Shown: positions 1-64,000, numbered from the stretch's first letter. The stretch is DNA of 64,000 bases from Salinibacter sp. 10B (GCF_002954405.1 NZ_MQWC01000004.1:3474668-3538667); one strand, 5' to 3'. The notes: generated by a model not told the origin, from the sequence alone. Numbers and translations: made by a program.

Positions 1-171
1 GCCGAAGCGGGCGGAGTCGTACTTCGGCCCCGCAAAGCCCATCATTTCGATGGCACAACAGGCCAGGCCCATCGGCATGGGCATGAGGGAGTTGGACCGC
101 GCCCAGTTCAAAATGGCGTCGACCCGAGTCGTAAAGAAGCCTTGTCCGTTGCTTGCGCTGGATCCAGCCAT
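1..171 (-). CDS. nuoB: NADH-quinone oxidoreductase subunit B, N-terminal part (cut by window edge)
   Basis: Reading the minus strand from the ATG at 169-171 gives 57 open codons to the window edge. The translation contains the NuoB hallmark region: an N-terminal helix with [10 protein letters not shown], then [10 protein letters not shown] carrying the first two cysteines of the N2 [4Fe-4S] site, then KYDSARFG. NuoB holds the terminal iron-sulfur cluster N2 of respiratory complex I, in the peripheral arm close to the quinone site. It lies downstream of nuoA on the same strand, the usual order of nuo operons, with a spacing of 183 bases. The C-terminal part lies outside the window. Confidence 0.93.
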
Positions 172-354
172 GAGGGTGTGTAGGCAGTTCGGAGGGAGAA
201 AGCAGTCGGCGGCATCAATCCAGTAGATTGATCCACGCCGCGTTAAATGCCGAGGTTTGGGCCCCTGTTTCACCCCCCATTGGGAAATGCACGCGACCGT
301 TGAATTCCTCTGGGTCCGTGCAGCCAAAATTCGCACATCGGAGCGTGCCCGTCG

Positions 355-729
355 CTATTGCTCGAAGTCGAGCCCGCCCTTCTTGATGTCGTAGACCAGT
401 CCCACCAGCAGAATGATTGCGAAGAGGGAGATGACGGCGACCACCCCGAGGCCGGCGCCACTATCGATGAAGTTGTGGAAGCTCGCCGCCCAGGGCCACA
501 TAAAGACGACCTCCACGTCAAAGACGATGAAGATCATCGCCACGAGATAAAACTTGACCGAGTATCGCTCGTGGGCGCTGCCAACCGGGTCCATGCCGCT
601 CTCGTAGGGCATTGTTTTCGTGCCGCTCGGGCGGCTGGGGCCGACGTACGCGGCGGCGGCCAGCAGGGTGAGTGCCAGCCCGGTGGCCAGCGCAATCATC
701 AGAAAAAGGGGCACAAACTCTCCAAACAT
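355..729 (-). CDS. nuoA: NADH-quinone oxidoreductase subunit A
   Basis: This 124-residue membrane subunit of complex I starts at MFGEFVPLF. A longer frame exists, but its extra 25 residues are polar and not NuoA-like. Three hydrophobic segments are visible near residues 5-28, 60-80 and 95-115. The NuoA signature YESGMDP is followed by KFYLVAMIFIVFDVE, the conserved acidic second helix that contributes to the quinone-proton coupling region. nuoB follows after 183 bases, in which no gene is seen. The roughly 300 bases upstream (730-1026) separate it from a TonB receptor on the same strand and should carry the nuo promoter; no element there can be named. Confidence 0.93.
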   Translation of the reverse strand: MFGEFVPLFLMIALATGLALTLLAAAAYVGPSRPSGTKTMPYESGMDPVGSAHERYSVKFYLVAMIFIVFDVEVVFMWPWAASFHNFIDSGAGLGVVAVISLFAIILLVGLVYDIKKGGLDFEQ

Positions 730-1026
730 GGGCCGGTTGGCATCGGTCGCAAAAGAGTGGCGGGGCCGCCTGTACGGTCCGAATCGACAGACGGTTGGGG
801 ACAAATACGGTACGGATTACCCCCCGCGAATGCAACGACGCGCTGGGCCTGCGCCCCAAAAAGTGGATGAAGTGCTGGGAAATGGCGGCCGCGAACGTGT
901 CGCGGGGGCTGCTTGTGGGAGGGAGGCGCCCGATGCCGTGCAGGTCGCCCCGGCGAGGGCCATACGTCTCCCTTCCCCGGCCGCGAAGGAACGGAGGCGC
1001 GTCCGGAAGGCAGCCCGAAGGCACGC

Positions 1027-3942
1027 CTACGGCAACTCGTACGTGAGGCGTCCCATCATCATACGTCCCAACGGCGGCGCCCCGACAAACTCCCGATGTC
1101 GATTGTTGAGGATGTTCTTCCCCGTAACGGTGAGGCTTAGCCCCGGTACCGTGGGAATGTTGTAAGCGAGCCGGACGTCGAGAAGAGTGTAGGGGGCGAC
1201 CGTGCCGACATACGGTCCCGACCGTACAGGGAATCCATCGACATAATGCACTGTGCTTCCGATGGAGACGCCAGCAGGCAGGCCATAGTCGAATCCCCCC
1301 TTTACCTTCAGCGACGGGGCATTCAGGGCCAGGTTGAGGCTGGTGTTGGTCTCATCCAGCTCTTCATTGCTGAAGAAATCGTCGCTCACGTAGGAGACGG
1401 TGCCAAAGGTGGTGAACGTTTCCGTGATATCGACCTCAAGGGAGGCGTCGAGGCCCCAGTACTCTACCTCACCGAAGTTGCGATAGGTAAGGAGGGCGCC
1501 GACCTGGTTGGAGGGGGGCGAGCCGGGGAGAATCGGCTGGTCGGGCTGCACGACGCCCGAAGGGGTTTGGGCAAAGGTCCCCGTTAGAAGGTCGAGCGCT
1601 CGCTGCCGAGAGAGATCGGAGACGGAGAGGAACTGCTGAAAGGCCTGAGATACTGTTGGGGAGTTTGCAAGCTTTTGCTGAAGGTCGGACGAGATGAATT
1701 GTGGGGCAAGGTAGGCGAGGGGAGACTCTACCCGCAGGGGACCCACAAAATCTTCCTTTCGCTCGTAGTATCCGTCGAGGGTCAGGCGGATGCGATCAGC
1801 AATCGTTCCTCGGTATCCGGCCTCAAAAGTTTCCGTGGTCGTTTGCTTCAGGGGCTCAATGTCGGTCGGGCCCTCAACGGCTCGATATCCCATTTCGCTG
1901 TCGTTAGGGATGCCGAGTCGGACGCCTGCTTCCTGCGTGGGCGGCGATGTGAGTTGCGATGCTGGCGTGACGTCGGCTACGGCCCGAAGCAGCTGGGCGT
2001 AGGATTGCTGGGCCTGTGAAGACAGGTCGGCAAGCGGCTCCGTCAGTGATCCCGCTCCGCTGAGCCGGGACGAAAAATCTTGCGCGGTCGCTCCGTAGAC
2101 CGGCTTCACCGGATATTTCGAGAGAGACACCGGCTTTCCAAATGCACCGGGCAAGAAAAAGCGGACCGTGCGCTGGGTACGGAAATTGTCGAAGCTGAAG
2201 CCGTCGGCGGCGCCGAGGCCCCGAAACGCGAGTTCTCGGTTGCCGCCGAGACTGCGCCGTTGGGCGGATACGTCCAGAAACAGTGAGTTGACGCCAGGCG
2301 AGGAGAAGGCCTGATTGTAGCTTGTTCGGAGCGAGTGGTTTTCCCCCACGTTTACGACGAGTGCTGCCCGTGGGGAGAGTTGCACTTCCTTCACGACGTT
2401 GTTGTAGTCGGCCCGGCCCGCAAGGGTAAGGGAAAGCGGGGCCCACAGGTCCGTAGTCGTCTGCAGGTATCCCCCGTATTCATTGATGTCGTCGCGGCCT
2501 TCGTTGCGGCCCAGGACCGTTCCCTCCGTGCGGGGGCGCGTGAGATTGACGTCGGAGCCGGTAACCACCTGTGTGTTGAGAGCGTCGAGCCCAAAGTTGT
2601 ACTGCATTTGTCCCGTCCACAGGAGCCCCTTGTCGGTTGTGGCACGACCGCTGCCCAAAACGTAGGTGTCTGCCGTCGAGTGATTTTGGTTCAGGTAAGC
2701 CTGTGCAAAGAAGTTGCCGGCCTCAAAGCGAACCTGGCCGTAGCTGGTGCCAAACCCGTCGGTCTGCAGCGTGCCAATGCCCGACTGCAACGTGCTTGTT
2801 AGGGACGAGTACCCGCCGCTTAGGGTGAGGTCGGTCTCGTCCCCGAAGCGGTACGTCATCATGCCGTTCAGATTGTATTTGAAATACAAGTCCTTGCGGC
2901 GTAATTGGGCTTCCTGTTGTTGGTCGTCGTCAAAGTCCCCCGTCGTGTGGTTACGGTCCACGAGGGCCGGGGCATTCGGGTCCTGATAGATTCGGTAGCG
3001 TGCAATCTCGGCCGCATCCTGAGGGTGATTGGGATTTAGGTCCCACTCGTTGGTGCGGCTAAACTGCGCCGTTACCTTGTAGCCCACATGATCGCCAAGA
3101 ATTCCAGCCTGGCGTGTCTGAGCGTTAAAGAAGGCACGCGACCCACCTGCGACTGAGAGTGCAGTTCCCGGGCTCTGAAATGGCTCCTTCGTAAAGAAAT
3201 GGATCACTCCGTTATCGACGCCGGGACCGTAAAGCGCCGAGCCAGGTCCCCGTACCACCTCCACCCGGCTCAGGTCCAGAGGAATGCTTGGCATGATGCT
3301 GTACGTATTTACGCCGAGGGAAGGAGTTGAGGATTCTCGGTAATCGGTAAGCACGTGGACACCACTGGAGAAGGCCTCATTGAAGCCGCGCAGGGCCACC
3401 TCCCGCCGGTCCACTCCGGTTTGGGCCATGTCAACCCCGGGGACACTCCGGAGGGCTTCAACCGACGAGGTGGTCACCTCGCGGCGGATCTGCTCCGGCT
3501 GCAAAACAGTGATAGAGGCGGGGGCGTCGAGCACTTTCTCTTGCTGGCGCGACGCTGACACCACCACCGTTTCGAGACTTTCGGTCTCAATCTCCAGCTC
3601 TACCTGCACGTCGCGGGACTCGCCGGCCTCTAGGGTGAGAGGGATCTGGCGCTCCTTGTAGCCGATAAATCGGACCTCAATTACAAACTTTCCCGGGGGG
3701 AGGCCGGTGATCTGAAAATTTCCGTTTGCATCTGTTGTGGTTCCTCGCGCGACCTCGGCCGTACTCACATCTCGGAGCATGACCGTCGTTCCCACGAGGG
3801 GCGCCTCGTCTCGAGCATCGACCACCGTTCCGGTGAGAGTCGCAGGTTGCCCCTGCGCCGGAAGAGCGGCGAAAAGCAACAGAAGACTGACGGAGAGGAG
3901 GCAGACGGGTCCCTGTGAGGGGAAGACATCGGGAATAGCCAT
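1027..3942 (-). CDS. TonB-dependent outer-membrane receptor with carboxypeptidase-regulatory-like domain
   Basis: The 971-residue protein has a signal peptide (about residues 1-32, ending near AQGQ), a CarboxypepD_reg-like beta-sandwich (about 35-120), a plug domain with the motifs SITVLQPEQI and VEVVRGPGSALYGPG, and a C-terminal beta-barrel ending in RLTYELP. This is the architecture of energy-dependent outer-membrane importers of Bacteroidota and Rhodothermota. The substrate is not evident, and no SusD partner is adjacent. It is a paralogue of the receptor at 4885-7131: the plug and the last 25 residues are nearly the same, but this copy has two extra barrel stretches of roughly 100 residues each, presumably long extracellular loops. 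No cobalamin riboswitch box was seen upstream. Confidence 0.9.
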   Translation of the reverse strand: MAIPDVFPSQGPVCLLSVSLLLLFAALPAQGQPATLTGTVVDARDEAPLVGTTVMLRDVSTAEVARGTTTDANGNFQITGLPPGKFVIEVRFIGYKERQIPLTLEAGESRDVQVELEIETESLETVVVSASRQQEKVLDAPASITVLQPEQIRREVTTSSVEALRSVPGVDMAQTGVDRREVALRGFNEAFSSGVHVLTDYRESSTPSLGVNTYSIMPSIPLDLSRVEVVRGPGSALYGPGVDNGVIHFFTKEPFQSPGTALSVAGGSRAFFNAQTRQAGILGDHVGYKVTAQFSRTNEWDLNPNHPQDAAEIARYRIYQDPNAPALVDRNHTTGDFDDDQQQEAQLRRKDLYFKYNLNGMMTYRFGDETDLTLSGGYSSLTSTLQSGIGTLQTDGFGTSYGQVRFEAGNFFAQAYLNQNHSTADTYVLGSGRATTDKGLLWTGQMQYNFGLDALNTQVVTGSDVNLTRPRTEGTVLGRNEGRDDINEYGGYLQTTTDLWAPLSLTLAGRADYNNVVKEVQLSPRAALVVNVGENHSLRTSYNQAFSSPGVNSLFLDVSAQRRSLGGNRELAFRGLGAADGFSFDNFRTQRTVRFFLPGAFGKPVSLSKYPVKPVYGATAQDFSSRLSGAGSLTEPLADLSSQAQQSYAQLLRAVADVTPASQLTSPPTQEAGVRLGIPNDSEMGYRAVEGPTDIEPLKQTTTETFEAGYRGTIADRIRLTLDGYYERKEDFVGPLRVESPLAYLAPQFISSDLQQKLANSPTVSQAFQQFLSVSDLSRQRALDLLTGTFAQTPSGVVQPDQPILPGSPPSNQVGALLTYRNFGEVEYWGLDASLEVDITETFTTFGTVSYVSDDFFSNEELDETNTSLNLALNAPSLKVKGGFDYGLPAGVSIGSTVHYVDGFPVRSGPYVGTVAPYTLLDVRLAYNIPTVPGLSLTVTGKNILNNRHREFVGAPPLGRMMMGRLTYELP

Positions 3943-4884
3943 TGTTGATCTGCGGTCGGTCCAAAGGAATTGGCGGAGAAGGTGCTGCCTTTAGCCCGAC
4001 TCCCATGACCTTGCACATCTTCTATGGTAAGCGCGAGACCAAAGAACGGAAGTCCAGTCGGGCTCGCGATATGGGAGCGAACTGCAGAACATGAGATGCT
4101 ACGGCCCGAGCCGTGACCTCTCGATTTGACTCTCTAGGACTCGGAAGAATCGGATCTGTTCATAAATACAATTAGAAAAAGAGTGATAAGATGTCAATAG
4201 TCAAATGTCTTAAAATAGAGCAATATTTCTTTCTTTTTCATGGTGTCTTTTAAGGTTGTACTGAAGGAGAGTAATATTGTGGGTAGGGGGATGCATGGGA
4301 GAGACGGGATGAAATGAGGCACCTTACGATGGGAAGTGAAGAGTAATCATCTCGTGCAGCATTTCGCTTTGGACGCCCCCTTAGTGGGGGTCGCGCTAAG
4401 TAATAGGGAGCGGGCGAATGAGGTGATCGTCGCGAGAGATGGCTAAAAATCAGCTCTGAAGACTACCGGCGAAAACCATACTTTCATCACGAGAAGACCG
4501 ATTAGGGACGGTCGTGTCTAAACCCGATGTCATTTCAGAAAGAGCGAAATGTCCGTCGATTGTCCGGTCCGTAGGTGGGGCCTTCTTTTAAACGGTAATC
4601 GAGCGTTTGAGCACGCGCACCCCTTTCTGATTTTTAGAGACTGTTTTGATTTCCCACGATGACAGTTCAGGCAGAGCGCGACGACTGCAGATCGTCGGGA
4701 TCCAACAGGGGCTCCTTCTGAGCAACGGACGGTCCTCCAATTCCTGCGAAATATCTCGTCGCTTCTCAAACCCGCTCAAAAATCAAAATAGTCTCTTAGA
4801 CCGGCTATCGATCAAAACAGTCTCCGGGAGCTGGATCTGATGTTTTTGTAGAAGGCACGTGGGAAGGGGAAGAGAAGTGAAAAG
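3943..4884. other. 942-base intergenic region between the two TonB receptor genes
   Basis: No convincing gene is present; the open frames here are short and resemble no family. The segment around 4130-4260 is distinctly AT-rich compared with its surroundings and probably contains the promoter of the receptor at 1027-3942. A small GC hairpin lies at 4375-4391 (five C, loop ttagt, five G). The right half carries the inverted repeats described separately. Confidence 0.6.
4636..4824. repeat. Short inverted repeats of unknown origin
   Basis: The 14-mer GAGACTGTTTTGAT at 4637-4650 recurs exactly in inverted orientation at 4811-4824, and a further inverted copy with one mismatch is at 4780-4796 (16 of 17 matching against 4636-4652). 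The arms bracket 130-190 bases. Paired arms at this distance could be ends of a non-autonomous element or a decayed insertion sequence. No transposase-like reading frame or target duplication was recognised between or beside them. Confidence 0.5.
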
Positions 4885-7131
4885 CTACGGTAACTCGTAG
4901 GTGAGGCGAACGATGATCTGACGACCCACTGCAGGGGCTCCCACAAACTCTCGATGGTCGCTGTCGAGCGCGTTTTTCGCGGTTACGTCGATTCGGAGGC
5001 CGGGCACAGGCGCTAGACGATAGCTCGCCCGCACGTCCAGCAGGGAATAGGCATCGACGTTCCCGACGTACGGTCCCCACCGCACGGGGAACGGGTCGAC
5101 GTACTGCGCCGTGACGCCCACCGAGAAGCCGGCCGCCCAGCCGTAGTCGATGCCGCCCTTGATGGAGGAAGAGGGGGCGTTCAGGGCCACGGGCGGCGTG
5201 GCGTCATTCGCGCCGGAAAACCGGTCGTCGGTGACGAGCGAAACGTTGGCAAAGGCAGAGACTGTTTCTGTCGGGGAGACCGAGATCGAGGCGTCGAGCC
5301 CGCTGTAGTGGATCCGTTCGACGATGTCGTACGAACGATTCTCGCCGTTGCGGGACGGCGTTAGTACGTTCTGCTTCCACTCGTAGTAGCCGTCGAGGTG
5401 CACGCGGATCCGATCGGCAAAGGTGCCCTTGTATCCGAACTCGATTGTCTGGGTCGTCAGGGATGCGTCGGGATTCACGTCGAAGCGCCCGGTGACGAAG
5501 AGGGGATCGGTGCCCGGATGTGACACTGACCGGGTGTACCCGGCGCGGAGGGAGTGTTGCGATGCCAGGTCGTAGACGAGCGTCGCGCGGGGAGTGAATG
5601 AGGTGTTCTTTGCCAGGTCGTTGTAGTCGACGCGGCTGCCGAGCGTCAGCGTCAGGGGAGGAGCCACCTCGGTGGTGGTCTGGAGATAGGTGCCGTAGCG
5701 GCCAACCGTCTCCTGCGGGAAAGGAGAGGCATCGGTCGTCGGACGGGTTACATCGAAGTCGACACCGCCGAGCAGTTGCGTGTTGAGACCCAGTTCTCCG
5801 CTGTCGTATTGCGCCTGTCCGGTCCACCGTGTCCCCTCGTTGAGCACCGTCTCGCCGGCATCGAGGCGGTAGGCCTCGCCGAGATCAAGATTTCGGTTCA
5901 ATCCCACGCTTGCAGAAAAGGCAGCGGCGTCGAGCTGCAACTGCGTGTAGGTATAGCTGAGATCGTTCGCCTGGAGAGTGCCGATGCCAGTCTGTAGCGG
6001 ACTGGTAAGGGACGCAAAGCCGCCCCGAAGCGAGAGCTGCGTGTCGTCCGGAAAGCGGTAGGTGAGCCGGCCGTTTGTGTTAAAAGTGCGGTAGAGATCG
6101 TCACGTCGGAGCTGGCGGTCCTTCGTGAGACGACCTGATGGAATCGGCTCGTTCGGGCTGTACCTTCGGTAGCGACTCACTTCCGCTGCATCTTTCGAGT
6201 TGGTGGAGTCAAGCATCCACTCGTCCGCTCGGCTGAACTGGCCCGTAAACTTGTAGCCCACCGTGCCGCCGATCACACCGGCCTGTCGGAACTGAACGTC
6301 GACGAACGACTGCGAGCCTCCGGCTACCGAAAGCGAGGTGCCCGGCGCTCGGAACGGGTCGCGAGTAAAAAACTGGACGAGGCCGCCGCCTGCTTCCGGG
6401 CCGTAGAGGGGCGTGGCGGGGCCGCGCACCACCTCAATCCGACTCAGGTCGTGTGGCATGATCGACATGGGGCCGAACGCGTGAGCGCCGAGGAGCGGAA
6501 ACTCCGCCGGACGGTCGTCCACGCGGATATGGGGAGAGCCGGAAAAGGGAGGGGCGAAGCCACGGAGGGATAGCGTGCGTCGGTCAATCCCTGTTTGGGC
6601 AACATGCACCCCGGCTGTCGGGCGCAGGGCCTCGATGGGGGAAGATGCACCTTCCTGTCGGATGACCTCCGGCGTGAGGACTGAAATAGAGGCAGGCACC
6701 TCCAACGCTCGTTCCGGCCGCCGCGTCGCCGACAGCACGATGGACTCGTAGCTTGCGCCGCTTGGGGACAGCGTAACCGTCACGTCCTTCGACTCGCCCG
6801 CTTCCAGCAGTACGGGGCGCCGGTGTTCTGTATAGCCGAGCAGCTGCACCTCCAGAACATATTGGCCGCGGGGCGGATCGGCGAGTTGGAACGTGCCGTC
6901 CCGGTCTGTCGATGTCTCCCGAAGAACGTTCGGGGACTCGACGGCGCGAAGGGTCACCTCCGCTCCCATAAGGGGACGTTCGCTGCCAGCCTCGACGACG
7001 GTGCCCGTGAGGACAGGAGACGGTTGGGCGAAGCTGGGGATGGGCCCGAGGCCGAGCAGCGTCCCGAGAAGTCCCACAATCAGCCATTCAACAGAGCCAC
7101 GAACAGGCACTCTGACGACGCTGAATGTCAT
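4885..7131 (-). CDS. TonB-dependent outer-membrane receptor, shorter paralogue
   Basis: The 748-residue receptor has the same order of parts as its neighbour: signal peptide (about 1-36, ending SFAQP), CarboxypepD_reg-like domain (about 40-120), plug with ISVLTPEVI and IEVVRGPATPLYGPE, then a 22-strand-type barrel ending in VRLTYELP. The barrel is close to the family's compact size. The extra-loop regions of the 971-residue paralogue are absent, suggesting that the two copies diverged in ligand specificity after a tandem duplication. The M19 dipeptidase gene upstream ends 103 bases before this start, so cotranscription is possible. Substrate unknown. Confidence 0.9.
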   Translation of the reverse strand: MTFSVVRVPVRGSVEWLIVGLLGTLLGLGPIPSFAQPSPVLTGTVVEAGSERPLMGAEVTLRAVESPNVLRETSTDRDGTFQLADPPRGQYVLEVQLLGYTEHRRPVLLEAGESKDVTVTLSPSGASYESIVLSATRRPERALEVPASISVLTPEVIRQEGASSPIEALRPTAGVHVAQTGIDRRTLSLRGFAPPFSGSPHIRVDDRPAEFPLLGAHAFGPMSIMPHDLSRIEVVRGPATPLYGPEAGGGLVQFFTRDPFRAPGTSLSVAGGSQSFVDVQFRQAGVIGGTVGYKFTGQFSRADEWMLDSTNSKDAAEVSRYRRYSPNEPIPSGRLTKDRQLRRDDLYRTFNTNGRLTYRFPDDTQLSLRGGFASLTSPLQTGIGTLQANDLSYTYTQLQLDAAAFSASVGLNRNLDLGEAYRLDAGETVLNEGTRWTGQAQYDSGELGLNTQLLGGVDFDVTRPTTDASPFPQETVGRYGTYLQTTTEVAPPLTLTLGSRVDYNDLAKNTSFTPRATLVYDLASQHSLRAGYTRSVSHPGTDPLFVTGRFDVNPDASLTTQTIEFGYKGTFADRIRVHLDGYYEWKQNVLTPSRNGENRSYDIVERIHYSGLDASISVSPTETVSAFANVSLVTDDRFSGANDATPPVALNAPSSSIKGGIDYGWAAGFSVGVTAQYVDPFPVRWGPYVGNVDAYSLLDVRASYRLAPVPGLRIDVTAKNALDSDHREFVGAPAVGRQIIVRLTYELP

Positions 7132-7234
7132 GACGAGGAGGCAACATCACGTTGTGCAACCTCACCGAGAACAGGAGGATGTAACGACTAGCCCCGACAC
7201 ATCCGTTCCCCGCAGTTCTGCGATGTTGTCCCCT

Positions 7235-8407
7235 TTATTGTTCAGACGGAAGCGTTTCTCGGAGGACGCGGACGACATTTCCGCTCATGATCTTCTGAAT
7301 CTCGTTCGGGGAGAAGCCCGCGTCTAAAAGAGCCTCAGTGAGATAGGGCAGACCCGCCGCATCGAAAGGGACCGAGACCGTGCCGTCGAAGTCGGTGCCG
7401 AGCGCCACGTGCTCTACGCCCACGAGGTCGGCCACGTGGCGCATGGCCCGAGCGGTGGCGGCCGGGCTGTCACCACAGACGGCTCGCTCCCAAATGCCGA
7501 TACCAATGAGACCGCCTTGCTTGGCAATGGCCTTGATGTGGCGGTCGCTCAGGTTGCGCGGGCTGTCACAGGTGCCGCGCACGCCGGTGTGCGAGACCAC
7601 AACCGGCTCCTCGGTTCGAACCAGAACGTCGTCAATGAGGGCCTCAGAGGCGTGGGCGAGGTCGAGGATCACGTTCTGATTCTTCAGCCGGCCAAGTACG
7701 TCTTCGCCAAAATCGGTGAGGCCGCCCGTTTTTAGACCGGTACTCGACCCGCCGAGAGCGTTGTCGAACAGGTGCGTGAGGCTCATCATGCAGTATCCGG
7801 CCTCCACGAGGGTATCCACGTTTGTGGCGTCGCCTTCTAGTGCATGCAGCCCCTCCACGGCGAGCAGTGTCCCGAGCACCTCCGGGGTTTCGGACCGGCG
7901 GTCCAGGGTTTGATTGAGGTCGGCCTGCGTGCGAATGAGCGTGAGCTGCTCGTCCCGTTCCAGGGCGCGGTGGAGCTTCCGGGCCTGATAGAGGGCCCGG
8001 TCCAGGCGGCTCGTCCAGGTGCGCGGTGGCCAGCGCTGTGCTGCCGCGAGAAATGGGATCTGGTCGAGCGACGAGGCATCGGTGCCCGCGTAGCTTCGGC
8101 CCTGAGGCACCTGCGTGACGGCAGCAAACACCTGGAGGCCAACGTTGCCGTCACGGAGGCGAGGCACGTCCGTATGTCCGCGGTCGTATCGGGTCAGCGG
8201 ATCGCGGGGCCATAGGAGAAGGTCGTTGTGCAGGTCGGCCACCATGGTTGTGTCGTGCACGGCCTGAGCGCGGTCGGACACGGGCGCGGAGGGGGCATCG
8301 GGCTTCTTGTTGAATCGGGCGTCCGCAATGGGAGCGGCAATGGTGAAGTAGCCAACCACGGCGAGGACGAGGAATCCGCTGATGGCGTACAGCACAAGAC
8401 GAAGCAT
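7235..8407 (-). CDS. Membrane-anchored M19 (renal-type) dipeptidase
   Basis: The start at 8407 (MLRLVLYAISGF) places a single membrane anchor at residues 4-24; an upstream Met 31 codons earlier would add a proline-rich, unlikely extension. The catalytic metal ligands of peptidase family M19 are visible in order: DLHND, the bridging Glu in AVEGLHALEG, then LTH, VVSHTG and finally LGTDFDG. These zinc enzymes hydrolyse dipeptides, including some with D-residues. The protein of about 390 residues is of typical family length plus the anchor and is probably periplasmic. It lies directly upstream of a TonB receptor on the same strand, which may hint at a peptide-scavenging role (inference). Confidence 0.92.
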   Translation of the reverse strand: MLRLVLYAISGFLVLAVVGYFTIAAPIADARFNKKPDAPSAPVSDRAQAVHDTTMVADLHNDLLLWPRDPLTRYDRGHTDVPRLRDGNVGLQVFAAVTQVPQGRSYAGTDASSLDQIPFLAAAQRWPPRTWTSRLDRALYQARKLHRALERDEQLTLIRTQADLNQTLDRRSETPEVLGTLLAVEGLHALEGDATNVDTLVEAGYCMMSLTHLFDNALGGSSTGLKTGGLTDFGEDVLGRLKNQNVILDLAHASEALIDDVLVRTEEPVVVSHTGVRGTCDSPRNLSDRHIKAIAKQGGLIGIGIWERAVCGDSPAATARAMRHVADLVGVEHVALGTDFDGTVSVPFDAAGLPYLTEALLDAGFSPNEIQKIMSGNVVRVLRETLPSEQ

Positions 8408-8628
8408 TGGGGGACGGCAGTCGGTCGTGGTGAGAGGAAAGACGAGGACAGGGGGAAGTGCAAAGAGAGGGGGCGGAGGGGAGGTGTCTCTGGTGTGCAT
8501 CTCGGACTGACATCATCCGGGCAACGTAATCAAATTCATATCCTCCGTACGATCTCCTGCTTGAAATCTCATCTTAATTTTGGGATCCTCCTTCGTCGAA
8601 CATTTTGCAGTCAATAGGCCCATTTTCC

Positions 8629-8979
8629 ATGAGCGACGATTCGTTTTCCGAGTCCATCCGATTTTCGGCTACGGCGGCCGTGTCGGGGCTCGTCATGATG
8701 GCCATTCTGGTTGTGGGCGGCTACTACCTGTACCGGTGGGCCGCACCCCGATACGAAGAAGTACAGCGCCAGACGTACGAAGAAAGCCGACAGCACGTGG
8801 AGGGAACGGTTCAGGACCTGATGCGCTACCGCGTGAAGTATCAGTCTGCCGAGTCTGATCACAAGTCGGCCATCCGACAGCTGGTGCTGCGTCGAGCACG
8901 TGATCTGGACTCGTCGGACATGCCCACGAACCTTCGCCAGTGGGTGGACAGTCTTCGAGGGCGCCAACCGGCCCCATAG
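8629..8979 (+). CDS. Small single-pass membrane protein of unknown function
   Basis: The 116-residue product (start MSDDSFSES) has one hydrophobic helix at about residues 13-37 (AAVSGLVMMAILVVGGYYLY) followed by a charged, probably coiled-coil segment (YEEVQRQTYEESRQHVEG) and a basic tail. No family was recognised. It is followed 39 bases later by a lipoprotein gene on the same strand, so the two are likely transcribed together. Its topology suggests an inner-membrane anchor with a soluble helical domain. Confidence 0.7.
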   Translation: MSDDSFSESIRFSATAAVSGLVMMAILVVGGYYLYRWAAPRYEEVQRQTYEESRQHVEGTVQDLMRYRVKYQSAESDHKSAIRQLVLRRARDLDSSDMPTNLRQWVDSLRGRQPAP

Positions 8980-9018
8980 ATTTCATTTCCTGTTGTATCT
9001 ATTTGCGTTGAGTTTTCC

Positions 9019-9516
9019 ATGTATACAGTACTCCGCCTCGTTCTGTCCGTCGGATTGCTTTTCGTGCTTTCAGGGTGTGGCGAAACGGCGACCGAGAAGG
9101 CCAGTGAGGACGTGCAACAGCTGGCTCAGCGCCTGTACTCCGAGATCGGGACACCTGAGATCAATAACTTTCAGGAGTACAAGTTTGCAAAGCAGATCAT
9201 GGAGATGCGGGACGAGCGCATCACGACCTACACGTACCATGTGGACCGGAACGGCAACCGGCACTTCATCTGCAAGTCTATTGGGTATGGCCTGCCGTAC
9301 TCGACCCAGCTCACCAATCCCAAGCAGTTCCAGAGCAACTTTGGGGATGCGTACGGCAAGCTTCCGCAGCGCGAGCCCAACGGCTTGTATATGCCCGACA
9401 ACGTAAACGCCACCTGGATTTTGTGTTCGGACGGGGACGGGGGCATAGAACCCGTGTACAGCGAACCCAAGCTCTTTGTCTCACCCGTTCCGATCGATAG
9501 CCTGGCCGGGCGGTAG
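9019..9516 (+). CDS. Predicted lipoprotein of unknown function
   Basis: The 165-residue protein starts with a hydrophobic signal ending in a lipobox (VLSGC, Cys at about residue 20), so it should be lipid-anchored in the envelope. The mature part is mixed helical and strand, with FICKSIGYGLPYSTQLTNP and a C-terminal YSEPKLFVSPVP. It resembles no family I can name. The gene starts 39 bases after the preceding small membrane protein and probably shares its transcript. Confidence 0.75.
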   Translation: MYTVLRLVLSVGLLFVLSGCGETATEKASEDVQQLAQRLYSEIGTPEINNFQEYKFAKQIMEMRDERITTYTYHVDRNGNRHFICKSIGYGLPYSTQLTNPKQFQSNFGDAYGKLPQREPNGLYMPDNVNATWILCSDGDGGIEPVYSEPKLFVSPVPIDSLAGR

Positions 9517-9657
9517 TGGGCGCGGATGTTCAGTGAGAGGGAACGAGACGGGACGGGAGGGCAACTCGTCGCGCAAATCCTCCAATTCGTCGTACACCCT
9601 CGAACGGGACACAGTCAACGTGCGTGTCTCTTCTCGACGCAGCACAGGGCGTACCCT

Positions 9658-9677
9658 CGCCGGCGGCACTGCCGGCG
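9658..9677 (+). terminator. GC-rich hairpin downstream of the lipoprotein gene
   Basis: CGCCGGC at 9658-9664 pairs perfectly with GCCGGCG at 9671-9677 across a six-base loop, about 140 bases after the lipoprotein stop. There is no clean T-run directly after it, so termination is a guess based on position. The surrounding 272-base gap (9517-9788) shows nothing else recognisable. Confidence 0.3.
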
Positions 9678-9788
9678 GGTGCAACCTTTTCGCGAACCCC
9701 CCTGTCTGCTACACATGCGTTCGGGCCAATCCCAAGAACGGCTCGACGCTCACGTTCGTGTCCATGAACCCAATCCGCATTAGAAGTT

Positions 9789-9932
9789 ATGACTGACCAC
9801 ACGACCGAGTCCACGTCCTTCCGTCCGTCCTTTGACACCGATCAGCTCCGACCGGCAGTGCTGCTGGCCGGCATTCAGGTGATTGTGGCCCTGCTCTCGG
9901 CCGTTCTGCTCACCAACGGTGTGCTGGCGTAG
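9789..9932 (+). CDS. Putative 47-residue single-helix membrane protein
   Basis: ATG at 9789 opens a 47-codon frame ending with TAG at 9930-9932. The product has a polar N-terminus rich in Thr, Ser and Asp (MTDHTTESTS) and one long hydrophobic segment, AVLLAGIQVIVALLSAVLL, ending close to the C-terminus. Such one-helix proteins are common in bacterial envelopes. The gene precedes the DUF5694 gene by 56 bases on the same strand. Confidence is modest, because support comes only from the hydrophobic pattern and position. Confidence 0.4.
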   Translation: MTDHTTESTSFRPSFDTDQLRPAVLLAGIQVIVALLSAVLLTNGVLA

Positions 9933-9988
9933 GGCCGGCAGCCCGGAGAGGCCTCTTGAGTACTGTTCTCCATTGGGTGTTCGGATCC

Positions 9989-11110
9989 ATGTTCGCACGC
10001 ACGCTGTGGTGCTCACGACTCGTCCTTGCGCTTCTGGTTGCTGCGGTTTCTGTCCCGACCCATGCCCAGCAGCCGGAGCGCGAGGGGAGTCCCATTTCGG
10101 CAACGGTTTCCGATAGCGCAGCCACAAAGGTCTTCGTGCTGGGGACGCCTCACTTGAGTGGGGTTGCCGACCGGTTTGAGCCGTCGATGGTTGATTCTCT
10201 GATGGCGGCGTTGGATGCGTTCGGTCCCGACGCTATTGCTATCGAGAAGATCTCCGGGCGGCAGGCGGCCGCAATGGAGCGGTGGGGCGGCCCCTGGGAC
10301 GACGTCGTCGAGCGATTTGCCGGCACCTTTCTCTATTACGGGCACCGGGTGCAGGAAAAGACCGGCTGGACGTGGAGCGAGGCCCACCAGCGTGCCGACT
10401 CGCTTCTTGTCGTTGCTCGATCCAAGGACAAGCTAGCGTCCCGGACCCGTCTCACACTCATCCAAAGCCTCACGGCAGCCTATCGGCTTCCGAGCGCAGT
10501 GCTCCAGTGGTCCTATCTTGCACCGGACGCCCGAGAAGCATCCACGCCCATTCCCGACACCGTGGTCACGGCCCTCAATAAGCGCCTTGACGCCGCCAAC
10601 GAAGTGTACTCGATTGCCCGGCGGCTAGCGCACGAGCGCGGGCACTCGCGCCTCTATCCCATCGATCATCAGGCGGAGAAAGATCTGGCGATTCCGATCT
10701 TTCGGCCGCTTATGAAAGCCATTGGCGATTCGATGCGGAAGGCGATGAACACCCATCCCGTTCTCCGTCGCGCCGACTCGCTGGAGAAGGCAGGCCTTAA
10801 AACGGGCAACCTTCTTCCGATGTACCGCTACCTGAATCGGGATGAGGTGGGGCGTGCCGATGCGAGCACCCAGTGGGAATCCATGCTAGACGTCGATTTG
10901 CCCAACGCCATGGGGCGAAAGTGGCTGGCATTGTGGGAGACGCGAAATCTCCACATGGTGGGGCACATCCGCCGGGTCACAGTACAGCACCCGGGAGGGC
11001 GTGTTCTTGTGATTGTGGGGAGCTCCCACAAGCCCTTTTTTGATGCCTACCTTCGACAGATGATGGGCGTACGGGTGATCGATGGAGCGGAGGTATTGTC
11101 CGCACGCTGA
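9989..11110 (+). CDS. DUF5694-type secreted protein (TraB/Tiki-like fold suspected)
   Basis: The start at 9989 (MFARTLWCSR) gives a standard signal peptide ending around THAQQ; an upstream frame start at 9956 lacks support. The mature protein has VFVLGTPHLSG at its beginning, an internal IAIEKISG strand, helical middle regions and a C-terminal RVLVIVGSSHKPFFDAYL. This combination (GTPHL near the start, GSSH near the end) matches the DUF5694 family, which is related in pattern to TraB/PrgY/Tiki-type domains. The conserved His residues of both motifs suggest metal or substrate binding, but the biochemical function is unknown. Length about 373 residues. Confidence 0.72.
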   Translation: MFARTLWCSRLVLALLVAAVSVPTHAQQPEREGSPISATVSDSAATKVFVLGTPHLSGVADRFEPSMVDSLMAALDAFGPDAIAIEKISGRQAAAMERWGGPWDDVVERFAGTFLYYGHRVQEKTGWTWSEAHQRADSLLVVARSKDKLASRTRLTLIQSLTAAYRLPSAVLQWSYLAPDAREASTPIPDTVVTALNKRLDAANEVYSIARRLAHERGHSRLYPIDHQAEKDLAIPIFRPLMKAIGDSMRKAMNTHPVLRRADSLEKAGLKTGNLLPMYRYLNRDEVGRADASTQWESMLDVDLPNAMGRKWLALWETRNLHMVGHIRRVTVQHPGGRVLVIVGSSHKPFFDAYLRQMMGVRVIDGAEVLSAR

Positions 11111-11124
11111 ACCCCGGGACAATC

Positions 11125-11823
11125 CTACACATCGCCTTCCTGAGGGCGTAGGATCAACTCCTCCAGCACGGTGCGGTCGGAGAGGTGGTAGGCGTCCACT
11201 ACGGACTGCGCTACGTCTTCGGGGGGCATAAACCGCTCTTTGGGAAGGTCGACTCCGTCCCAGGTAGGGGTGTAGGTCGCGCCCGGAAGTACGGTCGTTA
11301 CGCGCAGCCCCTCGTCCTTCGTTTCTTCGCGAACGACCCGTGCCAGGCCCCGCACGCCGTGCTTCGCGGCGCAGTAGCCGGCATTGCCAGGATAGGCCTG
11401 TACGGAGGCCACCGAGCCCATGTAGAACAGATGCCCCTCGCCACGGGACCGCATATCAGGAAGAAAGGCCTCAGTCACAGCAAATGTGCCTGTCAGGTTG
11501 ACGTCGAGCTGCTCCCGGAAGCCGTCGAGAGTCAACTCGTCGAGTGGGGCGTAGGTGAACAGGCCGGCGTTGTTCATGAGCACGTTCGGCGTCCCCCATT
11601 CGGCCTGCACCATGTCGGCCATTTCAGCAACGGCGTCCTCGTCCGTCACGTCGGTGGGGAGGACCATCGCGTCCCCGCCGTGCGCCCGACAGTTGGTGGC
11701 GACCGCCTCCAGCTTTGATTTCGTTCGGGCTACCAGGGCAACCTTTGCCTCGTCCCGTTTGGCGAACGCTTCGGCAATGGCCTGCCCGATGCCCTGGCTT
11801 GCGCCCGTCACTACGACAACCAT
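11125..11823 (-). CDS. Short-chain dehydrogenase/reductase, candidate sepiapterin-type reductase
   Basis: This classical SDR has a Rossmann fold with the nucleotide motif TGASQGIG (residues 6-13), NNAG (about 84-87), catalytic Ser137, and Tyr150-x3-Lys154 (YCAAK). An Arg after the second strand (ALVARTKSK) suggests NADP(H). I chose MVVVVTGAS as the start because SDRs begin a few residues before the glycine motif; a start 27 bases upstream is possible. It lies 93 bases downstream of GTP cyclohydrolase I and the pyruvoyl-pterin synthase on the same strand, which makes a pterin reductase role plausible. A 3-oxoacyl reductase-like or general carbonyl reductase role cannot be excluded. Confidence 0.88.
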   Translation of the reverse strand: MVVVVTGASQGIGQAIAEAFAKRDEAKVALVARTKSKLEAVATNCRAHGGDAMVLPTDVTDEDAVAEMADMVQAEWGTPNVLMNNAGLFTYAPLDELTLDGFREQLDVNLTGTFAVTEAFLPDMRSRGEGHLFYMGSVASVQAYPGNAGYCAAKHGVRGLARVVREETKDEGLRVTTVLPGATYTPTWDGVDLPKERFMPPEDVAQSVVDAYHLSDRTVLEELILRPQEGDV

Positions 11824-11916
11824 TTTCAGAGTGTGATTTTCGAATGGCACGCGTGTGCTACCGGAGAGAAGGGTAGTACTTTTCAGTCAGCATAACAACT
11901 CGACGCTCGACAGTGT

Positions 11917-12576
11917 CTACTCTGTGGCGTGGATCAACCGCATGAATTCAGCGCGAGTGGCGTGCTCGTCGAATTCGCCGCTTACGGAGCTTGTGGTGGT
12001 CATTGAGTTTTGTTTTTCGGCCCCGCGCATCATCATGCACAGGTGCTTGGCTTCAATCACGACAGCCGTGCCGAGTGGATCGAGGACCTCGTCGATGGCA
12101 TCGCGAATCTGAAGGGTGAGACGCTCCTGGACCTGAAGGCGCCGTGCAAACACGTCCACCGTACGCGGAATCTTGCTGAGCCCCACAATTTTGCCGTCCG
12201 GAATGTAGGCCACATGAGCCTTGCCGAAGAAGGGAAGCATGTGGTGCTCGCAGAGCGAGTACACCTCAATGTCCTTCACCAGGATCATTTCATCGTAGGC
12301 CTCTTCAAAGAGGGCCTGTTGGAGAATCTCCTTGGGGTTCAGGGCATAGCCATGCATCAGAAACTGGTAGGCCCGCGCCACGCGCTCCGGCGTGTCCTTC
12401 AGGCCGTCGCGGGAGGGATCCTCGCCCAAAATGTCGAGCATCGACGAGACGTGATCGGACAAGGCCTCTGTGGTGGCCTCGTCGTAGACGTCCCGCCGCT
12501 CGTAGAGTTTGGGGGGACCGCCTACAGGCGTGCCATTTTCGCGGAGTTCGTCGGAGGCAATTTTCTTCTCGGCCAT
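11917..12576 (-). CDS. folE: GTP cyclohydrolase I
   Basis: The 219-residue enzyme converts GTP to 7,8-dihydroneopterin triphosphate, the first step of tetrahydrofolate, biopterin and 7-deazaguanine synthesis. The zinc ligands Cys109 and His112 in [10 protein letters not shown] and Cys180 in KHLCMMMRG are present, as are the substrate-binding segments VGLSKIPR and QVQERLT. The length fits the type I family. Gene order on the minus strand is pterin synthase, folE, SDR, with only 41 bases between the first two, implying an operon. Confidence 0.96.
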
Positions 12577-12617
12577 TTGGGGAAGGGGAAGAGTGAAACA
12601 GAGTGAGGGGCAAGCGG

Positions 12618-13031
12618 CTACTCGCCGCGGTATTCAACGAAGTTGCGGGGCGTTTCGTAGAGCCGAATGGCGTGCAGTCGACCCGATGGCAAGGCGTCCT
12701 CCAGCTGGTTCCAGATGGCGATGGCAAAATTTTCGGTTGACGGAATGACACCATCCATGAAGTCAACTTCCAGGTTTAGGTTTTTGTGGTCCACCTTGTC
12801 CACCACGCGCTCGTGCAGGATGTCCTTTAAAGCTCCAAGGTCCACCACGTAGCCGGTCTCCGGATCGGGGGTCCCTGCCACCGTCACTTCGAGCTCGAAG
12901 TTGTGTCCGTGCCAGTTGGGGTTGCTGCACTTGCCAAACGTCTCTTCATTCCATTCGTCGGACTTCTCTGGGTTATGAAGTCGGTGGGCGGCGTTAAAGT
13001 GCACCTTTCGGGTGACGTACACGGTGGACAT
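12618..13031 (-). CDS. 6-pyruvoyl-tetrahydropterin synthase (PTPS-II type)
   Basis: The start at 13031 (MSTVYVTRK) gives 137 residues, the family's usual size; longer frames add unrelated residues. Zinc ligands are His16 (NAAHRL) and His41 and His43 (WHGHNF). The catalytic Cys35 is in [11 protein letters not shown], that is Cys-x5-HGH, the spacing of eukaryotic-type PTPS rather than the Cys-x3-HGH of QueD. Asp81-His82, Glu100 in PSTEN and Glu126 in ETP complete the active-site set. The enzyme should convert dihydroneopterin triphosphate to 6-pyruvoyl-tetrahydropterin. Its folE neighbour supplies the substrate. Confidence 0.92.
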
Positions 13032-13256
13032 GGCGGCAGTGCCGTCTGAATGTGTGTTGGGACAGAGATCTTGGTAGACAGTCATTGTACTGACCAAAGG
13101 CGAGGGATGTTGTTCGGTTCACAAACAGATCCGTTACAGCGGTACCGTTACGATGTCGTCTTGTGATTGCGGGCGCCGGACCGATATATTGTGTTTCCGC
13201 TCGGAATGAGGGGGTTCCGGGCTCTCGTACTTCTTTCATGACGGCGGCATCGCGTT

Positions 13257-13601
13257 ATGTCCGAGAAAACGATGTTTCAGAAGATCATCGACCGTGAGGT
13301 GGATGCCGACATCGTCCACGAGGACGACCGGTGCGTGGCGTTTCGAGACATCAATCCGCAGGCGCCTACGCACATTCTCATCGTGCCGCGGAAGCCCATT
13401 CCGTCCCTCGACGACCTAGAACCGGAGGACGAGACGCTCGTCGGGCACCTGTTCGTGGTGGCGCGAGAGATCGCGCAGGAGGAGGGGCTTCGCGACGGCT
13501 ACCGCACGGTGATCAATTGTGGCGACGACGGCGGCCAATCGGTCTATCATCTCCATCTCCACCTCCTCGGGGGACGTCGCCTGGAGTGGCCGCCCGGATG
13601 A
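13257..13601 (+). CDS. HIT-family (HINT-like) nucleotide-binding hydrolase
   Basis: The 114-residue protein matches the HINT branch of the histidine triad superfamily: MFQKIIDREV at the start, DINPQAPTHILIVP in the middle and the catalytic triad motif VYHLHLHLLGG near the C-terminus. HINT proteins hydrolyse purine nucleoside phosphoramidates and acyl-adenylates in the cytoplasm. The gene is divergent from the pterin operon and is followed by coaE on the same strand, with a gap of about 95 bases. Confidence 0.94.
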   Translation: MSEKTMFQKIIDREVDADIVHEDDRCVAFRDINPQAPTHILIVPRKPIPSLDDLEPEDETLVGHLFVVAREIAQEEGLRDGYRTVINCGDDGGQSVYHLHLHLLGGRRLEWPPG

Positions 13602-13667
13602 GCGATGCCCTTCGAGTTGCGAGTGTCGAATGATGAATGTTGGTCGTTGGCACTCACGTCCGCTTAC

Positions 13668-13689
13668 TCGAAATTCGCCATTCGAAATT
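13668..13689 (+). repeat. Short direct repeat before coaE
   Basis: TCGAAATT occurs at 13668-13675 and again at 13682-13689, inside a simple-looking stretch (13605-13690) built of related words such as TCGAAT and ATTCG. It resembles dispersed intergenic repeat material, but no second genomic copy can be checked here. Confidence 0.3.
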
Positions 13690-13696
13690 TACTATC

Positions 13697-14293
13697 GTGA
13701 AGACTTTGGGCGTTACCGGCGGCATCGGCAGCGGGAAAACTACCGTTTGCGGCTTTCTGGAGGAGCAGGGAGCCCGCGTCTTTTATGCCGACATCGAGGC
13801 CAAGCGACTCATGCAGGAGGATGAGGCCGTTCAGTCGGCCATTGTCGACGAGTTCGGGCCCACGACGTACCGGGAAGATGGATCGCTGGATCGGGAGTAC
13901 CTGGCCGAGCGCGTGTTCGGTCACCCCGATCGGTTGGATCGATTGAACGCGATTGTTCATCCGCGCGTTTTTGAGGCGTTTTCGGCGGCCGAGGAGCGGG
14001 CCGCCGATGAGGGGATTGATCTGCTCGTACACGAAGCGGCGCTGCTTTTTGAGGCCGGAGGGGATGCGCATGTGGATGTGACGGCGGCGGTCGTGGCGCC
14101 GGACGCGGATCGGGTTGCCCGGGTGGCTGAGCGCGACGATGTGACGCCCGATCAGGTGCGAGATCGCATGGGCCATCAACTACCGCAGGAAGAGCTTCGC
14201 CGACGGGCCGACCACGTGATCGTGAATGACGGCTCACTCAATGAGCTTCGGCAGAAGAGCGTAGACCTGTACTGGACTGTGTTGGATGCGTAG
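13697..14293 (+). CDS. coaE: Dephospho-CoA kinase
   Basis: The enzyme phosphorylates the 3-prime hydroxyl of dephospho-CoA, the last step of coenzyme A synthesis. A GTG start at 13697 places the P-loop GGIGSGKT at residues 7-14, as in other CoaE proteins; the ATG 20 codons upstream would run through the repeat. Family features follow: DADIEAKRLM-like segment (YADIEAKRLMQ), the lid region IVHPRVFEAF, and the LVHEAALLFEAG motif. With about 198 residues it has normal length. Confidence 0.93.
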   Translation: MKTLGVTGGIGSGKTTVCGFLEEQGARVFYADIEAKRLMQEDEAVQSAIVDEFGPTTYREDGSLDREYLAERVFGHPDRLDRLNAIVHPRVFEAFSAAEERAADEGIDLLVHEAALLFEAGGDAHVDVTAAVVAPDADRVARVAERDDVTPDQVRDRMGHQLPQEELRRRADHVIVNDGSLNELRQKSVDLYWTVLDA

Positions 14294-14642
14294 ACGCATG
14301 CTGGGACGCCTGATCTCTCAGGACATCCTGTGTTGTCGGACAGGGTCTCTGCGCCTCGAAAATCTACTGAGAGGATGACGGCGAGGGGCATCCCCCGGCA
14401 TCTACGAAGTGGGAGTGGCGATCGTCGGGGAGATGGGTGCTGTATCCACGCCTTGCTTTGCGAACGGGGGATTGACCGGCCTCGACAACAAAAAAAGCCC
14501 TCGCCGTTGGAGGCGAGGGCCTAGAGCCCATCAGAAAGAAGCGACGCCCGGCGAATGGGCCGTCAGGGGCCAAATGAGAACCGTTGATCAGAATATCGTT
14601 GTCGATCAACACTCCATTCGACATGGGGGTATGGAGGATCCC
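14294..14642. other. Intergenic region between convergent coaE and metK
   Basis: No gene is seen in these 349 bases. The region holds the minus-strand terminator at 14490-14520. A weaker inverted pair (TTGATC and GATCAA) lies around 14582-14609. Confidence 0.6.
14490..14520 (-). terminator. Rho-independent terminator of metK
   Basis: GCCCTCGCC (14497-14505) and GGCGAGGGC (14512-14520) form a perfect nine-base-pair stem with a six-base loop. On the minus strand the stem is followed directly by seven T (14490-14496 read as A on the plus strand). It sits about 120 bases after the metK stop and points the right way. Confidence 0.85.
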
Positions 14643-15800
14643 CTAGGCCGTCTCCGAGGCGGCGCGCTTGAGCGTGTCGACGTGGGTCAGTTCCTCCCAG
14701 GGAAAGTCTGAGCGTCCGAAGTGCCCGTAGGCCGCCGTTTTCTGGTATCGGGGTTTCAGAAGGTCGAGGCGATCGATGATCGCTGCGGGCGAGAGGTCGA
14801 AGTGCTCTCGTACGAGATCGACGAGGGCCGAGTCGTGTAGCTTTCCGGTGCCGTTGGTGTTGACGTCGATCGAGACCGGCTCCGCAATCCCAATAGCGTA
14901 GGAAAGCTGTACGATGGCTTCGTCGCAGAGGTCAGCAGCCACGAGGTTCTTGGCCACATGTCGGGCCGCGTAGGTGGCACTGCGGTCTACCTTCGAGGGA
15001 TCCTTCCCGCTGAAGGCTCCCCCCCCGTGTGCGCCCTTTCCGCCGTAGGTATCCACGATGATTTTGCGGCCAGTGAGACCGGTGTCGCCGTGCGGCCCTC
15101 CGATGACGAAGCGACCTGTCGGGTTGACGTGAAGGATAAGATCGTCGTCGAGCAGGTCCTGCGGAAGAGCCTGCGGCAGGAGAATATTGCGCACATCCTC
15201 CCGAATCTGCTTCTGGGAAACGCCGTCGTCGTGCTGCGTGGAGAGGACCACCGTGTGGATGCGCTTCGGCGTTACACGATCATCTTCGTACTCAATCGTG
15301 ACCTGGCTTTTCGAGTCGGGCCGGAGGTAGGGCATCTTGTCCGTCTCCTTCCGGATGTGGGCCAGCTCCTGCACGAGCCGATGAGAGAAGGTAATGGCCA
15401 TCGGCATCAGCTCCGAGGTTTCGCGGCAGGCATAACCGAACATGAGGCCCTGATCGCCTGCGCCCTGCTCGTCCTGGCCGTCCACGCCCTGATTGATGTC
15501 GCCGCTTTGCTCGTCGAGACTGCTGATAACGCCGCAGGAGTCGGCATCGAAACGGAGGCGAGGATCCGTATACCCAATGTCCCGAATAACGTCCCGAGCA
15601 ATCTCACGAGGCTCAACGTCGGCATCCGACGTCACTTCGCCGCTGAGGACGACGAGCCCCGAGGTGACGAGTGTCTCGACGGCAACCCGACTCTGCGGGT
15701 CCTGGGCAAGATGGGCGTCCAGGATGGCATCCGAAATCTGGTCGGCAATCTTGTCGGGGTGGCCTTCAGAGACCGATTCGGAAGTGAAAAGGTAAGCCAT
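14643..15800 (-). CDS. metK: S-adenosylmethionine synthetase
   Basis: The enzyme makes S-adenosylmethionine from methionine and ATP. The start at 15800 gives [20 protein letters not shown], the canonical N-terminus with the ATP-binding His; a 42-codon upstream extension is unlikely. The family signatures [12 protein letters not shown] and [16 protein letters not shown] are both present. At 385 residues the length is standard. The gene is transcribed away from acpP, and a strong terminator follows it. Confidence 0.97.
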
Positions 15801-16122
15801 GAACGAAAACCGATCCGGTGAAAAGGACAGTGGAGTCCCAAAGAAAATTCCAGTGATGAACGCACCACGCGAGTGGACGTTCATCTTGAGGAGCGATAAC
15901 GTAAAGGGGATGATCTTGATTCCCAACGCACACTATGTAAAGAACGGAGGGATGTTTAAGGTGAGAAAGGAAGAATGTGGGAGAGACGTGCGAAGCTTGC
16001 ATCAAACGAGGGGGGCGCGTTGCTTCTCCGGAGGTCCGGTTGTAGTTTTTGGCGGTTGAAACGGAGGTCCGCAGTGGGCCTTTTCTTTTGCGTGTGATTC
16101 TTCATCAACGAGAGTATAGACC
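15801..16122. other. Divergent promoter region between metK and acpP
   Basis: These 322 bases separate two oppositely transcribed housekeeping genes and should contain both promoters. No gene is seen. A well-formed hairpin lies at 15855-15885 on the metK side. The conserved core of SAM-I, SAM-II or SAM/SAH riboswitches was not recognised. Confidence 0.6.
15855..15885 (-). promoter_or_regulatory. Structured hairpin in the putative metK leader
   Basis: GATGAACG (15855-15862) pairs perfectly with CGTTCATC (15878-15885). Inside are a small internal loop and a second stem, CCAC with GTGG, closed by a four-base loop. On the metK transcript it would lie 55-85 bases before the start codon. It may be a regulatory leader element or part of an operator, since it is palindromic in DNA too. 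Function is inferred only from position and symmetry. Confidence 0.4.
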
Positions 16123-16359
16123 ATGGCCAACGACATCGAAGAAAGTGTAAAGTCGATTATTGTTGAAAAGTTGGGCGTCGACGAGTCGGACGTGACGCCG
16201 GACGCCTCCATTACCAATGATCTGGGGGCCGACTCGCTCGACACCGTCGAGCTTATCATGGAGTTCGAGAAGGAGTTTGACCTGACCATCCCGGACGAGG
16301 AAGCAGAGGAGATTGCGACGGTTGGGGACGCGATTGACTACCTTGAGGAAAAGGTGTAG
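16123..16359 (+). CDS. acpP: Acyl carrier protein
   Basis: The 78-residue acidic protein carries the phosphopantetheine attachment motif [12 protein letters not shown] (Ser in DSL) and the usual four-helix ACP pattern, ending [10 protein letters not shown]. It holds growing acyl chains during fatty-acid synthesis. fabF lies downstream on the same strand, as in many genomes, though with an unusually long 360-base gap. Confidence 0.97.
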
Positions 16360-16719
16360 CGAGAGACCTGCGAGACGTGATCCCGGCGAGTAAGGGGCGC
16401 TTGGCGCCGTGGCTCGTCGGGGTTTATCGTCCGTCTTTTCTGGGAGTGGCTGTAGAAGCGTGGGGAAGGTATACCGTCACGCGAGCGATCGAACTACAGC
16501 TACGTTGGAGATTGTTTATTGCAGGAACGGGGCATGCAGCGGCAGAATCCCTTTTCCGGGCATGTCTCGTAGCGGCATCCGCTCTCGTCGGATTCCGCTC
16601 GAAAGGCGAATATCCGATCTGGGAAGACGTCAAGAGTCGCTTCTGCCTGCGAGGAGCACGGTCCTTCGTTCTCCCTGGAAGCATGTCCAAATCCTTTTGC
16701 ACGGACCGGTATCATTTTT
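16360..16719. other. Intergenic region between acpP and fabF
   Basis: The 360 bases hold open frames on both strands (the longest 16377-16727), but their translations are rich in Arg and Ser, have no family pattern and run into fabF. I see no gene, hairpin with T-run, or repeat here. The spacing suggests that fabF may have its own promoter. Confidence 0.5.
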
Positions 16720-17979
16720 ATGTCTGATTCATCGCGTCGCGTCGTCGTCACCGGGATGGGGGCGCTCACGCCCCTGGGCCTCACGGTTGAAGACTACTGG
16801 GAGGGGCTCGTAGAGGGACGCAGCGGCGCTGCGACCATCGAGTCCTTCGATCCGGAAGGGCTCCGCACGACGTTTGCCTGTGAACTCGACGGCTTTGAGG
16901 CGGAAGACCACCTCGACGCCAAGCAGGCCCGTCGTATGGACCCGTTCTGTCAGTATGCCCTGGTGTCTGCCGACCAGGCGGTGCACGATGCTGGACTTGA
17001 TCCTGAGTCGATGCCGCAGGAGGAAAAGGACCGCACCGGCGTTATTTTCGGCACGGGCATCGGCGGGATGCAGGTGTTTCGAGACCAGACGGAATACTTT
17101 CTGGACAACGACGAGTCCCGCACGTCGCCGTTCTTTATCCCGATGCTCATTCCCGACATTGCCGCCGGGCAGATCGCGATGCAGCACGGCTTTCGAGGGC
17201 CGAACCACGCCATGATTTCGGCGTGCGCCACCGGCAATCACAACATCGGCGACGCCTACCGCCTCATCCGGGAGGGCGACATGGATGCGGCCCTCTGCGG
17301 AGGGACGGACGCCTGCGTGACCCGTCTCGGCATTGCTGGGTTTGCCAGTATGCGCGCCCTGTCGACCCGAAACGATGATCCGGCTCACGCCTCCCGGCCC
17401 TTTGATGCGAACCGGGACGGATTCGTGATGGGCGAGGGCGCAGGCGCACTCTTTATCGAGTCGCTGGAGCGGGCGAAGGAGCGCGGGGCCCCCATCTATG
17501 CGGAGGTCGAGGGCATTGGCATGTCGGCCGATGCGCACCATCTTACGGCCCCCGATCCGGAGGGCGGCGGCGTCTGTCTGGCCCTCAACCGGGTGCTCGA
17601 AAACGCGGAGATTTCTCCGGAGGACATCGATTACGTCAATGCCCACGGCACGTCCACTCCGCTCGGGGACGAGGCAGAGACGAAAGCACTGAAGAAGGTC
17701 TTCGGCGACCACGCGTACGAGCTCAACGTATCGTCCACCAAGAGCATGACGGGGCACCTGCTCGGGGCGGCGGGGGCCATTGAGGCCATTGCGAGCATCC
17801 AGGCGCTCCGCCACGACGTGGTGCCGCCCACGATCAACTTTGAGGAGCGGGATCCGGACTGCGACCTCAACTACACCTTCAACGAAGCGGAGGAGCGGCC
17901 GGTTAATCTCGCCATTTCCAATGCCTTCGGGTTCGGCGGGCACAACACGTCGGTCGCGTTTAGTAAATTCGAAGGCTGA
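16720..17979 (+). CDS. fabF: Beta-ketoacyl-ACP synthase II
   Basis: The 419-residue condensing enzyme elongates acyl-ACP with malonyl-ACP. The thiolase-fold catalytic triad is visible: Cys169 in ISACATGNHN, His309 in NAHGTSTPLGD and His346 in KSMTGHLLGAAG. The N-terminus RRVVVTGMGALTPLG and C-terminus NAFGFGGHNTSVAF are typical of FabF. It partners with acpP immediately upstream. The following gene is convergent. Confidence 0.97.
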   Translation: MSDSSRRVVVTGMGALTPLGLTVEDYWEGLVEGRSGAATIESFDPEGLRTTFACELDGFEAEDHLDAKQARRMDPFCQYALVSADQAVHDAGLDPESMPQEEKDRTGVIFGTGIGGMQVFRDQTEYFLDNDESRTSPFFIPMLIPDIAAGQIAMQHGFRGPNHAMISACATGNHNIGDAYRLIREGDMDAALCGGTDACVTRLGIAGFASMRALSTRNDDPAHASRPFDANRDGFVMGEGAGALFIESLERAKERGAPIYAEVEGIGMSADAHHLTAPDPEGGGVCLALNRVLENAEISPEDIDYVNAHGTSTPLGDEAETKALKKVFGDHAYELNVSSTKSMTGHLLGAAGAIEAIASIQALRHDVVPPTINFEERDPDCDLNYTFNEAEERPVNLAISNAFGFGGHNTSVAFSKFEG

Positions 17980-18128
17980 GTTTGGCGTCTTGCAGACGGC
18001 GGACGGCTGCCTGAGGGGGGCTAATTCTGAGGTGAAGAAGTGGAGTTTGCTGTCGGGGAGGCATCCGCGTAGGTCAGGGGCGCATCTCTTACGTTCACAC
18101 CTCCACGCGCCCGGTCTTCCAGACCGAG

Positions 18129-18422
18129 TTAGCGGAAAACGATTTCGTCGACGGGATCGGTGTCAAGCGCGCCGTTGAGCCGCTGGCGCCACTGGCGGCG
18201 GTTCATGTGCAGCTCTTGTCGCCATGCCGCCGACGTAATTTTGACGTAGAGCGTCGATCCCTTCATCCACACCGACTCGGTGACGCCGTTGATGTCTTTG
18301 CCGGCGATGGTGGCCCACGTCTCCACGACGCGGGCTTCATCGATCTTTTCCTGAAGGCCGAGCTGATCGATCACTTCTTTCAATACGTCGCCGAGGGGTT
18401 GAGGGCTGTCTTGAGCGGCCAT
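18129..18422 (-). CDS. DUF721 (DciA-like) protein
   Basis: With the start at 18422 (MAAQDSPQPLG) the product has about 97 residues. It shows the DUF721 pattern: LGDVLKEVIDQLGL, then VVETWATIAGKDI, then LYVKITSAAWRQELHMNR. DUF721 includes DciA, the helicase operator that helps load DnaB in bacteria lacking DnaC; compact versions like this one are common in Bacteroidota. The 15 extra residues of the longer frame are not conserved-looking. It lies between convergent fabF and the divergent TolC-like gene. Confidence 0.85.
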   Translation of the reverse strand: MAAQDSPQPLGDVLKEVIDQLGLQEKIDEARVVETWATIAGKDINGVTESVWMKGSTLYVKITSAAWRQELHMNRRQWRQRLNGALDTDPVDEIVFR

Positions 18423-18592
18423 GGCGAGACCTAAAGCTGTGAGCATGCCGTGTAGACAAATCTTCATACGTCGTCGGGCGTAGATGTGTCCTTGCGTTAC
18501 CTTCTTCCGGAGCAGGGCGGCGTGTTCGAACGGAAATGGGGAGGTCCTGCTAGGGGGAATCAGTTTGTTTTGGATAGAGCACAGTCAACCGA

Positions 18593-20050
18593 ATGGCCTT
18601 TCGACGCCCTCTTTTTTTGCTTCTCTTTTGCTGTGGCATGGCCGGAGGCGTATCGGCACAACCGACATCGGTCGGCACTGCCTCGCCGGATACCATGCAT
18701 CTCTCGCTCACTGAGGCAATTGAGAAGGCGCTCTCCGTGAGTCCGGAAGTGGACCAGCGCCGGGCCCAGCGTCGTTTTGCGTCGGCTCGCAGCGATCAGG
18801 CTCGTGCCAGTCGTTTCCTCACGGACCTGTCCTTTAGCGCGGCGTCGTCCTTCGCGCCTGGCCTCGACAACGTTCCGGCCGGCACGCCCGACGACGAATT
18901 GTACCTCAATCCTGGAGTCACAAACGACTGGTCGATTGGGGCCCTCCGGCCCTTTGGACGGGCCGAGGTCGTGGCACAGCAGCCGCTGTTCACGTTTGGC
19001 GAACTCTCCGGCAACATCGAAGCGGCTGAGCATGGTGTGGCGGTCGAAGAGGCCCGTGTGGAGCAGAAGGCGCTGGAGGTGGCGGCCCGCACCGGCGAAA
19101 TCTACTACAACCTGCTGCTTACACAGGCCCTGGACCGACTCGCCAACCGGACGGGCGACGTCATTGATCGGGCGAAGAAGGAAATCAATCGGCTCCTAGA
19201 AGAAGGCGACGAAAGTGTTGATCAGGCGGACCTCTTCCAGACGCGGTTGACGGAAGAGGAGTACAAGCGTCGGCTCGTTCAAATCGACCAGAATATGAAG
19301 ACGGCCCGGTCGGCGTTGCGGCGTCAGCTTTTTGTGCCGGATCGTACGACCGTTGCGGCGTCGAGCGACGAGCTCCAGCCCCTTGACTTTTCCGTTCATC
19401 CGGACTCGCTTGCCTACTACATCGAGCTGGGGATGCAGAATCGACCGGAGGTGGATCAGGCCGCCGCAGGCATCGAGGCACGCGAGGCACTGGTGGACGT
19501 GGCCCGGTCCGACTACTTTCCCAAGATTGCCTTTCAGGCGAGCCTGTCCCAGAGCGTCACCCTTCCACCCCGCCCGAATCCAGACAATGCGTTCGTGGGC
19601 GACTCCTTTATGGGCACCGGCACACGTACCGGACTGGGTGTAGAGCTCAACCTGAACTTTGGGCAGACCCAGGCGCGGGTGGAGCAGGCGCAGGCCGAGC
19701 TCAACGAGGTGAAACACCAGCAGACGGCGGCCCAGCAGCTCGTGCGCTTTGAGGTCGAGGAAGCCTACCGCAACCTGCTCGTGGCCAAGGCCGCGGTCGA
19801 GTCCCGCGATCGGGCCACTACGATTTCCGGCGAGTGGCTGCGGACGGAGCAGATCGACTTTGATCTTGGCTTCGGAGACACGGAGAATCTCGTCAAAGCG
19901 GTGCGGGCGAGTCTGGAGGCGGAGGCCCGGTACGTAGAGGCCGTGAAACAGTACAACGTCGCGGTTCTGAAGCTTCTCCGGGCCACCGGGACGCTCACTG
20001 ATCGCGTAAAACGCGGCACGCTTGTTGACTCCACCGCCACGACGGAGTAG
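18593..20050 (+). CDS. TolC-family outer-membrane efflux protein
   Basis: The 485-residue protein starts with a signal peptide (about 1-22, ending VSAQP), followed by MHLSLTEAIEKALSVSPEVDQ, the typical first repeat of outer-membrane efflux proteins. Long alpha-helical stretches rich in Glu, Arg and Gln and two beta segments complete the two-repeat TolC architecture. Such proteins form trimeric channels for tripartite efflux pumps or type I secretion. No membrane-fusion or pump gene is adjacent. Instead an MlaC-like gene follows after about 40 bases, so the pair probably shares a transcript. Confidence 0.92.
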   Translation: MAFRRPLFLLLFCCGMAGGVSAQPTSVGTASPDTMHLSLTEAIEKALSVSPEVDQRRAQRRFASARSDQARASRFLTDLSFSAASSFAPGLDNVPAGTPDDELYLNPGVTNDWSIGALRPFGRAEVVAQQPLFTFGELSGNIEAAEHGVAVEEARVEQKALEVAARTGEIYYNLLLTQALDRLANRTGDVIDRAKKEINRLLEEGDESVDQADLFQTRLTEEEYKRRLVQIDQNMKTARSALRRQLFVPDRTTVAASSDELQPLDFSVHPDSLAYYIELGMQNRPEVDQAAAGIEAREALVDVARSDYFPKIAFQASLSQSVTLPPRPNPDNAFVGDSFMGTGTRTGLGVELNLNFGQTQARVEQAQAELNEVKHQQTAAQQLVRFEVEEAYRNLLVAKAAVESRDRATTISGEWLRTEQIDFDLGFGDTENLVKAVRASLEAEARYVEAVKQYNVAVLKLLRATGTLTDRVKRGTLVDSTATTE

Positions 20051-20092
20051 TTGGAATTGAGGTTCACGCCCTTTCGCAGCATACTGATCATT

Positions 20093-20740
20093 ATGCCTTT
20101 TTCCCCCATGATTCGTCGTTTGCGTCACTTCCTTATTGGCGTTTACAGTCTATTTCTCATCGGTCTCGTGGCGCTCCCTGAGGGCGCGCAGGCGCAGCAG
20201 GCCACACAGGCTGAAATCCAGCAGATGCTCGAAGAGCGAAATCAGCAGATCAAGTCCATCTTGAGCGGGAGCACCGACTACACGCCGGAGCAGCGCCAGC
20301 GACTCAAAGAGCTCATTAACGGCGTGTTGGACTTTCAGATCATGGCGCAGACGGCCCTGGGACCGCACTGGGATACCTTGAGCACCGACCGGCGGGCTGA
20401 GTTTGTCGATGTCTTTCGTGACGTGGTGCGTGCCCAGTCGATGAGCGACCTCGACGTGTACAATTCGAAGGTCACTTACGACCAGATTTCGGTACAGGGC
20501 GACAGCGCCTACGTGCGGACCATTACTGAGTACAAAGACTCGAAGACGCCGGTCGAGTATATTCTGGAGCGCAAGGACGGAGAGTGGAAGGCTGAGGACA
20601 TCGTCGTCGATGAGGTGAGCACGGCGGAGGGATACGCCCGCTCTTTTCAGTCCGTGATGCGGAAGCGAGGGTTCAAGGCGCTCATGGGGGCGCTGGAAAA
20701 GAAGCGCAAAGAGGTGTCGGGGGATACGGCCGAAGGCTGA
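20093..20740 (+). CDS. MlaC/Ttg2D-family phospholipid-binding periplasmic protein
   Basis: The start at 20093 or 20108 gives a signal peptide ending near AQAQQ. The mature 190-residue protein has the MlaC (toluene tolerance Ttg2) pattern: helical N-terminal part, YTPEQRQRLKELINGVLDFQIMA style segment split by charged residues, FVDVFRDVVRAQSM, and a C-terminal beta sheet with EYILERKDGEWKAEDI. MlaC carries phospholipids between outer-membrane and inner-membrane Mla complexes. The other mla genes are not in the window. The upstream neighbour is a TolC-family channel. Confidence 0.85.
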   Translation: MPFSPMIRRLRHFLIGVYSLFLIGLVALPEGAQAQQATQAEIQQMLEERNQQIKSILSGSTDYTPEQRQRLKELINGVLDFQIMAQTALGPHWDTLSTDRRAEFVDVFRDVVRAQSMSDLDVYNSKVTYDQISVQGDSAYVRTITEYKDSKTPVEYILERKDGEWKAEDIVVDEVSTAEGYARSFQSVMRKRGFKALMGALEKKRKEVSGDTAEG

Positions 20741-20753
20741 CGGGGGACCTGCA

Positions 20754-21191
20754 TCACGAAGAAGGGGGGTCGTAGTCGAGGAATCGACGGTTGAGGGCCG
20801 GGGTTGGGGCGCGGCACTGGGCTCGTTTTCCGAACCAGTCGTAGCGCCGGTCGGCGATCCAGTCGTACACAAAGTCGCGGAGCGGACGGGGCACGGCGAG
20901 GGCAACCGCCAGCAGGGGCCACGGTCCCGTCAGCTTCCGGGCAATGCGAAGGGCGGCCGTCGATCGGACGTAGGTGTCGCCCTCCTCCACGAGCACAATG
21001 GTGCTGAGATCCTGGTGTCGACCAGGCTCCGTGAGGTATGACTGCGCCACCTCTGATTGGAGGGGGGCAAACCGAAAATACCCTTCGGGATCGCGGTCGA
21101 TGATGAAGTTGACGGCACTATTGCACAGGTTGCATACCCCGTCGAACAGGACGAGGGCGTGCGCGTCGGCAGTGAAATCGAATGAGGACAT
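20754..21191 (-). CDS. DCC-type thiol-disulfide oxidoreductase (DUF393)
   Basis: The start at 21191 (MSSFDFTADA) precedes the family motif LFDGVCNLCNSAVNF, in which the DxxCxxC cysteines are the putative redox pair. LDxSTIVLV-like strand (DLSTIVLVEEG), ALRIARKL and the C-terminal DWIADRRYDWFGKR complete the DUF393/YuxK pattern. Length is about 145 residues. The cytoplasmic function of this thioredoxin-like family is poorly known. It is convergent with the MlaC-like gene, with 13 bases between stops. Confidence 0.9.
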   Translation of the reverse strand: MSSFDFTADAHALVLFDGVCNLCNSAVNFIIDRDPEGYFRFAPLQSEVAQSYLTEPGRHQDLSTIVLVEEGDTYVRSTAALRIARKLTGPWPLLAVALAVPRPLRDFVYDWIADRRYDWFGKRAQCRAPTPALNRRFLDYDPPSS

Positions 21192-21509
21192 GGTTCGAGT
21201 AAGATGCCTTTGGGGGGGTATCCTCGGCGCGAGAATGCCGGCCGTGGGACACGTAGATGGGGAGGAACATCCCATTTCCGTGTGTCTTCGAGATCCAGCT
21301 ATGTTTGTGGACGTTTGTACAATCCGTTTCGGCGAATTGAGGCACTTTGCTTCCGCCCGCCTGCTTGTGCTTTCCATCAGAGCGGAGGTGAGGTGTAGGC
21401 GACAAGATGCACGAAGCGAAACGGATAGAGATATTTGTCTTCCGCATTGATGAAATCCCCGCTGGGGCACATTCCCCCTGGATTGACGCCTGGCAAACTG
21501 GACCACCGG

Positions 21510-22868
21510 ATGATCCGATCCTTCGAGAAAACCGCGTTCGTTCTTTCTCTCGTCATCCTCTCGTTTCTATACGGGTACGCCACGCGGTGGCACGGATGGT
21601 TTCCAAACAAAATCCTGGAGCAGGCTTCTCAGAAGATCACGGCCTTATCAAGCGCTTGGTCACCTGCGTCTGCTCTTGTTCAGCCTCGTGTTTACGATCG
21701 GGAGGGCGTCAAGGTTGTAGAGCCGGATGCCGTACAGTCCGGTCTGACATTGCTGGTCTCTTCATGGGAGGGGGCTGATGGATTGAAGCCCGAACTTCGA
21801 CTTATTAACGAGCACGGTCGTGCCCTACATAAGTGGCGAATAGACAGAGGAAGCCTCTTTCCGGATTCCGCTCTTGGGCTGCGGGGGGGAAGTCCAAGCC
21901 GAGCAGTCATCCACGGGTCCCATTTATTTCCAAACGGCGACGTAATCGTCAATCTTGAGTACATTGGAACGGCCCGGCTCGATGCCTGCGGACGCGTGCA
22001 GTGGACCCTCACGGAAGGGAATCATCATTCGGTTGCTCGAGGCGCCGATGGATCCTTCTGGATTCCAGGGGCGAGCCAAAAACTTCGTGCGACGAGTCCG
22101 GGCCATCCGGAGGGCTTTCCGGGGCTGGACGACCCGCTCTATCTGGAGTGGATCCTGAACGTTTCCGGGGAAGGGGTTTTGCTGAATAAAATCAGCGTGC
22201 TTGACGTACTGTATGCAAATGGCCTCGAACGGTACCTCTCGAAGGTGAGCCAGCCGGAGGCGGGAACAGAGGGGCTGAGAAAGAATGATGTGATGCATTT
22301 GAACGATGTGGAGCCTCTGTCTCCCGCTCTAGCGGAAGAATATCCGCTTTTCGAGGCTGGAGATCTACTGGTCTCGCTTCGAAATCTCCACCTCGTGTTT
22401 GTGATGGATCCCGAATCGAAGGAGGTAAAATGGCACGCTTCCGCGCCGTTTATCCAGCAGCACGACCCCGACTTTATCGGAGAAGGATGGATCGGAGTGT
22501 TCGATAACAACGAGGACTTTACACAAAGAGGAACCATGCTAGGGGGAAGTCGAATCGTGGCGCTTCAACCTCACACGGATTCAATGGAGGTTCGCGTTCC
22601 AAAATCTTCCACCGAACACTTCTACACAGCCATCTGGGGGAAATGGCAGCACTTGGAGAACGGAAATATGCTTCTCACTGAGGCAAGTGCGGGACGGGTC
22701 GTGGAGGTTGCCCCGGACGGGCGTACGGTTTGGGAGTGGGTTCACAGTCCATTTACCGACTCGAAGGTCCCTGTCGTCACGGAAGCGACTCGGTATGATC
22801 TTAGCCGCGAGGACATAGCGGACTGGTCCTGCTCCTCGGTTGAGCCAGCCAGCACGGAGCAAAGATGA
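21510..22868 (+). CDS. Arylsulfotransferase (ASST)-like membrane-anchored protein
   Basis: The start at 21510 gives a single membrane segment (about residues 9-25, AFVLSLVILSFLYGYA). Alternative starts at 21450 or 21435 add about 20 polar residues. The soluble part is a beta-propeller-like sequence with family features: HGSHLFPNGDVIVNLEY, a NHHSV motif, HLNDVEPLS, SLRNLHLVFVMDP, QHDPDF then GWIGVFDNN, and KWQHLENGNMLLTEASAGR. Conserved His residues of this family act as the transient sulfuryl acceptor in ASST enzymes, which move sulfate between phenolic compounds in the periplasm. Whether this one is catalytic is uncertain. It heads a plus-strand group ending in a PAPS-type sulfotransferase. 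Confidence 0.78.
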   Translation: MIRSFEKTAFVLSLVILSFLYGYATRWHGWFPNKILEQASQKITALSSAWSPASALVQPRVYDREGVKVVEPDAVQSGLTLLVSSWEGADGLKPELRLINEHGRALHKWRIDRGSLFPDSALGLRGGSPSRAVIHGSHLFPNGDVIVNLEYIGTARLDACGRVQWTLTEGNHHSVARGADGSFWIPGASQKLRATSPGHPEGFPGLDDPLYLEWILNVSGEGVLLNKISVLDVLYANGLERYLSKVSQPEAGTEGLRKNDVMHLNDVEPLSPALAEEYPLFEAGDLLVSLRNLHLVFVMDPESKEVKWHASAPFIQQHDPDFIGEGWIGVFDNNEDFTQRGTMLGGSRIVALQPHTDSMEVRVPKSSTEHFYTAIWGKWQHLENGNMLLTEASAGRVVEVAPDGRTVWEWVHSPFTDSKVPVVTEATRYDLSREDIADWSCSSVEPASTEQR

Positions 22869-23048
22869 TTTCCCGATGCAATTCGATGAGGAACGTTGTT
22901 TGACTGCAGAGTCCAGTAGAGGGGAACGAAGTTGTTTTATAACAACCCGCTGTTCTCGGAGCATACGGGAACGGCGTAGCGGGAACTTTTTCGTTGTGAT
23001 GCGACTCATTTCGTTACCGACTCACCAACACTAGGCTGTGTGGACGGC

Positions 23049-23303
23049 ATGATTACACGTATCCGTACACTATTACTGTTTGCTTTAATGCTTGGGCTCG
23101 TGACTGGGATTCCGTTTGAGTCAGCGTATGCCTATGGAGGACCCGGCAGTGTGCTTTCAGGGATCGGAACGCTACTTGCCGCGCTCGCTGCCATCATCGC
23201 GTCTCTCTTTGGGTTTATCTGGTTTCCTCTGAAGCGGCTCCTCCGGAAGTTTCGGGAGGACGAGGCGACCGCGCCCGCAGAAGCAGACCCGGCAGGCGAA
23301 TGA
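23049..23303 (+). CDS. Small membrane protein, possible partner of the sulfotransferase genes
   Basis: The 84-residue product has a signal-like first hydrophobic segment (TLLLFALMLGLVTGIPF), a YGGPGSVLSG turn and a second long hydrophobic helix (LLAALAAIIASLFGFIWFP) followed by a basic stretch LKRLLRKFRED. The arrangement resembles small proteins of the type aromatic-x-DPG/GPG before a helix and a basic end, found beside envelope phosphatase or sulfatase-type genes. No function is known. Its stop overlaps the next start (ATGA), so translation is coupled. Confidence 0.7.
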   Translation: MITRIRTLLLFALMLGLVTGIPFESAYAYGGPGSVLSGIGTLLAALAAIIASLFGFIWFPLKRLLRKFREDEATAPAEADPAGE

Positions 23304-23683
23304 ATGTCGTATTAGCGGTTTTCGTCGTGGTCGGGTTTGCGGCCACGATCGAGTATTTCGATCTGCCCCTCCACGCCCGCAACGTCACACAGCGGGGGAG
23401 TGACAGTCTGGCGGTGCTGCGGGACGATTCGCTCTCAGACCTTGAAAAGGAGGAGGCGCTCCAGCGACAGGCCCGACGTCTGTTTGGGCTTCTTGGCATT
23501 CTGGCTGGGGGAAGCATCCTTGCGCTCGGCGCGCCACTGGGGATCGTGTGGCTCTTGGGACGAGTCGGGATCGGGTCGTTCGAGCGGACGCTGTCCGTTT
23601 TGCAGCGCCTCGACTTCCTTGGGGGAACGATCCTCGTGGGGGCTTTGGCATATCTCTTCATTCAACGGCTCCGTACATCATGA
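23300..23683 (+). CDS. Two-helix membrane protein of unknown function
   Basis: The 127-residue protein has an N-terminal hydrophobic segment (NVVLAVFVVVGFAATIEY), a soluble loop with a predicted helical DLEKEEALQRQARRLFGL part, and two further hydrophobic segments near 75-92 and 108-120. It overlaps both neighbours by four bases (ATGA on each side), showing strong translational coupling to the small membrane protein before it and the sulfotransferase after it. No family recognised. Confidence 0.72.
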   Translation: MNVVLAVFVVVGFAATIEYFDLPLHARNVTQRGSDSLAVLRDDSLSDLEKEEALQRQARRLFGLLGILAGGSILALGAPLGIVWLLGRVGIGSFERTLSVLQRLDFLGGTILVGALAYLFIQRLRTS

Positions 23684-24759
23684 ACTTTGAGGAGCGCTAC
23701 GGATGGCTTGACCGGCTCTTGTACCGCATCGCGTTTCGGGCCGGGACTGCACAGCACGCCCTGGCTGACGTGGAAAAAGGGATGTATGGAGAGGATCTTC
23801 GCCCGGTAGAGGATCCGGTATTCATCACGGCCCTTCCGCGGTCGGGCACCACCATTCTCCTGAAGTTGCTGTGGAAGACGGGGCACTTTGCCAGCCACAC
23901 GTATCAGGACATGCCGTTTATCTTATGTCCTCTGTTTTGGAATCAGTTTGCGCGCTCGTTTTCCACTGAGGACACGACTCGCGAGCGGGCGCATGGAGAT
24001 GGGCTCCAGGTATCGGAGACGAGCCCAGAGGCCTTTGAGGAGGTGGTTTGGAAGCACTTCTGGTCCGATCATTACGAGCCGGATCGCATTCGTCCCTGGA
24101 CGGCCGAAGACCGAAACCCGGCGTTCAATCGTTTCTTCGACACCCACATGCGGAAGGTGGTGGCGGTGCGAGAAGAGGAGGGACAGGGGCCGCTCCGCTA
24201 CGTATCGAAAAATAATCTCAACATTGCTCGTCTGGCGAATCCGGCGCCTGCCCTTCAACGCGGCACCATCCTGATCCCATTTCGGGCGCCGCTCCAACAG
24301 GCCGCCTCCATGCATCGTCAGCATCACCGCTTCTTGGACATCCACCGGCAAGACGACTTTGTCCGGAAGTACATGGAAGCCATCGGACATCATGAGTTCG
24401 GCGAGGGGCTACGGCCCGTGAACTTCGATGGCTGGTTGGAGGACGCGGCCGATCCGAGCGAGTTTGCGTTCTGGGTCCAATACTGGATTGCGGCATACCG
24501 GCACGTTCTTCGGCACGCCGGGGAGTCGACGGTTCTTCTCTCCTATGCTCGACTTACGGACGAGCCGGCGGCGGTGCTCGGCCGACTCACCGACTGCCTT
24601 TCAATTCCGGACGATCGACTTGTGTCACAGGCGGATCACGTGCGTTCGCCGCGTGAGCATGAAGTAGACGAGTCCGACGTTTCGAACACGCTCCTCCGCG
24701 AGGCTGAAGCGGTGTACGAGCAGCTTCAACAGCGTGCGGCGGCCCTCGTCTCCAGTTAA
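23680..24759 (+). CDS. PAPS-dependent sulfotransferase family protein
   Basis: The start at 23680 (MNFEERYGW) overlaps the preceding stop in ATGA. The 5-prime phosphosulfate-binding loop is visible as ITALPRSGTTILLKLL (about residues 48-63), and a 3-prime phosphate-binding segment as ILIPFRAPLQQAASMHRQHH. About 359 residues, mostly alpha-beta. The family transfers sulfate from PAPS to hydroxyls of glycans, lipids or small molecules. The substrate is unknown. The operon with an ASST-like protein and two small membrane proteins points to a surface or secreted acceptor (inference). Confidence 0.85.
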   Translation: MNFEERYGWLDRLLYRIAFRAGTAQHALADVEKGMYGEDLRPVEDPVFITALPRSGTTILLKLLWKTGHFASHTYQDMPFILCPLFWNQFARSFSTEDTTRERAHGDGLQVSETSPEAFEEVVWKHFWSDHYEPDRIRPWTAEDRNPAFNRFFDTHMRKVVAVREEEGQGPLRYVSKNNLNIARLANPAPALQRGTILIPFRAPLQQAASMHRQHHRFLDIHRQDDFVRKYMEAIGHHEFGEGLRPVNFDGWLEDAADPSEFAFWVQYWIAAYRHVLRHAGESTVLLSYARLTDEPAAVLGRLTDCLSIPDDRLVSQADHVRSPREHEVDESDVSNTLLREAEAVYEQLQQRAAALVSS

Positions 24760-24918
24760 AACGGGGGCGGTTGCGTCAGCATAAAATACACTTCCGAGGG
24801 GGGAGAACCGTCATCGCCGCCGCTCCAGGCCATCTAGAGGACTGGTATCGAGGTGTTTTAGAACGACGCAGAAGCCCTTTGTAAATGCCCCCCGGACTGT
24901 GCCGTCGGGGCCGGTCGG

Positions 24919-26352
24919 CTAGTTGAAGGACAGCGTGCCGTTCCACCGAAGGCCGATACTTCCGCCCAACCGGTTGTCGTAGTACTCCCCCATGTCGATC
25001 GCAAGCGAACCGAACACCTGGAGGTTGTGCTCTCCTGGCAGGCGATACCGCACCCGACCCAGTACGGAGTACTGGTCCTTGCGGAGCTCGCCTCGCGGTC
25101 GCACGGTTTGGTCGGGAGGAGCCGGCCGGTCCGCGAGGACCTCACACGTCCCGGTGATGATCTGGTCCTCGCAAACGCCGTAATTGCGGCTGTATGTGAC
25201 GCGGAGCTGGTACCCAAGGCGCTTGGTGGGCGTGCCGTTGAGGCCCACATGGTGTGCAATCACCATGTTGTTTTCCATTTGGTTGGTTTCCGGGTTGAAC
25301 ACGAGGAGCGGAGTGCCCAGAACCGTACCCTGATAGGTCCAGCCACTCTCGTAAACGAAGTGGCCATAGTATCCGGCGCGTCCCCGGGGGGCACCGGGCA
25401 AGGCGTCCTGCTGAAGGGTGTTCATGTGCTCGTAGAGAACGCTATTGATCCAGCCCTGTCCGGTTTGGCGACGAATCCCGAGGCTCCAGACCCCGTCCCA
25501 TGGACTCCGAAACTGCATCGAGACGGTGTCCTCCAGGTAGAAGAGCCGGGTGGCCTGTAGGCGCCAGTCCGTGAGGTCGTACTGCAGGGCAAAGTCGTAC
25601 GCCGCAATGGTGTTGCCCGTCCGGTTTTGGTCCACCTTCGTTCCCTCCAACGATCCAGAGACCACACGCACGTAGTCGTTCCACCCGGTCGGGCGTCCCG
25701 TTCCTCCCCACACCGTATTTTGGACCAGCCCGCCGATCGCCGACACGTCCGCGACGTTGAACTTCAGGTAGAGGGTCTTCTGGTGGAGCAGGGCTGACTC
25801 GACGACGCGTTCTGTTCCCAATTGGCCGTCCGACCACCGTCCGCGGATCTGCACGTGCCCATGGGTCCACGGCACATCCAGGAAGTCGGGCGTGAACAGC
25901 TTCATCATCGGTACCGGTGGGGCATTACGGCTCACCATCATCGAGCCCATCGAAAGATCGTTCCAGCCGAGTCCAATGGTATCGGAAAAGCGGCCGACAC
26001 TGAGCCGAATGCCGCGGTGTTGTGCTTTTCCGTACAGCGTATGGAGATGCAGGCTGTTCGAGGCGTCGGAGAGACGTCCGATGACCTCGGCGCCCGCGCT
26101 CACCTGAAACTGTCCAACGCGTTGAAACGGCAGCGTCAGTCCCGCGCCGGAAAGCCAGTTGGTGGTGGAGCCCCTTCGAAATTGGCCACGCGTATTCGCA
26201 TAATGCCAGAATGGAAGGGTCCCGTCTGGGCTTCCGCGCAGGGTTGAGAAGGCATGGTAGTTCAGGGGTTGAGCCCGTACCGCAGTCCCCAGATCGCCCA
26301 AGAGAGCAAGCGCAAGCGCCAGGATACACAGTGCCGTACTCTGCAGTCGCAT
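24919..26352 (-). CDS. Wzi-type capsule assembly outer-membrane protein
   Basis: The start at 26352 (MRLQSTALCILAL) gives a signal peptide ending VRAQP; a 53-codon upstream extension is rejected. The 477-residue protein is an aromatic-rich beta-barrel with the Wzi-family patterns: early FWHYANTRGQ, VSRNAPPVPMMK, TPDFLDVPWTHGHVQIRG and late GYYGHFVYESGWTYQGTVLG followed by GTPLLVFNP. In enteric bacteria Wzi binds capsular polysaccharide at the outer surface. It is the last gene of a minus-strand operon with a flippase-like protein, a glycosyltransferase and a sulfotransferase, which supports a surface-glycan role. Confidence 0.8.
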   Translation of the reverse strand: MRLQSTALCILALALALLGDLGTAVRAQPLNYHAFSTLRGSPDGTLPFWHYANTRGQFRRGSTTNWLSGAGLTLPFQRVGQFQVSAGAEVIGRLSDASNSLHLHTLYGKAQHRGIRLSVGRFSDTIGLGWNDLSMGSMMVSRNAPPVPMMKLFTPDFLDVPWTHGHVQIRGRWSDGQLGTERVVESALLHQKTLYLKFNVADVSAIGGLVQNTVWGGTGRPTGWNDYVRVVSGSLEGTKVDQNRTGNTIAAYDFALQYDLTDWRLQATRLFYLEDTVSMQFRSPWDGVWSLGIRRQTGQGWINSVLYEHMNTLQQDALPGAPRGRAGYYGHFVYESGWTYQGTVLGTPLLVFNPETNQMENNMVIAHHVGLNGTPTKRLGYQLRVTYSRNYGVCEDQIITGTCEVLADRPAPPDQTVRPRGELRKDQYSVLGRVRYRLPGEHNLQVFGSLAIDMGEYYDNRLGGSIGLRWNGTLSFN

Positions 26353-26407
26353 AGCGGAGATGCGAATGAATGAAGGCGGCAGCGTGGAGGGGAAAGGACC
26401 GGCAGAC

Positions 26408-27499
26408 TCAGGAGGCTGAAGGAGACACCTCGGAGGGGGAAACCGCGTCTTGCGTGGAGAGATCTGCTGACTCTGCTGCGTCTTCGGGAGGCGCAGGGGC
26501 GTCCGTGTCATCCGGTGGCGACGTGGAAAGAGACGCGTTCCGATCGTACCACGATACCAGCGCGAAAAGAAGCAAGCCTAATCCTTTATCGAGCACGCTG
26601 TGGACGGCGAGAACGCCGGCGAGCCCCGCCTCCGGGACCTGTACTGCACCGGCCATTTCCAGTCCCACGGCCATGAAGAACAAGTCCTGGCTGGGCATGA
26701 GCGGGATCCGCTTCGTAATGATTTGCACAGCGAGAAACGTGAGCCACGTTTGGACGGCGACCTCGGGTAGAGCCACGGCCCACTGGGTGACTTGAAGGCC
26801 CTGCAGAAGCAGCAGTCGACCAAAGTAGAGGCCGAAGAGGCCCAGAATGAGCGCCCCGGACAGCTTGAAGACGGAGCGCCAGAATCGGATGCCCACCGCG
26901 AGGATAGCGATGATGCCCACAACGCCGGCGACCATGTAGATCCACGTCCGGTCGGAGAGCATCGGAAACGTCACCATACCCGTGGTGAGAAAAATGCCCA
27001 GGAGGACAACGGCGTTGGAGGTTGACGCGACCGACGAGACGATGGTGTTGTCCTTGATGTGGTGGGCAATTTCACCGTCCGTCAGGTTCAGGTGAGCGCG
27101 AGCCCAGGAAAAGAGATACATCTCGCCCGAGTAGTTTAACACTTCTTTGTTGTAGACACCCGACTTGAGGAGAGGAGGGAAGAGCGTTCGGAAGGGCCGC
27201 TGCCAGATGATGCTATAGCCGATCGATTGGAAGATCGGGAGCAGGAAGTAGAGGGCGAGAAAGAGGACATAGAACCAGGGCGTGGTCGGCAGGGCGGCCC
27301 AGATGCGTCCCCATCCGATGTGGGTCATCTGGTAGGCCAGGTACGCGATGACAGCAGCGGTTACGCCGTGCCGGAGGATCGACAGCGTCCATTCACCGGC
27401 GGTTGTGCCCGCCCACGTCTCGACACGCTCCTTCAAATGGGTGACCCATCCCGTCAGACGATGGTACAGCGAGGAGAGAGAGCCCGGCATAAAAGACAT
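26408..27499 (-). CDS. UPF0104/LPG-synthase-TM-type flippase-like membrane protein
   Basis: The 363-residue protein has about eight hydrophobic segments (for example 45-60, 75-95, 155-180, 190-205, 212-232) and the pattern of the lysylphosphatidylglycerol synthase transmembrane family, also found in polysaccharide clusters as a presumed flippase. The last 60 residues are Ser, Asp, Ala and Pro rich and probably disordered and cytoplasmic. Its ATG overlaps the stop of the glycosyltransferase gene (TAATG), so they are translationally coupled. The transported substrate is unknown. Confidence 0.78.
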   Translation of the reverse strand: MSFMPGSLSSLYHRLTGWVTHLKERVETWAGTTAGEWTLSILRHGVTAAVIAYLAYQMTHIGWGRIWAALPTTPWFYVLFLALYFLLPIFQSIGYSIIWQRPFRTLFPPLLKSGVYNKEVLNYSGEMYLFSWARAHLNLTDGEIAHHIKDNTIVSSVASTSNAVVLLGIFLTTGMVTFPMLSDRTWIYMVAGVVGIIAILAVGIRFWRSVFKLSGALILGLFGLYFGRLLLLQGLQVTQWAVALPEVAVQTWLTFLAVQIITKRIPLMPSQDLFFMAVGLEMAGAVQVPEAGLAGVLAVHSVLDKGLGLLLFALVSWYDRNASLSTSPPDDTDAPAPPEDAAESADLSTQDAVSPSEVSPSAS

Positions 27500-28323
27500 T
27501 ATTGCTGAGCAAGAGCGGCGGCCGGGGCGGCATCCGGGGCGTGCCGAAACAGATCGAGGTCGGCAGAGTCTTGCAGGTAGGTTTCAAAGGCGTCCCAGGC
27601 GACATCGGAAAGCTGGAAGCGCCGGTGGCGGAAGAGATCACCCCGCACGTACCGGTGCCACACATACGCAATGGCGTCGCGGGGGGTGTTGCGCATTCGC
27701 GTTAAGAAGTGCTTCTGCTCCCAGGTATTGTCGCCGTGGAAGCATCGGATGAACAGGTGCGACTGGTCGGTTGGGAGGATCTGGTAGTCCCGTTCGAGCC
27801 AATGATCGAGGTAGACTGTATCCTCGGCACGGGGCATCTCCGGGTAGCGCGCGTTCTGGTCCCGGCGGTGCATGATGCTGCCCGGCACCCCGTCGTCAAG
27901 CAGGCCGATGTACGGGTGGTAGAAATACTCCGGGGCGTCGAGGTGCATGAGGGTGCCATGCAGTGCGCAGGCATCTGCCCCTTCGTCGAGCACCGCTGCC
28001 TGCGTTTCCAGGCGGGTTTTGTGGTACCAGTCATCATCGTCCCACTGAGTGAGGTAAGCGCCAGAGGCCTCGTCAAGGGCCACATTGCGGAGCGCCCCGA
28101 GGACGTGATCGATGGTTGGGTCGAGCGTCACGTACGTGACTTCCTCGTCCGAAAGATCCGAAAGAATTGGGGCAAGGTCAGTCTCCCCATCGTCCACAAC
28201 CACGAGTTCACGATTCGGATAGGTCTGTCGCCGATAGCACCGCACAGAGCGGCGCATGAGGCGGGGACGGTCGGCCGTCACCATGAGGCAACTGATGAGG
28301 GGGCGGTCGTCGGACGCCGACAT
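27499..28323 (-). CDS. Family 2 glycosyltransferase
   Basis: With the start at 28323 (MSASDDRPLISCLM) the product has 274 residues and the GT-A fold pattern: ISCLMVTADRP as the first strand, NRELVVVDDGE, then YLTQWDDDDWYH containing the metal-binding DxD-type cluster, and a later ARYPEMPRAEDTVYLDHWL corresponding to the ED catalytic-base region. It should transfer a sugar from a nucleotide sugar on the cytoplasmic side. It sits between a sulfotransferase and a flippase-like gene in one operon. Confidence 0.87.
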   Translation of the reverse strand: MSASDDRPLISCLMVTADRPRLMRRSVRCYRRQTYPNRELVVVDDGETDLAPILSDLSDEEVTYVTLDPTIDHVLGALRNVALDEASGAYLTQWDDDDWYHKTRLETQAAVLDEGADACALHGTLMHLDAPEYFYHPYIGLLDDGVPGSIMHRRDQNARYPEMPRAEDTVYLDHWLERDYQILPTDQSHLFIRCFHGDNTWEQKHFLTRMRNTPRDAIAYVWHRYVRGDLFRHRRFQLSDVAWDAFETYLQDSADLDLFRHAPDAAPAAALAQQ

Positions 28324-28447
28324 GCAGATAGGGCTCGACAGTTGGGGGAGTAGCGGGATACGCACCCCACGGAGGCGGTCGACCGAGGTTCCAAAGAGAC
28401 GATTGATTCCCGGAGGAGCATCTCACGGGCGGGACACCGGGTAGGGG

Positions 28448-29278
28448 CTACGACCATGCCTCAATGCGGCGTCCCAAAAGGTCATACAGCGCCTCCTGGT
28501 GTGGAGCATAATATTCTTGAAGTTGGGTTCGGGTCTCCGGGTCCGGCGTTCGCTTCCAGGGGGACGAGAAAAAGTCCACGGGGCGGGTGAGGGCGATTGG
28601 AACCGGGAGCCAGTAATTCAAGTACGTACGTGCCTTGCTGAACGAGTGGACGTGACGGGCCTCGTCGGAGGCCGCTTCGAGACGATCTGGATTTAGATTC
28701 AGGAAGTCACAGGTTTTCTGGATTCCTTGATCGGGATTGTTGACCACATCTTCCTCGAAGATAAGGATTTGCAACTGATCGCGCCGGAACAGCTCCATGT
28801 AGTCGTGCAGGGGCTCGGCGTACGCGCCCATCGAGAGAACGCCGTGTCGCCGACACAGGTGCTGGTACTCGCCGAAGAGGACCTGCTTCATGGGAACGTG
28901 AGGAGGGAAGCGCCCCCGACAAAGATGGTGGTTGTAGGCGGATACAGCCCGGTCGACGGGATTTCGGAGAATGGCCAACAGTTTGACGTCGGGCAGAGAC
29001 TCTGCGATGCGCCGGTGGGTGTCGGAGGCGTCACTGCCGGAGGCAGGAACATTAGTCCACAGGTAGTTGGGGGTTTTCTCACCAATGAGGCACCCGTTTT
29101 TCGCACCGCGAAACTGCCGAGAATACCAGTCGAGTCCCCGTTGGTAGGTCCGGTCTTTGTTGAAAAAGTGAAGTTCACGGTCGGGCATGTACACGTCCGG
29201 ATGGCGCCGAAGCATCTCACGGAGCCAGGTGGTACCGGCCTTTTGGGCACCAATGATGAGAAAGTCGGGAAGGGGCAT
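28448..29278 (-). CDS. PAPS-dependent sulfotransferase
   Basis: The 276-residue protein is a typical bacterial heparan-type sulfotransferase domain. The phosphosulfate-binding loop FLIIGAQKAGTTWLREML is at residues 6-23, the 3-prime phosphate loop is LAILRNPVDRAVSAYNHH, and LHFFNKD with the GEKTPNYLW motif lies between. It is unrelated in detail to the sulfotransferase at 23680-24759. As the first gene of the Wzi operon it probably sulfates the surface polysaccharide built there (inference). Confidence 0.9.
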   Translation of the reverse strand: MPLPDFLIIGAQKAGTTWLREMLRRHPDVYMPDRELHFFNKDRTYQRGLDWYSRQFRGAKNGCLIGEKTPNYLWTNVPASGSDASDTHRRIAESLPDVKLLAILRNPVDRAVSAYNHHLCRGRFPPHVPMKQVLFGEYQHLCRRHGVLSMGAYAEPLHDYMELFRRDQLQILIFEEDVVNNPDQGIQKTCDFLNLNPDRLEAASDEARHVHSFSKARTYLNYWLPVPIALTRPVDFFSSPWKRTPDPETRTQLQEYYAPHQEALYDLLGRRIEAWS

Positions 29279-29437
29279 TGAAGCAGAAGGTAGGTCCAGA
29301 GCAACCGCGGTAGATACACGTCCAAAAGCAGTGACGTTTCCCGAGGGCGGAGCAAAAGGTGTTACCTCGGTCGGGCCAATGACGGCTATACCGGCGGGGA
29401 ATGGTGGCGCGTTCTGTTTCTATTCAGTACTTTATCT

Positions 29438-30181
29438 ATGATCCACTTTGCTTCGTTTTCCGGTCTGAATGCTCTCCGATGGTTCATTGGGGGGATTGCA
29501 GGGCTTTTGCTGGTTGCGGGAATTGCGCGAGGGGCTGTTGCTCAGGAGACTCCTCAGGTGGTTGACAACTTCGAGCAATATGATCTGGGACAGCCGCCGT
29601 CGCAGTGGGTCCGCGTCGACTCTCGGGATGACGTGCGGCCTGCAGCCCAGGCCCTGGAGCCCGGCGAACGGTTTGATGTACTAGAGGAGGAAGGAAACCA
29701 GTTCGTGCGTCTCTACACGAACAACCAGTACATTCGCTTTAGCCAGCGAAATGGGAAAGAGTTTGATTGGGATTTGCGTGATCATCCGCGGTTGCAGTGG
29801 CGCTGGCGCGCTCTTACCCTACCGAAGGGGGCAAGCGAAAAAGGGGAAAACGACACCGGCGGAGCCGTCTACGTCACGTTTGGCTCCGACTGGCTGGGGC
29901 GTCCCAAGAGCATCAAGTACACGTACAGTTCAACCCTGCCCGTTGGAACTGTCGTGTCCTTTGGGCCTCTGAACGTTATTGTCGTCAATTCAGGTCGCGA
30001 GCCCGGCATGGGCACGTGGAAGACGGAGACCCGGAACGTCATTGACGATTACAAGCAAATCTTTGGGGATGCGCCGCCCAATCGGCCCGTGTCCATTACA
30101 ATCTCTGGAGATTCCGACTCGACCGGCGACGAGTCGAAGGTGGACATTGACGACATCATGCTCTTGCCCGCTCGGGAGTGA
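29438..30181 (+). CDS. DUF3047 secreted protein
   Basis: The 247-residue protein has a signal peptide (about 1-35, ending AVAQE) and the DUF3047 pattern: LQWRWRALTLPKGA, NDTGGAVYVTFG, SIKYTYSSTLPVG, and near the end TRNVIDDYKQIFG with SGDSDSTGDE. This beta-sandwich domain is found in exported proteins of unknown function. It is divergent from the sulfotransferase operon and starts a plus-strand series with a glycosyltransferase. Confidence 0.82.
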   Translation: MIHFASFSGLNALRWFIGGIAGLLLVAGIARGAVAQETPQVVDNFEQYDLGQPPSQWVRVDSRDDVRPAAQALEPGERFDVLEEEGNQFVRLYTNNQYIRFSQRNGKEFDWDLRDHPRLQWRWRALTLPKGASEKGENDTGGAVYVTFGSDWLGRPKSIKYTYSSTLPVGTVVSFGPLNVIVVNSGREPGMGTWKTETRNVIDDYKQIFGDAPPNRPVSITISGDSDSTGDESKVDIDDIMLLPARE

Positions 30182-30275
30182 GTAGGGCCCACATTTCTTA
30201 ATTGGGGGACCAATTCCAAGGCTGCAGGCGTGAACAGTGACTCCACCATTTGTTCGGTAGATCTGTTCTTCCCCG

Positions 30276-31250
30276 ATGGCCGCGCGCGAAGGCTACGTCT
30301 TTCACAGCTACGGGCCCGTTCGGTACGCACAACATGCCGTGGTGTCGGTTCAGACCCTCCGGCGCCACGATCCCGACCGCCCGGTGGCCCTCTACTGCCC
30401 GCCGTCGCACCAAGAGCTTCTGGAGCGGACAAAACTGGCCGATACGTTCGACGTGATCGGCACCCTGCCGGACGCGCATCGGTCCATCGTGGGGTTTAAG
30501 CACCACCTTCATGAATTCAAGCCGTTTGAACGGTCGCTCTTTGTGGACGCCGACATGATCTGGTGTCGCGATCCGGATCCGCTCTGGCAGCAGTTTGCCG
30601 CTTTTCCGTTTACGGCGACGGGACTCCAGAATGCCGATCACTTCTTTGGCGGGCCCAAGGGCATTGGTGTGCTTGTAGATATGCTGTTCCGGCGCCGGCA
30701 GCGGACGCTGCACCGGTTTGGGCTCACCTCGCTTCCGCGCGTACAGGCCGGAATGATCTACGCGCAGGATGAGGCCGTCACCCGTGCGGTGGGCGAGCAC
30801 GCCGCCGAGTTTTTGGCGCAGTCGGATCGCACGCACTTCCGGAGTCGCCTGAAGGAGGGCCGGTCGGAAGAAACCTGTGAGTGGAGTCTGGCGATGGCGA
30901 TGCGCGAGCTTGAACTTCACGTGTTTCCGTGGCTGCAGGGACAGAACAGTCCACAACTCGACTACATCGGTGCCCTCGTCGATCACGACCCGGCGTTCGA
31001 GGACGTAACGTATCGCTACTACACCTCCCCGTTCGTGTACGAGCTCCGCGGGATTCCCAATGATACGCTGCTGAACACGCTGCTCGGGGCGGCCGAGCGC
31101 ATGCCCCGAATGGGGGAGTACGTGACGTTTACCCCGTACGTCCTCCACTTTGGCTGGCTACACCAAAAAGAGCCGTTCTACGACTTTGCTGAGCGGATGT
31201 GGGCACGGCTCACTGAGGAGCAGGTCACCCCTTCGCGGGCAGAGGCATAG
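30276..31250 (+). CDS. Glycosyltransferase of GT8-like fold
   Basis: The 324-residue protein has a nucleotide-sugar-type alpha-beta fold: YGPVRYAQHAVVSVQTLRRH, FKHHLHEFKPFERSLFV leading to DADMIW (residues 91-96) as the DxD metal site, LQNADHFFGGP and a VQAGMIY segment typical of GT8-like acceptor loops. The C-terminal HFGWLHQKEP resembles the closing HxxG segment of such enzymes. The donor and acceptor are unknown. It follows the DUF3047 gene by 94 bases and may belong to the surface-glycan region. Confidence 0.72.
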   Translation: MAAREGYVFHSYGPVRYAQHAVVSVQTLRRHDPDRPVALYCPPSHQELLERTKLADTFDVIGTLPDAHRSIVGFKHHLHEFKPFERSLFVDADMIWCRDPDPLWQQFAAFPFTATGLQNADHFFGGPKGIGVLVDMLFRRRQRTLHRFGLTSLPRVQAGMIYAQDEAVTRAVGEHAAEFLAQSDRTHFRSRLKEGRSEETCEWSLAMAMRELELHVFPWLQGQNSPQLDYIGALVDHDPAFEDVTYRYYTSPFVYELRGIPNDTLLNTLLGAAERMPRMGEYVTFTPYVLHFGWLHQKEPFYDFAERMWARLTEEQVTPSRAEA

Positions 31251-31311
31251 CAGTCTCCACGGCCGTTTGTAACAGAACTGGACGCACACCGGAGACCGAG
31301 AGAACAGTGGA

Positions 31312-32229
31312 ATGGTCATTGACTTCGGGGAGGAGCGAATTTCGGTACCGATGGAACGGCATTGGGGGACGAGCACGGACGGGGTATCTCTTCATATACG
31401 GGCGGCAGGGCCATCCGATGGGCCGCTCGTCGTCCTTCTTCACGGCTTTCCAGAGTTCTGGTACGGCTGGCGCCATCAGATCCCAGCCCTCGCCCATGCT
31501 GGCTACCGCGTCCTCATTCCCGATCAGCGTGGCTACAACCGCAGCGATGCTCCCGACGACATTTCGGCCTATGATCTTGATCGGCTCACGGCGGATGTGC
31601 GGCAGATCATTGACGCGGAGGGTCGCGACCGAGCGCACGTGATCGGACACGATTGGGGCGCAATGGTGGCCTGGCAACTGGCGATCACATCCCCAGAGCG
31701 AATTCATCGCCTCGGCATTTTGAACGTGCCGCATCCCTACGTCTTTTCCCAGACCCTCCGGGCCGATCCGTGCCAGCTTCTTCGCAGCACGTACGCCCTC
31801 TTTTTTCAGATCCCGCACCTGCCAGAGTGGGTCCTGGGGCGAAAGGACGGGCAAGGCCTTGCCCTCCTGTTACGGTGGAGCAGCCGTTCCGACACGTTCA
31901 CGACGAACGATATGCAGGCCTACCGGCGGGCGTGGCGACGCCCGGGTCGGCTGACCGGGATGCTGCACTGGTATCGGGCAGCGGCGCGCCGGGCACTCCG
32001 AACGCGCGTAAAGGACCGTCAGGTGCCGGTGCCTACGCTCGTGCTTTGGGGCGCGCGGGACATCGCCCTCAGCCGCCGGATGGCAGCTCCCAGTGCGGCT
32101 CGCTGTCTCGATGGACGGCTCATGGTTCTGGACGACGCGACGCACTGGATACAGCACGACGCTCCGGAGAGGGTGAATCAGGCCCTTCTCGACCATCTTG
32201 ATCGAACGGGCACGCGGCCGGCATCGTAG
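31312..32229 (+). CDS. Alpha/beta-hydrolase of the epoxide-hydrolase type
   Basis: The 305-residue enzyme shows the full soluble epoxide hydrolase pattern: HGFPEFWYGWRHQ as the oxyanion HGxP motif, RGYNRSD, the nucleophile elbow GHDWGAM with Asp as nucleophile, a cap domain, and the late Asp and His in VLWGARD and DDATHWIQHD. It should open epoxides or related electrophiles by an ester intermediate. It is the last gene before the lasso cluster, 216 bases upstream on the same strand, and nothing specifically links it to that pathway. Confidence 0.9.
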   Translation: MVIDFGEERISVPMERHWGTSTDGVSLHIRAAGPSDGPLVVLLHGFPEFWYGWRHQIPALAHAGYRVLIPDQRGYNRSDAPDDISAYDLDRLTADVRQIIDAEGRDRAHVIGHDWGAMVAWQLAITSPERIHRLGILNVPHPYVFSQTLRADPCQLLRSTYALFFQIPHLPEWVLGRKDGQGLALLLRWSSRSDTFTTNDMQAYRRAWRRPGRLTGMLHWYRAAARRALRTRVKDRQVPVPTLVLWGARDIALSRRMAAPSAARCLDGRLMVLDDATHWIQHDAPERVNQALLDHLDRTGTRPAS

Positions 32230-32445
32230 CGAACTGTACGTTCAGAGGGCCAGCCACGAATTCTTGCTGCCCTGGGGAGAGGGGCTGTGTGTCGTCCTTT
32301 TGTTCAGGGCAGCACGGGAGAAGGTGCGCTAAAAGCGCAGGGGGTCCTCTCCTGAAGTTACAACTGGTTGCGCAGGGAGAGGGAGAGGTCGGGACCACTG
32401 AATGTCATCTTGAGTGGGTCCTGATTTCCTATTCCGAAGATACAT

Positions 32446-34446
32446 ATGAGCGGCATAGTCGGCGTTTATCATCTCCAGGGCGATCCCATTTCGCACCCGG
32501 GACTCGCGGACATGCTTCAGGCAATTGCGCACCGCGGCCCGGACGGACACGAGGTCTGGTATGGCGAGGGCCTTGGCCTGGGACATGCAGCGCTCAACAC
32601 GACCCCGGAAGCGGCACACGAGCGCTGGCCGCTCCGTTCCCCGGATGGTACTCGTGTACTGGTGGCCGATGCTCGGATCGACAATCGCGAAGAGCTTTGC
32701 TCCAAGCTGTCGCTGTCTCGTTCATCCGAAGCGGTCGTGACGGACGCCGATTTAATCCTGGCGGCGTACGAGCACTGGGGGGGCGAGTGTGCGAGGCATC
32801 TCATTGGGGATTTTGCATTTGCCCTCTGGGATGAGGAGCGTCGGCACCTGTTCTGTGCCCGTGACGTGTTCGGCGTGCGTCCGTTTTTCTACCGTTACGA
32901 TGAGGAGCGACGCTTCGCATTTGCTTCGGAAATCAAGGCGCTCCTTGAATGTGAGGACGACGGGGCAGCATTGAATGAGGAGCACATGGCCGATTTTTTG
33001 GTCGGGATCGTGTCCGATGCAACCGCTACCGTCTACAAAGACATTCTGCGGCTGCCCCCGGCTCACACGGCGCTAGTGACACGCACAGGACTCCGCCTCG
33101 AGCGCTACTGGGCGCCCGACCCGGACCGTCGCATTTACTATTCCACCGATGCGGAGTACGCAGCGGCATTTCGAGCTCACTTCGACGAAGCCGTCCGGTG
33201 CCGGATGCGGAGTCCAGGGGGACGCGTCGGAGCCTTGCTGAGCGGGGGACTCGATTCGTCCTCGATCGTAGCGACGGCCCGTGAGAAGGGGCGCGACTCG
33301 GCGACGCTACACACCTTTTCGACCGTGTTCGACGAGCACCCGTCGTGTGATGAGCGGCGGTATATCGAGGCGGTTACGGAGAAGGGAGGGGCGATCTCCC
33401 ACGTCACGTCGGGCGATGAGGTGTCGCCGGTGCGCCTTCTCGACACGCTTGGGGCGTCGCAGGACCAGCCGTTTGGGGCTCCGACCCTTGCTCTGTCGTG
33501 GCTGCAATACACGAAGGCCCGGGCGGAAGGCTGTCGCGTGTTGTTGGACGGACATGGGGGCGATGAGGTGGTGTCTCATGGAGAGGGGCGGCTCTTCGAG
33601 CTGGCCAAGGCAGGGCATTGGGGGGGGCTCGCCCGCGAATTGTATGGACTTCGCCGAACCGGACGAGTGTCGTCTGCGTGGGCGCTCTTCTGGCGGTACG
33701 TTTGGGGCGTGGGCATTGGCCCATGGCTCCAATCCCATCCGCGCGCTCAGGCTGCCTGGAATACGGCGCAACGATTGAAAACCGTTATGCCGAATGGGGC
33801 GGGGGGAGAGGCTCTTCCCCCGGAAAGGGAGGAGCTAGACCTCCTCACTCCTTCCGTTCGAGGGCGTACCGCGGTTGAGGAGCGCTACCATACCCATCTC
33901 AAGGCGAGGGGCCGGCCTGCCAGCGAGGCCGAGCGGCACGCCCGCCTCTTGACTCATCCCGTGCAGGTGCAGGGATTTGAGGTGCTCGATCCGCTCGGGG
34001 CGTCCCGTCAGGTGGAGACGCGGTACCCGTTCTGGGACCGGCGGCTGGTCGAATTTTGTCTGGCCCTTCCCGCCGACCAAAAACTGCGAAATGGATTGGG
34101 GCGCTTCGTTCTGCGATCGGCCATGCAGGGACGACTTCCCGCGTCGGTGCGTCTTCGTCCGACGAAGGCCGACTTCCTGCCGTTTCTGCGTAAAGACATG
34201 ATTCGGGAAAAGAAGCGGGTGCATTCGCTCCTATTCTCCCCCCTAAGGGGAGCAAAAGAGTATGTAGAGGAGACAGAGTTGCGGGAGATTTGGTGCAGAC
34301 TCTTCGAGTCCGAAGGGGCTGCTGTGCAGCCGCGCGACGTGTTTTCAGTTTGGACCGCGGCGGTATTTCTGCACTGGTTCCGACAGAAGCAATCCGTCGG
34401 GGCGAATGACAGTCGGCCCTCGGGGTATGCGAGTAGCGGACCCTAG
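32446..34446 (+). CDS. Lasso-peptide macrolactam synthetase (C protein, asparagine-synthetase-like)
   Basis: The 666-residue protein has the two domains of class B asparagine synthetases: an N-terminal glutaminase-like fold (MSGIVGVYHLQGDPI, HRGPDGHEVW, LVADARIDNREEL) and an ATP-PPi synthetase domain with SGGLDSS at 266-272. The glutaminase nucleophile Cys2 is replaced by Ser, so no ammonia should be released. That fits a lasso cyclase, which adenylates an Asp or Glu side chain of the precursor and joins it to the core N-terminus. The precursor, kinase, exporter and both B proteins follow on the same strand. A true asparagine synthetase is unlikely because of the Ser2 and the context. Confidence 0.93.
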   Translation: MSGIVGVYHLQGDPISHPGLADMLQAIAHRGPDGHEVWYGEGLGLGHAALNTTPEAAHERWPLRSPDGTRVLVADARIDNREELCSKLSLSRSSEAVVTDADLILAAYEHWGGECARHLIGDFAFALWDEERRHLFCARDVFGVRPFFYRYDEERRFAFASEIKALLECEDDGAALNEEHMADFLVGIVSDATATVYKDILRLPPAHTALVTRTGLRLERYWAPDPDRRIYYSTDAEYAAAFRAHFDEAVRCRMRSPGGRVGALLSGGLDSSSIVATAREKGRDSATLHTFSTVFDEHPSCDERRYIEAVTEKGGAISHVTSGDEVSPVRLLDTLGASQDQPFGAPTLALSWLQYTKARAEGCRVLLDGHGGDEVVSHGEGRLFELAKAGHWGGLARELYGLRRTGRVSSAWALFWRYVWGVGIGPWLQSHPRAQAAWNTAQRLKTVMPNGAGGEALPPEREELDLLTPSVRGRTAVEERYHTHLKARGRPASEAERHARLLTHPVQVQGFEVLDPLGASRQVETRYPFWDRRLVEFCLALPADQKLRNGLGRFVLRSAMQGRLPASVRLRPTKADFLPFLRKDMIREKKRVHSLLFSPLRGAKEYVEETELREIWCRLFESEGAAVQPRDVFSVWTAAVFLHWFRQKQSVGANDSRPSGYASSGP

Positions 34447-34485
34447 GCCCCTCTTCCTTTTTTCCGATTACATCACCTTCTCGAT

Positions 34486-34647
34486 ATGAACAAGCAGAAG
34501 AAAACCTATTCATCTCCGATTCTGGTCGAGCACGGAAGCGTCGACGCCATTACGGGTCAGAACAGCGAAGCCCGTGAGTATCTGGACCAGCCGTTTGGAA
34601 CGGGGACCCCTTACGGAGACCTCACTTTTTCCGGACCGCTTCACTAA
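34486..34647 (+). CDS. Lasso-peptide precursor (A protein), 53 residues
   Basis: ATG at 34486 opens 53 codons ending in TAA at 34645-34647. The basic leader (MNKQKKT) leads into YSSPILVEHGSVDAIT (residues 8-23), an exact fit to the lasso leader motif Y-x2-P-x-L-x3-G-x5-T recognised by the B1 protein. The core follows: G24, QNSEARE, then a long tail with Pro, Gly and aromatic residues ending SGPLH. Glu31 is the likely ring-closing acid. Starting at Gly24 the ring has 8 residues; the usual Thr-minus-2 rule places the start at Gln25 with a 7-residue ring. It is 39 bases after the cyclase gene. Confidence 0.9.
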   Translation: MNKQKKTYSSPILVEHGSVDAITGQNSEAREYLDQPFGTGTPYGDLTFSGPLH

Positions 34648-34667
34648 TAAAATATCAAAGACGGAAC

Positions 34668-34695
34668 GAGGGCGGCCTCGAAAGGGGCCGTCTTC
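34668..34695 (+). terminator. Intra-cluster hairpin after the precursor gene
   Basis: GAGGGCGGCC (34668-34677) pairs with GGCCGTCTTC (34686-34695), ten base pairs with two G-U wobbles and an eight-base loop, 20 bases after the precursor stop. It lacks a full T-run (TCTTCT only). It may be a leaky terminator or an mRNA-end stabiliser that raises precursor expression relative to the downstream enzymes; this is inference. The rest of the 173-base gap holds no supported gene. Confidence 0.5.
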
Positions 34696-34820
34696 TCCGT
34701 GTCGAATAGAAATAAGTGGACGACCGCAGGGGTTGAAGGGAGGCGTCGTTCAGAACAATCGGATGTACACTTTCACCTTCACCGTTCCGGACATTCCGGT
34801 CGGGGAGAAATTGCCAGTCG

Positions 34821-35753
34821 ATGAACGCATACATTGCCTACGGGCTTCACATTCACTCCGATATTGTACTTCCGGAACTGGAGAGGTCCGATCGGGCCAC
34901 TCCGGACGTTCGAATTCATCGTCGAATTCTGCCCGCGTCGGCCGTGCTGCACACGCATCATGAATACGGTCCTGGGGTGGCGATGTACGAATGGTCGGAC
35001 ATCGGACGATTTCGCGTCGTCGATGGTACTGAGATCCATGCGGAGTTGGATCCGAATGTAGACGCACGCCTTGTGCGCTTGCCGCTCCTCGGAACCGTAA
35101 TGGCCGCACTTCTTCATCAGCGCGGGTTTTTGGTCTTGCACGCCAGTGCGGTGGCCATCGAGGGACAAGGGGTCGCGTTCGTTGGACACAAGGGATGGGG
35201 AAAGTCGACGACGGCTGCTGCCCTTTATGCACGAGGACATGCCATGATTACTGACGACATTCTCGCCGTGGCCCCCGGAGCCGGGGCGCCGGAGGTAGCA
35301 GCTGGGTTTCCTCAACTGAAACTTCACCCTGCCTCGGCACAGGCGGCCCTCGGGGATGACCCGTCTGCTCTGCCTGAGCTGGCCGATCGCGTCTCGAAGC
35401 GAGCTCGAACAGCCCGAGATGGATTTCAGGCAGCCACAGGCGTGCCTCTCTCGGCCATTTACGTGTTGGGGAAAGGACCTCAACTTGCCGCAACAGAAAT
35501 CCCGGTGCAGCAGGCGTTCGTGGAGCTGCTCCGGTACTCCTACAATGTTTCGCAACTCCGAGCGGTCGACGATCCGGGACTTCCGGCGCTCTTCCGTCGA
35601 TACGCCGACCTCGCAACTCACGTCCCACTCTGGTCGCTCCAGCGGCAAGAGGATTTGCACGCCCTCTCCGATATTGCACAGCTCATCGAGTCCAGGACGA
35701 GGGAGGACCGATCGGGGACGAACGCATCCATTTCTGCCACGGTCCGCGTCTAG
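34821..35753 (+). CDS. HPr-kinase-like lasso-cluster kinase (K protein)
   Basis: The 310-residue protein has a variable N-terminal half and a HprK/P C-terminal-type domain: LHASAVAIEGQGVAFVG, the P-loop GHKGWGKST (residues 122-130), TAAALYARGH, and MITDDILAV with the paired Asp 145-146. In paeninodin-type lasso clusters such kinases phosphorylate the C-terminal Ser side chain of the precursor. Here the precursor ends in His with Ser49 four residues before, so the acceptor is unclear. The gene lies between the precursor and the exporter, with 12 bases to the latter. It is not the carbohydrate-control HprK, which has a different N-terminal domain. Confidence 0.85.
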   Translation: MNAYIAYGLHIHSDIVLPELERSDRATPDVRIHRRILPASAVLHTHHEYGPGVAMYEWSDIGRFRVVDGTEIHAELDPNVDARLVRLPLLGTVMAALLHQRGFLVLHASAVAIEGQGVAFVGHKGWGKSTTAAALYARGHAMITDDILAVAPGAGAPEVAAGFPQLKLHPASAQAALGDDPSALPELADRVSKRARTARDGFQAATGVPLSAIYVLGKGPQLAATEIPVQQAFVELLRYSYNVSQLRAVDDPGLPALFRRYADLATHVPLWSLQRQEDLHALSDIAQLIESRTREDRSGTNASISATVRV

Positions 35754-35765
35754 TCGATATTGCAT

Positions 35766-37679
35766 ATGCACTCCACGTTTACGGCCACTGTACACGACGC
35801 CCGACGGCGACTCGGAGATCTGCTCCGGGCTCTGCACCTTGTGTGGGAGGCCGCTCGTCGGTGGACCCTTCTGTGGGTGCTCTTTCTGGTCGTGCAGGGC
35901 ACGATCCCGACCGCAACCGTCTACCTCACGAAATGGCTCGTGGATGCGGTGGCTGAGGGGCTTGGGGGAGGGCTTACCTGGGAGGTTGCGGTTCCTGTGC
36001 TCATTCCCGCAATGCTGGTGGGAGGACTCATGCTATTGGCGGAGGTATTTGGAGGCCTGATGGGGTGGGTGCAGACGGCCCAGTCCGAATATCTGCGTGA
36101 CCACATCAAGGGGCAGATCCATGAGAAGGCCGTTCGGGTCGATTTGGCATTTTATGAAAGCCCGGCCTATTACGACCACATGGCCATGGCGACCGACGAG
36201 GCCGAAGGGCGGACGCTGTCGTTATTGCAGAGCCTTGGGCAGATGATCCAGAGCAGCATCACGCTTATGGGCGTGGCGCTCTTGCTTTTGCCGTATGCAT
36301 GGTGGCTGCCTCTTGCCTTGCTGGTAAGCACAGCGCCAGCTCTTTGGGTAGTGCTGGTGCACCGCCGGCGTCACCACGCCTGGTGGGAAGACACGGCGCC
36401 CGACCGCCGGTGGACAAACTACTTCAACCGAGTGCTTACGCTTCCCTTTTCGGCGGCCGAAGTGCGACTCTTCGGGCTCGGATCCCACTTCCAAGAGCAG
36501 TACCGAACCCTTCGAGAGGAGCTCCGAAATGGTCTTATTCGGCTCACCGGGCAGCAGAACTGGGCGCGGCTCGGGGCCGCAAGCATCGGGCTCCTCGTCA
36601 CGGTTGGGGTGATGGCATGGATGGGCATGCGAGCACTGGGCGGTCGGGCAACGCTCGGCGACCTCGCCCTGTTCTACCGTGCCTTTACCGAAGGCAAAGA
36701 CCTTATGCGGACGCTCTTGAATGGGGCGGGAAGTGCCTACAGCGATGCCCTCTACCTCGAACATCTCTTCACGTTTTTGGAGCTTACGCCCCAGGTCACG
36801 AGCCCGGCGGAGCCCGTTGCACTGCCTTCCGCACAGGCCCGTGAGATCCGGTTTGAAGAGGTTGGGTTCCGGTATCCCGATAGCGACGAGTGGGCCCTGC
36901 GCAATTTTTCTCTCACCATCCCTGCGGGCAAAACGGTAGCCGTTGTTGGGCCCAATGGAGCAGGAAAAAGCACGCTCACGAAGCTCCTCTGTCGCTTCTA
37001 CGATCCCCAGGAGGGGCGCATTCTGGTAGATGGCGTGGACCTTCGAGACTGTGATCTCGAGGCTCTTCGGGACGACATCACGGTTATGTTCCAGTATCCG
37101 ATGCAGTACATCGCTACCGCGGCCGGCAACATCCAGATGGGCGACCGCCGGGCGGAGGGCACCCGTGAGCGCGTGAAGCAGGCGGCCCGCGCCGGGGGGG
37201 CACACCGCATTATCGAGCGGCTACCGGACGGCTATGATACGCTTTTGGGCAAACAGTTCGAAGGAGGCGTGGAGCTAAGTGGAGGACAGTGGCAGCGCAT
37301 TACACTTGCGCGCGCCTTTTATCGAAAGGCGCCCATCGTCATCCTCGACGAGCCCACTAGTTTCATGGACTCCTGGGCCGAGATGCAATGGCTGGAACGG
37401 TTCCGCACGCTCGTGTCTACTCGCACCGCGATTCTCGTCACCCACCGTTTTACCACAGCCATGCAGGCAGACCTCATTTTCGTCATGGTGGACGGACAAG
37501 TGGTGGAGACGGGGTCCCACGAAGATCTCGTGACACAAGAGGGCATGTATGCGGACTCCTGGCAGGCCCAGACGACGGTGCGGGAGCTTGGAGACGACCG
37601 TGGAGCGTCCGCTGCGCCGGAGCACGGCGTCCCTTCTGCAAAAAATGGACGCTCGTCACTCTCACCCGGTTCTCATTAG
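35766..37679 (+). CDS. ABC exporter of the lasso cluster (D protein)
   Basis: The 637-residue half-transporter has an N-terminal six-helix membrane domain (for example LLWVLFLVVQGTIPTATVYL near residue 40 and segments near 80, 165-190 and 285) and a C-terminal ATPase: Walker A GPNGAGKST, Q-loop VMFQYPM, signature LSGGQWQRITLA, Walker B IVILDEPT and a switch His in VTHRF. There is no C39 peptidase domain, as expected where the leader is removed by B2. In lasso clusters such exporters secrete the mature peptide and give self-immunity. The next gene begins 16 bases after its stop. Confidence 0.92.
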   Translation: MHSTFTATVHDARRRLGDLLRALHLVWEAARRWTLLWVLFLVVQGTIPTATVYLTKWLVDAVAEGLGGGLTWEVAVPVLIPAMLVGGLMLLAEVFGGLMGWVQTAQSEYLRDHIKGQIHEKAVRVDLAFYESPAYYDHMAMATDEAEGRTLSLLQSLGQMIQSSITLMGVALLLLPYAWWLPLALLVSTAPALWVVLVHRRRHHAWWEDTAPDRRWTNYFNRVLTLPFSAAEVRLFGLGSHFQEQYRTLREELRNGLIRLTGQQNWARLGAASIGLLVTVGVMAWMGMRALGGRATLGDLALFYRAFTEGKDLMRTLLNGAGSAYSDALYLEHLFTFLELTPQVTSPAEPVALPSAQAREIRFEEVGFRYPDSDEWALRNFSLTIPAGKTVAVVGPNGAGKSTLTKLLCRFYDPQEGRILVDGVDLRDCDLEALRDDITVMFQYPMQYIATAAGNIQMGDRRAEGTRERVKQAARAGGAHRIIERLPDGYDTLLGKQFEGGVELSGGQWQRITLARAFYRKAPIVILDEPTSFMDSWAEMQWLERFRTLVSTRTAILVTHRFTTAMQADLIFVMVDGQVVETGSHEDLVTQEGMYADSWQAQTTVRELGDDRGASAAPEHGVPSAKNGRSSLSPGSH

Positions 37680-37695
37680 TTTTGAGGAGTTCTCG

Positions 37696-38964
37696 ATGTC
37701 TTTTGCCTTTGTTTCCGCTTCAGCGCCCCCCTTCCTTCGTTCGGCTCCGCCCTTCGCACCGGAGACGCAGCTTCTGTGTCTGTGTGCGCGGTCTGAGGTG
37801 GAGGGGGAGCGGGAGGATCGCCTTCGGGCCCTCCTCGCAGAGCCACTCGATTGGGCCGCTGTGCTCACGGCGGCCGCGCTTCACGGCGTTTCGGGAATGC
37901 TCTACCACCACCTTGCCCGTCACGCTGCCAGCGTTCCCGCCGATGCGTTGTCGTGTCTCCAACGCCGTGCGCAAGCTACGCAGTTTTACAACATGCGGGT
38001 CATGACAGAGCTGGTACGAATCGCGGCACTGTTTCGGGCCGAGGGGATTCCGCTTCTCACCTACAAAGGGGCTGCTCTGGCCTCTCGCTACTACGGAAAT
38101 CTGGCCTTTCGGCGTTTCGGGGACGTAGACCTTCTCGTTCATCGGGACAATCTGGGCCAGGCGAAAGCTCTTCTGCTCGGGGAAGGATACGCCACTGTTC
38201 GGTCGCTATCGGACGAACAAGAGCACATGAGGCATGAGGCACAGCTCGGCTATGAGTTGCACCACGAAGAACGGGACGTGCTCGTCGAGCTGCATTGGGC
38301 ACTGCTCAACCGTGCACTCACATTCCGCCTCTCGTCCGATGACGTATGGGCGCGATCCACGACGCACCAGTTCGGCACCAGTTCGGTGCAGGTGCTCGAT
38401 CCGGATGATTTACTGCTGTACCTGTGTGCGCACGGGACCAAGCATCACTGGAGCCGTCTGCTGTGGGTGAGCGACGTGGCGCAGGTGCTGCGGGCAGATC
38501 CCGATCGCGACTGGGGACGGCTGATGAAGCGAGCCCGTTCGATCGGGAGCCTGCGCACCTTGCTTCTAGGGGTGATCCTTGCGGGGCGGTGGCTGGACGT
38601 GGAAGTGCCGCCGGAGGTGCATCGCCGAATTGCGTCAGACGAAACGGTCGAACGGCTGGTGCAAGAGGTGGAGACGAAGTGGTTTGGTACGCAGAAAGGC
38701 CTCTTTCGGCCCGTCGAATGGTCCACGTTCTGGTTCGCCTTCCGCACGCGCCAGCGCCTGCGCGACAATCTGGCCCTTCTCGGGCACTACGCGGCCCTGG
38801 CCGTAACGCCGACCGAGCACGATTATGCGTTTCTATCGCTTCCTCCATCCCTCTGGGGATTGTACTACCTCATTCGTCCGTTTCGCCTCCTTCGAGATGG
38901 GGGCCGCGCCCTTGCTCGTCTTGTGGACGGAACGGCCAAACCAACGTCACACCATGCGCAATAA
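37696..38964 (+). CDS. Nucleotidyltransferase-like protein (NTP_transf_5 type) of the lasso cluster
   Basis: I chose ATG 37696 because a good ribosome site (gaggag) lies seven bases upstream; a frame start at 37549 would overlap the exporter deeply. The 422-residue protein matches the uncharacterised nucleotidyltransferase family with EGIPLLTYKGAALASRYY (about 116-133) followed by RRFGDVDLLV (139-148), which supplies the metal-binding acids, and VLVELHWALL later. Proteins of this type recur in kinase-bearing lasso clusters, but their reaction is unknown; they might add a nucleotide or sugar-phosphate to the peptide. It overlaps the B2 gene by 11 bases. Confidence 0.8.
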   Translation: MSFAFVSASAPPFLRSAPPFAPETQLLCLCARSEVEGEREDRLRALLAEPLDWAAVLTAAALHGVSGMLYHHLARHAASVPADALSCLQRRAQATQFYNMRVMTELVRIAALFRAEGIPLLTYKGAALASRYYGNLAFRRFGDVDLLVHRDNLGQAKALLLGEGYATVRSLSDEQEHMRHEAQLGYELHHEERDVLVELHWALLNRALTFRLSSDDVWARSTTHQFGTSSVQVLDPDDLLLYLCAHGTKHHWSRLLWVSDVAQVLRADPDRDWGRLMKRARSIGSLRTLLLGVILAGRWLDVEVPPEVHRRIASDETVERLVQEVETKWFGTQKGLFRPVEWSTFWFAFRTRQRLRDNLALLGHYAALAVTPTEHDYAFLSLPPSLWGLYYLIRPFRLLRDGGRALARLVDGTAKPTSHHAQ

Positions 38965-39442
38965 TGTCACCAGACGGCTGCTTTCTCGCGGAAGGCGGGG
39001 AGCACAAACGCTGCGCCGGATCACCTGGGCCGAATGGAAAGCGCTCGGCCTTGCGGGGGGCACGGTGATGGCCGTCGCCCTGCTCCTACGTCTGGTTTCG
39101 TTTCGACGCGTCCAGCGCCTGCTTTCGGGGGCGGCGTCTCGATCGGAGTGCTCCGTGCGGCTGAGCGAAGACGACGAGCAGCGACTACTGTGGGCCGTCG
39201 CAGCGATAAGCCGGCGGCTGTTCCCGGCTCGTCCGTGCCTCACGCAGGCCCTTGCCGCGCAGGTCCTCCTTCGGTGGAGGAAGGGGCGACCCGCACAGTT
39301 GCGCATCGGCGTGGCTCGGGCCGACGACAATCAAATTCGGGCCCATGCCTGGCTCGAGCGAGACGGGAACGTCCTAATTGGAGGGGGCGCATCGCCTCGG
39401 GTTTACAGCCTGCTTTCCGGACGAGCAGAGGACCCCCTTTAG
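38954..39442 (+). CDS. Lasso-peptide leader peptidase (B2 protein, transglutaminase-like)
   Basis: The start at 38954 (MRNNVTRRLL) overlaps the preceding gene by 11 bases and gives 162 residues. The protein has a basic N-terminal region and the Transglut_core3 pattern of lasso B2 proteases: Cys95 in ARPCLTQALAAQVLL, His131 in IRAHAWLE and Asp137 in RDGNVLIGG as the Cys-His-Asp triad. B2 cuts the leader from the precursor, guided by B1. B1 follows after about 50 bases on the same strand. Confidence 0.92.
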   Translation: MRNNVTRRLLSRGRRGAQTLRRITWAEWKALGLAGGTVMAVALLLRLVSFRRVQRLLSGAASRSECSVRLSEDDEQRLLWAVAAISRRLFPARPCLTQALAAQVLLRWRKGRPAQLRIGVARADDNQIRAHAWLERDGNVLIGGGASPRVYSLLSGRAEDPL

Positions 39443-39493
39443 GGAGACCTGCTCCAGCTCATTTCTTTTCTCCTCATAGACGAATTGACGACA

Positions 39494-39805
39494 ATGGACT
39501 CAACTTCCCAGCAGCTTTCGCTTGACAGCTCCGTAGCGCGCACCGACGACAACTTGTCGTCCAATCTCGCCGGGGAAGAAGTGATTTTAAACCTCATGGA
39601 TGGCGTGTACTACGGCTTGAACGAGGTCGGGGCGCGTATCTGGGCCCTGATGGAGACCGCCGACACGCCCCGCGAGATCTGTGATGCGCTCCAAGAAGAA
39701 TATGACGTGGACCGGAGCACGCTCGAATCGGACGTGCGTGCTATCCTGGTGGATATGGAGGAGGCCGGGCTCATTGAATGCTCTCCCGATCGGGGAGACG
39801 AGTAG
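39494..39805 (+). CDS. PqqD-like leader-recognition protein (lasso B1, RRE)
   Basis: With ATG at 39494 the product has 103 residues. It shows the winged-helix PqqD/RRE pattern: ILNLMDGVYYGLNEVGARIW, then REICDALQEEYDVD, then VRAILVDMEEAGLIE. In lasso pathways the separate B1 protein binds the precursor leader at the YxxP motif and presents it to the B2 peptidase and cyclase. It is the last recognisable gene of the cluster. A TTG three codons earlier is possible but unneeded. Confidence 0.92.
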   Translation: MDSTSQQLSLDSSVARTDDNLSSNLAGEEVILNLMDGVYYGLNEVGARIWALMETADTPREICDALQEEYDVDRSTLESDVRAILVDMEEAGLIECSPDRGDE

Positions 39806-39904
39806 GGGCACTCAGGTGTCGGGGAGGGACGATGAGGAGCAATGGGAGAGGCCGCGCCGTACCCTCAGTCCTTGTTCTCTTCCGCCAACCGACGGAGTCT
39901 CACC

Positions 39905-41023
39905 ATGCGACGGTCCGTTCTGCTCGTGCTCGCACTGTTTCTGCCGGCCTGCGGCATTTCGATTCCGGATTGGGGCGGAGACGCACTCTCGCCTGACCGA
40001 ATTACGGTTCCCGATGGCTTTCGCGTCGAGATCTTTTCCGATCAGCTGCCGGAGGCGCGGTCAATGGCGCTCTCCCGGTCTGGAACGCTCTTCGTAGGGT
40101 CCCGGGACGGGGGCGAGGTCTATGCGCTGCGAGATGTGGACGACGACCATCGGGCCGATTCGGTCTATACCATTGCCACGGGACTCAACACGCCGAATGG
40201 AGTGGCGGTGCGCCAGGGGGACCTCTACGTGGCTGAGATTTCGCGCATTTTGCGCTACGAGAATATCGATGCCCGGTTGGACGACCCGCCGACACCCACC
40301 GTTGTGTCCGATGCCTTCCCGAGTGATACGCATCACGGATGGAAGTATATCGACTTCGGCCCAAGCGACAGTCTCTACGTGCCTGTGGGAGCGCCATGCA
40401 ACATCTGCGACGAAGGCGATCCGTATGCGTCCATTCATCGCATCGCGCCGGATGGCAGTGGGCACACCATCGTGGCGCGGGGCGTGCGCAACACCGTGGG
40501 ATTCGACTGGCATCCAGAGACGGGCGACCTCTGGTTTACCGATAATGGCCGCGATTGGCTCGGCGACGACCGCCCGCCCGACGAACTGAACCGTCTCACA
40601 GATCCCCCACAGCACTTCGGCTATCCCTACGTGCATGGCGACAGCTTGCTCGATCCGGAATACGGAGAGGGGCACGACCCGGCCGAGTATACAGCCCCCG
40701 TGCAAGAGTTGGGACCGCACGTTGCGGCACTGGGCATGACGTTTTACACGGGACAGCAGTTTCCGGAGGCGTACCGGGAACAGGTCTTCATCGCCGAGCA
40801 CGGCTCCTGGAATCGGAGTACCAAGATCGGCTACCGCGTCACCCTCGTGCGGCTGAACGACGAGGGGACGGCGGTCGGCTACGAGCCCTTCGCGACGGGC
40901 TGGCTTCGGAACGGCGACAACTGGGGACGGCCGGTGGACGTACTGCAGACGCCCGAGGGAGCACTGCTGGTCTCCGACGACCAGACCGGCACCATCTACC
41001 GCATCTCATACGAGCCGCTCTAG
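39905..41023 (+). CDS. PQQ-type soluble sugar (sorbosone/aldose) dehydrogenase lipoprotein
   Basis: The start at 39905 (MRRSVLLVLAL) gives a signal peptide with lipobox LPAC, so the protein is likely lipid-anchored. The rest is a six-bladed beta-propeller of the glucose/sorbosone dehydrogenase family: ITVPDGFRVEIF, LNTPNGVAVRQGDLYVA, SDTHHGWKYIDFGP, VGAPCNICDEGDPYAS, VRNTVGFDWHPETGDLWFTDNG and AEHGSWNRS near the end. These enzymes oxidise sugars in the periplasm with PQQ or a similar cofactor. It starts 99 bases after the lasso B1 gene but has no known link to lasso synthesis. Confidence 0.9.
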   Translation: MRRSVLLVLALFLPACGISIPDWGGDALSPDRITVPDGFRVEIFSDQLPEARSMALSRSGTLFVGSRDGGEVYALRDVDDDHRADSVYTIATGLNTPNGVAVRQGDLYVAEISRILRYENIDARLDDPPTPTVVSDAFPSDTHHGWKYIDFGPSDSLYVPVGAPCNICDEGDPYASIHRIAPDGSGHTIVARGVRNTVGFDWHPETGDLWFTDNGRDWLGDDRPPDELNRLTDPPQHFGYPYVHGDSLLDPEYGEGHDPAEYTAPVQELGPHVAALGMTFYTGQQFPEAYREQVFIAEHGSWNRSTKIGYRVTLVRLNDEGTAVGYEPFATGWLRNGDNWGRPVDVLQTPEGALLVSDDQTGTIYRISYEPL

Positions 41024-41156
41024 CTGCTCTCCTCCTCGTTCTTCGCTCCAGTTGCGAGCCACTTTCCGCGGGCAGACGGCGGTCCCGCTGCGCCTCCGAT
41101 GCAGGCAGCGGAACCGCTCACGTCTCTGAGGGGAGATCAACCAATATGGACGTAGG

Positions 41157-41181
41157 GAGGGGGGCAAGAAACGCCCCCCTC
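41157..41181. terminator. Hairpin between convergent genes
   Basis: GAGGGGGGC (41157-41165) pairs perfectly with GCCCCCCTC (41173-41181) across a seven-base loop. It lies between the stops of the sugar dehydrogenase (plus) and the ScyD-like gene (minus) and could serve both directions. There is no T-run on either side, so its role is inferred from position. Confidence 0.45.
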
Positions 41182-41227
41182 ACAGGTGCATGACGAACCA
41201 CGCCCGTGGAACGGGAAGCGAGGGCCA

Positions 41228-42490
41228 CTACGGAGCAGCGGAGGGCACGGGGCGGACCGTCGGCGTTCCGATGTTGTTTTCCAGAAGCCACAGCGTCCCC
41301 TCCTTGTCGAAGGCGATTGCTCCCGGGAGCGTGAGGTCGTCCGTTACTGCGGTGCACTGTCCCGTTTCAACATCGCAGCGGTTGATGGTGCCTCCCGCCG
41401 GGTTTCCCAGTGCGGTGGCGGCAAACCAGCCGTTCTCGTCGTACTCGACGACGTACAAGTCGCCGTTGGGTCCGAATTCGACGTCAATCACCGACGTAAG
41501 CCCGGAGAGGGCAACCTCGCAGTGGTCAGACGGGCAGGTGACGTTCTGTGCCCTTTCCTCGACGCGCCACACGCGGGAGAGGTCCGTAGAGGGATTGCCT
41601 TCGAGGTTTTCGGGCGTCACGCCGGTCAGCTCCCCAACGTAGTAATCCCCGCTCGGTCCCACGTCAACCGCAGTCGGCACGGGTTGTACGTAGCAGTTTG
41701 TGTCCTGAGAGAGGGGGAACAGCACTCGCCAGTCGGTGGGGTCGGTGGAAGCCGCCGGCGGGCCAGTCGTCGGGGGCGTGAGGATGGACACCCACTCGAC
41801 CGTCCCGTTCGTACGGGCCGATAGCAGCGTATTTCCCGCCGCGTCGGCCACCAGCACCTCACTTCCGGAACGATGGGCGAGGTGGTACGGGTTGGACTGC
41901 GGCCCCGCGGTGAACCCCTGCGATGGATTGATCTCACAGCGTGGGTCTTTCCACTTCAGTCCCTCGTTCGCGTCCGGGTCAACGGCCTGCTCGAAGGCCT
42001 CCACGTTGCCGACCTTTCGGGCGGTGCCGCGCGTCACGTGCCACACGCCCGCGCCGACGGCCTGGTCGAGTCCCCCGCTGGTCGCGAAGAAGTTGCCGCG
42101 GCCAATCGTTTCGATTCCGTTGATCGGCGAGCCCGTCACCGTCGCAATTTCCGTCACCTCCTGCACGCCCTGTCGGCTGATTTCCTTGACGACCGACGTG
42201 TTGGTTCCCTCAGGGGGAATGTCGGTTCCGGGGGACACCGTTTCGACGGCGAGGATACTCCCATTGGGGGCAGTCGCCAGGTCAAACACCGGGCCGGAGA
42301 GCACGGTCCCCCCCGACGGCCCCGTTGGATTGTTCGGGGGAGGCACCCCCTGCATCATAGCCCCGCGGGCTTCGACGTGGGCTTCGGGAGGAACCGGGTC
42401 TTCCTCTGCGTCGGGAGCAGAGGTGTCACATCCGACGAACAGCATGGCCATTGTAGCAAAAGCGAGAAGGGCACCCTGTGCGTATCTCAT
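41228..42490 (-). CDS. ScyD/ScyE-family lipoprotein
   Basis: The start at 42490 (MRYAQGALLAFA) gives a lipoprotein signal ending in FVGCDTS. The 420-residue protein then follows the ScyD/ScyE pattern of beta-propeller repeats: GPVFDLATAPNGSILAVE, SPINGIETIGRGNFFATSG, SNPYHLAHRSGSEVLVADA, VPTAVDVGPSGDYYVGELTG, SVIDVEFGPNGDLYVVEYDE and a final LPGAIAFDKEGTLWLLEN. The family is named after cyanobacterial scytonemin genes, but most members are extracellular proteins of unknown function. A 67-codon upstream extension of the frame is not used. Confidence 0.85.
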   Translation of the reverse strand: MRYAQGALLAFATMAMLFVGCDTSAPDAEEDPVPPEAHVEARGAMMQGVPPPNNPTGPSGGTVLSGPVFDLATAPNGSILAVETVSPGTDIPPEGTNTSVVKEISRQGVQEVTEIATVTGSPINGIETIGRGNFFATSGGLDQAVGAGVWHVTRGTARKVGNVEAFEQAVDPDANEGLKWKDPRCEINPSQGFTAGPQSNPYHLAHRSGSEVLVADAAGNTLLSARTNGTVEWVSILTPPTTGPPAASTDPTDWRVLFPLSQDTNCYVQPVPTAVDVGPSGDYYVGELTGVTPENLEGNPSTDLSRVWRVEERAQNVTCPSDHCEVALSGLTSVIDVEFGPNGDLYVVEYDENGWFAATALGNPAGGTINRCDVETGQCTAVTDDLTLPGAIAFDKEGTLWLLENNIGTPTVRPVPSAAP

Positions 42491-43064
42491 GACTTGGACG
42501 GGCTTGTTGAGAGAGGAGCGGAGAATGCCGGATCTCAGCATGCCTCTGCCGGTGATCGAGGCGGACGGCCTCCACCCGCGAGGAGGAGAAGGACACCGCG
42601 CACGGGAAAGGAGGCCGTTTCTCGGCACCCGTATGGCGCCGAGGGATCCAGGTGTTAGCTGAGCGTAGCTTTGCGCCCTCCCAAATGTCAAGAAATGTTC
42701 AAGGTCGGGAGCTTTGTCCTACGCGTCAGTGCTCTTCAGTCACACAAGGTCATTATCGATATTTCCAGCGCTCGGACACGCCCAAGGCAGTGTCGATGCA
42801 TGGCGGCGGCTGCTACGGGGCCGAAATCTCGCATGTACTCCCCGACAACCATATTCATTGATACGCGGCCGACCCATCTGTCCGGGTCGACGGTGGGGAC
42901 CGACGCCATCCCGAACGGGACGCCCTACGGGAGAAGTGCATCGGCAGAGACAACGGGGAACGACCGGTGGACGGGCCGATCCTCGTCGCCGACGATCAGA
43001 CAGGGACGACGAACCGCACGCGTATGACCGCAGGGGGGAGAAGGGGAGAATGGAGGCCCGCTCG
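42491..43064. other. 574-base region without an intact gene
   Basis: Frames on the plus strand (for example 42671-43027) have biased composition and no family pattern, and start after the ScyD-like promoter side. The only recognisable content is a short remnant resembling the end of a sugar dehydrogenase gene (42946-43017). The left part presumably holds the promoter of the ScyD-like gene. Confidence 0.55.
42946..43017 (+). pseudogene. Possible remnant of a sugar-dehydrogenase C-terminus
   Basis: Translating 42946 onwards gives RDNGERPVDGPILVADDQTG. This resembles the C-terminal part of the intact dehydrogenase at 39905-41023, whose corresponding segments are GDNWGRPVDV and GALLVSDDQTGTIYRI, with an eight-residue piece missing between them. 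The match is short and the flanks are not alignable, so this could be a decayed duplicate or chance. Confidence 0.35.
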
Positions 43065-43985
43065 TTATGCTGCGGAGTGGGGAGAGGGAGAAAAAACGCG
43101 AGCGGCCTCTCGGTGCATAATTGCGTGTAGGTCGGCCGTAAGTTCCGGCGTTTCGGCGTAGCCGCCCGAGAGAAGGAGGACGACCGGCAGATTGCGATCG
43201 TGGATCTGCTCCAGCACGTAGCCGTCGCGGGCATGCAGGCCCTCGCGGCTAAGGTTGATGCGTCCAAAGCGGTCGTCGGCCGCCACGTCGATGCCGCCGA
43301 GGTAGAAGACGAGGTCGGGATTGACGGCGTCGAGCGTGCGGGGGAGGTGCGTCTTCAGTGTCTCCAGATACGTCTCATCGCCGGTCGCGTCGTCGAGGGG
43401 CACGTCGAGCGAGGACGGCGGTTTCTCAAAAGGGTAGTTCTTGGCGCCGTGCATCGAAAAGGTGAACACCGAGTCGTCCTCCGCAAAAAAGGCTGCGTTG
43501 CCGTTGCCCTGGTGGACGTCGAGGTCGACGATCAGAATGCGCTGTGCCCAGCAGGACGACTGCAGGACCCGCACGGCGACGGCCACATCATTCAGCACAC
43601 AAAAGCCCTCGCCCCAGTCCGGAAACGCGTGGTGCGTGCCTCCAGCCAGGTTGGCCGCACGGCCATCGGTAAGGGCCATGAACGCGGCGTTGATGGTGCC
43701 CTGCACGGCCAGCCGCGAGCGGTAGACGAGCCGTTCCGACCAGGGAAGGCCCATCCGGCGCTCGGCGTGATCGGACAGGGCGCCCTGGGCCAGTCGTTTC
43801 AGGTAGTCCGACGTGTGTACCCGCTGGAGGTCGGCCCAGTCGGCCTGCCGGGGGGCCACGACGTCGGACGGCACGATCAGCCCCTCATCGAGCAGGCGAC
43901 GGTGCAGGGCCGGAAACTTGGCCATCGGAAATGGGTGGCCGTCTGGAAGCGGCACGTAGTACCCGTCGCTGTAGCTGACGCGCAT
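43065..43985 (-). CDS. Histone-deacetylase-family (acetylpolyamine/acetoin-type) amidohydrolase
   Basis: The 306-residue protein belongs to the HDAC superfamily: FPMAKFPALHRRLLDEG at the start, the active-site stretch GGTHHAFPDWGEGFCVLND with tandem His, VDLDVHQGNGNA supplying the zinc-binding Asp and His, VFYLGGIDVAADDRFG with the second zinc Asp, and LSGGYA near the end. Bacterial members remove acetyl groups from polyamines, small molecules or proteins. The substrate cannot be told from the sequence. The gene stands alone. Confidence 0.92.
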   Translation of the reverse strand: MRVSYSDGYYVPLPDGHPFPMAKFPALHRRLLDEGLIVPSDVVAPRQADWADLQRVHTSDYLKRLAQGALSDHAERRMGLPWSERLVYRSRLAVQGTINAAFMALTDGRAANLAGGTHHAFPDWGEGFCVLNDVAVAVRVLQSSCWAQRILIVDLDVHQGNGNAAFFAEDDSVFTFSMHGAKNYPFEKPPSSLDVPLDDATGDETYLETLKTHLPRTLDAVNPDLVFYLGGIDVAADDRFGRINLSREGLHARDGYVLEQIHDRNLPVVLLLSGGYAETPELTADLHAIMHREAARVFSPSPHSAA

Positions 43986-44082
43986 ACGGCGGTGCGTTCG
44001 GCGTTCTGCGTTTAGTGCTGAGTGTTCTCTGGGGCAATCAAAGAGACGAAAAACGTTCCCCGCAAAACGCCCGACGCGAATA

Positions 44083-44586
44083 CTATTTTGACTGCTGGCG
44101 CGCGAACTCCTTGTAGCTTTGGTCCTCGTAGGCCCCTGACCCGACGAATCGGATCATCGTAAGAAAGGTGGGGCGCTTGATGAAGCCGGGCTGCCGGGCG
44201 ATGGGGGTGCCGTCGGGCTTCATGAACACGGTGGTGGGCACGCCCCGTGCTCCGAGGACCGAGGCGAGCTGGCTCGTGGTGAGCGTCCGGTTGGCGTAGG
44301 TGTGGTTTCCCCCCGTTGTATCGCTATTCAGACGGACGTAGGTAAAGTTGTCGTCCAGATACTGCTGCACGGTGGAATGGGAGTACACCGTGTTTTGCAT
44401 GCGCTGGCAGTAGGGGCACCAGGACGCATAGATCTCGACCAGAATGGGCGTTTGTTCCTCCTGTGCTGTCGCGATGACCTCTTCGAAGGACTGTGGAGGA
44501 ATGGTAATCTGAGCGGAGGCCGGATGGGCAGTGATGCCCAGGAGGCCTACTAGCAGGAGGCAGGAGACAAGGCGTGTGGTGCGCAT
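44083..44586 (-). CDS. Periplasmic thioredoxin-fold protein
   Basis: The start at 44586 (MRTTRLVSCLL) gives a signal peptide ending ASAQI. The mature protein of about 140 residues has the thioredoxin-like motif EIYASWCPYCQRMQ with a CxxC active site, LNSDTTGGNHTYA, and the cis-Pro segment ARGVPTTVFM. It resembles SoxW/DsbD-gamma-like or DUF255-type single-domain reductants. It is probably periplasmic. Partners are not adjacent. An upstream 67-codon extension of the frame is rejected because it would bury the signal. Confidence 0.88.
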   Translation of the reverse strand: MRTTRLVSCLLLVGLLGITAHPASAQITIPPQSFEEVIATAQEEQTPILVEIYASWCPYCQRMQNTVYSHSTVQQYLDDNFTYVRLNSDTTGGNHTYANRTLTTSQLASVLGARGVPTTVFMKPDGTPIARQPGFIKRPTFLTMIRFVGSGAYEDQSYKEFARQQSK

Positions 44587-44932
44587 AGACCGGGTGGGGA
44601 AATCCACGAGATCGGAGAGGGACATTCGATTCGTCAGTTCTCGAATGGTTTCACTCACCCCCAAGGTCCGAGACGAGCGACCCTCACAATTTTCACCTCG
44701 CTGTTTTCTGCATTCAGGTGGACCGCAACTTGTGCCTTTCCATCTTGAATCAGGTCCGTTCTGACTTCGTGGATGCACGACGTTCAATATGGTAACGGGC
44801 CTCCGAAGACTTCTGTGAGAAAGTACAAGTGAGACCCTTGCCAGTTTGTAAATAATTTTGGTTAGGCCAGTCCATTTTCAGAACGGGTCCGACTTAAGTG
44901 TTTATTGGTCCCAACTTTTCAAGAAAAACGTC
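44587..44932. other. Intergenic region, start of the AT-rich block
   Basis: The 346 bases hold no supported gene. GC content drops from about 44800 rightward, marking the border of the AT-rich block that continues to about 46700. The segment before 44650 should contain the promoter of the thioredoxin-fold gene. Confidence 0.5.
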
Positions 44933-45568
44933 TCATATAATCCTCGAGAGAGTCACTGATTTGACCTCACTACTTCCGGGATATTGCTCAATTCGTATCT
45001 CCGTATGTTCCAAGATAGTTTCGCCCCTCTTATTCTTTGTTCCATTCTTCCGTTCGATGAAAATCGTCGCGTGTGGATCATCGTCTGGTCTTTTTGCTTT
45101 GGAGCGGTTTAGCTCCTTCCGCAAGGGTTGATCTAATTTGTTATTTGGCATTCCGGGGTGGACCTTCTTGCCCCCTATTCCCAAAAAGTGATTATCGGAA
45201 GTCACCTCGACGACTTCCAGTTGTATGCCGTTCGCCGCCGTTTCGAGATAAGAGATCCGCAACCCGTCGTATACTAGTTCCGTGCTCTTTTTGTATCCGC
45301 CAGAATTAATCTCGGTAATATTTCTCTCTTTCGGGTTTCCTAATATACGGATCGCCTGTTCGATAGAGCGAACTGTCAAGAGGGTCTTCATATACCCTCT
45401 ACCATCAATTGAGATGTTGTTAAACTCTTCATAAGAAATATAGGGTGTGTCAACTGTATGTCCTCTAGTGTTATTTTCAAATGTTTTTTTAGTTTGTCCT
45501 TTGACTATGTATGGTATAAAAGTGAATATTGTGGCTATTATAGTAATAATAAACGTAACTTTTTTCAT
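44933..45568 (-). CDS. Secreted hypothetical protein, paralogue of 45963-46631
   Basis: The 211-residue protein starts with a signal peptide (MKKVTFIITIIATIF, cleavage near VKGQ) and then GQTKKTFENN, HTVDTPYISYEEF, a helix SIEQAIRILGNPKER, and LVYDGLRISYLE. The gene is strikingly AT-rich compared with the rest of the window, and its leader is A-rich without a Shine-Dalgarno site. It is a clear paralogue of the 222-residue neighbour (shared TKKTF, TPYIS, LGxP and early EGMxLxYxx positions). Like that copy it sits directly downstream of an M23 peptidase sequence. Function unknown; a partner or inhibitor of the peptidase is one possibility. Confidence 0.75.
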   Translation of the reverse strand: MKKVTFIITIIATIFTFIPYIVKGQTKKTFENNTRGHTVDTPYISYEEFNNISIDGRGYMKTLLTVRSIEQAIRILGNPKERNITEINSGGYKKSTELVYDGLRISYLETAANGIQLEVVEVTSDNHFLGIGGKKVHPGMPNNKLDQPLRKELNRSKAKRPDDDPHATIFIERKNGTKNKRGETILEHTEIRIEQYPGSSEVKSVTLSRII

Positions 45569-45622
45569 TGTTTTATTTTTTAATTTAGGAGGTTTGTAAT
45601 ATTGAGGGTAATATTTTAATTT

Positions 45623-45962
45623 TTATATGTACTTGAAGACTGGGCTACATTTGTCTGAAGATGGGTCACAGTGTTTGTTAAATTTAGTTCCAATGTGCTC
45701 TTCAGGATTGATGAGGGGGGTCATCATTGTAGTTTTCTTCGTCAACATTTACTGGTTTCATTTCAATATGTACATGAGGAGGACCTCCTCTGCAGGGATT
45801 TCTTGTCGCATTTCCACTCACGCCCACTTCGCCGATTTCACCGCTCGCAGGTACAGAATCTCCTCTTTGTACATCAACACTGCCTAGGTGAGCGTATACG
45901 GTAAATGCAGAGTTTCCATCCACGCTCTGAGAGAGTAGTCGTATGTGCGAGGCAATATCGTT
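45623..45962 (-). pseudogene. Truncated, frameshifted M23 peptidase fragment
   Basis: From 45962 downward the minus strand reads ASHIRLLSQSVDGNSAFTVY then AHLGSV, a GVSGNATRN segment and PPHVHIEMKP with the second M23 motif (HxH). At a six-base C tract (45715-45720) the frame shifts by one and continues LINPEEHIGTKF to CSPVFKYI and TAA at 45623. The intact homologue ends PENYIGAEF and CSPVFKGG. The N-terminal domain and the first zinc motif HxxxD are missing; the fragment abuts the stop of the upstream gene. It is a remnant of a duplicated peptidase gene. Confidence 0.82.
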
Positions 45963-46631
45963 CTACACAATCCGGTGAAATCGGACGACTTTAACCGTGC
46001 TCGTTTCCCGATTCACGTGAATGGTGAGTTGTGCACGGTCCTTTGTCGTCTGTTGCCCTTTCTTTGAGGTTTTTTCGGGGGAGGCGATTCGGATCGTACC
46101 CACGCCATCAACGCTTTTTTCTCCGAGGAATGTGTCGCTGTCAATAGAGGCTTGAACCTGGGGGCTTAACTGTTCAACGCCCATTCCGGAACGCAGTACC
46201 GTTCCTCCTACGCTGATAGACCATCTTGGGGAGCGAAGCTCCATCGTATTGAGCCGTACTCGTCCCTCTTTTCGTTGAATGTACTTCAGCATCATTCCCT
46301 CATAGTGGAGAGTTGCGATGAAGCGTTTGCCGTCGGGAAATACGTTTCGATCAATATCTTCTGGCTGGCCGAGGAGACGGGCGACCTCGTCTAGAGATGA
46401 AACGGACAGCAGGTCCTGGAAGATCACACTATTCCTAGACGTAGATTTCGATGATGTCAAAGAGTCACGGACGGAAATCGAGTGGTATTCGGATTGACTG
46501 ATGTATGGCGTTTGGACAGTACGCCCCTTTTCCTTCTTATCGAACGTTTTTTTGGTCTGAGCTAAACCCATTTCTGGGAGGGCGACTCCGAGTGTAACGA
46601 GTAGGAAAATACTAGAGAGCAGTCTATACAT
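45963..46631 (-). CDS. Secreted hypothetical protein, paralogue of 44933-45568
   Basis: The 222-residue protein has a signal peptide (LSSIFLLVTLGVALPEMG, cleavage near LAQ), then AQTKKTFDKKEKG, TVQTPYISQSEYHSISV, SLDEVARLLGQPEDI, LHYEGMMLKYIQRKEG and a C-terminal beta part ending VVRFHRIV. It is the longer of two paralogues in this block and has a more ordinary base composition. It starts 41 bases after the M23 peptidase stop, so the two are probably cotranscribed. The function is unknown. Confidence 0.78.
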   Translation of the reverse strand: MYRLLSSIFLLVTLGVALPEMGLAQTKKTFDKKEKGRTVQTPYISQSEYHSISVRDSLTSSKSTSRNSVIFQDLLSVSSLDEVARLLGQPEDIDRNVFPDGKRFIATLHYEGMMLKYIQRKEGRVRLNTMELRSPRWSISVGGTVLRSGMGVEQLSPQVQASIDSDTFLGEKSVDGVGTIRIASPEKTSKKGQQTTKDRAQLTIHVNRETSTVKVVRFHRIV

Positions 46632-46672
46632 AGTTTTGTATCAATTAAATTAAAAATTGTATTTACAGGTGG

Positions 46673-48020
46673 TCATCCTCCCTTAAAGACTGGACTACAG
46701 TTGTCCGAAATGGCCTCACCATCAGAGTCAAACTCCGCACCGATATAGTTTTCTGGGTCCTTCGGAGTACCTCCAGCCCAAGAGTTTCCTTCCTTTACTC
46801 CAAGGTGTAGGTGGGCTGGGCCACAACTGCAGTCAGTTTCGCACGCATTACCGGAGACACCAGTCTTTCCTATGAGTTCTCCCGTGGATAAGGATTCTCC
46901 TCCCTCGACAGTACGTTTACTAAGGTGAGCATATATAATGAGGTTACCGCCGTCGGTTTGGATGATGATATATTTTCCAAAATCCTCGCTTTCATTTCGA
47001 GCCCACACGATTCCTTCCCTCATCGAGTGGACTTCTGTTCCGATGTCAGCCAGAAGATCTATTCCGTAGTGCGGGTTTCCTTGACCTCTCGCATTCTCTC
47101 CGAACCGTCCCCCCTTCGACACCAGAACAGGTGGGTCGAATGTCCATGTCTTTGAGCGGATCCGACCGACAGAGTCTCGTCTCATTGACCTCAGGATTCG
47201 ACTCCTCCGGCACGCAGTCCGACCCTGGCGCTGGGAGCTTCTCGGTACAATCCACACCGCCACTTCCTCCCTCGTCTTCTCCTCCGTCTCCACCACCACC
47301 TTCGTCATCTCCGGGATACAGCTCCGATTCTCCTCCGGTCGATCCACTACAGTCCCACCACCGATCTTTGACCTCGCAATCTCCGCGCACACAAACTATC
47401 GCTTCTCTCAGATGACACTCCTTGCTTTTCGTCTCCGCGCTTCTCTTTGCCTCTGCCTGTCTCCCATGAGCACTTCCCCCGTCGACTCGAAGGACCTGCT
47501 GTAGCGCAAGGCTGTAGGCTGCCTCCGTCTCTGGAATCGTGCAGTGCGCAAACCGGACGCCTTCCCCCTCGCGCGTCCTCCCCTCCGTCCGAAGGACCCG
47601 GTAGACGACCCGCTGGGTCGCTGTCTCCGCGCTTTTGACAATCGCCTTCGGAAACCGCAGGTAGATGCTCCGGAACCGAACAGTGTCCGTATACGGCCGA
47701 GATGCCAGGTAGCACCCGTACGGCGAGGGCTCGGACCGAGAAGATTTCTTCGGTCCGGGCGTCCGGTCTTCGCCCGGCCCTATGATTTTCTGCTCCAGGG
47801 GAATCTCACCAGGATCCGGCAGCGAGGTGCCAGTCGGCATGTGTGAGTAGGAGAGCGCCGCACTGTCTGGATCGACCACCGGCTCTTTGCTTTTGGTCGC
47901 CCGGTCGCTGCTGGTGAGATCGCAGGCCCCGAGGCTAAAGGCGAGGGCCACGGCCAGAAGCCAGGTCCAATCGTTCGAAGAGTAAAGGGCACGTTTGTCG
48001 ACAGCACATTTGGATGACAT
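46673..48020 (-). pseudogene. M23 metallopeptidase lipoprotein interrupted by a one-base frameshift
   Basis: The N-terminal frame (48020 down to about 47109) encodes a lipoprotein signal (ALAFSLGACDLTS), a 200-residue region and a Gly-Asp-Glu-rich linker, then CRSDPLKDMDIRPTCSGVEG. The next frame (to 46673) supplies GGRFGENARGQG, HYGIDLLADIGTEV with the HxxxD zinc motif, YAHLSKRTVEGGE, and AHLHLGV with HxH. Removing one base from the six-G tract at 47109-47114 joins them into one protein of about 448 residues, the normal layout of secreted M23 endopeptidases. Either the gene is broken or phase-variable, or the sequence has a homopolymer error. Confidence 0.85.
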
Positions 48021-48402
48021 TGGATAGAAGAGGGATCTTCAGCAACAGAAAGCCTCAGCGATAGAGATATGGTCGCAGGCACAATGCGTAAAAACGACTA
48101 AATTAATTTTTCTTAAATGTAAAGGTGGGTAGGTTAATTAATTATATCATAAACAAAAGAGTGGTTTGGGGCAGGATGATCCCGAATTACGACATAAGGC
48201 GATTCTGTCTTCGCCCGTCTAAGCGTCTTCCCAGCTGTGGGATAATTGCGGATTAGAATGTTCAGCAGTGCCCGAGCGAGAAGGGAATCCCAGACGATTC
48301 GTGTGACGTGCTCGTTGTCACGTGGGCAACACCGAAACAATTCTCCCCGTGTAGGGTGGAGATTCATCCCCGCCTTTTCTTTCGTCTTTACGTGCATCCC
48401 TC
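48021..48402. other. Divergent promoter region between the M23 gene and htrA
   Basis: The 382 bases hold an AT-rich stretch at about 48090-48160, a likely promoter area. One minus-strand frame (48134-48397, 87 codons) is open but resembles nothing and overlaps the expected htrA promoter, so it is not called. Confidence 0.5.
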
Positions 48403-49974
48403 ATGTCCGCTTCCCGGCGTCTCGTTCGGCTGCTCGTTGGCATCGGCCTGGTGTTGGTCGGCCTGTTGTCGGGAATCCTGGTCATGCTCGTCGTGGAGGA
48501 AGAGCCGGCGCCTACGCCCGCCCCCCGGATCGTCAAGCAGGTGAATAGTGGACAGACGGGGGACGGTCGGGCTGGAGCGCCCGCCGATTCCGGCCTACGC
48601 GCCCGAGAAGTAAACCCAACCACCCTCAGCCAGAAATTTCGCTCTGTAGCGGAAGAGGTTCGGGCGGCTGTGGTCTCGATCCGGGTCCAGTCGGAGGGGG
48701 GAGAGAACGTTCCTGAGGAAGAGTTCTTCAACAATCCGCCGCGCCGGCAGAATCTAGGAAGTGGGGTACTCATCAGTCCGGACGGGTACGTGGTCACGAA
48801 TCACCATGTGGTGGAAGAGGCCGGAGCCATTCAGGTGCGTCTCACGGACAAGCGGCAATTTGAGGGACGCGTAGTAGGGATGGATCCGTCCACCGACCTG
48901 GCCGTCGTCAAGATCGACAGTCCGGGCGACCTTCCCGTCTTGCCCATCGGCAATTCTGACCGTGTGCAGGTAGGCGACTGGGTGGTGGCCGTCGGGAATC
49001 CGTTTCGGCTGACCTCGACCGTCACGGCTGGGATCGTGAGTGCGCTCGGGCGCCAACTCCGCATTATCGATAGCCAGTTCGGCATCGAGAACTTCATTCA
49101 GACCGACGCGGCCATCAATCCAGGCAACTCAGGGGGGGCGCTTGTGAATCTGGAAGGAGAACTTATCGGCATCAATACCGCTATTGCCAGCAAAACGGGA
49201 GCGTACGCCGGATACGGCTTTGCAATTCCCTCTATGCTCGTGGAGCGGATAATTACGGATCTGATTGAGTACGGAGAGGTCCGGCGCGGCTATCTCGGCG
49301 TGAGCATCCAAGAGGTGAACGCGGAGGTGGCCGAGGAGGTGGGGCTCGACGAGATCCACGGCGTCTACGTGGCGGATGTGCGCAGCGGAAGTGCCGCCGA
49401 CCGGGCGGGCCTCCGTCGGGGCGACATCGTGGAAGCGGTGGCGGGGGAGCGCGTCGACGCGCCGAACGAGCTCCAGAGCGTGGTTGCCATGCAGCGCCCC
49501 GGCGACGTCATCGCATTGCGTGTGTGGCGAGAGGGGACGGTTGAGACGATTGATGCACGCCTAATGGGCAACGACACGTCCGTCTACCAGAACTGGCTCA
49601 GCGACCTCCGGTCTCAGTCGCGTCGACGGCCGGGGCCCGTTCCCGACGACGAGCGTCCGCAGTCGGATCCCGATCCGGAATCGTCCGAGGCACCGGTGGT
49701 CACGCTCGACGGGTGGGGCGTAGGACTGCGGGCCGTCGAAGATCCGGTGCAGTCCCGCTTCAATCTCGACGCTGGGGCCTACGTCGCATACGTTGAGCAG
49801 GGCGGTGCCGCGGCGGACGCCGGCCTGCCCCGCGACGTGATCATAACGGCCCTCGATGACGCCCCCGTCGAGACGCCCGAAGACGTGCAGGACTACCTGG
49901 AGGACGCCGAGCCCCCGATTCTCGTACAGGTCCAGCGGACGGACGGCACGCAGGCCTTTTACGAAATTCAGTAG
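48403..49974 (+). CDS. HtrA/DegP-type serine protease with two PDZ domains
   Basis: The 523-residue protein has an N-terminal membrane anchor (about 8-31), a trypsin-like domain with the triad His135 (VVTNHHVVEEA), Asp165 (DPSTDLAVVK) and Ser243 (NPGNSGGALVN), a first PDZ domain (about 290-390, GYLGVSIQEV) and a C-terminal PDZ-like domain after a Pro-Asp-Glu linker (about 430-520). HtrA proteases degrade or refold damaged envelope proteins. The anchor suggests periplasmic attachment to the inner membrane. It is transcribed away from the M23 block and upstream of aroC. Confidence 0.95.
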   Translation: MSASRRLVRLLVGIGLVLVGLLSGILVMLVVEEEPAPTPAPRIVKQVNSGQTGDGRAGAPADSGLRAREVNPTTLSQKFRSVAEEVRAAVVSIRVQSEGGENVPEEEFFNNPPRRQNLGSGVLISPDGYVVTNHHVVEEAGAIQVRLTDKRQFEGRVVGMDPSTDLAVVKIDSPGDLPVLPIGNSDRVQVGDWVVAVGNPFRLTSTVTAGIVSALGRQLRIIDSQFGIENFIQTDAAINPGNSGGALVNLEGELIGINTAIASKTGAYAGYGFAIPSMLVERIITDLIEYGEVRRGYLGVSIQEVNAEVAEEVGLDEIHGVYVADVRSGSAADRAGLRRGDIVEAVAGERVDAPNELQSVVAMQRPGDVIALRVWREGTVETIDARLMGNDTSVYQNWLSDLRSQSRRRPGPVPDDERPQSDPDPESSEAPVVTLDGWGVGLRAVEDPVQSRFNLDAGAYVAYVEQGGAAADAGLPRDVIITALDDAPVETPEDVQDYLEDAEPPILVQVQRTDGTQAFYEIQ

Positions 49975-50220
49975 CGGCGAGTGCATTTCTGAACTGTTGC
50001 CCGACTGTGTGGGGGGCTGGACGGATTGCCCGTGATTGCGTATTTCGTATTGCGTGATTGCTGACCGGACGAGCCTGTCGGTCCGGATCTGCCAATCATT
50101 TTCGGGGCTCATGACTCCACGACGACAGAGACTGGCGGCATTGCTCTCAATGAGGGCGTCTACTTGTAGAGTCAGTGCCACGCTCCTAAACGCATAACGC
50201 ACAAACGCACAAATACATCC

Positions 50221-51417
50221 ATGCTCCGTTATCTCACCGCCGGCGAATCGCACGGCGAGGCCATCATCGGCATTATTGAGGGCGTGCCCGCCCAGCTGCC
50301 CCTCTCTCCTGACGACATCAATGAGCATTTGGCCCGGCGCTGGCTCGGCTACGGGCGGGGCGGTCGTTCGAAGATCGAGAACGATAAGGTGCACATCTAC
50401 TCCGGCGTTCGGTTTTCTGAGACCCTCGGAAGCCCGATTTCCTTCCGCATCGACAATGGGGCCTACGAGAAGGACAAGGCGGGCTGGCCGGAAAAGATGG
50501 CCATTGAGGGCCCGCCGCCCGACGATCTGGAAAAAGTGACCCTTCCCCGTCCCGGTCACGCGGATCTGGCGGGGCTTCAGAAGTATGAGCTCGACGACAT
50601 CCGGCCCGTCATCGATCGTTCCAGTGCTCGTGAGACCGCCATGCGGGTGGCCTGCTGCTCCGTGGCGCGGCAGTTGCTCAATGAATTCGGCATCGAGGTT
50701 GGCAGTCACGTCGTAAGCATCGGCGACGTCGGCTTCGAGGAGCCGGAGGAGTGGGTGGATCGCCGCAACGCACTTATCGAGGACGGCAACGGGGCGCAGG
50801 CCCTGTACGAGGCTGCCGATGAGAGCGCCACGCGCATGCTCGACGACGAGATGACGGAGCGCTGCGTGGAGCATATCGACCAGACGAAGAAGGAGCGCGA
50901 CTCGCTGGGGGGCGTGTACGAGGTGGTGGTGACGGGGGTGCCGCCGGGACTCGGCTCATACGTCCACTGGGACCGCCGACTCGACGGTCAGCTCGTGCAG
51001 GCCATCTGCTCCATTCAGGCGCAAAAGGCCGCCGAGGTGGGCGATGGGTTTTTTAACGCTCGACGGCGCGGCTCGGAAGTGCACGACCCCATTGAGCGCG
51101 AGGATGGAGAGTATCCCCGGCGCACCAACCACGCGGGAGGGACGGAGGGCGGCACGTCCACCGGCATGCCACTCGTGGTGCGCGGCTACATGAAGCCGAT
51201 TCCGACGCTCATCAAGCCGCTCGACTCGGTCGACACCGCCACGGGCGAGGCGCAGCCCACCCGGTATGAGCGGAGTGACGTGACGAGTGTCCCCGCGGCC
51301 TCTACCGTTGCGGAGGCAACCGTGGCCTACACTGTGGCCAACGCGTTCCTTCGGAAGTATGGAGGGGACTCCATTCCCGCCATTCGTCGTCACGTTGAGG
51401 CGGACCGGGAGGCGTAG
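50221..51417 (+). CDS. aroC: Chorismate synthase
   Basis: The 398-residue enzyme makes chorismate from EPSP with reduced FMN, the last common step of aromatic amino-acid synthesis. Signatures seen are LTAGESHGEAIIGIIEG at the start, GRGGRSKIENDKV, RPGHADLAGLQKYE, RSSARETAMRVA and GTEGGTSTGMPLVVRG. The 246-base gap before it contains short tandem-like words (ATTGCGT repeated near 50036-50058 and CGCATAACGCACAAACGCAC near 50193-50212), which look like repeat material. Confidence 0.97.
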   Translation: MLRYLTAGESHGEAIIGIIEGVPAQLPLSPDDINEHLARRWLGYGRGGRSKIENDKVHIYSGVRFSETLGSPISFRIDNGAYEKDKAGWPEKMAIEGPPPDDLEKVTLPRPGHADLAGLQKYELDDIRPVIDRSSARETAMRVACCSVARQLLNEFGIEVGSHVVSIGDVGFEEPEEWVDRRNALIEDGNGAQALYEAADESATRMLDDEMTERCVEHIDQTKKERDSLGGVYEVVVTGVPPGLGSYVHWDRRLDGQLVQAICSIQAQKAAEVGDGFFNARRRGSEVHDPIEREDGEYPRRTNHAGGTEGGTSTGMPLVVRGYMKPIPTLIKPLDSVDTATGEAQPTRYERSDVTSVPAASTVAEATVAYTVANAFLRKYGGDSIPAIRRHVEADREA

Positions 51418-51490
51418 TCGGATCGGTGGAGGCAACCGGAGATGGGGGCAAGGGCAGACAGAGCGCGCATTCTCGCCTCCGCACTGCAGG

Positions 51491-51517
51491 AGGGACGAAC
51501 GGAGGGCCGTCCCTTTT
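51491..51517 (+). terminator. Rho-independent terminator of aroC
   Basis: AGGGACG (51491-51497) pairs with CGTCCCT (51508-51514) and is followed by T residues (51514-51517). It sits about 75 bases after the aroC stop in the right orientation. The T-run is short, so strength is uncertain. Confidence 0.6.
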
Positions 51518-51668
51518 GCCCACGGCCCGTCGGGGTAGCAGCGTGCACATCCGAAACGTAAACGGAACGTGATAAACCTGCCCCTCTAGGTCCCGTTTGG
51601 CAAGACCCGCCGTATATCGAGCCTCAGCGGATCATATACTGAGACGACTCTCCGCATCGACAAACTGT

Positions 51669-53711
51669 ATGGGCAACGACTCTGCACCGCACACCGACAC
51701 GGCCCAGCCCCCGTATGTAGAGGATCCCGACGCTCTGAAGCAGTTCGTGGCGGCCATGCCGTCCCTCATCGTCATGCTCGACGCCGAGGGAACGGTTGTG
51801 GCATGCAGTGATCGGTGGGAGGACTTGTTTGCTCCTTCCTCCGAGAGTGAGGAGACCGACGGAACGGAGGCGCGCTCCTTTTTCGATGTCTTCGTCGATC
51901 CGGACGAGGTGTGGGCTGACACCTTCGCCGACTGTTTGGCGGACGGAGAAACGCGCCGGGGATATGTTCGTCCCCTTACGCGAACCGACGGCACGAGCTA
52001 CTGGGTGGACTGGGAGGTGCGGCCCTGGCGTACCGGTTCGCCGAAGGCGGAGATTGGTGGCGTGCTCGTGTACCTCAGCGATCGCACCGGTCAACATCGG
52101 GCGGAGGTGACGCGTCGGCAGGTGGAGCAGCGCTTCGATGCGCTCATCGGCACGATCAGTGAGGGCGTGCTCCTGATGGACGACCGCGGCATCTTTCGCG
52201 ACTGCAACGACGCCGCCCAGGACATTTTGGGCCGACCCACCGATGAAATCGTAGGATCCCGCTTCAATGACGACACCTGGAACGGACTCCGGGAAGACGG
52301 CACTCCGTTGCCCAACGTCGAGTTTCCGTTCTGGCGAGCCTACGTGGAGCGCGAGACGGTGCCCGACGAGGTCATGGGCATTTACCCGCCCGACGCTCCG
52401 CCGCGCTGGATTCGCGTCAACTCCCAGCCGCTTTTCCACGAGGGGCAGGACGATCCGTATGCTGTTCTCATTTGCTTCGACGACATCACCGACGAGAAGT
52501 TGAAGGAGGAGGCGCTCCAAACCTCGCGGGACCTGTTGTCGAGCGTTCTCAGCAGCTCGCTGGATGCCATTACGGTCCTCTCGACCGTGCGTGGCGAGAC
52601 CGGTCGCATCGTCGACTTTGAGTGCGAGTTAGTGAACCCGCAGGCCGAAAAGCTCATCGGCCATACCGCCGATTCCCTCGTGGGCCACCGCCTCCGCCGG
52701 ATTATGCCGGAGCAAGAAGAGAACGGGTTGTACGACGCCTACTGTGAAGTGGTGGAGACGGGAGAGCCGATGGAGACCGAGGTGCAGTACGAGACCGAGG
52801 AGGGAATGGCCTGGTTTCAGGTCATGGCGGTTAGTGTGGACGACGGCGTAGCGGTCACCTTTCGCAACATTACCGAACGAAAGGAAGCGGCTCAAGCCAT
52901 GGCTGCGGCCAATGCGAAGCTGGAGCGCCGCAACCGCGCGCTGCGCGACTTTGCCTACATTGCCTCGCACGACCTGCAAGAACCGCTTCGCAAGATCCGC
53001 GCGTTTTCGAATCTCGTTTTGGAGGATTACGGCGATGCGGTGGACGAGACGGGACAGGACTACCTGGCTCGGATGCAGGATGCGGCTGAGCGTATGTCGC
53101 AACTCATCAACGACTTGCTCGTCTACTCCCGCATCACCACGCAGGCACAGCCGTTTGAGAAGGTGGACCTCAACCGGATCGCGAAGAACGTTCGCAATGA
53201 CCTCGACCTTCGAATTGCTGAGCTGGACGGCACGGTCGAGATTGGAGCGCTGCCGACCATCGAGGCCGATCCTACACAGATTCGACAGGTGTTTCAGAAC
53301 TTGATTGGCAACGCTCTCAAGTTTCACAAGCCCGATGAGCCGCCGCGCGTAGAGGTGGACGCCACGGTGGAGCCGGCCTCGGAATCTCTCCAGCAAAACG
53401 GACGACTTGCGGCGTCGTGCTCGGAAATGTGCCGGCTTACGGTGAGGGATAATGGGATCGGTTTTGAAGAAAGTTACACAGATCGTATATTTTCACCCTT
53501 CAAGCGGCTCCATGGCCGCGATGAATACGAAGGAACCGGGATGGGCCTTGCCATCTGTCGCCGTATCGTAGAGCGGCACGGTGGCGACATTTCGGTGGAG
53601 AGTCGTCCGGGGGACGGGACGACCTTCACCGTGCTGTTGCCTGTGGCCCGAGGGGAGGGCGATTCCGCTTCGGAGGGGGCCCGGTCGACCGATCCTGCGA
53701 CGAGCGCGTAG
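51669..53711 (+). CDS. Multi-PAS sensor histidine kinase
   Basis: The start at 51669 (MGNDSAPHTD) gives 680 residues without a membrane segment. Three PAS-type domains can be traced (about 20-150, 155-290, 300-425), followed by a HisKA domain with IASHDLQEPLRKIRAFSNLV (phosphoacceptor His) and a HATPase_c domain with NLIGNALKFHKP, RDNGIGFEES and GTGMGLAICRRI. The SHDLQEPLR H-box is that of phytochrome-like kinases, which pair with Rcp1-type single-domain regulators. Such a regulator follows six bases downstream. The ligand is unknown; a cytoplasmic small molecule or redox signal is likely. Confidence 0.92.
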   Translation: MGNDSAPHTDTAQPPYVEDPDALKQFVAAMPSLIVMLDAEGTVVACSDRWEDLFAPSSESEETDGTEARSFFDVFVDPDEVWADTFADCLADGETRRGYVRPLTRTDGTSYWVDWEVRPWRTGSPKAEIGGVLVYLSDRTGQHRAEVTRRQVEQRFDALIGTISEGVLLMDDRGIFRDCNDAAQDILGRPTDEIVGSRFNDDTWNGLREDGTPLPNVEFPFWRAYVERETVPDEVMGIYPPDAPPRWIRVNSQPLFHEGQDDPYAVLICFDDITDEKLKEEALQTSRDLLSSVLSSSLDAITVLSTVRGETGRIVDFECELVNPQAEKLIGHTADSLVGHRLRRIMPEQEENGLYDAYCEVVETGEPMETEVQYETEEGMAWFQVMAVSVDDGVAVTFRNITERKEAAQAMAAANAKLERRNRALRDFAYIASHDLQEPLRKIRAFSNLVLEDYGDAVDETGQDYLARMQDAAERMSQLINDLLVYSRITTQAQPFEKVDLNRIAKNVRNDLDLRIAELDGTVEIGALPTIEADPTQIRQVFQNLIGNALKFHKPDEPPRVEVDATVEPASESLQQNGRLAASCSEMCRLTVRDNGIGFEESYTDRIFSPFKRLHGRDEYEGTGMGLAICRRIVERHGGDISVESRPGDGTTFTVLLPVARGEGDSASEGARSTDPATSA

Positions 53712-53717
53712 TATGCG

Positions 53718-54179
53718 ATGGACCGCGACGAACCGATTCACATTCTGCTGGCCGAGGACGATCCGGACGACCGATTGTTGACGCGCCGGGCAGTGGTGGA
53801 GAGCCGCGTCGCCACGACGTTTGCGGCGGTGGAGAATGGAGAAGAGCTCATGCGGTACCTACGCCGAGAGGACGAATATGGGGCCCCCGATCCGGCACCG
53901 CGCCCCAATCTCATTCTGCTCGACCTCAACATGCCCCGAATGGATGGGCGAGAAGCCCTTCGCGAAATTAAGTCCGACGAGGAACTCCGGCGCATCCCGG
54001 TCGTGGTGCTCACGACCTCCGAGGCCGAGCAGGACGTACTCCAAAGCTATGATTTGGGGGTGAATGCCTTCGTCACGAAACCTGTGATGTTCGACGCTCT
54101 TGCCGGGGCGATGCGCTCCCTCGGCGAGTTCTGGTTCAACCTCGCCAAGCTCCCTCCCGAGCATGACGCAGACGAATGA
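53718..54179 (+). CDS. Single-domain (Rcp1-like) response regulator
   Basis: The 153-residue protein is a stand-alone receiver: ILLAEDDPDDRLLTRRA with the acidic pocket, phosphoacceptor Asp in LILLDLNMPRMDG, VVVLTTSEAEQD and VNAFVTKPV. No output domain is attached, so it should relay phosphate between kinases or act by protein contact. It lies between two histidine kinases, six bases after the first and overlapping the second by four bases (ATGA), a clear operon. Confidence 0.95.
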   Translation: MDRDEPIHILLAEDDPDDRLLTRRAVVESRVATTFAAVENGEELMRYLRREDEYGAPDPAPRPNLILLDLNMPRMDGREALREIKSDEELRRIPVVVLTTSEAEQDVLQSYDLGVNAFVTKPVMFDALAGAMRSLGEFWFNLAKLPPEHDADE

Positions 54180-56104
54180 CTACGGCTCCCACTCAACTCG
54201 ACATTTTAATCATTGAGGATGATGAGGGCGACTACCTCATCACCAAGGCCCTGCTCGATCGTGCGCAGACCATTGAGCACACGCTCGATTGGGCGTCGAC
54301 CTATGAGGACGGGCGGGACGCCATCCTCACAGATCAGTACGACGCCTGTCTGGTGGACTACCGGCTCGGCGCGAAAAGCGGACTTGATCTGCTCGAGGAG
54401 GTGAATGAGCACGGAGGCGTACGGGCGCCCATCATCTTTCTGACCGGTCAGGGGGATCTGGAGGTCGATCTGCACGCGATGGAGGCCGGTGCGGCGGATT
54501 ATCTGTCGAAAGACAACATTGATGCCCCGTTGCTGGAGCGGTCCATTCGTTATGCGGTAGAGCGCAAGGAGGCCGAGCAGCGCATCCGCGAGCAGGCCCA
54601 GCTGTTGGACAAGGCCCGCGATGCCATCCTGGCCCACAATATGGATGGGGACATCGTGTACTGGAATAAGGGGGCCGAGCGCCTGACCGGGTGGTCAAGG
54701 GAGGAGGTGCTGGGGGAGCGAGCGCATACGTGTTTGTATGACCCCGACGAAGAAGACAAGCTGCGGCGTTGCCACGAGACGATGATGGAGGAGGGGGAGT
54801 GGACCGGCGAGCTCCACATGCGCACGAAGGAGGGCGATGAACTGGTTGTAGAAAGCCGATGGACACTCGTCCGGGACTCGAATGGCGCCCCCGATCAGGT
54901 GCTCGTCATCAACACCGACATTACGGAGCGCAAACGGCTGGAGTCGCAATTCCTGCGGTCGCAGCGTATGGAGAGCATTGGGCGGCTGGTGGGAGGGATC
55001 GCGCACGATCTCGGCAATCTCCTGATGCCCATCACGTTGGGCGTAAAGGTACTGCGCCGCCGCCTCCAGCAGACGGACGACAAGATCGACCAGGTGCTCA
55101 CCATGATTCAGAAGAGCGCCGAGCGTGGGGGCAACATGGTGGAGCAAGTGTTGGCGTTTGCGAGAGGCGTAGAGGGAGAGCGGGTGGCCCTGCAGCTCGG
55201 CAGCATCGTCGAAGAGATTGAGGGCATCACGGACGAAACCTTTCCGGAGTCGATCACGGTGCGTACCGCCTTGTCCGACGATCTGCCGCAGGTTGTTGGG
55301 GATGCCACTCAGATTCAGCAGGTGCTCATGAACCTGTGCGTGAATGCCCGCGACGCGATGCCCGACGGCGGGACGCTTTCCATCGAGGCGCAGGCGGTTG
55401 AGCTTACGGAGGAAGAGGCAGAGCGGACCATCGACGCCGAGCCCGGCTCGTACGTGTGCGTGCGGGTAGAAGACACCGGGGAGGGAATGCCCGAAGACGT
55501 AATGGACAAGATCTTTGAGCCGTTCTTTTCGACAAAAGAAGAAGGAGAGGGCACGGGCCTCGGCCTCTCTACGGCCTACAGTATCGTACAGAGCCACGAT
55601 GGCTTCATCGATGTGGACAGCGAGAAGGGACACGGCACCACGTTCTGGGTCTACCTGCCTGTGAGTGAGGATGCCGACGAACGTCGCGCAATTCCGGAAA
55701 CCGGGGATGGGGTCGCTGCCGGAAGAGGGGAACGGGTATTGGTGGTCGACGACGAAGAGTTCATTCTCGAGACCACGCGAGAAGCGCTTCTGGACGCCGG
55801 GTACCGGGTTGTTACGGCGTCGGGGGCCGAAGACGCACTGCAAACGGTAGGCGAGGACGAGGTTGATGTGGTTGTCACCGACCTGCGCATGCCGAACATG
55901 GATGGCTTCGATCTCATCCGCACCCTCCGCGCCCAGTACCCCAATCTGCCCATCATTGCGGCGAGCGGGGTCGCGGATGGTCGTACCGACGAAGCCCTTA
56001 ACGCTGGCGCGCAGGCCTTTCTTGCCAAGCCGTTTACCGCCGAGAAGCTGCAGGCAGCCCTTCACGAGGCGCTGCATGCTCCGGATGAAGCCCCGGCGCA
56101 GTAG
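54176..56104 (+). CDS. Hybrid histidine kinase (REC-PAS-HisKA-HATPase-REC)
   Basis: The 642-residue protein begins with a receiver domain ([17 protein letters not shown], phospho-Asp in [10 protein letters not shown]), then a PAS domain ([19 protein letters not shown]), a HisKA box [17 protein letters not shown], a HATPase_c domain ([13 protein letters not shown]-like [27 protein letters not shown]) and a C-terminal receiver ([13 protein letters not shown]). The N-terminal receiver probably takes phosphate from the upstream kinase, so the three genes can form one relay. No membrane segment is present. Confidence 0.94.
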
Positions 56105-56148
56105 GCCGCCCCCACGGGGCTGCGAAGAGACACATCTGCTCTCGGCGC

Positions 56149-58395
56149 TCACGCGAGTGCACTTTCCTGCCCGGAGTCTGCCACGAAGAGGCAACTGGAG
56201 CGGGTTTGGTCCACCATCGACCGCATGAAGTTGAAGTCCGGTCCCGGAGGCAAACCAAAGATGTTGAGGTCGGCCTGCGGGGCATTGGGCACGGCCTCTC
56301 TGAACGCCCCCTCCATCACCAGGGCGTCGGCTCCGGGCATCCGCGCCAGGTTGGTCACCGTTTCCATAAACGCCTGGGCGTTTTCGCGTTCGGACGGGTC
56401 GTCCACGACCGTGAGCAGGCGCATTTGCGCGTTCCAGTTCTGGACAAGCTTGTAGGCCGTGAGAAGGGGAAGGTCCAGGTTGCCGATGTCCATGGAGATG
56501 CTCCAGTCGGGGCTTCGGTCGTGAATCCAGATATTGATCTGCTCGCGTTGGCCGAGCCCGGCATGTGGGTGGGCGGCATAGATGAGAATCCCGATCGGCA
56601 TGTCCGAAAGGTCATTGAGGATGGTCCGATAGTCCTGCTCGCGGATGTCGGAGTCGGGACAGGTCAGAAAGAGCATGTTGGGCCGGAAGAAGGCCCCCCG
56701 CAGTGCCTGGATGCCGGCGGTAAGTCCATCGGCGAAGGCATCCGCCTTGATGACGGTGGACGAGGCGAAGACGCCGCGCTTCCGGAAGGCTCCGGTCAGG
56801 TCGTTAATCTGGTCCGACAGGTTCTCCGAGGCGTGGTCGGAGGCAAGGCCCAAGAGTCGGACTGAGCCTTTCGGGGCCGCGATCTGTTCGAGAAGCGAAA
56901 AGGTGCCCCGCAGCGTCTCGGCACTCTCCACAGGGATCAACAGATTGGGCTTCCAGGCCCGCTCTTGGCTGGTTGACAGCTCGGAGACTTGCTTGGCGGC
57001 CCACTCGGCAAGAGAAACGAAGAGGCCACTCCGGACGTCGGCGACATCGGTGGCGAGCGACCGGCGCAGCAGCAGGCCGTAGAAGAGGACGACGACGGAC
57101 AGAGCAATGAGGCTAAAGGTGGGGTTTACGATGAACATGGCGAACAGGCACCCGACGACCCCGAGAAGTGAAACCGTTCGCGGAATTTGGAGCAGCGGTC
57201 GGAAGCTTACGAGGCCCAGTGTCTGTTCGGTGAACACCACGAAATTGATCATGGTGTAGGTGATGAGAAAGAACATCGTTATGAGCGGGGCAATGGCGTT
57301 CAGGTCGCGCAGCATAAGGGTCGCCAGGACGATGCCGCCCGTAATGAGGATGGCGTTGCGCGGTTCGCCCCGGTCGGTGCGGGCCGCGATCCAGTCGCCA
57401 TTGGGCAGGACGTCGTGATTTCCCAGCGCTTGAAGGATGCGGGGAGCACCCACGGTGGAGGCCAGGGCCGACGAGAAGGTGGCGCCCAGCAGGCCCGCGA
57501 CCACCGCCGGGCCCCAGTACGCCCGGTCGATCATGATCGTATAGTTGCTCATCAGGTCCTGCGGGGATGCGGTGCGGGCCAGCCAGATGGCGATCAGGAC
57601 GTAGACGACGAAGCTGACCGCAATGGCCCCGAGGGTGCCGGCGGGAATGCTACTGCGGGGATCCTCGAGTTCGCCCGACATGTTGGCGCCGGCCATGATG
57701 CCGGTCGCCGCGGGAAAGAACACCGCGAAGACGACCCAGAACGAGGTCCCGGAAAAGCCGTCCTCCGGAGAGCCCAAAAAGTCGCCCCAGAGCTGCACCT
57801 CCTCGATCGAGTACTGCATCGAGCCGGTGTAGGCGGCCACGGCGACGGAGATCAGCGATGCAATGATGATCGCCAGGATGCCGTACTGGACCCGAAAGGC
57901 CAATCCGGCACTCGCGTAGGCGATGCCGAAGATGATGATGAACGCCGTAAGGTCGACCAGCAGCGCCGGATGGTTTGGGAACATCCAGAGCCACCCTTCC
58001 CGAAACCCGAAGATGTACATCGTGACGGCCAGGGCCTGGGACAGGTAGAGAGGAATCCCGACGCTTCCCCCGACCTCAATCCCGAGGGACTGCGAAATGA
58101 TGGAGTAGGCGCCGCCCGCCCCAATGCGGATGTTCGTCGTAATCGATGACATGGAAAGCGCCGTCGCCGCCGTGATGACGAAGGAGAGCCCAATGATGAG
58201 CAGTCCCCCCACGAGGCCCGCATTGCCAACAACCCACCCGGTTCGCAGATACATGATCACGCCCAAAATGGTGAGCAGCGTGGGAGTGAAAACGCCGCCG
58301 AACATGCCGTATTTTCGGTTGCTCAAGGTCGGCGTCGCGTCATCGGAGGACGGCGCCACGCTTTCCTGCGTGTCGGCTGGTTGAGAGGACGTCAT
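56149..58395 (-). CDS. SLC12-type (cation-chloride) APC-superfamily transporter
   Basis: The start at 58395 (MTSSQPADTQ) precedes KYGMFGGVFTPTLLTILGVI, the typical first helix of Na-K-Cl cotransporter-like proteins, and VGNAGLVGGLLIIGLSF. Twelve hydrophobic segments can be traced to about residue 480. A soluble C-terminal domain of about 260 residues (LIPVESAETLRGTFSLLEQI) resembles that of SLC12 transporters. Length 748. It probably moves K, Na and Cl across the inner membrane, fitting a salt-in halophile (inference). It converges with the kinase operon and is divergent from crtI. Confidence 0.88.
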   Translation of the reverse strand: MTSSQPADTQESVAPSSDDATPTLSNRKYGMFGGVFTPTLLTILGVIMYLRTGWVVGNAGLVGGLLIIGLSFVITAATALSMSSITTNIRIGAGGAYSIISQSLGIEVGGSVGIPLYLSQALAVTMYIFGFREGWLWMFPNHPALLVDLTAFIIIFGIAYASAGLAFRVQYGILAIIIASLISVAVAAYTGSMQYSIEEVQLWGDFLGSPEDGFSGTSFWVVFAVFFPAATGIMAGANMSGELEDPRSSIPAGTLGAIAVSFVVYVLIAIWLARTASPQDLMSNYTIMIDRAYWGPAVVAGLLGATFSSALASTVGAPRILQALGNHDVLPNGDWIAARTDRGEPRNAILITGGIVLATLMLRDLNAIAPLITMFFLITYTMINFVVFTEQTLGLVSFRPLLQIPRTVSLLGVVGCLFAMFIVNPTFSLIALSVVVLFYGLLLRRSLATDVADVRSGLFVSLAEWAAKQVSELSTSQERAWKPNLLIPVESAETLRGTFSLLEQIAAPKGSVRLLGLASDHASENLSDQINDLTGAFRKRGVFASSTVIKADAFADGLTAGIQALRGAFFRPNMLFLTCPDSDIREQDYRTILNDLSDMPIGILIYAAHPHAGLGQREQINIWIHDRSPDWSISMDIGNLDLPLLTAYKLVQNWNAQMRLLTVVDDPSERENAQAFMETVTNLARMPGADALVMEGAFREAVPNAPQADLNIFGLPPGPDFNFMRSMVDQTRSSCLFVADSGQESALA

Positions 58396-58575
58396 GTTGG
58401 TAGCAGAGAACTGACGGGAAGCAATCGCAAAATGAAGAATGAACGGGTCTGGGGAGTGCTCCGAAACTGATCGTGGCACACGTAACCAAACCGTGGCGAA
58501 GTCGCCCGAACGCCTACTTCCTCTGGTCCGTTTGGGTACCATCTCTATCCCTTTCTCTCTTCGTTCTCACGTCCA

Positions 58576-60165
58576 ATGAGCTGGACCAATCGTCTCGTTC
58601 ACCGCGCTGACGCCACACTGAACACGCGCACCGAACCCGTTCCTGCTACTCCCGATGCCCCGCACGCTGTCGTTATTGGGGCCGGGTTCGGCGGGCTGGC
58701 CTCCGCCATTCGCCTGGGCGCCCGCGGCTTTCGGGTGACGCTCGTCGAGCGTCTGAATCAGCCCGGCGGACGCGCCCGCGTCTTCGAGCAGGACGGCTTC
58801 ACGTTCGACGCCGGGCCGACGGTTGTCACTGCCCCGTTCCTCTTCGACGAGCTCTGGCAACTCTGCGGACGGGAGCGATCCGATGATGTGGAACTGGTGC
58901 CTGTCGACCCCTTCTACCTCATCCGCTTCGACGACGGCACGGCCTTCCACTACACCGGCGATCGGGAACGGATGGAGCAGGAGATTGCCCGCTTCTCGGA
59001 AGCGGACGTAGACGGCTATCGACGCTTTCTGGAGAAGAGCGAGGAGATTTTTGAGATCGGCTTCGAAGAGCTCGGGCACGTTCCCTTCGACAATCTCTCC
59101 GACATGCTTCGCATCGTGCCGGCCATGATGAAGCTGGAGAGCCACCGCACGGTGCACGGCCTGGTGTCGAAGTACATCCAGCATCCGAAGATCCGGAAGG
59201 TGCTCTCCTTCCATCCCCTGCTCGTCGGCGGCAACCCCTTTAGCACCACGTCCATCTATACCCTCATCGCCTACCTGGAGCGAAAGTGGGGCGTATGGTA
59301 TGCAATGGGGGGCACCGGGGCGCTCGTAGAGGGCCTCTCCGACCTCATCGACGACCTCGGCGGCACGCAGCGCTACGGCGTGGAGGTCGAGGAGATTATG
59401 GTCGAGAACGGGCGGGCGTCGGGCGTACAGCTGGACACCGGAGAGACGGTGCCGGCGGACCTCGTGGTCTCCAACGCCGACGTGGGCTGGACCTACCGGC
59501 ATCTCATCGACTCGAAGCATCGGACGACCTGGACGGACCGCAAGGTCGAGAACATGGACTATTCGATGAGCCTCTTCGTCTGGTACTTTGGCACCGATCG
59601 GCAGTACGAGGACGTGGAGCACCACACGATCGTCCTCGGCCCCCGCTACAAAGGGCTACTCGATGACATCTTCGAGAACAAAGAGCTCGCCGACGACTGC
59701 AGCCTCTATCTGCATCGGCCCACGAAGACCGATCCGTCAATGGCGCCCGACGGGCATGATGCCTTCTACGTGCTTTCGCCGGTGCCGCACCTGGAGAGTG
59801 GAGTGGACTGGCGGCAGCAGGCCGAGCCGTACCGACAGGCTGTGGAGGACCGGCTGGCCGAGACGGTGCTGCCCGACCTGGGCGACCACCTCGTCACCAG
59901 CCGCATGCTGACGCCGCAAGAGTTTCTGGACGACTACAAGTCGCTGAAGGGCGCGGCGTTCAGCGTGGAGCCGAAGCTCACGCAGAGTGCGTGGTTCCGG
60001 CCCCACAATCGGAGCGAGGATGTGGAGCACCTGTACTTTGCCGGAGCCGGCACGCACCCGGGGGCAGGCATGCCGGGGGTGCTTTCGTCGGCTCGCGTCC
60101 TCGACACGGTGGTGCCCGATCCAGAAGCGTTCGACGTCCGAACGCCTGCCGACACCGTGGCCTGA
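58576..60165 (+). CDS. crtI: Phytoene desaturase (CrtI family)
   Basis: The 529-residue flavoenzyme has an N-terminal dinucleotide motif VVIGAGFGGLASAIRLGARG followed by QPGGRARVFEQDGFTFDAGP, HPLLVGGNPFSTTSIYTLI in the middle, and the C-terminal FAD signature LYFAGAGTHPGAGMPGVL. CrtI introduces double bonds into phytoene to give lycopene-type carotenoids. No crtB is in the window, so its partner lies elsewhere. Red carotenoids are characteristic of Salinibacter relatives. Confidence 0.95.
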   Translation: MSWTNRLVHRADATLNTRTEPVPATPDAPHAVVIGAGFGGLASAIRLGARGFRVTLVERLNQPGGRARVFEQDGFTFDAGPTVVTAPFLFDELWQLCGRERSDDVELVPVDPFYLIRFDDGTAFHYTGDRERMEQEIARFSEADVDGYRRFLEKSEEIFEIGFEELGHVPFDNLSDMLRIVPAMMKLESHRTVHGLVSKYIQHPKIRKVLSFHPLLVGGNPFSTTSIYTLIAYLERKWGVWYAMGGTGALVEGLSDLIDDLGGTQRYGVEVEEIMVENGRASGVQLDTGETVPADLVVSNADVGWTYRHLIDSKHRTTWTDRKVENMDYSMSLFVWYFGTDRQYEDVEHHTIVLGPRYKGLLDDIFENKELADDCSLYLHRPTKTDPSMAPDGHDAFYVLSPVPHLESGVDWRQQAEPYRQAVEDRLAETVLPDLGDHLVTSRMLTPQEFLDDYKSLKGAAFSVEPKLTQSAWFRPHNRSEDVEHLYFAGAGTHPGAGMPGVLSSARVLDTVVPDPEAFDVRTPADTVA

Positions 60166-60487
60166 TGTGCTGTTGGTTCATGTACGTGCGAGAATGAGGC
60201 GAATACCCGCTGCACAGGAACAATATGCACTTTGTGATCCGCTCTATGTCTGACTGAGTTGCTTCTTCTGCCGAGAGATCCCGATATCGAGGAATGGATC
60301 GGAATCAAAGGGAGGAAATTTCGTCGTGCGAACGCGTCTGGTAGATGCACCATGATCTTCGGAACGCGGTATAACTCCGAAAGGGGAGCAGACTGGGGCC
60401 ACGCCCATGCCCACACACTCCCATACGCATAATGGCTGAACTGATTGGCAACGGCAGGACGAGTTTGGTACGTCTCTCCGCCTCAGT
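60166..60487. other. Intergenic region before the DnaJ-domain gene
   Basis: No gene is seen in these 322 bases. Near 60408-60430 is a CACACTCCCATACGC word similar to words around 62165-62195, possibly part of a dispersed repeat family. Confidence 0.5.
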
Positions 60488-61300
60488 ATGGATGATCGCT
60501 CCAACGCATCGCCACCGAACTACTACGCGCGGCTTGGCGTCCGTCCCTCCGCTTCGGCGAGCGAAATCCGCGACGCCTACCGTAAGAAGGCGCGCGAGAC
60601 GCACCCCGATCGCAACCCGGACGATCCCCAGGCAGCCGAACGCTTTCAGAAGGTGAAAAAGGCGTACCAGGTGCTGCGCGATCCGGAACGGCGCACCCAC
60701 TACGACGACACGCGGGCCGCCCGTCGCCGGGTCCCCAACGGGCTCACGATCAACCAGCAGGCACCGGCCGGGTGTGGAGGATATCTGTGGCGGGTGCTGG
60801 CCGGGATGCTCGCTTTTGGGGTTTTTCTCATCCTCGAAGTCATGGATGTGTGGGCCACCGATAATCTGTGGACGCTCACACTGGGGGTAGGCATCGCGTC
60901 GGGGATTGCCGGCATCATCGCCGTTCTCGTCGCATGGCAGTTCCCGGATGAAGCCACCGACGTGATGGTCCGCTTTACGCAGGACCGGGTGCTCATGCGT
61001 GCCGATGGACAGACGACATTTCGAATTGACTGGGCCGACGTGTCCGCTGTGCATCTTCGTGAAGAGGGGTGGACGGTACAGATGGTCGTTGACAGGGCGT
61101 CTGCTCGTGCACTGCGACCAGTTCCTCCGGTTATGACGGAGGTCGAGCATCGACGACAAGAGACTGCAATCTGGCTCGACCTTTCTGATACCGACGTGCC
61201 CCGCGAGGTCCTGCTCTCCTTTCTACGCACCACCGCTACCATCCCGTTTCCACATTCACGCACAGAGGAGGCAGATTCGCCATCCTCCCGGGACCGATAG
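60488..61300 (+). CDS. Membrane-associated DnaJ-domain protein
   Basis: The 270-residue protein has an N-terminal J-domain (about residues 10-75) with YYARLGVRPSASASEI and the catalytic HPD in RETHPDRNPDD, then two hydrophobic helices (about 100-115 and 135-155) and a soluble C-terminal domain. The J-domain recruits Hsp70 (DnaK), and the helices suggest that it works at the membrane. The C-terminal domain resembles no known family; it is not a full DnaJ, as the Gly/Phe and zinc-finger regions are absent. The 256 bases downstream (61301-61556) show nothing recognisable. Confidence 0.88.
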   Translation: MDDRSNASPPNYYARLGVRPSASASEIRDAYRKKARETHPDRNPDDPQAAERFQKVKKAYQVLRDPERRTHYDDTRAARRRVPNGLTINQQAPAGCGGYLWRVLAGMLAFGVFLILEVMDVWATDNLWTLTLGVGIASGIAGIIAVLVAWQFPDEATDVMVRFTQDRVLMRADGQTTFRIDWADVSAVHLREEGWTVQMVVDRASARALRPVPPVMTEVEHRRQETAIWLDLSDTDVPREVLLSFLRTTATIPFPHSRTEEADSPSSRDR

Positions 61301-61556
61301 TATCTTTGAGTGTCTTGGGCTTTTGCTGTTTGGGGGCACCGTCCGCAGCGAGGCACTAACTGCGTCCACGTCTCCGCGCCGTCATGCGTTTTGCGACTTT
61401 CGTTTGATCTTCCCGGAAGGAAAGGGCTGTTCCCCTTGATCTGAGAGAACGCGTACGCTATCGTATACCCTAATTTAGAACCGATTTAAATAGCGTGCTG
61501 CCGACGTCAGGCTGGCGCGCGCCCGAGCCGTACTTCTCTGATAATTTCTTTGTCCA

Positions 61557-62114
61557 ATGACGTATTTGCGCATGACCCTTCTGATCGTCGTTCTCTCGTT
61601 TGTCGTCCAGGGGCCCGCGGCCCACGCTCAGGAGGCCGTCTTTGGGGAAGAGGTCGTTGAACCAGGCATCAAATTTACGTTCATCGCCGCCCCGAAAGAT
61701 GCTGTGCAACCCGGTGCTAAGCACCTGTCCGAGAACGCAACGGACATCCACTTGGAGGTGCTTGCGGGCTGGACGGAGGATGCCGCGGAAACGGTTGGGG
61801 CGCCCGCCGGAGGATTCGTGCCCTATCTACACCTCTTTGCTCGCGTGACGAATGAGGAAACCGGCCAGACGCAAAAGATCAGCCTGGTGCCGCACATCAA
61901 TCTTTCTGACAATGCGCATTATGCCCGCAACGTGGCCCTGCCGGGTGCGCCGGACGATCCGTACACGGTGACGTTCTCCGTGAATCCGCCCCAGGAGTTC
62001 GAGGTGGCCACTCACCGCGACTGGCGCCAGAAGTATGGAGATTCGCTTTTTGAGGCGACGACCGTTACGTACGAGAACCTTCAACTGGAGGAGGTAGCGA
62101 AGGCGACGCGGTAG
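61557..62114 (+). CDS. Tp34/P19-type periplasmic iron-binding protein
   Basis: The 185-residue protein has a signal peptide (about 1-23, ending AHAQE) and the Iron_transport family pattern: GIKFTFIAAP, TDIHLEVLAGW, FVPYLHLFARV, SLVPHINLSDNAHYARNVALPG, and YTVTFSVNPPQEF with a final HRDWR segment. P19 and Tp34 bind Fe or Cu through His and Met residues and normally act with an FTR1-type permease. No permease is next to it. The start 15 bases later (61572) is equally possible. Confidence 0.78.
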   Translation: MTYLRMTLLIVVLSFVVQGPAAHAQEAVFGEEVVEPGIKFTFIAAPKDAVQPGAKHLSENATDIHLEVLAGWTEDAAETVGAPAGGFVPYLHLFARVTNEETGQTQKISLVPHINLSDNAHYARNVALPGAPDDPYTVTFSVNPPQEFEVATHRDWRQKYGDSLFEATTVTYENLQLEEVAKATR

Positions 62115-62126
62115 CTCTGAGCCAGC

Positions 62127-62172
62127 GCGTATGTGAGTGCGCGCGTTCGTGCAAGATTGCACTCACATACGC
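62127..62172 (+). terminator. Perfect 14-base inverted repeat after the iron-protein gene
   Basis: GCGTATGTGAGTGC (62127-62140) and GCACTCACATACGC (62159-62172) are exact complements separated by 18 bases, starting 12 bases after the stop codon. The right arm is continued by a second partial copy (CACATACGC). As RNA it would be a very stable hairpin, but no T-run follows. It may be a terminator or an inverted-repeat element. Confidence 0.5.
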
Positions 62173-62239
62173 ACATACGCCCACACTCTCATACGAGGGA
62201 CATGGGTACAACCATAAAGATGGACGGTTGCCTCTAACC

Positions 62240-63034
62240 ATGCCTGCCCCGCCGGAATTTGTACTGGAAACCGGGCTTTACGCCTTGGACTTGGACGCCG
62301 CCGAGACGTTCTACGGCGATGTGCTGGGGTTGGACGTGTTGTTTCGAGAAGAGGGGCGTCACGTTTTCTTCCGATGCGGGATCGGTACCGTGCTCGTATT
62401 CAACCCGAAGACTACCCGTGTGGGGGAGACACTTCCGGCGCACGGCACGGAGGGAGAGGGGCACGTGGCCTTTGCGGTGGAGACTGACCAACTGATGGCG
62501 TGGCGTCGGCACTTTTCCGCTCACGACATCGCGGTGGAGCACACCGAACGGTGGGGAGACGGGAAGCGGTCGATGTACGTCCGCGATCCTGCCGGCAATA
62601 GTGTGGAGCTTGCCACACCCACCCTCTGGGGGACCGCAACACGTGGCGATCGGCTCCGGCAGGCACGTCCGTCCCTCGACTTGCGCACGTCGGAGTCGTC
62701 CCCCGTCGAGCAGTTTCAGAACGAGACGCTGCGGCCCGTTCTGAAGTTGCTGAATCCTACGATCCTGCGCCTCGTTGCGGCCCGACTTGTCCGGTACGGC
62801 GTCGGCTTTGCCAACATGGACCGGACGGACCAGCGGGACCGCCTCCGCAACCTTCTCAAGGAGGACGGGCGATTGAAGCAGACGCTTCTCGGCATGGTGG
62901 TTGGTCACCTCACTGACGACGAACTCACCGTGTACCTCGATCACAGAGAAGAGGTTCGGCGTCGCTGCGTGCCGATGCTTCTGGCCCGCGCGCAAGATCA
63001 GATCGACACGATTGCGGAATGGACAGAGACGTAA
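62240..63034 (+). CDS. VOC-domain (glyoxalase/dioxygenase-fold) protein with an extra C-terminal domain
   Basis: With the ATG at 62240 the product is about 264 residues. The first 130 form one VOC module: VLETGLYALDLDAAETFYGDVLGLDVLF, a GHVAFAVE strand and YVRDPAGNSVELATP near the end, which usually supplies the metal-binding Glu. The second half is helical, contains NPTILRLVAARLVRYGV and ends with a basic region; it resembles no family I know. Members handle small electrophiles or aromatic substrates. The TTG at 62228 is a possible but weaker start. Confidence 0.82.
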   Translation: MPAPPEFVLETGLYALDLDAAETFYGDVLGLDVLFREEGRHVFFRCGIGTVLVFNPKTTRVGETLPAHGTEGEGHVAFAVETDQLMAWRRHFSAHDIAVEHTERWGDGKRSMYVRDPAGNSVELATPTLWGTATRGDRLRQARPSLDLRTSESSPVEQFQNETLRPVLKLLNPTILRLVAARLVRYGVGFANMDRTDQRDRLRNLLKEDGRLKQTLLGMVVGHLTDDELTVYLDHREEVRRRCVPMLLARAQDQIDTIAEWTET

Positions 63035-63166
63035 AAAGGGTATCTCTGCCGTTCCAGCTCCAGTGCTTGCCATCTATCCCCCATGAACCACGAATCCACG
63101 TGCCGGATGATCGGTATGGAGGACCAATCTCACGACTCTTCTGACTGATAAGTCCCGATACGCACT

Positions 63167-63667
63167 GTGGACATCGAAGACCGTACCGTCATTATTCCCC
63201 GCGAGGAAGAAGCTGCCGATGATCCTGAAGAGGTGGCCGTCTGGCCCCTAGTCGAGGCGGCGCTCGACACGATTGACGCCGACCCGTCGACACGAGACGC
63301 GGCTGAGGCTGCTATGGAGCACGGCGACGGCTGCGTTGTGCTTGCCAACTTTCTTAACAGCGAGGCGAAGCGGGTACACGAGATGGACTACCGCTTCAAG
63401 GTGCCCCTCGTGGTGCTGGCTGCCGAGCAAGCCCGTGAGGACGACACCGCCACCTCCATCTACGATCCCGACGAGGGATGCGTCTACTTTGAGACCGACG
63501 TCAGCCAGTTTTCTTTTCACGTCTACAAAGACTGGACGGTCGACTGGCCGCAGGTGGCCGACGAGGTGCAAGAGGGCTACGAGTGGAGTGGGGAGGACAA
63601 CCAGACCTGGGCGCTTGACTGGCTCATGGACTTTCTGGATGTCCCGACGGACGACTATATGGTGTGA
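63167..63667 (+). CDS. Acidic hypothetical protein
   Basis: The 166-residue product starts at a GTG and is strongly acidic throughout (EEEAADDPEEVAV near the start, EWSGEDNQTW near the end), typical of halophile cytoplasmic proteins. It has a hydrophobic core strand FKVPLVVLAAEQAR and an aromatic-rich C-terminal part (FSFHVYKDWTVDWPQV). No signal or membrane segment is present. No family recognised. Confidence 0.72.
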   Translation: MDIEDRTVIIPREEEAADDPEEVAVWPLVEAALDTIDADPSTRDAAEAAMEHGDGCVVLANFLNSEAKRVHEMDYRFKVPLVVLAAEQAREDDTATSIYDPDEGCVYFETDVSQFSFHVYKDWTVDWPQVADEVQEGYEWSGEDNQTWALDWLMDFLDVPTDDYMV

Positions 63668-64000
63668 GTAGGGATCTGGCAGGAAGGAGGATGCCTGCGG
63701 TTGCTTCTCCCCGTCCGGCCTCCACGAGGAGACAGGGAAAAGGTGATCCCGGTCCCGTAGAACAAACGGTGGGGCCTCCAACATGCGGACTGCTGGGTAT
63801 TCCCCGTACCTGGAGGATTTACGACTATTTACGTATGGGAGACACAAGTGGAGATTAGTACAATTAGGTACGTAAAATCCCGAAGACGACCGAAAAAAAA
63901 AAGAAACTCAGCTAGGGTCGAGGTCGGGTCGTTTCTCCACAGGAAAGGGGGGATATGTTACCATACGTTGAAGCATTTTCTTATTTCCGGCCCGAGGAGG
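63668..64000. other. Terminal 333 bases without a recognised gene
   Basis: One short plus-strand frame (63664-63858) is open but resembles nothing. An eight-base inverted pair (TTTACGTA at 63828-63835 and TACGTAAA at 63869-63876) and a run of ten or more A near 63890-63901 are present in a slightly AT-rich stretch, possibly promoter material for a gene beyond the window. Confidence 0.45.

Follow-up and report, generated by a model that had tools for sequence, protein, structure and literature searches.

The 64,000-nucleotide stretch of Salinibacter sp. 10B analysed here (hereafter, the window) very likely carries an intact kinase-type lasso peptide cluster containing both an HPr-kinase-like peptide kinase (K) and a nucleotidyltransferase-like protein (N), a kind known from the bsf and pseudomycoidin clusters; this grading is a joint one for cluster identity and the mechanism proposed below. 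Seven lasso genes occupy positions 32446-39805, all on the plus strand, full-length and almost contiguous, in the order C-A-K-D-N-B2-B1 (Table 1), and every gene that the initial annotation had placed there is present and intact. Its view that a Rhodothermota halophile here carries a complete lasso cluster of the kinase type is right, and the cluster itself is supported by curated models, invariant residues and the predicted folds of K and N. The gene set, gene order, enzyme families and conserved motif residues can be read directly from the DNA, and on these grounds the match of the seven genes to lasso families is not due to chance. Rhodopsins are present in all 10 good genomes of the window genus.

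Table 1. Features of the lasso peptide cluster, in window coordinates
Feature	Position	Strand	Properties
C, lasso cyclase, asparagine-synthetase-like	32446..34446	+	666 aa; NF033535 664 bits, cut-off 525
A, precursor	34486..34647	+	53 aa; lasso leader model NF033521 20.8 bits, cut-off 19
RNA hairpin	34661..34700	+	directly 3' of A; folding z = -4.4 to -4.7
K, HPr-kinase-like peptide kinase	34821..35753	+	motif spacing, fold of model
D, ABC exporter	35766..37679	+	ABC_tran 110 bits, ABC_membrane 34 bits
N, NTP_transf_5 nucleotidyltransferase-like tailoring enzyme	37696..38964	+	PF14907 218 bits
B2, leader peptidase (C95, H131)	38954..39442	+	NF033537 81 bits, cut-off 33
B1, leader-binding RRE, PqqD-like	39494..39805	+	PqqD 74 bits, cut-off 23

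Enzymes of the cluster

The score of C exceeds the lasso-cyclase cut-off by 139 bits. The SGGLDSS ATP loop begins at residue 266, and S2, SGG, D270 and S271-S273 are invariant in nine aligned sequences. The N-terminal Cys of glutamine amidotransferases is replaced by Ser in the window protein and in all nine aligned lasso cyclases, which argues against C being a glutamine-using synthetase, an outcome that the initial annotation had named as fatal to its reading. The leader-processing functions are split into an RRE protein (B1) and a transglutaminase-like leader peptidase (B2). B1 matches TbiB1 (5v1u; E 6e-16) and TfuB1 (6jx3; E 2.5e-5). For B2, a Cys95/His131/Asp137 triad had been suggested; Cys95 and His131 are indeed conserved, but at position 137 Asp occurs in just 13 of the 71 distinct B2 segments, which makes a catalytic role of this residue unlikely. 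The exporter gene D might alternatively start at a TTG codon at 35760, and D probably has a self-immunity role besides export.

K scores 33.2 bits against Hpr_kinase_C, just under the cut-off of 33.3. Its motif residues (H107, G122, G125, G127, K128, S129, D145 and D146), all eight invariant across 26 sequences, are spaced exactly as published for BsfK (PMC10368454). The structural model (pLDDT 91) matches PEPCK/HPrK folds at E-values of 1e-7 to 4e-6, and K is thus predicted to adopt a PEPCK/HPr kinase fold. In N, the motifs K124-G125 and D143-x-D145 correspond to KG and DxD elements that are invariant in 20 sequences, and the model (pLDDT 86) has a nucleotidyltransferase fold matching MenT1, ANT(2'')-Ia and LnuA. 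N (37696-38964) also weakly matches the fold of the CDP-ribitol phosphosugar transferase FKRP, which suggests that the group transferred by N-type enzymes might be a sugar phosphate and not a nucleotide.

The precursor family and the leader-core junction

The leader of A has the pattern Y8-x2-P11-x-L13-x3-G17-x5-T23, and its core shares with precursors of Mesorhizobium, Nostoc, Calothrix and Pyrinomonadaceae the succession of a ring Asp, Phe, Thr-Pro and then L-T-F-S. The candidates for the ring acid are Asp34, at the family position, and Glu31; the conserved tail T47-F48-S49 is followed by GPLH at the C-terminus. The relatives of this type (Mesorhizobium, L105 and others; Nostoc sp. MG11, L081; Calothrix sp. 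PCC 7716, L151; Pyrinomonadaceae, L080; and the same-family genomes G016 and G018) have the same leader, equally spaced D, F, T-P and T-[FL]-S elements, and a kinase and a cyclase nearby. Alignment of seven precursor types from four phyla gives ten invariant columns, four of them in the leader (Y, P, G and T) and six in the core (D, F, T, P, T and S). The leader Y-to-T spacing and the core D-to-S spacing are each 15 in all seven types. When the window core was compared with each of the six other family cores, 0-60 of 200,000 shuffles matched as well. Judged by these sequence features, the window precursor is a member of a family found in four phyla.

Among 240 genomes of the class, this core was found in the window, G016 and G018 only, the remaining matches being weak and mostly confined to the leader. 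At the G016 locus (L049), C, K and the L-T-F-S precursor are present, but no N, B2 or B1 was found in the surrounding 20 kb or in 12 kb upstream; locus L174 has no more than a partly similar ABC protein. The NCBIfam model NF033534 'rhodolasso' describes precursors from the same order that are likewise linked to K (L043, L045 and L046); their core is unlike that of the window precursor, which reaches 16 bits with this model, where the cut-off is 30. This Rhodothermus-type model is already present at NCBI, and the L045 precursor scores 103 bits against it. L043, L045 and L046 of the window order, and L053 and L054 of the window family, encode lasso-type precursors lacking an acid at core positions 7-9; two groups of them share C-x2-G-K-Q-x-G (SCWYGKQGGQYD and GCAFGKQIGAPSD), one group being that of 'rhodolasso'.

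The window precursor departs from its family at the junction between leader and core. One residue more than in the family lies between Thr23 and Asp34 (T-to-D spacing 11, compared with 10 in the other six types), and either the cut site or the ring size must therefore differ. A sequencing indel is an unlikely source of this residue, as a whole in-frame codon is involved and lies outside any homopolymer. A comparable +1 spacing is seen in roughly four lineages that are unrelated. Three options are conceivable for the window: a cut after Gln25 with a nine-residue ring, a cut after Gly24 with a ten-residue ring, or a seven-residue ring closed on Glu31. With Thr23 at the usual position -2, Asp34 would be core residue 10, and Glu31, at position 7, would be the sole acid within positions 7-9. 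With a cut after Gln25, Thr would be at -3 and the ring would span Asn26-Asp34, nine residues as in the family. The last arrangement is weakly favoured, while the otherwise nearly universal placement of Thr at -2 counts against it.

A natural ten-residue ring from Gln25 to Asp34 would keep Thr23 at -2. In its favour, the fusilassin enzymes tolerate an engineered ten-residue ring (PMC13352647). Of 83 deduplicated K-linked precursors, 63 carry an acid at position 8 or 9, and in five position 10 is acidic while positions 7-9 are not. We regard this product as quite improbable, because structurally characterised lasso rings contain 7, 8 or 9 residues only (PMC13352647) and because a shifted cut is the simpler explanation of the Bryobacterales pair L116 (T-LQ-KDKHTGVSD) and L110 (T-L-KDKRNGTSD), in which one residue is added beside the leader and the nine-residue ring segment is kept. 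In the K-linked precursors L100, L114, L116 and L155, the only plausible ring acid is at position 10 if Thr is taken as -2.

Phosphorylation, maturation and comparison with known systems

Based on characterised relatives (PMC10368454, PMC9266682, PMC8498205), B1 would bind the Y-P-L leader of A and present it to K and B2. K would phosphorylate A while it is still linear, with Ser49 in the conserved L-T-F-S tail as the most likely acceptor, and B2 would take off the leader next to Thr23 by means of Cys95 and His131. C would then adenylate the ring acid, most likely Asp34, and close the macrolactam around the threaded tail, and D would export the product and protect the producer. N may decorate the peptide further, probably by attaching a sugar to the phosphate in the manner of PsmN. 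The GPLH tail would either stay or be trimmed. The likely product is thus an exported lasso peptide phosphorylated at Ser49. Several of these steps have counterparts elsewhere: BsfK works with BsfB1 (PMC10368454), and, according to a review, PadeK acts on the precursor and PsmN adds hexose after PsmK (PMC9266682).

Ser49 is the best candidate for phosphorylation, as no other core serine is invariant in the family. Its non-terminal position counts against it, since the Ser recognised by characterised C-terminal kinases is the last residue (PMC8498205). The family Ser is the last residue in the Mesorhizobium, Nostoc and Pyrinomonadaceae precursors, but is followed by D in G018, VCS in G016, GPLH in the window and ETPMRG in Calothrix PCC 7716. 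As the Calothrix and Nostoc kinases are sisters in the tree, closely related kinases face both kinds of tail.

An alternative site is suggested by BsfA (PMC10368454) and LppA (PMC13381572), in which core Ser3 is the phosphorylated residue. A cut after Gly24 would leave Thr23 at its customary position of -2 and give a window core beginning Q1-N2-S3-E4-A5-R6-E7; Ser27 is then core residue 3, Glu31 is a permitted ring acid, and position 1 carries a residue that is frequently Q or N among K-linked precursors. The same cluster could then modify Ser27, as BsfK and LppK modify their substrates, and close a seven-residue lactam on Glu31, an option to which the BsfK-like motif spacing of K also lends itself. 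This is nonetheless unlikely: position 3 is G, S or Q in the six closest types and so is not conserved in the family, whereas Ser49 and Asp34 are invariant, and retention of a D-to-S distance of exactly 15 suggests that the ring-tail unit is conserved around Asp34. Phosphorylation at Ser49 thus remains preferred. More broadly, it is conceivable, though rather less likely than not, that some kinase-type lasso systems, that of the window included, break the rule of Thr at -2 and a 7-to-9-residue ring by one junction residue, through a later cut or a ten-residue ring, and that the window kinase phosphorylates a Ser that is not C-terminal.

Among described systems, the bsf cluster of Bradymonas sediminis (BsfA, B1, B2, C, D, K and N; PMC10368454) has the same seven genes, N included, with identical kinase motif spacing and a Y-x2-P-x-L leader at equal distance. 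The two differ at position -2, which is Ile in bsf and Thr in the window (Thr23, 15 residues after Tyr8), in their cores, and in the phosphorylated residue, which is core Ser3 in bsf, whereas the conserved candidate in the window is Ser49. The psm cluster of Bacillus pseudomycoides likewise combines an HPr-type kinase with a nucleotidyltransferase-like N in a lasso cluster; according to reviews, pseudomycoidin receives phosphate first and then hexose, and the modified residue is a C-terminal Ser, whereas the window Ser is followed by GPLH (PMC9266682, PMC8498205). Clusters of the paeninodin type in Bacillota (PadeK, ThcoK) are also kinase-type with split B1/B2, and their kinase acts on the linear precursor. 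Their leader, however, has a near-invariant W in W-x2-P (PMC13381572), compared with Y8-S-S-P11 in the window, and the window precursor ends in S-G-P-L-H without a C-terminal Ser; by these sequence criteria, the paeninodin type is not the closest label for the window cluster. Linear polyphosphorylated peptide (LPP) systems have no macrolactam cyclase and use an SpI-type leader peptidase; the window encodes C and B2 and is therefore not of this kind.

Distribution, locus history and significance

The gene content and order had been thought possibly to define an undescribed lasso family, a suggestion that does not hold, as the gene set is already described, the D-N-B2-B1 block recurs (in the same-family genomes G014 and G021) and the precursor family spans four phyla. 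Likewise, treating HPr-type lasso kinases as mainly a matter of Bacillota was an overstatement: they have been described in Sphingobium and Bradymonas (PMC8498205, PMC10368454), and occur in cyanobacteria, Mesorhizobium, Acidobacteriota and archaea. Similar cyclases passed a strict threshold in 22 of the 60 relatives that were sampled, and at most of these loci they are accompanied by K, B1, B2 and D, and often by N. A scan of named genomes with a single cyclase protein gave no matches, whereas the same scan with a cyclase alignment as query gave 79 loci, nearly all with K, spanning cyanobacteria, Mesorhizobium, Caulobacter, Acidobacteriota, Rubrobacter, Rokubacteria, Thermodesulfobacteriota and archaea. 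The kinase-type gene set is also found across Rhodothermales and in a haloarchaeon; the K and C proteins of L142 (Rhodothermales) and of the same-order genome G035 are identical. Outside Mesorhizobium the commonest order is B1-B2-C-A-K-D-N, which differs from that of the window. A search of mainly open-access literature yielded no publication that deals with lasso peptides from Salinibacter or Rhodothermus.

In quick trees with many weak inner branches, the K protein of the window groups with those of G016 and G018 (support 99), and the LTFS tail is common to all three. In the C tree, the window is sister to G018 (support 99), and both fall with G016, Mesorhizobium and Caulobacter in one group of 10 rows (support 86).

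The hairpin after A folds better than any shuffle of its sequence and has no clear U-run. Among 10 stretches downstream of related precursors, 7 have a z-value at or below -2. The hairpin probably protects the transcript or attenuates it, with the effect that A is made in excess of the enzymes. Scans for sigma-70 promoters and terminators gave nothing above shuffles.

At the corresponding place in another genome of the genus (G008), a scar alone is present (L177; G008:C188, 2138-2504). It consists of a frameshifted 303-bp piece of D, with 79% identity to window 36882-37184, joined to the last residues of B1, by the homologue of window gene 39842, indicating that the lasso cluster or a close relative was once at this locus and was later lost. 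A mobile insertion confined to the present genome is less likely in view of this scar. Together with the patchy presence of the cluster across the genus, the scar might suggest that the window, too, holds a decaying remnant without a product; this is highly improbable, as its seven genes are full-length with every family motif intact, and its precursor retains the spacings of its family.

Upstream, positions 21435-31250 encode an arylsulfotransferase-like protein, two sulfotransferases, a family 2 glycosyltransferase, a Wzi-like capsule protein and a DUF3047 protein, and this looks like a sulfated surface polysaccharide region. A tailoring role of the upstream sulfotransferase and glycosyltransferase genes is unsupported, since genes 29438, 30276 and 31312 stay together elsewhere in the genus without the cluster. 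In G004, G007 and G010, lasso clusters of other types lie no more than about 30-75 kb from the homologue of gene 31312, as if its region attracts lasso clusters.

The cluster type is thus already known and common, and what appears unusual here is the extra junction residue and the four residues after the family Ser. Precursors that are closely related can differ in having or lacking the extra residue, as in the Bryobacterales pair and in the window compared with its L-T-F-S relatives, and the cut rule of B2 and the ring size of C are therefore testable through this +1 shift. The spread of the kinase corrects the view that lasso HPr-type kinases belong to Bacillota, and the cluster adds an intact phospho-lasso-type example from an extreme halophile to a class that has been characterised in few hosts.
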